From a virus, in IMG/VR virus record IMGVR_UViG_3300028416_000063, positions 1 to 28,013 of that record: a stretch of 28,013 nucleotides of DNA. One strand, given 5' to 3'. The notes below the pieces were generated by a model. That model was not told the DNA's origin, searched no databases, and worked only from the letters and a program-made list of their open reading frames with translations. The stretch's first letter is position 1; each line of letters starts with the position of its first letter. Both the position numbers and the translations under genes were made by a program. Positions 1 through 28,013 of this stretch are shown piece by piece.

Positions 1-698
1 TCTAAATCAAAACTGTTGTTTAGATAATCAATAGGCAATGAAGGTGTTTGGCATGCTACTTGTCCATTTAAAATATGAACAGCCATTGAGAACGCAAAAT
101 CATTTCTAAACAGTGTACCAGAACAATTATACAAATAGTAATAGTACTTATAGTTTTCTTTTATATGACTAACTAAAGTGAATAAGTTTTCAGTGTATTC
201 GGATTTTCTAAAGTAAAAGACTGTTGCCCAATACATCGGTATGGAGAAATCGTCAATATAGGAAACGTTGCCGCCATGTCTACCAGCTACGTCCCTATAT
301 TGACAATTAATCATGAAGTCGTTTTCACTACCCCATACTTGGTCAAGAGTGTCACTCATTACAAAGTAATCACAATCTATTACCAAACTTTCTTCGTAAG
401 GTGATAGGTCATATACATCACTACGTGACATATTGACGAAAGGTGCATACTGCGATTGTTGTGCAGTATCTTTGAATAACCTTATATTACTATCTTGTGT
501 TGATGCGGAAATAATAGTTCTATCAAAATATTTGTTTACTAGTTCTTCGTTGTCTAACAATGATTCATTGTTTGTAACTAGGGCTATTTCGTCAAACCCT
601 GATAGATTTTTTCTTACATATCCTGCACATGTACATGCAATTTTTATGTAATCTAGTAAACCATTATTTGTCGCAAAGATTATAATGCCTTTGCTCAT
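1..698 (-). CDS. GT-A-like glycosyltransferase-type protein (partial, 3' end off window)
   Basis: Open from an ATG at 698 to the left edge (about 232 codons, no stop), so the C terminus is missing. The N terminus MSKGIIIFATN followed by a helix, then ALVTNNE and SLVIDCDYFVMSD, is the pattern of a nucleotide-diphospho-sugar transferase Rossmann-like (GT-A) fold. The acidic DCD at residues 108-110 sits where the metal-binding DxD motif is expected. The start overlaps the stop of the upstream gene by one base (TAATG), so the two are probably translationally coupled. Similar proteins occur beside structural genes in marine T4-like phages. A role in glycosylating virion or host surface components is inference; donor and acceptor cannot be read from the sequence. 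The fold call is by eye and the protein could be a non-catalytic relative. Confidence 0.6.
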   Translation of the reverse strand, partial: MSKGIIIFATNNGLLDYIKIACTCAGYVRKNLSGFDEIALVTNNESLLDNEELVNKYFDRTIISASTQDSNIRLFKDTAQQSQYAPFVNMSRSDVYDLSPYEESLVIDCDYFVMSDTLDQVWGSENDFMINCQYRDVAGRHGGNVSYIDDFSIPMYWATVFYFRKSEYTENLFTLVSHIKENYKYYYYLYNCSGTLFRNDFAFSMAVHILNGQVACQTPSLPIDYLNNSFDL

Positions 699-1081
699 TA
701 GATTTCCAAGACCTTCTCAATCTTACGTGAACTACGTAGTTTCTGATAATCATTATAATATTCATTAATGACTTCGAAATACAAACTAGAAATATCTTCT
801 AAAAATTTCTTAGTATCTTCAATTTTAATTGGAATGTCGTTTTTGTCTAAGAGAATTACTTCATCTTTTCCAGACACAACAATCATATTAATAAAATTAA
901 TCAATTCTTGTGATACTTTAAATGTACCACCAGAACTACTATAGTTCAATAAATTCTGTGTTTTAACTTTTAAGTTGTTTTTATTAAGGTTGAAAGTCTG
1001 CATAGTGTTCGAAAACTCTAATGCTCTTTCTAGCCGTTCAAGTTGTTCACTTGAAGGCGTAATAGTTTCTTTATTTGACAT
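698..1081 (-). CDS. Small conserved phage protein, function unknown
   Basis: 127 aa starting MSNKETITPSSEQ. I chose the ATG at 1081 over the in-frame ATG at 1114. AAGGAG lies 8 bases upstream of 1081, and the longer start would fall inside the -10 region of the promoter at 1106-1134. The protein is mostly helical and charged. It has a short Gly/Ser turn (YSSSGGTFKVS, about residues 47-57), a segment VILLDKNDIPIKI, and a C-terminal helix rich in Tyr/Glu/Lys. I recall proteins of this pattern next to structural genes in T4-like marine phages, but I know no function. It is the first gene of a two-gene unit with the glycosyltransferase-like gene downstream (TAATG overlap) and has its own sigma70-type promoter, unlike the upstream fibre-like genes. 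Confidence 0.75.
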   Translation of the reverse strand: MSNKETITPSSEQLERLERALEFSNTMQTFNLNKNNLKVKTQNLLNYSSSGGTFKVSQELINFINMIVVSGKDEVILLDKNDIPIKIEDTKKFLEDISSLYFEVINEYYNDYQKLRSSRKIEKVLEI

Positions 1082-1091
1082 GGTTATACTC

Positions 1092-1115
1092 CTTGTATTC
1101 TTTATATAATACAAG
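1092..1115. repeat. Inverted repeat over promoter -10 region
   Basis: Perfect 8-bp arms (CTTGTATT at 1092-1099, AATACAAG at 1108-1115) around an 8-base loop. It overlaps the -10 of the promoter for the 127-aa gene and ends about 10 bases before its start codon. It could bind a regulator or fold in the leader RNA near the ribosome binding site. Only the symmetry is seen; function is inference. Confidence 0.5.
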
Positions 1116-1134
1116 AAAACAGACTGTTTGTCAA
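1106..1134 (-). promoter_or_regulatory. Sigma70-type promoter with internal palindromes
   Basis: On the minus strand TTGACA (1134-1129) and TATTAT (1111-1106) are separated by 17 bases, a near-ideal sigma70 pair. It lies directly after the stop codon at 1138 and 25 bases before the ATG at 1081. The spacer holds a perfect palindrome, AAACAG-A-CTGTTT (1117-1129), which touches the -35. An inverted repeat, CTTGTATT / AATACAAG (1092-1115, 8-base loop), covers the -10 and start region. Either could be an operator or an RNA hairpin at the 5' end of the transcript. Confidence 0.7.
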
Positions 1135-1137
1135 GCC

Positions 1138-2088
1138 TTAAAGTTCAGAAATGTGTGAAAAAGTCGGAGAGGATAGTTGTACGCCAAGTCCAGATGCATC
1201 TTGGTCATCTGCACGTAGCAAATCTACTTGTACTGATAATGTGCCGGCGACATAATCAGTCAAATTATATTGACTTGTTGCATATGCATCATAGAATTCT
1301 ACTTTAATATCTATTGCATTTGTGCCATTTAATCTAGCATGTACTTCGAATTTGTTATTTGTATAATAACCACTGCTACCATCGCCACCTGATTTTTCAT
1401 ATATTTTAGAATATGCTGATGTTAATGATGTAAATCCACCAGCTGGTGTTCCTACACCACCAGAAGATTCTGTAACGTTGTGTGATAGTTTGACATTTCC
1501 AATGTTTGTAAACATTGTGGCCCAGTCAGTACTTTGCTTATGGGAAACGTCATAATTTGCTAATGAAGTATCTAGTCTTAAATCTCCGCCTGCGTTGAAG
1601 AAATGTCTTCGGTCATCTGCGTTGGCAAAAATTGCAGATACTTCATAAAATATATTTGAATTCCAAGTGTGGATTGCACCAGCACCTGGAACATCATATG
1701 TCTTAGATGATGAAATTTTATTAGACTCTGCGGTCATTTGTGCGATATCAAAATTTAGTTTATTAGCACGAACATTTGTAATGTCTGATAATAAATCTGG
1801 GATTATTTCAATAATTTTGCCTGCAGTTGGGAAAGCAGGGTCACTAGTATCTTCTGGTGAAGCTATACTAGTTCCCTGATGCCTTCCTGCAAACTTAAGA
1901 GCAGTTAGGAGTAACTGCATGTGAGAAGCGTTAATTTTTGTACCACTAGCTACGTGAGGGATAACGAGTTGATTTTGACCATAACCCGAGTCGACCGCAC
2001 CAATTCCAACAATTTCGTTTATATCATCTGCGAAACCGTTATAATCGGATGCTCGTATCTTTCCTCCTAAGTAGTAACTTTGTGGCAT
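1138..2088 (-). CDS. Virion structural protein, tail-fibre-like (paralogue B)
   Basis: 316 aa starting MPQSYYLGGKIRASDYN. AAGAGATAGG lies just upstream of the ATG. The motif HFFNAGGDLRL (residues 162-172), followed by W189 in STDWATMF, belongs to a family I recognise from many phage structural proteins, usually written as FFNxGGEIRF. These proteins are typically annotated as virion or tail-fibre-associated. The N-terminal part contains GYGQNQ and a segment that aligns with the same region of the neighbouring gene at 2124-3029. Downstream blocks (YSKIYEKSGG, the C-terminal SPTFSHISEL) also have counterparts there, so the two are diverged tandem paralogues. It is the last gene of the peripheral structural group before the promoter at 1106-1134. 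Exact position in the virion is unknown. Confidence 0.75.
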   Translation of the reverse strand: MPQSYYLGGKIRASDYNGFADDINEIVGIGAVDSGYGQNQLVIPHVASGTKINASHMQLLLTALKFAGRHQGTSIASPEDTSDPAFPTAGKIIEIIPDLLSDITNVRANKLNFDIAQMTAESNKISSSKTYDVPGAGAIHTWNSNIFYEVSAIFANADDRRHFFNAGGDLRLDTSLANYDVSHKQSTDWATMFTNIGNVKLSHNVTESSGGVGTPAGGFTSLTSAYSKIYEKSGGDGSSGYYTNNKFEVHARLNGTNAIDIKVEFYDAYATSQYNLTDYVAGTLSVQVDLLRADDQDASGLGVQLSSPTFSHISEL

Positions 2089-2117
2089 GCTGTTAACCTA
2101 TCTCTTTTCATCTTGGA

Positions 2118-2132
2118 AACCTATTATAGGTT
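2118..2132 (-). repeat. 15-base perfect palindrome at gene junction
   Basis: AACCTAT-T-ATAGGTT spans the TAA stop codon (2124-2126) of the paralogue A gene, 30 bases before the next ATG. The stem is AT-rich and no U-tract follows on either strand, so it is unlikely to be an intrinsic terminator. An RNA hairpin that limits coupling or marks a processing site is possible. Confidence 0.45.
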
Positions 2133-3029
2133 GTCCGTAATTGTAAATGTTGGATTTGTTAAATTAACAGAACCTGATGTATTACTTAATTTTAATGATG
2201 TTAATGCGACTGTTGAAGTCCCTACTGCCTGGTCAGCGCCTGACCAAGACCATGGGCCTGCATAACCTGACCCAGAACCAGAACGTGCCACGTGTGCATC
2301 TGCTAAAGTAGTTTTAACATAAATGTCGCCACCTGATTTGTAAGCCTCAATAGAAATATAGTTTGAACTATAGTCGCCATCGTTTGCGTATTCTTTCTTA
2401 ATTTCTGCGTAAGAACCACTTAGGTCAGAATACTTTTTACGTGTAGACGTATCAACGTTAGTTGAATCTGTTGCACGTAATGAAATTCTATATGTTCCTA
2501 ATTCTGCTGTTAGTTGTTCCCACGAAGTACCTTGTTGGTTTGAACTTGTATCGCTATGTGATGCTGAAATTCTAATTTCCCCACCTGCTGACATCCACGC
2601 ATTCATGTTTGCTTCACTACCGAAAGCTACTTTAACGATTTGTGTTCTTGTGCCGTTCCAGTTGCTTACTGATTGTGAAGTCTCTGATGTAACACTCATG
2701 TCCCAACCAGTTGAATAATCCCATGGATTATCAAAACGTGTACTGATTGAACTAGTAAATGATGATGCGTCATTATAAAATTGTGCATCGTCAATTACAT
2801 CACCAGCATCAACTGCCGTAAATGGGTTACTAATATTATAAAAATTTGCTACCTTTGCCGCCGCGGAATAGATTGAATCTTGATATGCATCATCGATTGT
2901 ATCTCCCGCAGAAGGGTTAGCCGCAACTGTGTGACTTTGGTTATAGCCACCGCCGACTCCTGTTCCATTCAAAATTGAATTTAAGGTGTCTCTTAGTGTA
3001 CTTAAGTCACTATTTGATATCACCGCCAT
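2124..3029 (-). CDS. Virion structural protein, tail-fibre-like (paralogue A)
   Basis: 301 aa starting MAVISNSDLSTLRDTLN. AGGAG lies 8 bases before the ATG, which makes the start secure. Residues 144-154 (AWMSAGGEIRI) and W170 (GTSWEQLTAEL) match the same GGEIR family motif as the downstream gene. The two proteins also share a GY-N/Q-Q-S/N N-terminal block, a YAEIKKEYANDG / YSKIYEKSGGDG block and a C terminus of the type NPTFTITDNL. The middle of the protein is Ser/Thr-rich and low in Cys, as is usual for beta-rich tail proteins. Two paralogues in tandem could form a hetero-oligomer or recognise two receptors; that is inference. No enzymatic motif is visible. Confidence 0.75.
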   Translation of the reverse strand: MAVISNSDLSTLRDTLNSILNGTGVGGGYNQSHTVAANPSAGDTIDDAYQDSIYSAAAKVANFYNISNPFTAVDAGDVIDDAQFYNDASSFTSSISTRFDNPWDYSTGWDMSVTSETSQSVSNWNGTRTQIVKVAFGSEANMNAWMSAGGEIRISASHSDTSSNQQGTSWEQLTAELGTYRISLRATDSTNVDTSTRKKYSDLSGSYAEIKKEYANDGDYSSNYISIEAYKSGGDIYVKTTLADAHVARSGSGSGYAGPWSWSGADQAVGTSTVALTSLKLSNTSGSVNLTNPTFTITDNL

Positions 3030-3070
3030 GTTTATACTCCTAAATTTGACTAGTCATTAAATTATACTTA

Positions 3071-3080
3071 ACCTCGAGGT
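3071..3080. repeat. ACCTCGAGGT palindrome between structural genes
   Basis: A perfect 10-base palindrome in the 66-base gap between the 223-aa structural gene and paralogue A. Next to it are the shorter symmetries TCCGGA and CTTAGCTAAG. On the minus strand no T-run follows, so I do not call a terminator. It may be an RNA hairpin or a protein site. Confidence 0.35.
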
Positions 3081-3095
3081 ATTTCCGGATTCCTC

Positions 3096-3767
3096 TTAGC
3101 TAAGTTGAATAGTTACCGTATAATCTATAACGATAGTTCTATTCGCTGATAATAACACAGGATGAAATGTTACATGTGTTAGCATCAGGGTCTTTTCTTC
3201 TTGTAACTCTCCGGCGTTAGTGACGCCAGACAATAAACCAATTTCATCAAAAGTAAATGCCGCGACACTATTAGCATCTGTCGAACTATCTGTTTCCGGT
3301 GTACTCACAGTAGGATCAGTTAATTGCAACATACTCTCATAGTCATTGTGCGACAATGTTACTTTGAAATTAATCTTAGAAGTGTTTTCTGGAATAAGTG
3401 TTCCATTAACACTCTCGCCAGGATAAAAAACTGTATTAGTTGTTTCCTGTTGATATGTTTTTGCATATAACTTTGAATTACTCGCTGTCATATCCAATGT
3501 ATCATAAGTTGTGAATACTCTTGGAGAACGGTAAGATAGAGTAGTAGTTGAATTACTCCCACCATTACCAAATGCCATCCAATTGATATATGGTGCTGAA
3601 CCAGTCGAATTGATACTTGTTGGCTTACCAGCAAGTCCAGACGCTAGAACATATGCCATATTTCCTGGATGAATAGCATTTTTCTTGTTTACAAGTACTT
3701 GGCCTGTCTCTTTGTCAGAGATTTTTAGTACACCAACTACTTGTGCTTCTATATTATCTTTAAACAT
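3096..3767 (-). CDS. Virion structural protein, baseplate/fibre-connector type
   Basis: 223 aa starting MFKDNIEAQVVGVLKI. AAGAGAG lies upstream of the ATG and a T4-type late promoter about 30 bases upstream. Blocks I recognise from structural proteins of marine T4-like phages are: a strand carrying DKETGQVLVNKKNAIHPGNM (about residues 18-37), a helix YVLASGLAG, and INWMAFGNGG (about 61-70). They are followed by a beta-rich body and FDEIGLLSG near the end. The family is usually annotated only as structural; a place at the baseplate periphery, connecting to fibres, is inferred from its position between the giant wedge-region gene and the fibre-like paralogues. No catalytic motif is seen. Confidence 0.7.
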   Translation of the reverse strand: MFKDNIEAQVVGVLKISDKETGQVLVNKKNAIHPGNMAYVLASGLAGKPTSINSTGSAPYINWMAFGNGGSNSTTTLSYRSPRVFTTYDTLDMTASNSKLYAKTYQQETTNTVFYPGESVNGTLIPENTSKINFKVTLSHNDYESMLQLTDPTVSTPETDSSTDANSVAAFTFDEIGLLSGVTNAGELQEEKTLMLTHVTFHPVLLSANRTIVIDYTVTIQLS

Positions 3768-3792
3768 TTTTATCTCTCTTAGTAATCTTAAC

Positions 3793-3802
3793 TATTTATC
3801 AA
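3793..3802 (-). promoter_or_regulatory. T4-type late promoter TTGATAAATA
   Basis: On the minus strand TTGATAAATA lies 26 bases before the ATG of the 223-aa structural gene, just after the giant gene ends. It contains NATAAATA, the form of the T4 late promoter reported for marine T4-like phages (T4 itself: TATAAATA). The same ten bases occur upstream of gp25 (17388-17397). T4-type late promoters have no -35 and depend on a phage sigma factor (gp55) and a sliding clamp, neither of which is in this window. Confidence 0.65.
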
Positions 3803-3820
3803 AATACTCTCTATATGGTT

Positions 3821-6800
3821 TTATATCCATTCTGTCTTAAGTTTTCCGTGAAGAACCATTTCAAGTGGCGTATCTAACGCATATACTTTGCTAGTTGATC
3901 CCGGTGCTGTATGCAATCCTGTATAGAGTCCTCTTTCGTCAATAGTAAGGTTTTGACTTGCTTTCTTATTGTATGTCATAAATTCTATAACACCTGTTGT
4001 TTCGTTTTCAAAAGCAATTAGTTTCTTATTCTTCTTAGATGCAGTCTTAAATGATGCTGGTGTATCTACTACAACTGTTGTACCATCAAATGATGTTGCT
4101 GTAGATTCTGCATCAACTCCAATTCTCCAACCACGTCCGAACATGTCATATACGAACATGTATGTTTTGTCGTGCGTTGTCTTCGTTGCATCTGTATATT
4201 GCTTAACCATCACAGTAGATGAATCTAGTATTGTAGGAAGTACAAGACCAGTATCGAACCCGCCTGCTTCGGCAGTATATTCTTGTCTGGTTCTTAATAG
4301 TCTTCCTTGTTCCCATGTTCCGTCTGCGATATCGACATAATTATCTGCATCGATAATCTGCTCATCGCCGCCGTCAATAGTGTCTGATTCAATATAACGT
4401 GAATGGTTACCAAAGTCAAGTGAGATTTCCATTTTTTCTTCAATATCTACATCTGACTTTATAAGTTCGTCTTTTCCGTATATGCGTGTCTTTGTTCGTA
4501 TCTTTGTATGATACGGTTTTGCCTCAGTTAGATATTCTAAAATATCTTCTTCGCTGTCACGTTGATATATAGCATACTGTCTTAAGTCTCTATGATACAT
4601 TGTGATATCAATATAGCTTGATTTGAATATCCAATCTGGATGTGTTTTCTCAGTATACATATAATTAATCATACCAAATAATAGATTGTTAAGAAGATTT
4701 CTCTTAGGATATGTTATTAACAATCCCATTAGTTCGTGTATTTGAACACCTAATGCATTTTCGTAATATTTTGCAGATGCTTGGTCATTCTCTGGAAATA
4801 CTAAATCATTATAAGATAATCTAAGTGCGTTCTTTGAACTATGAACTAAACGCAAAGCACCGTCATGTTCAGCATAATACTCATCGTGTGTAGGCAATTC
4901 TAACTTGAATGATGTTACGCCTTCTTTGTATAATTTTAGCATGTCAAAGTTGCGTGTCTTTGATAGATATCCGTATCTCTTAATTTCTTTGTATTCGTCT
5001 GCTAAGTACCAGTCACCCAATGATAATGCAAGTTGGTCTGGTTCTATAAAATCTTTATAGAATGGGAAGCTACCTGTTAAGTGTTTGTTAGACAACTCTT
5101 TGTTAAGAATTGATGCAAAGTTTTCTCTAGCAATTTGTAGATTCGTAAACCAATTATTTTCTGTAGGTATCATTCTGTAAACTCTTACTACATCGTCTGG
5201 TAATACTGTTACTGACTTAGCAATTAGCAACTTAGCCAAATTTGGATTTGTTGTAGAAATATCAAACCCAATATCTGATGCATCGATTATTTTAGAGTTA
5301 AGTGTAACAACGGTATCATTGATGGTTGCATCGTCTCTGCCGCCGCCATATAAACCTGAAAGAATTGGGAATGTTATAATTGTGTGATTAGGATCACCCA
5401 ACATAGATTGCTCAACTTTCTTCTGGTCATACTGTTCAAAATGAACATTAGCGATACTATCAATCATTTGCCTTTGTAGTTCGCCATCAACTACACTCGT
5501 ATCATATTTTCCGCCTTCTTTGACGAATTTCCAATCTGTGTGTTTGGCTGATATATCTGATGTTACTCTATATTCGATAGAAACATCAATCGATTCGTTT
5601 TCAAATATGTATGCATTGTTGCTTATAAGTATTTTATTATTTGAAATTGGAATAAACTTATTATTAATATCACCGCTTTCAAGTAGCATTTTTATTTCTG
5701 CAATGCTTAATGTCTTACCAGCGACTGGACTGTTTCCCACTTCACTCCAATAGTAGTATTCAGTAATAGATTTATTCTTTGTTGTATCAAAGTACACTTT
5801 GGTTGTGAACTTTGTTATTCCTTCTGGTAATTGTTCGCTCTTAGACCATTGTTTAATATTAATCTCTGAACCTGCAACCAACTTGCCCCAATACTTTGAT
5901 GCAAATGATTCGACTATTAATTTGTTTGCGTCTCCATAATCATTATACCTATAGTAACGTGCGAGTGTAGTGTCCCACCAAATCTTTCCTAAGTTCTCAT
6001 CAAGCCATAGTTCATTGTCTGTTGTAGTATCATACCCAGCCGGATCTTCCCATGTAACGTAATCAATATCTCTTGTTGCTGAACCTGGGAATTTTAAGTT
6101 AAGTGGGTCATATAGTTGATAGTTAAAGAAGTTATTACCATCTTTTATTATCACACGCTTCATGTAATCTACTTCAAGTGTGTTTGCTTGTCTGTTTCTT
6201 ATTAAAAGAGAACCAGTGCTATTTCTGTTTAAGACAGCCCAACCTTCACTTATATAATCATCTGCCCAAATCAAAGCCTCTGCATTTAATCCTAAGTCTG
6301 TATAGAACTCGTCAAATGTTTCAAACAAATAATTAGGAGTAAATCTCATTGACTTCCAACGCATTGCTTTAAAGTTTGCGTTACTTGTAACACTTGTATA
6401 GTCTCTATATAATCCTAACTTAGATAACATTGCGTCTGTGGTTCCGCTAAATGTTAAACTAACTGCACTTGTAGTGAATACCATTCTACCATCACTTGTA
6501 ATATTTACAATGATATCACTTGATTGTGAGTTTATATAATCTTTGAATTCTGATGCACTGCTACTTACTGTTGTAGAATTATTATAAGTTCCTACAAGTA
6601 TACCCAAATCGTTTAATGGATTACCAGTTATATTAGAAAGAACTATACTTGACTGTGAACTAACAATCTGTAATTGTCTGCCCGATGCACTCTTAGATAA
6701 TGTTACACCTGTTACACCCTGTAATGCTTGATTTTGAATATCTTCAATAATATTTGTTAGTGCGTCTACTGTTACAGTAGTTGTAGCAAATCCTAGTCTA

Positions 6801-9800
6801 CCCATAGCGCCCGGTGTTGTTTCTGTAATAACTAAATCTGAATTTGAACTAGAAATTGTTATTGCGTTACCTGATGCTGATGCGTCTACAATACCCAACG
6901 CATTGATTTGATTAACAACCGATTGTGCAGTTGGATTACTTGTTGCACTATAATTACCAGCAGTCATGCCTAACACCGACAATGCTGTCCCAGCCAATGT
7001 CATTGTGTTGTTTGTACTTGCAATAGTTAACAATCCGCCCGCTGATACAGTAGATGTTATACCTGATATTGTAGATAGTTCTGTAGCAATATTTTTAAAC
7101 TTACTTTGTTTATATGATGAAGTAGTTGATAAACCCAAGTCAGTTAGTGCGGAACCTGATAGTTCAAGTACACCACTTGTTGTAGTTAATATTAACTCAT
7201 CATTCGCTGTTTTACTTGCAATAACATCAAGACTATTCGTATTAATGTTTAGTATAACTGCATCTATATCATCTGCCGCGGTTAGTGATAGCAATGTTCC
7301 ATTAACCTGTAGTGGTTTGTTTTGAGGTATAGTTGGCGCTGAAACAGTTCCAGTAACAGTTAAGTCTGCAAAAGACTTTGTTGTTCCATCAACGACAATA
7401 GTATCACCTGATGCAACCGCAGTTGTTTCTGTCACAGATGAAGTCTCGCTGATGCTAGAAATTGCACTATATCCAATAGTCAATGGTGTACCATCAATTT
7501 CAATTATGTCATCTTTGACTGACGCTAACGCCGATGTTGCTGTTGCTGTTGTTCCTCTAAATGTAACAACTGTATTCGAGTTTACAATAGTTCCATTGTT
7601 TCCATATACAACCATTTGCATTTTTTCATTTGCTGATATTACCGGATCAACTGTTGCACCGTCACCACCTATTGCAATTCCACTTGATACTGAACCAGAC
7701 CCTGGTGTGTAAGTATAGCTTATGCCATCAATTACTAATGCATCACCTGATGCAAATACTGGGTTACTTACTGAGCCTATTGCTTCAACTCCTTGTGAGG
7801 ATGAAGTTGGTACAAACAAACTGCTAGATGTTGAACTATCGATTTCTACAATAAGAGGTTCATAATTTAATTCAAATACTAGGTACTCATATATTGTAAT
7901 TCCGCCTACTTCTTTTGTGCCGTTGCTTACTAGATAATAATAATCTGCAATTTCTGGATCAATAGTTTCATTTTTAATTTTTATATATACGCTATCAACG
8001 ATATCAATTTCATTTACTAAACCCAAATATAACTGATTGTCTTCTGTTTCACCAACATAAGAAATTTCTGCTACTTCACTTAAGCGTCTTACGTCCCATT
8101 CACGTATTGGGTCGAACTGCAACCAAGCTGTATCGCCTTCATATAATGTATTGGCATTCAATGATGTTAAATCATATTCTGTTTTTACTGTGTAATTAAC
8201 GTCATTTCCATCCACATATCCTGTAGTTCTAATTGGAAATTCTTTTGTAATATCTCTGTACACAAAAGGCCTAGGAAGCGTATCAAATTCTACAGCATGT
8301 GGGTCACTTAAAATGTCAATAGTGTTGACAGACTTAGTTATATTATATCCGTTGTTTACTTTACCATAGTCATCTACTTTTATTGCCCAAACATCTTGGT
8401 GAGTAATATCTTTGAAGTTACTATTGTTGTTAATAATTCTGTTAATAGAAGACTCAGTTCCTTTATGTGCCAAGAAGCCTTTATAGAATTCTAACGCACT
8501 TTCTCTTTCAATGCCGTGATTGCTTAAGTATGCTCGTTTGTTATATCCTATTTGTGAACCTTTTAGCCCATTTATTGCTTCCAAACTTTGGTCAATAAGT
8601 GTATCTCTGTAATACTTTGACTCTTCTGCCATTGTTTCAAAGTTAGGTATTAGTTCATCGCCGTATGTTAAATAACCGTCAACTGTTAAAGTTCCGTCCC
8701 AATCTGACTGCCTATTACAATCAATTTGCATACGTAAGTTTCTATTGTGCATATGAGGATCATATATTATGTCACCATAACTATCTACTCTGTCTACTAC
8801 AAACGCATGTTCTACGTCTTGTATATCAATCTTCATCCCGTATACCGGAACATTACTTCTAAAGTTTATGGCCTTGCCATCTGTTGTGAATGATATTTCT
8901 GAGTTTGGAATTAATCTTCCAGATGCATCTACAACACGATAGAAGTTTTTATGTGTTTCTTTTCTAACTGATGCGACACCATATGGTGCAGTGAAACTAC
9001 CTGTTAATAATACAGGAGATAGTGTAATAAAGTCTCCTGGTTCATGTGTCTCTGAACTCCATTCTAAGAATTTTAATAAAAGCTGTTTAAAGTCAATGGT
9101 GTTTCCATCTTCATCTATATCCGTAAATCCCCAACCTATCAGTCCTAAATATTCCTGATAGCCTACCATCAAGTGTGCGACATCATCTATCGAAGTTAAA
9201 ATATCACCATAGTTGAATGTTTTTACAGCATCATTTTTAAACTTTTTCCAACCGTATGCTGTAACTACATTAGTAACTGGCCATTCTACTAGCTGTTTCC
9301 AATCCTCAATGTTATCATCTATCAATGTAGTAGATGTATGTGCATTTAGACAAACATAAGGCTGTCCTTGATATTTCATATAAGAATCTTGTCTATAATA
9401 GTTTCCTTGTTGCCAATCAGAAAGATGCATTCTGTCACCTTTAGTACTGAATGCCTTTTCGCCAGATGTTCTATCCCAATCCATTGCAAAGAATGTAGGA
9501 TTGATATCGTCATATCCTTGTATTCTATATCCAAATGATTGTGTCTTTGGTTGAGAGATAAGAGACCATGCTTGATAATCAAATTGAATTATAGGACTTG
9601 ATTGTTGTTCTTTTGCTGTCTGTGACTCTGCTATTCTTCTGTAATATTTGCCGTCAAACTCATTTAAGACAATATCACCTTTTAGATATGTCATAGTATT
9701 TGCTTTTGAATATACCGGATGAGGGCTATCTAATGAAACTTTTTCAATAACAATAGCACTGAAAAATTCACTTCTATTCGGCTCACCAGAATGTATTACT

Positions 9801-12661
9801 AAATCATAATTGTCTTTAGGAATTTCTGTATATTTACTGTTAGTCATAGATGTATTTTCTGCTAACAGCTTGAAGTTATTAACAAATCCACCTAGCTTTG
9901 AGCCAAGTTTAAATTCATAATCTTGTTTTTGTATTATGATATTTGCAGTATTATATCCTTCTCTACTATTGTAAATTGAAATACTCGTATCAATTTCATC
10001 TTTGTATGTGTGGAATATTTTGAAAGGTTTGGTCAGCATCATTAGTATGAATTCTATGAAAGGATATTCACTTGAATTCTTCCATGCCATTTCTACTGGA
10101 GATCCATCACCGAATTCCCAATCTTCTGATAATCTGCCTATATCATTGTTTAAGATTGATCCGCTAAAAAATAAATTATTAATATCAATATAGTTGCCGC
10201 CAGCATCGACTGGAATTGGAACATTTGTGATATTATTAATAGAAAATAAGTTAGACCAAAAACTTGGGTCAGCAAAGTTGGAACCGTATGTAGTTCTAAA
10301 CGTTGTAGGCTCTTGTGAAAGTCCTATTGTTTTCCACGGTTCTTCTATAGGATTATCTGTATTGTATGCATATTTAAATATACCACGCCAGTGTCCCGGA
10401 GAGTCTGCATTTATGTTTCTATAATTCCATGTAGTCCAATCACTAGCATCAAATCCTGTATTCTGTAAATCATCTATATTATTTCTAATTAGCCATTTCT
10501 TAAAGAAAGGATACATCGTGTAGTTCTTTTCAGAATTAGACCATTCGCTTGGTGCAGATTTGTACACCCCATAATTTACAGCATCTAAATTTGTTCTTGC
10601 AAGATTATCATCTAGGTTGTTCCATATAAGAGTTTCAAACATTAACATAATGTCATCTGTCTTGTCGCCCCAAAGTTTCATTCTTGAACCGTCATGTCCT
10701 ATAAGGAATTGTGTTACTCCGGAACTATATCCCATATCATCCATAATCATAGGTCTAAATGCTGGGTATAATTTCAAGTATGTAGCACTTGGTGGGACGA
10801 ATGTTTCTTTGATGCTATCATATCTTCTAAGATAGATAGTACTGTTGCCTGATACCGGAGACCTAAAATTTAAAATATCCTTACCGCCTTGACTGATAAT
10901 GATAGTATAATCTATGTTAAGTCTTTGCAATACACCATCTTTAAATACTGACAGAGTTTCAGGAAACGCTATAGCTCCTAATTCATCAGGTACAAACTGT
11001 TCAGTAGCATCTGCTATAATTTCTGTTATTTCTGCTTCTTGGTAATTAGAGTATAATTCACCATGATTAATCATGTCAAGTTTATCAAATATACTAATGC
11101 TATCTCTCTTTGATAATGCAATTAGATTTATTGCTTCTTCTAAAATCATTAAGTCTGATTTAGATTGGCTTCCTGCATCATTGAGAATATCTCTTACTGT
11201 CGTTACTAATTTGTTTTTGTATCCTTGATACGTTGTTGATAAAAACTCAACTGCTTTTATTGGGTCATAATCATCCCTTGTTATAGAAAAGAATGCATCT
11301 TTAACATCAACAGAGTTTGTAACTAACACACTTCCTTTATTATGAAAAGTGTTAAGATGTCCAACAGTATTTAGGTTTCTAAAGTTATTAAATCCATTTG
11401 CTTCACCGGTAAGACCAGGAGCAGTTTCTAAAATTCTTAAAAAATGTTCATACAATATTGAGTATGATAAATTTATATTATTGTAGCTTTTATTATCTAC
11501 GTTAAATTCTATTGAGTGATGCAATCGTTGAAAGCCGTTGTCGCCATCATTTACTACACCGCTTTTTGTACAGTAATCAATATACACAAACCCATCTGGT
11601 TCATTATCCAATGTCACTGTATTGTTTGTCAAATCAACTGTATAATTAGCAATCTGTTTCATACCCTCAACATAAACATCAACGGCATTAGTTGTCTTTG
11701 GTGTTTGTGATAAGGTTAATACTTTCCCAGATTCTCTTCCATACTCTTGTCTAAAGTTTCTATAATCGAATGTAGTATCAATATAGATACCAGTCATTAC
11801 TCCATCTAAATCATATTGTGCATTATCAGGTATATCAACAATAAATTGAAATTCACTAGCATAATCGCCTGCTTTTAATAATGGAACAAATCCTAATTCT
11901 TGGTCTGCGTTATATAATGCGGAATCACCAATCACATATGAAAAGATTTTTGAATCTACTATATTTCCAGCATTGCCATCTTTGTCATATATTTTAAATG
12001 TAGGAAACTCCCAATCTGTTGAAGCGACTTTATTTAAACTATCATTTCCAAGTTCTATTCTACTATCAAATTCTATGATAGGACGTTTAGCTTGTTCTAT
12101 CTTATCACTATTTGTACTTGTTATAAATGATTTTATATCATCGTAATGATACCATGAGTTTTCATTAGACCACCAGTTATCAACTGCAAAAAGATTTGCA
12201 TCGTCCCTGGCAATCGTAACATAATGTTTTTTATTACTACCAGTTATAGTTAGGTCGAATCCTGGCTTAACCCAGTAATACATTTCGTAGTTTATAAACT
12301 TGTCTAAGTCTACTGGTATATTAATTGTTTTCTTTGTAGTATCGAATAATCTTCTATGGTCATTTGTCAAAGCACCTTTATTAAATAAAGAATTCAACAT
12401 GTCTTCATAAAAGACCTTATCATTCTTACTAGAGTATACTGGTTCTAAACCGTAATTCTCACGACCATATGCATGTGGAGGAAACGAGAGATATATATCT
12501 TCTTCTCTGTTTATTCCTTTTTCTTTTCTACCAACATATGCTCTTGTCTTTTCGACTGAGCCTTTTGAGAATGCTCGTTCAAGTGTGCCTTCAAAGATAG
12601 TTTGTAATTCACTATTCTTTAAATGTCCCGGAAGAAAGTCATAAATTTTATTCTTAGCCAT
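3821..12661 (-). CDS. Giant baseplate/tail structural protein (2946 aa) with internal repeat block
   Basis: 2946 aa in one open frame. The ATG overlaps the last 8 bases of gp6 (ATGGCTAA); GAGGA lies 12 bases upstream. Seen in order: the N terminus MAKNKIYDFLPGHLKN; an EMYYWVKPG block (about 126-134); a helical segment with FYKGFLAHKGT (about 1390); a Ser/Thr/Gly-rich beta-repeat block (about 1640-2090); and a C-terminal region with DWIFKSSYIDI and EAKPYHTKIR (about 2670-2715). The YYWV, FYKGxxxxKGT and (E/A)xKPYHTK(I/V) blocks are familiar from very large structural proteins of marine T4-like and other large phages. The gene follows gp6, where T4 has gp7 (about 1030 aa, wedge initiator), so a gp7-like wedge or peripheral baseplate role is plausible but unproven. 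No enzyme motif found. Confidence 0.8.
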   Translation of the reverse strand: MAKNKIYDFLPGHLKNSELQTIFEGTLERAFSKGSVEKTRAYVGRKEKGINREEDIYLSFPPHAYGRENYGLEPVYSSKNDKVFYEDMLNSLFNKGALTNDHRRLFDTTKKTINIPVDLDKFINYEMYYWVKPGFDLTITGSNKKHYVTIARDDANLFAVDNWWSNENSWYHYDDIKSFITSTNSDKIEQAKRPIIEFDSRIELGNDSLNKVASTDWEFPTFKIYDKDGNAGNIVDSKIFSYVIGDSALYNADQELGFVPLLKAGDYASEFQFIVDIPDNAQYDLDGVMTGIYIDTTFDYRNFRQEYGRESGKVLTLSQTPKTTNAVDVYVEGMKQIANYTVDLTNNTVTLDNEPDGFVYIDYCTKSGVVNDGDNGFQRLHHSIEFNVDNKSYNNINLSYSILYEHFLRILETAPGLTGEANGFNNFRNLNTVGHLNTFHNKGSVLVTNSVDVKDAFFSITRDDYDPIKAVEFLSTTYQGYKNKLVTTVRDILNDAGSQSKSDLMILEEAINLIALSKRDSISIFDKLDMINHGELYSNYQEAEITEIIADATEQFVPDELGAIAFPETLSVFKDGVLQRLNIDYTIIISQGGKDILNFRSPVSGNSTIYLRRYDSIKETFVPPSATYLKLYPAFRPMIMDDMGYSSGVTQFLIGHDGSRMKLWGDKTDDIMLMFETLIWNNLDDNLARTNLDAVNYGVYKSAPSEWSNSEKNYTMYPFFKKWLIRNNIDDLQNTGFDASDWTTWNYRNINADSPGHWRGIFKYAYNTDNPIEEPWKTIGLSQEPTTFRTTYGSNFADPSFWSNLFSINNITNVPIPVDAGGNYIDINNLFFSGSILNNDIGRLSEDWEFGDGSPVEMAWKNSSEYPFIEFILMMLTKPFKIFHTYKDEIDTSISIYNSREGYNTANIIIQKQDYEFKLGSKLGGFVNNFKLLAENTSMTNSKYTEIPKDNYDLVIHSGEPNRSEFFSAIVIEKVSLDSPHPVYSKANTMTYLKGDIVLNEFDGKYYRRIAESQTAKEQQSSPIIQFDYQAWSLISQPKTQSFGYRIQGYDDINPTFFAMDWDRTSGEKAFSTKGDRMHLSDWQQGNYYRQDSYMKYQGQPYVCLNAHTSTTLIDDNIEDWKQLVEWPVTNVVTAYGWKKFKNDAVKTFNYGDILTSIDDVAHLMVGYQEYLGLIGWGFTDIDEDGNTIDFKQLLLKFLEWSSETHEPGDFITLSPVLLTGSFTAPYGVASVRKETHKNFYRVVDASGRLIPNSEISFTTDGKAINFRSNVPVYGMKIDIQDVEHAFVVDRVDSYGDIIYDPHMHNRNLRMQIDCNRQSDWDGTLTVDGYLTYGDELIPNFETMAEESKYYRDTLIDQSLEAINGLKGSQIGYNKRAYLSNHGIERESALEFYKGFLAHKGTESSINRIINNNSNFKDITHQDVWAIKVDDYGKVNNGYNITKSVNTIDILSDPHAVEFDTLPRPFVYRDITKEFPIRTTGYVDGNDVNYTVKTEYDLTSLNANTLYEGDTAWLQFDPIREWDVRRLSEVAEISYVGETEDNQLYLGLVNEIDIVDSVYIKIKNETIDPEIADYYYLVSNGTKEVGGITIYEYLVFELNYEPLIVEIDSSTSSSLFVPTSSSQGVEAIGSVSNPVFASGDALVIDGISYTYTPGSGSVSSGIAIGGDGATVDPVISANEKMQMVVYGNNGTIVNSNTVVTFRGTTATATSALASVKDDIIEIDGTPLTIGYSAISSISETSSVTETTAVASGDTIVVDGTTKSFADLTVTGTVSAPTIPQNKPLQVNGTLLSLTAADDIDAVILNINTNSLDVIASKTANDELILTTTSGVLELSGSALTDLGLSTTSSYKQSKFKNIATELSTISGITSTVSAGGLLTIASTNNTMTLAGTALSVLGMTAGNYSATSNPTAQSVVNQINALGIVDASASGNAITISSSNSDLVITETTPGAMGRLGFATTTVTVDALTNIIEDIQNQALQGVTGVTLSKSASGRQLQIVSSQSSIVLSNITGNPLNDLGILVGTYNNSTTVSSSASEFKDYINSQSSDIIVNITSDGRMVFTTSAVSLTFSGTTDAMLSKLGLYRDYTSVTSNANFKAMRWKSMRFTPNYLFETFDEFYTDLGLNAEALIWADDYISEGWAVLNRNSTGSLLIRNRQANTLEVDYMKRVIIKDGNNFFNYQLYDPLNLKFPGSATRDIDYVTWEDPAGYDTTTDNELWLDENLGKIWWDTTLARYYRYNDYGDANKLIVESFASKYWGKLVAGSEINIKQWSKSEQLPEGITKFTTKVYFDTTKNKSITEYYYWSEVGNSPVAGKTLSIAEIKMLLESGDINNKFIPISNNKILISNNAYIFENESIDVSIEYRVTSDISAKHTDWKFVKEGGKYDTSVVDGELQRQMIDSIANVHFEQYDQKKVEQSMLGDPNHTIITFPILSGLYGGGRDDATINDTVVTLNSKIIDASDIGFDISTTNPNLAKLLIAKSVTVLPDDVVRVYRMIPTENNWFTNLQIARENFASILNKELSNKHLTGSFPFYKDFIEPDQLALSLGDWYLADEYKEIKRYGYLSKTRNFDMLKLYKEGVTSFKLELPTHDEYYAEHDGALRLVHSSKNALRLSYNDLVFPENDQASAKYYENALGVQIHELMGLLITYPKRNLLNNLLFGMINYMYTEKTHPDWIFKSSYIDITMYHRDLRQYAIYQRDSEEDILEYLTEAKPYHTKIRTKTRIYGKDELIKSDVDIEEKMEISLDFGNHSRYIESDTIDGGDEQIIDADNYVDIADGTWEQGRLLRTRQEYTAEAGGFDTGLVLPTILDSSTVMVKQYTDATKTTHDKTYMFVYDMFGRGWRIGVDAESTATSFDGTTVVVDTPASFKTASKKNKKLIAFENETTGVIEFMTYNKKASQNLTIDERGLYTGLHTAPGSTSKVYALDTPLEMVLHGKLKTEWI
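6395..7270 (-). repeat. Five tandem flagellin-IN-like protein repeats inside the giant gene
   Basis: Five units of about 55-63 residues lie between roughly residues 1798 and 2090. Each has a helix (for example VVNQINALG), a V-x-A-S-type strand, an L-x-I-x-S strand, an L-x-L/S-G segment and a closing L-G-(L/M/F/I) turn. The closing turns lie near nucleotides 7136, 6970, 6792, 6603 and 6414, so spacing is 166-189 bases. The pattern resembles the flagellin hook IN motif and similar repeats in adhesins and tail proteins. DNA identity between units is low, so this is an old protein-level repeat. Confidence 0.6.
7372..7765 (-). repeat. Three D-x-I-x-I-D-G strand motifs preceding the IN-like repeats
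   Basis: Three related motifs occur in the giant protein: ASGDALVIDGISY (near 7700-7765), VKDDIIEIDGTPL (near 7465-7520) and ASGDTIVVDGTTK (near 7372-7425). Each reads as a beta-hairpin (G/D-D-x-I/L-x-I/V-D-G). In other tail and adhesin proteins such a hairpin begins an IN-type repeat unit. Here they are separated from the helix-bearing units, as if half-units had multiplied alone. Confidence 0.5.
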
Positions 12662-15600
12662 TGCTTACTACATCCTCGCCTTGAAGTTCTGATGATGAAA
12701 TTGCTGAAATGATTTTAACATTTTCTGATGTTGTTACACTTAAGAAAATTTCATTTGGTTCACTAGTAATACTTAGCAAGTCTGTAAAACCGCTAGTAGA
12801 ATATTTAGGTGTTGTAACAACACTTGCAATATAATCTCCAAGTTGATTATGTAAGTATGATGCTAATTCTGAGAAGTAGAATGTGTCACCAAACTCCCAG
12901 TTATCTAATTCGAAGTATTCATTTACTTTAGTTGACACTGCGGTCTTGACCTCACTGTCAGTATATGCTGTTCCTGATTTCTTAACAACTTTGAATGTAG
13001 CCTGATTTTCAGGAGATGCGAAGTTGCCGAACAAGTATTTGAACTTGACTGGTATATATGAAATATGGTCTGCAATAGACGATTTGGGTTCAATACCACT
13101 CATCAATGTTGACAATTCGTAATTATTTGGAGATGTAGGTACTGCTGTTTTGAAACCACCTGCTATCCATTGATTTACTTGTCTTACATAGTCACTTGTA
13201 AGAACATACATGTCAACGATATTACTTGTACTAGGATCAATTCTTTTATCTACGTCTGCATAATGATCCCATCTATAACTCATAAATTTGTCTTCAACAA
13301 AACTTTTGCCATCGACTACTGAGTATTGTGTGTCGCCATACCAAATAACTGTAGGAGATTGTTCATAGTACACAAACGATTTTGACCAAGTACCTGCTTG
13401 ATATAAGTACCATTCGCTATCATCTGTGTTAAACCATATTTTATAACTTGGTAAATTGCCTTCTGGTGTTGGGTTACTAACTGTTCCGGCATTTGGTGCC
13501 GCTGTTGCAGATTTTGATGCTCTATGTAAATCTATATTTTCATAGCCTGCATGACTGAATTTGTATGACTCTATAATAAATTTAGATGAAGTCACGTTTC
13601 CTTGGTCATCTTTTAAATTAAATACATTCAATAATCCATATGGATTTCCGTCTGCACTTAATGTCAGTAATTTAACTCTTGTAGGATCAATGTATCCTGA
13701 ACTTATTCTATATTCATCATAAACATATGCACTTGTAGTAACGTAAGATGATGTTTGTACTTCAACTTTCTTAGCTACTTGTACATCGGCCACAACTTTG
13801 ACTCCAAAGTCTGCTAATGTAGTAGTGGCACTACCATCGCCTACAAAAACATCTAATAAACTTGAAGTGCCTGGATCTATTGTCCAGAATATAATTTTAT
13901 ATGAATTGCCAGCACCCGCTACTAATTCACAATGATTCGATGATATAATTTGTCCGTTGTTATCTTTGATAACCATATTAGATTGTGTTATAGTTTCAGA
14001 TGTTGAGAAATTTATTTCACCGTATGCTGTCTGTTTAAATCTAACATCATTTTCTGCGGTATCAGATTGTGTTATACCATCTCCGCCTGTGCCATCTGGT
14101 TGTACATTCCAATTCTTATATGGATATGTAAATTTATACGATGAAGTTCCTGACAAGTATTCTGTAATGAAATCTTTTTGTACACCTGTCATACCAAATG
14201 TTGCAGTCTCTCTTGTTTCTCCAGTTGGTAATGAACTAGTATCAATCCATAAAAAGTTATTTGTTGTCGGTGCAGAACCAAAATATGATAAAGAAGGTTC
14301 GCCCTTAAACCCATGTATATTTTTTAAGTTAGTGGACGATATTGTACTATGTGATGCTACTGCGTTTGCTTGTGCTTCTGCGTTCTGTTCGCCATCAATT
14401 GGCATTCCGTTTGGTGAAATGTGCGTTTCAGACCCTGTCGTTACAACCGAATCGTCTTCTACATTCGTTAGCAATGAAACATATTGAGACAAATCATCAA
14501 CTTCAAGTTCTAATTCAAAATCAGGAGTTGAACCGATGATATTATTTGGTGTTGCAGGTGAAGTTATTGCACTAGTTGGCAAGTCGTATGTAATTCCCGC
14601 AGGCGATACTAATTGATGTTTATAATCAACTGTCGAAATAGTACTGTTATTCTCAACATAGTCGTATGTTACATCTGCACCGGTGTTGCGATATTTTGCC
14701 TTGAATGTTCCACCGCCACTGCCGTTTGATGCAAATTCTGACACTGGTGTATAACCTACAGTAATCTCATCTGAAATATTTGAGTCCGAAGAGGTTACTG
14801 TCTTAGCGCCATCATAGTAGTTAATTAATAGTTTGTCTCTTTCAGCAAGATTTGTTTCATTGTCTACAACTACTTCATTGTTGCCATAATAAAATCTAAC
14901 TTGGTCGTAGCTTTCAAACACAACTTTCTTGCCGTTAATTTTGGCAACATACATAGTTTCGTGGGTTCGAATGCCAGGATTATATTCATACTCTACTTTT
15001 ATTTTATCACTGAGGTCTACTACTCCATCCCATATTTTCCATTCCCATTTAGTTGTTTGTCCTTGAGCAACATCATAATATAAAGTAAATGATGTAACAT
15101 TCAAGTCATCAATTTTTTGAGTTTTGATTGCTGTGATTTCTGCTTCTGTAAATTTACTTCTGTAGCCTCTGATTACAGATTTCAATGTTCCCTTTTCTGT
15201 AATGACTCTATCTAAAATAATCTGTCCTGGGTCTGTAGAAACAACTTTTTTAACTCTTGCATAATACTCCGTACTTGACTCTCCTAGTATTTTTACATAG
15301 TCACCTTGTTCTATATTCCAAGGCGCAGTGCCTTCGATTTGTAAATTATTTAATGGGCTTTTTGTATATAATTCATTTACGTCAATATTAATACTAGCCG
15401 CGTCTCGGTATAAATGATAAAACTTATTAAACAATGACGGATGTCCGATTGCTCTTGAAAGTTCATTTCTAATAAAATCATCGCTGTTGCCACTAGTCCT
15501 ATTAAAGTACAATGACATGTTTAGGCTTTCGTCTTCAACAAACACAGAACCATCTGTTCCTGTAATGCTTAAGTTTGAGTGATGTCCGGTAACGTCATCC

Positions 15601-17000
15601 ATTTCAAAGTAACGAGAATTGCCTGCAAAACTTGTGTTTACTGATTTCAGCTTTCTTACAATGTTGTTACCTAATGTTAATGGGTATACATTGTAGTCCT
15701 GTGCGTTGACCATTCTGTCTTGGGCGTAATATGATTTCTGTGCAATTCTTCTTACGCTTGTGAATGTTTCACCCGCAAAGTTTTCACCAAAGTCTTTAGT
15801 GCTTGCCATTGTAATTGTAAGTCTGTATGACTTATCATCTGCACCAGTATATGGGATAGATATTGTAACGTTTGAAATATCGCCTGAATTTACAGAAAAG
15901 TTTTCGTTTGTACAAGTTCTAAACCATGCTCTATAATCACCGAATGCCGCATTGCCGAATATACCGTCTGGATATCTAAGTTCGATTGTATTGTTAATAC
16001 CAGTTGAGATATTTACAAGGTCGCCATTTCCAGTTCTAAGTGAATTGTAGATTGCAGTTTCACGTGTATCATTGTCAACTTTAGTAACATCTGATTTATA
16101 ATTTAAGTTACTATCTAATTTGTGCAACCAAACATCAGTATTAGAAACGTTTGCATCTGTTAATGTTTCTACTCTATTAGATGCCTTTATTCCATATCTA
16201 AAGTTCTCAAATTGCAGTTGTCCTGCTTTAGCAAGAACGAAGAAACCTGTTCTGTCTGATGCAGGTCCCAAGTTATCATTTCTATTAATGATTGTGAAAT
16301 TTTTATCATTGAGCGGAGCACCTTCTATAATCTTATTATTTTCGATACTTGCTCTTACAGCCTCAAACCGTCTATTGGCACCTGCTACATTCGATGTGAA
16401 TGCGTATGCAATAGATTTAGAATTCTTGTTCTCATTTACTTCATATAAGTAATTTTCAACATTGCCGATATTCAAACTTGCACTAGGATCTTGAATTTTT
16501 GTATTTTTATTGAATGAAGAATTTAAAACAGTAATGAATTTTTCATACCAGTCAACATCATTTGAGTCATTCCAGTTAACAACGTTGCCGGCGAGAGAGT
16601 TACCTTCGTTGTCTGCTACATCTTCTGTAGTTGTGACGCTTGTGATTTTCATCATACCACTTGCATTGATTGGTCGTGTCTTTGTATAACCAAGTGTTCT
16701 AGCCATACGTAAAATACTTTCACGGCGTTCAGCCGTATCCATAAAGTTTTCACGTGTATTCATATCACTTCTGAATGCTAGTGAATGTCCTAAGTATGCT
16801 ACAAGGTCTAAAATCGCAATGAATTCAGAACTTGCTATAAAATCATTAAATTTTTCTGGGTATGTCTTATTGATGTACGCAAGTAAACTTTCACGTATTG
16901 TATCGAAATCATAAGACTTCAAACTCACGTTACTGAAAGCAGTGTATACACTGGTCCAGCTTTCACTTGCAAATAAGTTATCTATTCTTTCTTGACTCAT
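12654..17000 (-). CDS. gp6: Baseplate wedge protein gp6-like, greatly enlarged (1448 aa)
   Basis: The N terminus is diagnostic for T4 gp6: YDFDTIRESLLAYINKTYPE (about 30-49), SSEFIAILDLVAYLGHSLAFR (about 57-77), then D/N-TRENFMDTAERRESILRMARTLGY (about 79-105). gp6 forms dimers that make the inner ring of the baseplate wedge and drive its shape change at contraction. The C-terminal 250 residues (QVNQWIAGG, KFKYLFG, NEYFELDNWEFGDTFYF) fit the conserved end of the family. T4 gp6 is 660 aa, so about 790 extra residues are present, mainly beta-rich Ser/Thr/Asn-rich sequence in the middle (roughly 700-1200). The start is supported by AGAGAGAA at the end of gp25. The stop overlaps the start of the giant gene by 8 bases. 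Together with gp25 and gp53 this defines the wedge module. Confidence 0.9.
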   Translation of the reverse strand: MSQERIDNLFASESWTSVYTAFSNVSLKSYDFDTIRESLLAYINKTYPEKFNDFIASSEFIAILDLVAYLGHSLAFRSDMNTRENFMDTAERRESILRMARTLGYTKTRPINASGMMKITSVTTTEDVADNEGNSLAGNVVNWNDSNDVDWYEKFITVLNSSFNKNTKIQDPSASLNIGNVENYLYEVNENKNSKSIAYAFTSNVAGANRRFEAVRASIENNKIIEGAPLNDKNFTIINRNDNLGPASDRTGFFVLAKAGQLQFENFRYGIKASNRVETLTDANVSNTDVWLHKLDSNLNYKSDVTKVDNDTRETAIYNSLRTGNGDLVNISTGINNTIELRYPDGIFGNAAFGDYRAWFRTCTNENFSVNSGDISNVTISIPYTGADDKSYRLTITMASTKDFGENFAGETFTSVRRIAQKSYYAQDRMVNAQDYNVYPLTLGNNIVRKLKSVNTSFAGNSRYFEMDDVTGHHSNLSITGTDGSVFVEDESLNMSLYFNRTSGNSDDFIRNELSRAIGHPSLFNKFYHLYRDAASINIDVNELYTKSPLNNLQIEGTAPWNIEQGDYVKILGESSTEYYARVKKVVSTDPGQIILDRVITEKGTLKSVIRGYRSKFTEAEITAIKTQKIDDLNVTSFTLYYDVAQGQTTKWEWKIWDGVVDLSDKIKVEYEYNPGIRTHETMYVAKINGKKVVFESYDQVRFYYGNNEVVVDNETNLAERDKLLINYYDGAKTVTSSDSNISDEITVGYTPVSEFASNGSGGGTFKAKYRNTGADVTYDYVENNSTISTVDYKHQLVSPAGITYDLPTSAITSPATPNNIIGSTPDFELELEVDDLSQYVSLLTNVEDDSVVTTGSETHISPNGMPIDGEQNAEAQANAVASHSTISSTNLKNIHGFKGEPSLSYFGSAPTTNNFLWIDTSSLPTGETRETATFGMTGVQKDFITEYLSGTSSYKFTYPYKNWNVQPDGTGGDGITQSDTAENDVRFKQTAYGEINFSTSETITQSNMVIKDNNGQIISSNHCELVAGAGNSYKIIFWTIDPGTSSLLDVFVGDGSATTTLADFGVKVVADVQVAKKVEVQTSSYVTTSAYVYDEYRISSGYIDPTRVKLLTLSADGNPYGLLNVFNLKDDQGNVTSSKFIIESYKFSHAGYENIDLHRASKSATAAPNAGTVSNPTPEGNLPSYKIWFNTDDSEWYLYQAGTWSKSFVYYEQSPTVIWYGDTQYSVVDGKSFVEDKFMSYRWDHYADVDKRIDPSTSNIVDMYVLTSDYVRQVNQWIAGGFKTAVPTSPNNYELSTLMSGIEPKSSIADHISYIPVKFKYLFGNFASPENQATFKVVKKSGTAYTDSEVKTAVSTKVNEYFELDNWEFGDTFYFSELASYLHNQLGDYIASVVTTPKYSTSGFTDLLSITSEPNEIFLSVTTSENVKIISAISSSELQGEDVVSNG

Positions 17001-17004
17001 TTTT

Positions 17005-17361
17005 TTATTCTCTCTTTAAATCTATTGTTAGTGTTACAGGCTCATTATCTGGTAATATAGCGACACTAATAGATGCTGTGACTGTATGCTCACCTTCAGT
17101 TAAGTTAATGGACTCTAAATTCACTCTAGGTTCATCGCTGATGATGTTCGTTAAATCTTCTTCAATAAGTGTTCTTATGTTAGAGGTCAACGGCTCAAAG
17201 ATAAGGTCATGTATAATCGACCCATAAGTAGGCATCATAATTCTTTCGCCTTTGCGAGTCATGATATTATTCAATAAATCTTCTACTACTAACTCTTTTC
17301 CAGTTAGAGTATGATTGATTGCACTTTTGTTTTTAGTACTGAAACCTATAAATCTTGCCAT
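17005..17361 (-). CDS. gp25: Baseplate wedge protein gp25-like
   Basis: 118 aa from the ATG at 17361 (MARFIGFST). The in-frame ATG at 17400 is rejected because it lies upstream of the late promoter at 17388-17397. Residues 35-58 ([19 protein letters not shown], then IFEPL) and EPRV at 77-80 match the gp25/phage W family core, whose T4 version has TRKGSRPFDPEFG and EPRI. gp25 holds the wedge core bundle and touches the first sheath ring, so it starts sheath polymerisation. The length is close to T4 gp25 (132 aa). Five bases separate it from gp6, whose ribosome binding site lies in its last codons, so the two are likely coupled. It is the first gene after the plus-strand clpP island and has its own late promoter. 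Confidence 0.92.
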
Positions 17362-17387
17362 AATGTTCTCTCTATACTTATTAAGAG

Positions 17388-17397
17388 TATTTATCAA
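17388..17397 (-). promoter_or_regulatory. T4-type late promoter TTGATAAATA for gp25-gp6-giant
   Basis: The minus strand reads TTGATAAATA 27 bases upstream of the gp25 ATG, the same ten bases and similar distance as at 3793-3802. The core GATAAATA fits the NATAAATA late promoter form of marine T4-like phages. It sits back to back with the clpP promoter (17422-17450), so the 126-base gap between gp25 and clpP is a divergent control region. Confidence 0.7.
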
Positions 17398-17421
17398 CAT
17401 ATAAACTTCGTACTTTTTGTA

Positions 17422-17450
17422 TTGACTTTTGTTGTAATTTCTGTTATTAT
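17422..17450 (+). promoter_or_regulatory. Sigma70-type promoter for clpP
   Basis: TTGACT (17422-17427) and TATTAT (17445-17450) with a 17-base spacer; 37 bases from the -10 to the clpP ATG. The element is host-type and unlike the late promoter on the other strand, so clpP is probably transcribed early or middle. It differs from the two promoter cassettes downstream because it lacks the TAGCGAATCGT spacer. Confidence 0.65.
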
Positions 17451-17487
17451 TAATTTAATCAAATACAAATGGAGAATAAATAAAAGT

Positions 17488-18090
17488 ATGCCAAACTTAG
17501 TACCAATGGTCGTAGACCAAACTGCAAACGGAGAACGTAGCTTTGATATATTCTCACGTTTGTTAAAAGAAAGAGTTATATTCTTAACAGGTGAAGTCAA
17601 TGACTATCAGTCTGACTTACTTTGTGCCCAATTTCTGTTCCTAGAAGCAGAAAACCCAACAAAAGATATACATTTTTATATCAACTCACCAGGCGGAGCA
17701 GTAACAGCCGGAATGGCAATCTATGATACTATGCAATTCATTCAACCAGATGTTTCAACAATGGTTTTAGGTCAAGCATGTAGCATGGGTTCATTATTGG
17801 CAACTGCGGGAGCTCCCGGCAAACGATTTATGTTACCTCATGCAAGACACATGATACATCAACCAAGTGGCGGCGCCGGTGGACAGGCAACTGACATGGA
17901 AATTCAAGTCAAAGAAATCTTAAAAGTTAAAGAAAGTTTGACTAGTATCTATGTAAAACATAACTCTAAAGGCAAAACTTATGAAGATTTCTATAGTGAT
18001 ATGGAACGTGATAAGTTCATGGGCCCAGAAGAGGCACTAGAATACGGGTTAATTGATAAAATTATCAATGAAAGACCTGAAAATCAGTAA
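17488..18090 (+). CDS. clpP: ATP-dependent Clp protease proteolytic subunit ClpP
   Basis: 200 aa starting [20 protein letters not shown], the usual ClpP length. I chose the ATG at 17488 because alignment to ClpP begins there and GGAG lies at 17471-17474 (13 bases, rather long spacing). The longer in-frame start at 17311 lies inside gp25 and upstream of the promoter. The serine-protease triad is complete: Ser99 in GQACSMGS, His124 in MIHQPSGG, Asp175 in MERDKF. The oxyanion-side SPGG (67-70) is also intact. Family knowledge: ClpP forms a 14-subunit chamber fed by ClpX or ClpA; neither unfoldase is visible here, so host partners are likely. The sequence looks bacterial, closest by eye to alphaproteobacterial ClpP. 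It is not the T4 prohead protease (gp21) family. It stands alone between a promoter and a terminator, opposite to the structural genes. Confidence 0.95.
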
Positions 18091-18104
18091 GTAGTCTAAT
18101 ACTT

Positions 18105-18147
18105 AACGGGTTAAAATGTAATTAAATGCAATTTAACCCGTTTTTTT
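18105..18147 (+). terminator. Intrinsic terminator after clpP
   Basis: Perfect 11-bp stem AACGGGTTAAA (18105-18115) / TTTAACCCGTT (18132-18142), a 16-base loop, and a run of seven T (18141-18147). It starts 14 bases after the clpP stop codon. The reverse strand has no T-run after the stem, so it should stop plus-strand transcription only. Confidence 0.92.
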
Positions 18148-18154
18148 ATGGCTA

Positions 18155-18187
18155 AAAACTTGACAGATTAGCGAATCGTAGTATAAT
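18155..18187 (+). promoter_or_regulatory. Sigma70-type promoter cassette, copy 1
   Basis: AAAACTTGACA (18155-18165), three bases, then TAGCGAATCGT (18169-18179) and TATAAT (18182-18187); the -35 to -10 spacer is 16 bases. The first 25 bases match copy 2 (18572-18596) at 23 positions, with the same spacing to the -10. A spacer is normally not conserved, so TAGCGAATCGT may be a regulator site. It drives the 117-aa gene. Confidence 0.75.
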
Positions 18188-18219
18188 AATAGTATATTCA
18201 ATAAAGAGAGGGTTTAAAT

Positions 18220-18573
18220 ATGACTACAATGACAGTAAAAGAACTAAGTGTGTTAGCAGAATCAAAAGCAAATCAGGCTTCTTTAGATTATTTCAATTCA
18301 AAACTAGGTGGTAAGGACAATTATCCCTGTGGTTTTGCATGGGTTACTGTTCGTCCTGAAAATAAGGGCAATACTAAGCTAGGTAAAGAAGAACGTAGAG
18401 TGTTAGAATCTATGGGATTTTCAAAAGATTGGACTGGCAAAGCGTGGCAAATCTGGAATCCAGGTAAAGTTAACGTACAAAATGTTGATGTTAAAGAAGC
18501 AGGTGCTCAGGCATATGCAGATGTAATGTCTTCTGCTGGGTTTAATGCTTCTTGTGGTTCACGTTTAGACTAA
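18220..18573 (+). CDS. Conserved phage protein with KGNTKLGKEERR block, function unknown
   Basis: 117 aa starting MTTMTVKELSVLAESKANQA; AAGAGAGGG precedes the ATG. A second Met at codon 4 is possible but is further from the ribosome site. The middle and end carry blocks I recall from hypothetical proteins of many phages: FAWVTVRP, KGNTKLGKEERRVLESMGF, KDWTGKAWQIWNP, QNVDVKEAGA and a final SRLD. Many conserved Lys, Arg, Trp and Tyr residues suggest nucleic-acid or protein binding, but no named domain is recognised. It has its own promoter cassette and lies between the clpP terminator and copy 2 of the cassette. Only 3 bases separate its stop from the -35 of the next promoter, so the two small genes form one compact unit. 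Confidence 0.8.
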   Translation: MTTMTVKELSVLAESKANQASLDYFNSKLGGKDNYPCGFAWVTVRPENKGNTKLGKEERRVLESMGFSKDWTGKAWQIWNPGKVNVQNVDVKEAGAQAYADVMSSAGFNASCGSRLD

Positions 18574-18604
18574 AACTTGACAAACTAGCGAATCGTGTTA
18601 TATT
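18572..18604 (+). promoter_or_regulatory. Sigma70-type promoter cassette, copy 2
   Basis: AAAACTTGACA (18572-18582), three bases, TAGCGAATCGT (18586-18596) and TATATT (18599-18604), again with a 16-base spacer. The cassette starts inside the stop codon of the 117-aa gene and drives the 115-aa gene. See copy 1 for the comparison. Confidence 0.75.
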
Positions 18605-18634
18605 AATTACATAATCAACAGAGAGGTTACTAAT

Positions 18635-18982
18635 ATGAAATACAAGTTATATCAAATTCATCTTACAGATGCAGAAATTGATTTAATCAATGAAGAAGGA
18701 CATGATGCTGTTCATAAGCAATCATTGAAATTAGATATGAATTTTTCAAAGAATGACACAGGTATGGTTGCCCGGGATGCATTCAATCGTGGATACTACA
18801 CGCATGTTAGTAACATCACTGCTGATAGTTTAGAGGGCGTGTTTCATGTAGGGAACATGGGCCCAGAAGAAGACATTGAGCGTTTGTCTCGTATGTACAG
18901 TGTTAGTGTTGGTGACATTGTGGAAGATGAAGATGGCAAGCAATCAGTAGTTGCTAATTTTGGTTTTAAAGAGGTAGCCTAA
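18635..18982 (+). CDS. Small phage protein with YodL-like features, function unknown
   Basis: 115 aa starting MKYKLYQIHLTDAEIDLIN; AGAGAGG precedes the ATG. The layout resembles the YodL-like domain found on plasmids and in phages: a KYKLYQI opening strand, a YYTHVSNI middle, LEGVFHVGN, then SVSVGDIV and a final FGFKEV (YodL-like proteins typically show YxxYQL, SLSVSDV and FGF). The block VGNMGPEEDIERLSRMYSVS (about 72-91) is also known to me from hypothetical phage proteins. No biochemical role is established to my knowledge. The gene ends tail to tail with the lysozyme-like gene; their stop codons overlap by 4 bases (18979-18982), with no terminator between them. It is driven by promoter cassette copy 2. 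Confidence 0.75.
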   Translation: MKYKLYQIHLTDAEIDLINEEGHDAVHKQSLKLDMNFSKNDTGMVARDAFNRGYYTHVSNITADSLEGVFHVGNMGPEEDIERLSRMYSVSVGDIVEDEDGKQSVVANFGFKEVA

Positions 18983-19617
18983 CTAAAGCCAGGAACAAAA
19001 CTCCACATCTTAGAAGTTTTAATTTTCATAGCGGCTAGTTTTTCATTAATCTGGCCGTTATTCTTTTTAATATTAGTCTGAATTTCATCTGTAATATTAT
19101 ACCATTTTTCATTATTAATCAATGCAATGATAGGATGTCCTTCAATTTTATCAACGCCTTCATTGAAGAAATAATATAACAATGCATCAAATTGTGGTTG
19201 AGATAATTCTTTCTTAACAAACTTTTCTAAAACATTTCCTATATTACGTAATTGCTTTTCTAATATAAAGTTTGCCATTGGTTTTGTAATTTTGCCTGTA
19301 CCTATGTCTATTCTCTGTGAGGCAACGGTTATATATCCATAACGCTTTTCTGTATTTGTTATTTTATAACCAAACCCAACAGTATCATCTGTTATCTCTA
19401 ACATAGGTTTGTTTGTATCAATGATTGCATTCTTACTCATTTCACTGAATATTAAATCTGTTATTGGAAAGCATGTCAATCTAACGTGTGATAATATATA
19501 AGTAGGCTCACCGGTTTCTTTGTAGCCCGTACCTAAATAAGTGCCATTAGGAGTTACAACATTCAACGGAAGTTGAATATAATTTAGCAATGACCCTTTT
19601 CTTTTATCAAATAACAT
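18979..19617 (-). CDS. GH24-like phage lysozyme, probably virion- or hub-associated
   Basis: 212 aa starting MLFDKRKGSLLNYIQL. GAGG lies 10 bases before the ATG, which overlaps the gp5 stop (TAATG). The second half fits the GH24 (phage lysozyme) helical lobe: GKITKPMANFILEKQL (about 108-123), then LSQPQFDALLYYFFNEG (138-154) and a final MWSF. DDTVGFGYKI (77-86) matches the T-I-G-x-G strand of T4 lysozyme. The catalytic Glu is not certain. E59 in SEM lies 20 residues before T79, against 15 in T4 lysozyme, and the usual Asp is also shifted. Activity may therefore be altered or lost. About 50 extra N-terminal residues may dock the protein to the hub. There is no signal peptide or SAR segment, and its place after gp5 supports a tail-associated role rather than a holin-dependent endolysin. 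Confidence 0.65.
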   Translation of the reverse strand: MLFDKRKGSLLNYIQLPLNVVTPNGTYLGTGYKETGEPTYILSHVRLTCFPITDLIFSEMSKNAIIDTNKPMLEITDDTVGFGYKITNTEKRYGYITVASQRIDIGTGKITKPMANFILEKQLRNIGNVLEKFVKKELSQPQFDALLYYFFNEGVDKIEGHPIIALINNEKWYNITDEIQTNIKKNNGQINEKLAAMKIKTSKMWSFVPGFS

Positions 19618-21473
19618 TACGCTAACCTCACTGCGGTTGTTCCTGTAACAGAAGAACTATCTGCTACACTGTATGAACGAGTTAATCGGTATGCGCCTCT
19701 TTCTGCACTTGCGGCTGAGAAATGCATTGGATCCCATGGAGCACTCCAGTTTCCGCCCCAACCTAAACCATGCCTTGCGGCTATCTCACCGATGTTAAGT
19801 GGGAAGTCACAGCCTTGGTCTGCGCCTCTAGTCACACCTGGATTCCAACCAGCTGGTCTTGTTCGTGCATATCCGTTTGGTGCATATGCATTAATATCTA
19901 TTGCGGCTCCCATTGCATGGAAGCTAGGTCTTGAACCACCTCTTTGATTTCTATTACAGTAACCGCCCAATGTTTTAATAACGTATCCGGTTGCTTCTAA
20001 ATCATCAATTAATCCTTGGAAGTTAGATTGGAATATTGCCGCAACCTGACAGCCTACTCCATTACTTGCACGTATAGATGCCAAGCCTTCTCCGGGAGGA
20101 AGCCCAGGAACATCTTCGTTTGATGTTTCATTTGAATCTTGATTTGCGGCATCCATTTGTCCAGATGCACTATTTGGATCACTTGCTATTTCATTACCAG
20201 CGTTTTGTGTTTCGTTGTTATTCTCGCCAGGCGTAGACCCATCTGCGGCTTTTTGTACTGTTTCTGTACCACGCAAGAAAGGTTCATGTGTTGGGAATTT
20301 AGGTATAATACTTTTTTCAATTACTGTGTTTTCTAAATTCTGAATATCTGGTTGTGTTTCTAATGGTATATCATAAGCGATAGAAGCCATAGGACCATTA
20401 AGATGTAGCTTGCCATTAACTGTAGAAACATACATACTTGTTTCAACTTTCTGATGTAGTGACCCACCACTTTCATAAAACTGCGAACCAATAGTCTTAG
20501 TATGCATTTGATTATCTACGTTAATATTATAATTGTTTATAGCATGTAGATTAATATTTTCACCAGCTTCAAGGTTTATATTTTTATCTGCACGTAGATT
20601 GAAATCTTTTTCTGTACGCATCGACAATGATCCTTCAGCATAAACCATCACTTCACCATCTGCTCCAATTTCAACCCAACCGGAACCTGAACTATTGATT
20701 GCATATACAAAATCATTTGTGCCATCAACAATAACTTGTGCGCCTGAACCTGTCGAAATTCTAATTTGATTAGGGTGTATTGTGCCATCGTCTCCGACAG
20801 ACCCATCATCCATTGTAATTCCATTACCACCTGGTGTAGTCCAGCCATAAACTTTTGAGTGTTGCGTTGTTTCATAGTTTGCATCACGTAATGGACTTGC
20901 AGTAGATTGTCCTCGTTTATTATCAGAAAATATACCTTGACTTGCTGAGTTTACATTTCTGTTAGAATTTCCTTGGTCTGCTTCATCTGTATTTTGTAAT
21001 TCTGCTAATGTGTTAGGTGTAGACTTTGCAACTTTAACATCTTTGGCAATTCCTTCACCCATTCCACTGCCGTCAGGATTGGCAGTACCTGCCGCACCAC
21101 CTGGTACAGTGCCGGGAACTTCTTGTGCAACTGCGAACCAATAACCTTCGTTTAGATTTCCGTTATCTGCAAAGAAAACTAATATAGTAACTCCGCCATC
21201 TGGTGGGACAGAGAACATACCATATGAACCTTGAGAGTTTGAGCCTCCGAAAGAACTTGCATACATAAAATACATTGGCTCATCTGGATCTCCGCCCAAT
21301 TTAGGAACATAAGCCGCTATACGTCCTCGTCCTTCTGGATCTGGTTTTCCTCCAACAGTTATGGCTTTATATATGCCACTTTTAATATTCTGTAAAATAG
21401 GATTTTCTTGCGACTTTCGATTGCTCAAAAGAGATTTTGCAAGACTGTTTCCTATAGTAGATTGATTAGCCAT
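19617..21473 (-). CDS. gp5: Baseplate hub gp5-like with C-terminal M15 peptidase
   Basis: 618 aa. Its ATG overlaps the SGNH gene by 8 bases (ATGGCTAA); AGGA lies upstream. Residues about 34-120 (GKPDPEGRGRIAAYVPKLGG, VPPDGGVTILVFF, EGYWFAVAQE) form the OB-fold domain of gp5/VgrG-type hub spikes. Residues about 280-360 (LSMRTEKDFNLRADKNINLE, AGENINLHA, MHTKTIG) look like the triple beta-helix. A Glu/Asn/Ser-rich linker (about 400-465) follows, then a zinc peptidase of the M15 type (about 470-590). Likely zinc ligands are H519 and D526 in SFHAMGAAIDIN and H584 in WDPMHF. M15 enzymes cut the peptide part of peptidoglycan. T4 gp5 instead carries a lysozyme domain between OB fold and helix; here that position has only a linker. 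The enzyme therefore follows the spike instead of preceding it. Confidence 0.88.
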   Translation of the reverse strand: MANQSTIGNSLAKSLLSNRKSQENPILQNIKSGIYKAITVGGKPDPEGRGRIAAYVPKLGGDPDEPMYFMYASSFGGSNSQGSYGMFSVPPDGGVTILVFFADNGNLNEGYWFAVAQEVPGTVPGGAAGTANPDGSGMGEGIAKDVKVAKSTPNTLAELQNTDEADQGNSNRNVNSASQGIFSDNKRGQSTASPLRDANYETTQHSKVYGWTTPGGNGITMDDGSVGDDGTIHPNQIRISTGSGAQVIVDGTNDFVYAINSSGSGWVEIGADGEVMVYAEGSLSMRTEKDFNLRADKNINLEAGENINLHAINNYNINVDNQMHTKTIGSQFYESGGSLHQKVETSMYVSTVNGKLHLNGPMASIAYDIPLETQPDIQNLENTVIEKSIIPKFPTHEPFLRGTETVQKAADGSTPGENNNETQNAGNEIASDPNSASGQMDAANQDSNETSNEDVPGLPPGEGLASIRASNGVGCQVAAIFQSNFQGLIDDLEATGYVIKTLGGYCNRNQRGGSRPSFHAMGAAIDINAYAPNGYARTRPAGWNPGVTRGADQGCDFPLNIGEIAARHGLGWGGNWSAPWDPMHFSAASAERGAYRLTRSYSVADSSSVTGTTAVRLA

Positions 21474-22452
21474 TGTTTATTTTCCTATACGCTTGATGTA
21501 TGTTTTTAGCTAAATCTTTATTCGCAATTTCATCAAAATGCCCACAACTTAGCCTACTATAATCAAGTGGTGTATTGATAATTTCTACTTTTCTGTCTAA
21601 AGTATTCATATCATTTATGTATTTATTTGCCAATTCCATTGCATCTGGTAAAATATTATACTGTTCCCAAAATCCTATATTAACAAATATAATATTCCAT
21701 TTGTTTGCAAGAGTTAACCAATGCAATCGTCTTAATATTATCTCAACATTTTTAATAAAAGAATTTGCATTAGTATTAATATGTAGCATATGCGCCGCCC
21801 AAGATTCGTCTAATGCTTTTTGGGCTTTTGCACTACGTTTGTTAAAATTTGTATGAAACTCTTGCGATGCTTCTGGTAGTTCCCATAGAATTTCTGGATC
21901 AACTATCGGCATTTTTCTTATTCCTAAATTTGGATTAATATTTGCATTTGTATCCCAAGCTCTTAGTAGCTCATTGTATATTGGCTTAGTTGGTTTGTCT
22001 ATACCAGGTGACAAAATGTTCATATACCATGCATGTCTCATCATCGAGGACATACTATACACAATAGTTTTTGTCTGTTTAGACTTTGGTTCATTTGTCC
22101 ATTGTTCTAATCTTCGCATTATTGTTTCGTTTCCAGAACCAGGTTTTGCTAAATTTATCCAAAACTTATTTTTATCTTTTTTATTCAATAACGCACTCAA
22201 GCACCATTTCTCTGGTAACCCATCGCCAAACATAAAACTATCACCGAATATAGGAATTATTTCTTCTTCGAAATCTTCAAAATTTGTTAAGTCTGTTCTT
22301 GTAGGCCAAGCATTAGGCCATACTTCTTTTTGTTCACCAAATTTAGGGTCAATGGTATACGGAGTATAATATGTTTTATCCATATCATGTCTTCCATCAT
22401 CAAACAACTTACTGAAAGTTGAATACTCATTATTAAATTCGTTAGTCTTCAT
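21466..22452 (-). CDS. SGNH/GDSL hydrolase-like protein in the hub operon
   Basis: 328 aa starting MKTNEFNNEYSTFSKLF; AGGAAA lies upstream, overlapping the stop of the hub gene. Residues 65-80 (IIPIFGDSFMFGDGLP) carry block I with candidate nucleophile S72. NLAKPGSGNET (100-110) supplies G105 and N108 for blocks II and III, and CGHFDEIANKDLA (303-315) resembles block V with H305. The Asp normally three residues before that His is replaced by S302, so the enzyme would use a Ser-His dyad or another acid. SGNH enzymes remove acyl groups from lipids or polysaccharides. Similar genes occur in marine T4-like phages. Its place inside the hub operon suggests a virion or tail part that acts on surface glycans or lipids, or an assembly factor. 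Substrate is unknown. Confidence 0.7.
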   Translation of the reverse strand: MKTNEFNNEYSTFSKLFDDGRHDMDKTYYTPYTIDPKFGEQKEVWPNAWPTRTDLTNFEDFEEEIIPIFGDSFMFGDGLPEKWCLSALLNKKDKNKFWINLAKPGSGNETIMRRLEQWTNEPKSKQTKTIVYSMSSMMRHAWYMNILSPGIDKPTKPIYNELLRAWDTNANINPNLGIRKMPIVDPEILWELPEASQEFHTNFNKRSAKAQKALDESWAAHMLHINTNANSFIKNVEIILRRLHWLTLANKWNIIFVNIGFWEQYNILPDAMELANKYINDMNTLDRKVEIINTPLDYSRLSCGHFDEIANKDLAKNIHQAYRKINNG

Positions 22453-22460
22453 TCTATTTC

Positions 22461-25400
22461 CTACGGCGTTGGTGGGTTAACTATCACAAAATCAGCGGCA
22501 TTAAATCGAACGCCTATTTGCAATGCACCAGTTTCTGGGTTTCTACTATCTTCATTTGCAACTCCCGATGCAGTTGTTACCGCAATATCTGGGTACTCAT
22601 TGGCTATTGTATTTTTTAAATTCATTGGGTTTAGTCCAGGTTTATAATATTCAAATGATCCAACAGGCGCAGTTGAATCGACTAATCCAAAATGTGTTAC
22701 TGGGTCTGTTATCGTTTGTATTGTTCCTGAAGAGTCTCTATATGTTATAGGACCAATTGCACTGTAATCTAATACTTGCGAGGTGTAAGTTTCTCCATCA
22801 AAAGTTTCTGTTAATGTTGTTCTTGGTGCCGCTTCAACTTTGGTTAATATATCATTGTACACATCTTTTGCATTAGTATATTGTGCAACTTGTGAAGCAG
22901 ACACTTCTCCGTCTGATATTGCATCAACTATATTACTGTTAGAAATTGATGTGCCAGTCCTATCACCAAGTGTTTCAACTACTATTATAGGTGCAGTAGC
23001 ATTTGGTTCTTTGATTGGTACTGCAACATTTTCATATTTAATTTCGCCATTTTCTTCAACTGGTATTATACCAGTAGTTACACCATCGGTTGAACTTAAA
23101 TCACTTCTTATATCATTTACTTCGGTTTGTAATTTAGATGCAAGTTCTTCGTCACTTTCTCTTCCTGCTTCTGTCCAATACCAACTCTCTAATCTTTCTT
23201 CTGTGTCTTTTAGTTCTGCTTCTTTTTCATTTAGCAACTCTAATTTCTTTTGTTTCTTCAATGCATCTATTGCCTCTCCTCTAGTTCCTGAGGTTGCGTT
23301 TGTTGTAATTGTATCAATAGTGCTTTCTATTGCTTTGACTTCCGAATATTCTTGGTCTGTTAAATCATGTAAACTTCTGCCATCGATAATATTAATGGCT
23401 TTTTGGTTCAATGCTGAAACTTTGTCTGCTTCGTTTACTGTAAGAGTATTAAGCCCAACATCAACTGAATAATTTCTTGTGCCAAGTCCTGTTCGGTAAC
23501 TTTCTACGTTTACCTGATGTCCGTGATTTTCTATTGGAACAGTACCGTCAAGAATTGACGCGGCACCATTGATACTTGCCGCCTTTTCTGCATTGGTTGT
23601 GTTAGGGTCATTCACATCTATCGTTTCTAAATCAGACATTATTGATTGTGGATCTTTTATAATATCATCCTCGCCTTTAAGGTATCGTTCTGATTCTATT
23701 CGATTTGCTTCGTTTACCTTAGTTAGTGCTTCTTGGTCTAATCCTGTTACAGTTGTTCCCACGGTTGCATTTTCAGTTGCCTCAAGTGCGTGGTCTATCT
23801 CTGCCATAGTTTGTGCTGTTACAGTATAACCTTCGTCTATGGCTTCATTGTAAGCATTTCGAGTTGCATCCGATACTGACTCATTTCCTGTTTGATAATC
23901 GTCTGCTAATCTTTTTGCAATCTTTTGTGCAGATTGTTGTACCGCAATACAAGATTGTTCATGACCTAATGCACATAGTCCCTCGGCCTGTTGTCTAGCA
24001 AGTGCTAATTGTTTTGCAACTGATTCATTTGGAACTGCGTAATCGTTTTGGTTTGAAGGTTCAAGAAAGTTATTTGTTGCAGTTTGTAATGCCATGACCG
24101 CATGCGGTCCCGCACCATCTATATCAACTACATACACATCGCCCTCTGGTGTTATTCCAGTACCTGCGCCCTGTGGTGCAACTATATCATCTGCAAATTC
24201 TTTTGCTTCCGCGTCTTCTTTTGCATTTGGATTCACAACAGCATCGCCTCCATCATTGAGTCCTAATCTATCTTGTACTGGTAATTGAAAATAACCGTCT
24301 GACATTAATTCTGGATTAGGAGCTCCTAGTACTGCATCTACTGTTTGAAATTCTTCCGCCGCTGGTATCTTTACCATTTGTAATGTTTGTGTAAATAATC
24401 CACCACTGAATGAACTAATAACTGAGTTAACAGAATATACACTAGTCATTAGTCGTGTCTTTTTTATTCCATCATAATTTTCTGCATCTAGTCCTACTCT
24501 CTCTGGGTTATTTAAATAAACGCCTTCTGCTTTATCTGTAACTAAGATAAGATAATTTACTCCATTAATATTCGTAGAATGCATTTTATATTCATCAAGT
24601 GCATTTGCATTGCCGTATTTTGCTTTTATCATAGAAGGAGAATACACGCTATCTACCCAATATGGGTCTCCTTTGATAGTCATTTGTGCATTCATCATAC
24701 TTAAATTATTATTTCTTCCTTCATAATATTTTGCTTGTGCAAGTTCAATATCTTCTTGGTCAGCCGATTTAATAACATTCAAGTTAGTAGGATTTTCTAA
24801 TAATGATTTAGTAATACGTGAAAAGTTAACTGGGTTTTCTACAAGTGCTTTTAATAAACTATCAAATTGGTCAAGACTTAATTTACTAATCATTTCTTTA
24901 TCTAAATTTTCAGTAAGTATAAGTTCCTGTCCTTCACTGCCAGGGAATAATCCCAAGTCATTCCAATTGTCTCCGATGGTTGAAGTGCTTTCAATAATTT
25001 TAGTTGAGTATAGTTGTCCCAATGCCTCACGCATTAAGTCATTTTGTGCAATTTCATTTTCTTTTTCTTCTCTTAGTAAATCATTTTGACTTTGGTTTGA
25101 ATCTTGTATTTGATTAAATAGCTTGTTACGATTTTCACGAACTTCTCCCTTCATAATATCTTGAAGAATTTCATACTCTTGTGAATCTTCATCAAACATA
25201 CTCATCATTTGATTTGCATCAGCATTTTGAATTTGTTCATATATTTTTTGTGCTTCGGCGGCCTCTCCTGGTCCACCAACACGACTCATAAGTCTGTCTC
25301 TGAATTCGTTTCGTACTTCTGCACTAAGGTCTGCAAATTGTCCTTCAAGTGTTCGAGCGTTTGCTCTATGCATTCTAAGTGTTTCACCCAATGTTCCAGA

Positions 25401-27326
25401 CTCTTCTTCCAGTTCTGTTAGCTTCTGTTGGGCTCTTTCATCGATTTGTGTACGCCAATCTCCAACTGCTTCTAAGAAACCATTTGCCATGTAGGTATCG
25501 CTAGGTTTTACGTATGCTTTTTGAAGTTGATTATCCAGTGATATAGTTAAATCTAATATGTGTTCATTCCTACCAGTATATTGATAGTAATATCTTTTAT
25601 TACAATGACCTTCTAAGAATATACTTCTTAAAACTTTTGCAGTATCTTCTGTTAGCTTTGCGTTGTGTGATTGATTTTGTACTATTAAACTTTTTTGCAC
25701 AGTTAAAAAATAATTTACTTCATAAGTTTGTTTACTTGTCAATACATTATAGCCACCTAACTTAGGTGTTGCATGTGGTAGAACTCTAAACAAGTTTGAT
25801 AGTTGAGGAGAATCATCAGTTAGTGCTTCTCTAATTAAACTTGAGTTTAAACAAATACTTTCTATTGCATTATATATAGATGAACCAGGCGTTATAACAC
25901 CAGTTTGCTGTCCTATTTTAACACTAGCTGTTTCAGATGTTTCATTATTTCCAGATGAAGTATTGGGAACATCCGGAGAAGTCATTTGGCCTTGACCAAA
26001 CATTTGTTTAAAATCGTCAGACATTTCGAAATTATATTCATTAATAAAATCTGAGTTTGACGTTACTGCTTTTTCTTCTATCTTTGCATTTAGTTTTTTA
26101 AAGAAGTTGTCTAGTGTTTCTTCTAAGGTAGCCGCAACATCAAATTCAAAGTTATAATCCATTTGAGACAGTTCAGTATCAGCTACTACTTTATCATTTA
26201 CGATTGTACCATCTAATATTAAGTTTGTACCTTTACTTTCTGTTTGAGATTGTAGTTCATTATATTTTGTAATAACAAATGGGAATATTTTTGTAGCGGG
26301 TAAGTTTCTAACTTGGTTGCCACTTTCATCATAACCCTTAAAGCGTACTTTCATAAAGAATATTGCATTCTGTAAGTCAGGATATCCGCACAATAAAATA
26401 CTGTTTTGTAACATATCAGGCAAAGAAGTTCCGCCAACTTGGCTGATAGTAAATTGTAAATTAGTGGCAGTACCTGCCATTTTTGATGCTGAACCAGTTC
26501 CGTTACCGACACTAGTGATAGTTAAATCTGTAATGTTTAATTCTGTGGTGACGCCCGTTCTTGCTATCGTAATCACATTCATGTTGTTAGTAGGCCAAGC
26601 ATCGTTTACCACATCGTCTATAAGTTGTGGAGTCTGTTCATAGGCAAGAAACTTATTTGCTTCTTGTTGGTTAACAACAAACAAATCTAAATTGTAAGTA
26701 TAATGTTCAAACGCATCTAATTCATTTTCCCAAAATAAATTATTCGATTCCATATTTTTTAATAAACTGGACAAACTTCCTGAACCAGATATCGCATTAC
26801 TTTTTAGGCTTCTCGTATCGTCAATTCCTTGAGTTGGGGGTTCACTAAGCTGTTCGCCATTTGAAAATAAATCACGCTGAGTATCATCATCAATAACAGG
26901 AGAACTATCAGGTATATTACCATATGCCATGTCCAACCCAGTACCGATACTGTCTGCGAAATAGGCAGATGCTTCATTTCCGCCTTCTTTTTGAATCATT
27001 GCACTTACCATTTTTTCTGCTAGTTCTGGATTAGCAGATAAATCAATAGGAGTATTTTTATCTATTCCCATTTTATTTGCTACAAAATCTACATATCCAG
27101 ATGTATCATTTTCATTAGGAGGAGCCCAACGTTGAATCATTCCCTCTACATCAGTTAGTCCGTGCCTATCTTGGTAAGTTTCTAGCGTTTTGCCTAAAGC
27201 CCTTACTCCATGCTCAGGCGTAGCAAATGAAACAAATGAACCATCGCCACCTGTTGCACCTTGCCATGCTGTTGCATTGCTTCTGATGTTACCTGGGTTA
27301 TTATTTCTTACGCTTCTGACTGCCAT
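22461..27326 (-). CDS. Baseplate hub protein with N-terminal lysozyme-like domain (1621 aa)
   Basis: The N terminus (about 1-130) is RNNNPGNIR (7-15), WQG, FATPEHGVRALGKTL and RWAPPNENDTSGYVDFV. This is a phage virion domain usually annotated as structural or lysozyme/transglycosylase-like. Residues about 195-640 are hub-like: KIGQQTGVITPGSSIYNAIE, YEVNYFL and KRYYYQYTGRNEHILDLTIS (near 575-595), a layout I know from gp27/VgrG-type hub proteins of marine T4-like phages. A long Glu/Gln/Arg-rich stretch (about 627-772) should be coiled coil. FSGGLFTQTLQMVKIP (near 972-985) is another conserved hub block. The last 570 residues are Ala/Glu/Asp-rich helical sequence ending in a small beta-rich domain with no relative I recognise. 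It lies 6 bases after gp53. T4 gp27 is about 390 aa, so this is a multi-domain hub; the gp27 assignment is inference. Confidence 0.72.
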   Translation of the reverse strand: MAVRSVRNNNPGNIRSNATAWQGATGGDGSFVSFATPEHGVRALGKTLETYQDRHGLTDVEGMIQRWAPPNENDTSGYVDFVANKMGIDKNTPIDLSANPELAEKMVSAMIQKEGGNEASAYFADSIGTGLDMAYGNIPDSSPVIDDDTQRDLFSNGEQLSEPPTQGIDDTRSLKSNAISGSGSLSSLLKNMESNNLFWENELDAFEHYTYNLDLFVVNQQEANKFLAYEQTPQLIDDVVNDAWPTNNMNVITIARTGVTTELNITDLTITSVGNGTGSASKMAGTATNLQFTISQVGGTSLPDMLQNSILLCGYPDLQNAIFFMKVRFKGYDESGNQVRNLPATKIFPFVITKYNELQSQTESKGTNLILDGTIVNDKVVADTELSQMDYNFEFDVAATLEETLDNFFKKLNAKIEEKAVTSNSDFINEYNFEMSDDFKQMFGQGQMTSPDVPNTSSGNNETSETASVKIGQQTGVITPGSSIYNAIESICLNSSLIREALTDDSPQLSNLFRVLPHATPKLGGYNVLTSKQTYEVNYFLTVQKSLIVQNQSHNAKLTEDTAKVLRSIFLEGHCNKRYYYQYTGRNEHILDLTISLDNQLQKAYVKPSDTYMANGFLEAVGDWRTQIDERAQQKLTELEEESGTLGETLRMHRANARTLEGQFADLSAEVRNEFRDRLMSRVGGPGEAAEAQKIYEQIQNADANQMMSMFDEDSQEYEILQDIMKGEVRENRNKLFNQIQDSNQSQNDLLREEKENEIAQNDLMREALGQLYSTKIIESTSTIGDNWNDLGLFPGSEGQELILTENLDKEMISKLSLDQFDSLLKALVENPVNFSRITKSLLENPTNLNVIKSADQEDIELAQAKYYEGRNNNLSMMNAQMTIKGDPYWVDSVYSPSMIKAKYGNANALDEYKMHSTNINGVNYLILVTDKAEGVYLNNPERVGLDAENYDGIKKTRLMTSVYSVNSVISSFSGGLFTQTLQMVKIPAAEEFQTVDAVLGAPNPELMSDGYFQLPVQDRLGLNDGGDAVVNPNAKEDAEAKEFADDIVAPQGAGTGITPEGDVYVVDIDGAGPHAVMALQTATNNFLEPSNQNDYAVPNESVAKQLALARQQAEGLCALGHEQSCIAVQQSAQKIAKRLADDYQTGNESVSDATRNAYNEAIDEGYTVTAQTMAEIDHALEATENATVGTTVTGLDQEALTKVNEANRIESERYLKGEDDIIKDPQSIMSDLETIDVNDPNTTNAEKAASINGAASILDGTVPIENHGHQVNVESYRTGLGTRNYSVDVGLNTLTVNEADKVSALNQKAINIIDGRSLHDLTDQEYSEVKAIESTIDTITTNATSGTRGEAIDALKKQKKLELLNEKEAELKDTEERLESWYWTEAGRESDEELASKLQTEVNDIRSDLSSTDGVTTGIIPVEENGEIKYENVAVPIKEPNATAPIIVVETLGDRTGTSISNSNIVDAISDGEVSASQVAQYTNAKDVYNDILTKVEAAPRTTLTETFDGETYTSQVLDYSAIGPITYRDSSGTIQTITDPVTHFGLVDSTAPVGSFEYYKPGLNPMNLKNTIANEYPDIAVTTASGVANEDSRNPETGALQIGVRFNAADFVIVNPPTP

Positions 27327-27332
27327 TGTACA

Positions 27333-27626
27333 CTACTTCATTTCGTCTAATTGATTTTTGCTAGGTATTTTAATTTTAGTACCCGCTGTGAAATCGTTTA
27401 TCGGGTCCTGAATAGTATCAGGATTTCTTTTAGCAAAAACCCACCAGTATTTGGAAGTACCATATAGGTCATAACTACACAAATCAGGTCTAAGATTGTA
27501 GTTCTGTGGTATAGTATACGTTTCGTCTAACGCACTTTTTTGTAAGTAGACAGGATTTTGTATGTCTAGTACTTTATTTTTTATTACCGCAGTTTTCTTC
27601 CACGGTGAAGTTGGATCATATGCCAT
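27333..27626 (-). CDS. gp53: Baseplate wedge protein gp53-like (LysM-like)
   Basis: 97 aa starting MAYDPTSPWKKTAVIKNK. AAGGGG lies upstream, and the ATG overlaps the previous stop (TAATG). Residues 46-90 (RPDLCSYDLYGTSKYWWVFA, KRNPDTIQDPINDF, TAGTKIKIPS) match the LysM-like core of gp53: a Y-x-x-YG-x-x-x-YWW turn, then DP and a G-x-x-I-x-IP strand. gp53 clamps neighbouring wedges around the hub to complete the baseplate. T4 gp53 is about 196 aa, so this is a short form with the core only. Placement between a tube-cap-type gene and the hub gene fits the function. Confidence 0.82.
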   Translation of the reverse strand: MAYDPTSPWKKTAVIKNKVLDIQNPVYLQKSALDETYTIPQNYNLRPDLCSYDLYGTSKYWWVFAKRNPDTIQDPINDFTAGTKIKIPSKNQLDEMK

Positions 27627-28013
27627 TATACATACCCCTTACTAGCTAAACGCCCATTCAAATAATCATTCATAGTAAAGTTTTCTCTAACGTTCTTTGG
27701 AGAATATGTTGTAGTCAATGACATAACAAACATATTTTGTACTGGAACTCTTGCGCCGCTTCTTGTATTAATATAGTCAATATCAGAGTCTAAGTTCCAC
27801 GTAAAGTCTCTTATTAGCACGGGAACATTTGTGTAAATACCATGTGCATCTAACCTTAATATCGGTGGGGGTAATCCAGCATTTGCTGACTGCATACCGA
27901 AATCCATCTTTAATGCACCCCTCATAAAGTTGGCCATCTGTAATACTGTGTCTGCTTCTTGTTCACTGCGAACAATAATAGGAGCCGTCATGTTAAATTC
28001 TGTATTTGAAGAC
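27626..28013 (-). CDS. Tail-tube cap/baseplate protein, C-terminal part (partial)
   Basis: The frame stays open from the ATG at 27991 to the right edge (SSNTEFN before MTAPIIV), so the true start probably lies outside the window. The visible 128 residues contain VLQMANFMRGALKM, LPPPILRL, YTNVPVLIRDFTWNLDSDID and a C-terminal YSPKNVRENFTMNDYLNGRL. I recognise this pattern (PPPVL, NVPV, DVDYV, then an R-x-x-F / F-x-x-G-K/R-L end) from conserved phage baseplate proteins that precede gp53. In marine T4-like genomes the position is often gp48 or gp54 (tube cap or initiator). I cannot decide which from the C terminus alone. Confidence 0.62.
   Translation of the reverse strand, partial: SSNTEFNMTAPIIVRSEQEADTVLQMANFMRGALKMDFGMQSANAGLPPPILRLDAHGIYTNVPVLIRDFTWNLDSDIDYINTRSGARVPVQNMFVMSLTTTYSPKNVRENFTMNDYLNGRLASKGYV

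Follow-up and report, generated by a model that had tools for sequence, protein, structure and literature searches.

Multi-Enzyme Baseplates in Known Phages

Baseplates that carry several enzymes are already known from Rak2-like jumbo phages, so that a tail tip with more than one enzyme is not unprecedented. The gp5 of CBB, described in 2017, combines a lysozyme with a possible M23 peptidase, and a separate lysozyme gene adjoins it (PMC5259590). The free-standing lysozyme beside gp5 in Rak2-like phages was not confirmed in virions, unlike its two neighbors (PMC5259590). The Rak2-like phages GAP32, CBB, and XbC2 share the gene order gp48-like, gp53-like, hub, gp5 plus extra enzymes, separate lysozyme-fold gene, gp25, and gp6-like, and their hub core is homologous to the one described here.

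The Tail-Tip Operon

The window analyzed here (the whole stretch of 28,013 nucleotides) contains the tail-tip operon (hub and central spike) of an uncultured marine myovirus with a T4-like baseplate. As described in a first-pass annotation, four ORFs (hub, SGNH-like, gp5, and GH24-like) form one operon, all on the minus strand and closely packed; the start of the GH24-like ORF and the stop of gp5 share one base. The features are as follows.

27333-27626, minus strand: gp53-like baseplate wedge protein (context)
22461-27326, minus strand: whole baseplate hub ORF, 1621 aa, directly downstream of the gp53-like ORF
26877-27326, minus strand: hub residues 1-150, predicted RNNNPGNI (PHA02564/Enc34-type) peptidoglycan glycosidase module; catalytic candidates W67, Y78, and E114
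25512-26753, minus strand: hub residues 192-605, conserved core of the hub, with GAP32_235 and PA5oct EST35_0134 as homologs
21466-22452, minus strand: SGNH-like ORF, 328 aa, accessory; assigned by Foldseek fold and alignment
19617-21473, minus strand: gp5-like central spike ORF with OB fold, spike stem, and C-terminal putative peptidase
19716-19940, minus strand: gp5 residues 512-586, predicted M15_4 peptidase domain (H519-x6-D526 and D581-x2-H584)
18979-19617, minus strand: GH24-like ORF, 212 aa, lysozyme-fold, assigned by Pfam and structure prediction; constant member of the cluster
17005-17400, minus strand: gp25 baseplate wedge protein (context)

Compared with the Rak2-like phages, the locus differs in what each protein carries. 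Rak2-like gp5 has a GH24 domain and a weakly matched M23 domain, whereas the window gp5 has an M15 domain; the separate Rak2-like lysozyme keeps its Glu/Asp/Thr, whereas that of the window appears to be dead; and the Rak2-like hub contains no Pfam enzyme domain, whereas the window hub has a predicted glycosidase at its N-terminus. The likeness to T4 gp5 lies in the OB fold, the spike stem, a predicted muralytic role at the tail tip, and a GH24 fold within the operon. However, T4 has one active lysozyme within gp5, whereas in the window gp5 ends in an M15 domain and the GH24 fold belongs to a separate protein that is catalytically degenerate. We consider it likely that the locus encodes a tail tip with two enzyme sites (a glycosidase on the hub and an M15 peptidase on gp5) whose enzymes can be swapped, together with a constant dead lysozyme and an accessory SGNH-like ORF.

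Two Candidate Cutters on Hub and Spike

The hub core is homologous to GAP32_235 and matches the PA5oct virion protein EST35_0134 (98%, E-value = 3e-14), whose record is marked ESI-MS/MS. Both the hub and gp5 homologs of PA5oct were detected in virions by ESI-MS/MS, and the same is true of those of CBB (PMC5259590). Comparison of the hub with T4 gp27 by hhalign gave no significant match; because a sequence link to gp27 is not detectable, the "hub" label rests on gene position and the structural homologs in jumbo phages.

Domain searches upheld the proposed lysozyme-like RNNNPGNI domain fused to the hub, with matches to PHROG 873 (endolysin, E-value = 2.5e-47), PDB 9vvp (E-value = 1.6e-27), and PDB 7q47 (E-value = 7.5e-11, spanning residues 4-118). 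Hub residues E114, W67, and Y78 align to Glu131, Trp79, and Tyr95 of Enc34 and are invariant in an 8-sequence alignment. In a wider set of 26 sequences, the catalytic Glu and Tyr are kept in 23 and the Trp in 21; the catalytic residues of the hub module have been lost in the L076/L079/L081 group. The Enc34 domain is known to be muralytic, lysing permeabilized Gram-negative cells (PMC8943055). Homology and the intact active-site motif suggest that the N-terminal part of the hub is a probably working peptidoglycan glycosidase of the Enc34/PHA02564 type.

The Enc34 endolysin/PHA02564 family has the same domain with the same catalytic Glu/Trp/Tyr set, and the N-terminus of K1F gp16 has it as well, with 46% identity to the hub module. 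What differs is its setting: an endolysin in Enc34, an internal virion protein in K1F-type podoviruses, and a fusion to a myovirus baseplate hub here. A text search of the literature for RNNNPGNI found no paper.

The gp5-like ORF matches PHROG 13211 (E-value = 8.7e-24), and tblastn returned annotated tail-lysozyme/hub proteins with E-values down to 7e-29. Its Pfam OB match falls below the family cutoff, and T4 gp5 was not matched significantly when its family was compared with it directly by hhalign. The OB fold, the spike stem, and the similarity to annotated gp5 proteins together place it in the central spike family. The M15 peptidase that had been proposed on gp5 was borne out, in that the C-terminus matches PF13539 (Peptidase_M15_4) with an E-value of 3.7e-14 and 53.5 bits (cutoff 25), and the metal motif HxxxxxxD...DxxH (H519, D526, D581, and H584) is invariant in both the gp5 alignment and the wider set. 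Judged by homology and this intact motif, it is probably a working M15_4 peptidase.

An Accessory SGNH-Like Gene

Family searches with the SGNH-like ORF returned no match. Its structural model matched many SGNH enzymes in Foldseek (best E-value = 1.6e-4), including the folds of TesA, Est2A, PatB, and DltD, with a TM-score of about 0.6-0.7 by target length against TesA-like enzymes; these matches support the fold with moderate confidence. Block I is present as GDSF with an invariant Ser72. The DxxH of block V is not present as such: His305 is invariant, and the Asp position is Ser302 here and D, E, or S across relatives. Block III GxND is absent, with an SSMxR-type sequence in its place (S135, S136, and R139 invariant). 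The gene occurs in the window clade and its sisters. It is absent from many relatives, several of them close; L024, L026, and every member of the L152-L193 and L066-L180 groups lack it. We regard it as a fast-evolving accessory gene for a putative esterase whose catalytic state is uncertain. Of the esterase module suggested at first, the SGNH-like fold stands; the acyl-bond step is weak, as this copy has Ser for the catalytic Asp, several close relatives lack the gene, and nothing pointed to a place in the virion.

A Lysozyme Fold That Has Lost Its Catalytic Residues

The lysozyme fold of the 212-aa protein is supported by Pfam, AlphaFold, and Foldseek. It matches PF00959 with 39.8 bits (cutoff 22.3), a match that begins only at profile position 25; its AlphaFold model has a pLDDT of 87, and in Foldseek this model matches GH24 enzymes (E-value = 5.6e-6, TM-score 0.76). 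In T4 lysozyme the catalytic set is E11/D20/T26: the Glu closes helix A, and the beta hairpin supplies the Asp and Thr. Judged from sequence and secondary structure, none of the catalytic Glu, Asp, or Thr was found to be conserved across 48 relatives: residue 67, where the lost Glu most plausibly stood, varies among N, D, L, E, and others (Glu in 6 of the 48), and position 79 is I, K, V, or T. The controls (hub-fused GH24, GAP32_233, and T4 gp5) retain the Glu/Asp/Thr motif.

Other residues, namely E90, E131, D144, D177, and E178, are fully or almost fully invariant. The gene is under strong purifying selection (dN/dS 0.09-0.23), occurs in all relatives that could be checked, and is as conserved in sequence as structural gp5. 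Direct hhalign gave no support for relating the family to the T4 gp5 lysozyme or to GAP32_233, and we therefore claim only a shared fold and gene position with them, not orthology.

On these alignments, the 212-aa protein very probably does not catalyze by the GH24 mechanism. Most likely it descends from an old tail lysozyme and serves the hub as a structural or wall-docking component. It is a clear candidate case of a lysozyme that has become a non-enzymatic protein of the virion or of its assembly, and it cautions that a Pfam lysozyme match within a tail operon does not show activity. The first-pass annotation had counted three candidate peptidoglycan-active modules and held that a non-enzymatic assignment of the RNNNPGNI or GH24-like part would speak against its reading. 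Structure prediction and domain searches left the RNNNPGNI and M15 modules as predicted enzymes, by homology and intact motifs, and kept the GH24-like part as a fold without its catalysis; since the 212-aa lysozyme is very probably no GH24-mechanism enzyme, that reading is contradicted in part.

Exchange of Modules among Relatives

We compared 41 loci. The N-terminal slot of the hub contains the RNNNPGNI module, a true GH24, an SLT-like module, a decayed module, or nothing, and the C-terminal slot of gp5 contains one of three predicted peptidase types or nothing. On a tree of the cores, there were five changes at the hub slot and four at the gp5 slot. The hub of L153 carries a GH24 module, and its close relatives L157, L158, and L191 have the same hub core without the module. 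No separate copy of the module was found upstream in these three, and a split gene was rejected as the cause of its absence. These related phages constitute a natural series that differs in the wall-cutting domain of the tail tip and includes near-twins with and without a lysozyme, so that the need for a tail enzyme at entry, and the type of enzyme versus host wall chemistry, become testable.

One swapped gp5 C-terminus, with the signature GYMxGVGxHVDI, matched nothing in Pfam or PDB, nor the M15 and VanY domains by hhalign; its H-x6-D...HxD motif alone marks it as a putative peptidase.

The 212-aa protein coexists with a hub-fused GH24 of intact motif in L152-L154, and it is kept in L066, L178, and L180, where hub and gp5 are without an enzyme; in the L066/L178 group it is the sole lysozyme-like domain seen near the hub. 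Because it is always kept while relatives swap or drop both cutters, the dead lysozyme looks like a building part. Somewhat tentatively, the tail tip of this marine phage clade may be a two-slot cartridge holder. Three unlike glycosidase types would replace one another at the N-terminus of the hub, as would several types of peptidase at the C-terminus of gp5, and all of these would require a dead lysozyme of ancestral tail-enzyme origin as an unchanging structural or wall-docking component.

Possible Function and Alternative Explanations

From the domains, active-site motifs, lost residues, swapping, and conservation computed above, we infer the virion location of each part, the enzymatic activities, and the role of the dead lysozyme. 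Sheath contraction would drive the spike and hub through the outer membrane; the hub N-terminal glycosidase would cut the glycan strands of peptidoglycan and the M15-type peptidase at the gp5 C-terminus its stem or cross-link peptides, and the wall would thereby be opened locally for the tube. Relatives keep the carrier protein at each site and exchange or lose its enzyme.

By analogy with the free-standing Rak2-like lysozyme, the 212-aa protein may be no part of the virion. It could act outside the virion, either as a chaperone of assembly or by regulating the tail-tip enzymes from the cell side, which we consider unlikely: the Rak2-like lysozyme in the equivalent position was not confirmed to be structural, unlike its two neighbors (PMC5259590), and the one-base overlap with gp5 fits such a role, but retention without a hub or gp5 enzyme in L066, L178, and L180 indicates that it is not simply their controller, and its conservation equals that of structural gp5.

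It is more doubtful still that glycosidase, peptidase, GH24 lysozyme, and SGNH esterase are joint virion enzymes opening glycan, peptide, and acyl bonds, the unusually complete set first envisaged. The shared operon, the GH24-like match above the Pfam cutoff, the SGNH-like fold matches, and the invariant Ser72 and His305 agree with it. However, the GH24 catalytic residues are unconserved in the 48 relatives, the SGNH Asp is Ser in the window and variable elsewhere, GxND is absent, and the SGNH gene is missing from whole groups of relatives. Predicted glycan and peptide cleavage survive from this proposal, the acyl step is weak, and CBB provides a precedent (PMC5259590). Least probable is an active 212-aa enzyme with a displaced catalytic acid such as the invariant Glu90, for although the conserved acidic residues, the purifying selection, and the fact that no other lysozyme-like domain was seen near the hub in the L066/L178 group would suit it, all three canonical positions are unconserved and its activity would be redundant in L152-L154.

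In a scan of genome contigs, a single relative was found, within a Flavobacteriaceae MAG, which is too weak for host assignment. Relatives of the window virus also include jumbo-size contigs.

Baseplate Cluster and Its Genomic Setting

All four ORFs named in the first-pass annotation were found on the minus strand, in the following gene order:

gp53-like gene, minus strand
22461-27326, minus strand, hub protein (1621 aa)
21466-22452, minus strand, SGNH-like ORF (328 aa)
19617-21473, minus strand, gp5, the central spike (618 aa)
18979-19617, minus strand, GH24-like ORF (212 aa)

These ORFs are separated or overlap by only a few bases. PHROGs and Pfam identified adjoining gp53, gp25, and gp6-like genes in the window, and the cluster is therefore a T4-like baseplate cluster. 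Most economically, it can be read as a tail tip that offers one site for a glycosidase and another for a peptidase, together with a conserved dead lysozyme whose role may be structural or wall-docking. The unusually complete set of four envelope-opening activities proposed in the first-pass annotation is not supported as stated, because the GH24-like member has lost its active site, the SGNH-like member is both doubtful and optional, and this operon was already known to encode several lysozyme and peptidase domains in related jumbo phages.

The window is a 28 kb record of an uncultured virus; relatives (loci denoted by L-numbers) come from contigs as long as 342 kb. The contig of one of them, L204 (74% in the 212-aa protein), was binned in a Flavobacteriaceae MAG, which hints weakly at the host. 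A ClpP-like protease gene (17311-18090, plus strand) lies antisense inside the baseplate operon and overlaps gp25. Its first 59 residues are probably due to a wrong start, as the alignment of relatives' intact ORFs begins only at residue 60. The wedge region encodes a 2946-aa protein (3821-12661, minus strand) with a weak match, below the cut-off, to the carbohydrate-binding module CBM_5_12 (residues 1083-1110).

The GH24-Like Protein

The Pfam match of this ORF is limited to profile positions 25-114. A good structure model of the 212-aa protein (pLDDT 87, pTM 0.85), built from a 38-sequence alignment, had GH24 lysozymes as its best solved fold matches: 9kbq (E-value = 5.6e-6, TM 0.76 by target length), P22 lysozyme, and the SpmX muramidase domain. 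Among 48 distinct relatives, no conserved Glu was found in residues 55-89: Residue 67, at the end of helix A, varies among N, D, L, E, and others; I, K, V, or T occupies the Thr position (residue 79); and where the His would follow, the aligned residue is Tyr, then Q, K, E, or N. Co-aligned controls (hub-fused GH24 modules of L152-L154, GAP32_233/XbC2_236 and the GAP32 gp5 C-terminus from Rak2-like jumbo phages, and T4 gp5) retain Glu and Asp with a TIGYGH-type motif, the hub modules having Ser for Thr.

The gene is present at every locus with a complete region downstream of gp5, and purifying selection on it is about as strong as on gp5 (dN/dS 0.09-0.23 and 0.11-0.17, respectively; 0.27-0.54 for the SGNH-like gene). 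Its best viral fold match, an "endolysin" of 763 aa from an uncultured phage (E-value = 3e-11, TM 0.76 by query length), spans all 212 residues; thus, the full module, including the first 55 residues, seems to exist fused in other phages.

The Hub N-Terminal Module

Hub residues 1-150, the RNNNPGNI lysozyme-like domain, match PHROG 873 (E-value = 2.5e-47) as well as two proteins of solved structure, 9vvp chain L and the Enc34 endolysin 7q47; in K1F-type podoviruses, the internal virion protein gp16 starts with the same domain (46% identity). The Enc34 endolysin is muralytic on permeabilised Gram-negative cells, and Glu131, Trp79, and Tyr95 have been pointed to (PMC8943055). In the alignment to 7q47, whose numbering, judging by the motif, differs from the published one by one residue, these align to hub E114, W67, and Y78, which do not vary across eight relatives. 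In a wider set of 26 modules, Glu and Tyr occur in 23 and Trp in 21, with Tyr at the Trp position in two. The three exceptions (L076, L079, L081) have lost all three residues in a visibly decayed module. These modules (e.g., L076:1901-2308) also lack the Gly-Asn of the motif and represent a second dead lysozyme-type module within the clade.

The gp5 C-Terminal Peptidase

The gp5 C-terminus matches PF13539 (Peptidase_M15_4; 53.5 bits, cut-off 25), and its metal motif, H519-x6-D526 with D581-x2-H584, is invariant among relatives. According to a review, virion endopeptidase activity is almost exclusive to phages of Gram-positive hosts (PMC6116005); therefore, T4-like spikes do not routinely bear a peptidase, although a possible M23 domain is already carried on gp5 by CBB-type (Rak2-like) phages (PMC5259590). 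At L022:6089-7918 (contig shared with L056, L128, and L145), gp5 appears as two ORFs (338 and 268 aa) and its twins are unsplit; the split reflects a frameshift or else an error in sequencing.

The SGNH-Like ORF

No match was found in Pfam, PHROG, or phage records, and no significant sequence match in PDB. By fold, the AlphaFold model (pLDDT 79) matched the SGNH enzymes TesA (TM about 0.7 by target length), Est2A, PatB, and DltD (E-values 1e-4 to 1e-3). In the relatives' alignment, Ser72 and His305 are invariant, the Asp position of DxxH is occupied by Ser in the window and by D/E/S elsewhere, and the GxND motif is absent. Identity among relatives is 33-54% where that of gp5 is 72-87%, and L024, L026, and every more distant group lack the ORF between hub and gp5. 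We treat it as an accessory gene.

Presumed Virion Location

The hub core is homologous to EST35_0134 of the jumbo phage PA5oct (98%, E-value = 3e-14). In the PA5oct record, hub and gp5 carry an ESI-MS/MS mark, so a virion location is presumed for their counterparts in the window. CBB virions contain CBB_240 (gp5) and CBB_241, a structural protein adjacent by numbering; presence in virions was not confirmed for CBB_239, the free-standing lysozyme (PMC5259590).

Exchangeable Enzyme Slots

Judging from distant relatives' sequences, the predicted hub N-terminal and gp5 C-terminal enzymes are exchangeable. The hub slot holds RNNNPGNI, a true GH24 (L152, Pfam 4.7e-22), an SLT/gp144-like module with a RESGG motif (Pfam 0.0022, PHROG 4067 6e-6, phiKZ gp144 E-value = 0.02), a decayed RNNNPGNI, or nothing. 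The gp5 slot holds M15_4, VanY (Pfam 5.8e-14), a putative third type (H-x6-D...HVD) assigned by motif only, or nothing. On a tree of hub and gp5 cores from 41 loci, we counted at least five changes in the hub slot, four in the gp5 slot, and three in SGNH presence; these counts are approximate because the method was quick and several branches are long, and gain and loss are indistinguishable. The clearest case is L153, with a GH24 module, beside L157, L158, and L191, whose closely similar core directly follows gp53 with no hub module anywhere upstream. In the L066/L178 group, neither slot has a recognisable enzyme and the dead lysozyme alone remains.

At L161:9743-10291 and about 20 other loci, the gp5 C-terminal domain carries HDNGFAADV...GYMNDVGVHVDIA; it has no match in Pfam or PDB and looks like an undescribed M15-like metallopeptidase. 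A further enzyme type in this slot is the trypsin-like peptidase domain (Pfam Trypsin_2, 6e-17) at the end of the gp5 of Atu_ph07 (L202:8863-11460).

The C-terminal part of the hub (residues ~1000-1621; window, L011, L014, and L024) alternates among near relatives: its sequence belongs to one of two or more dissimilar types, L014/L015-like and L011/L019-like among them, which suggests recombination.
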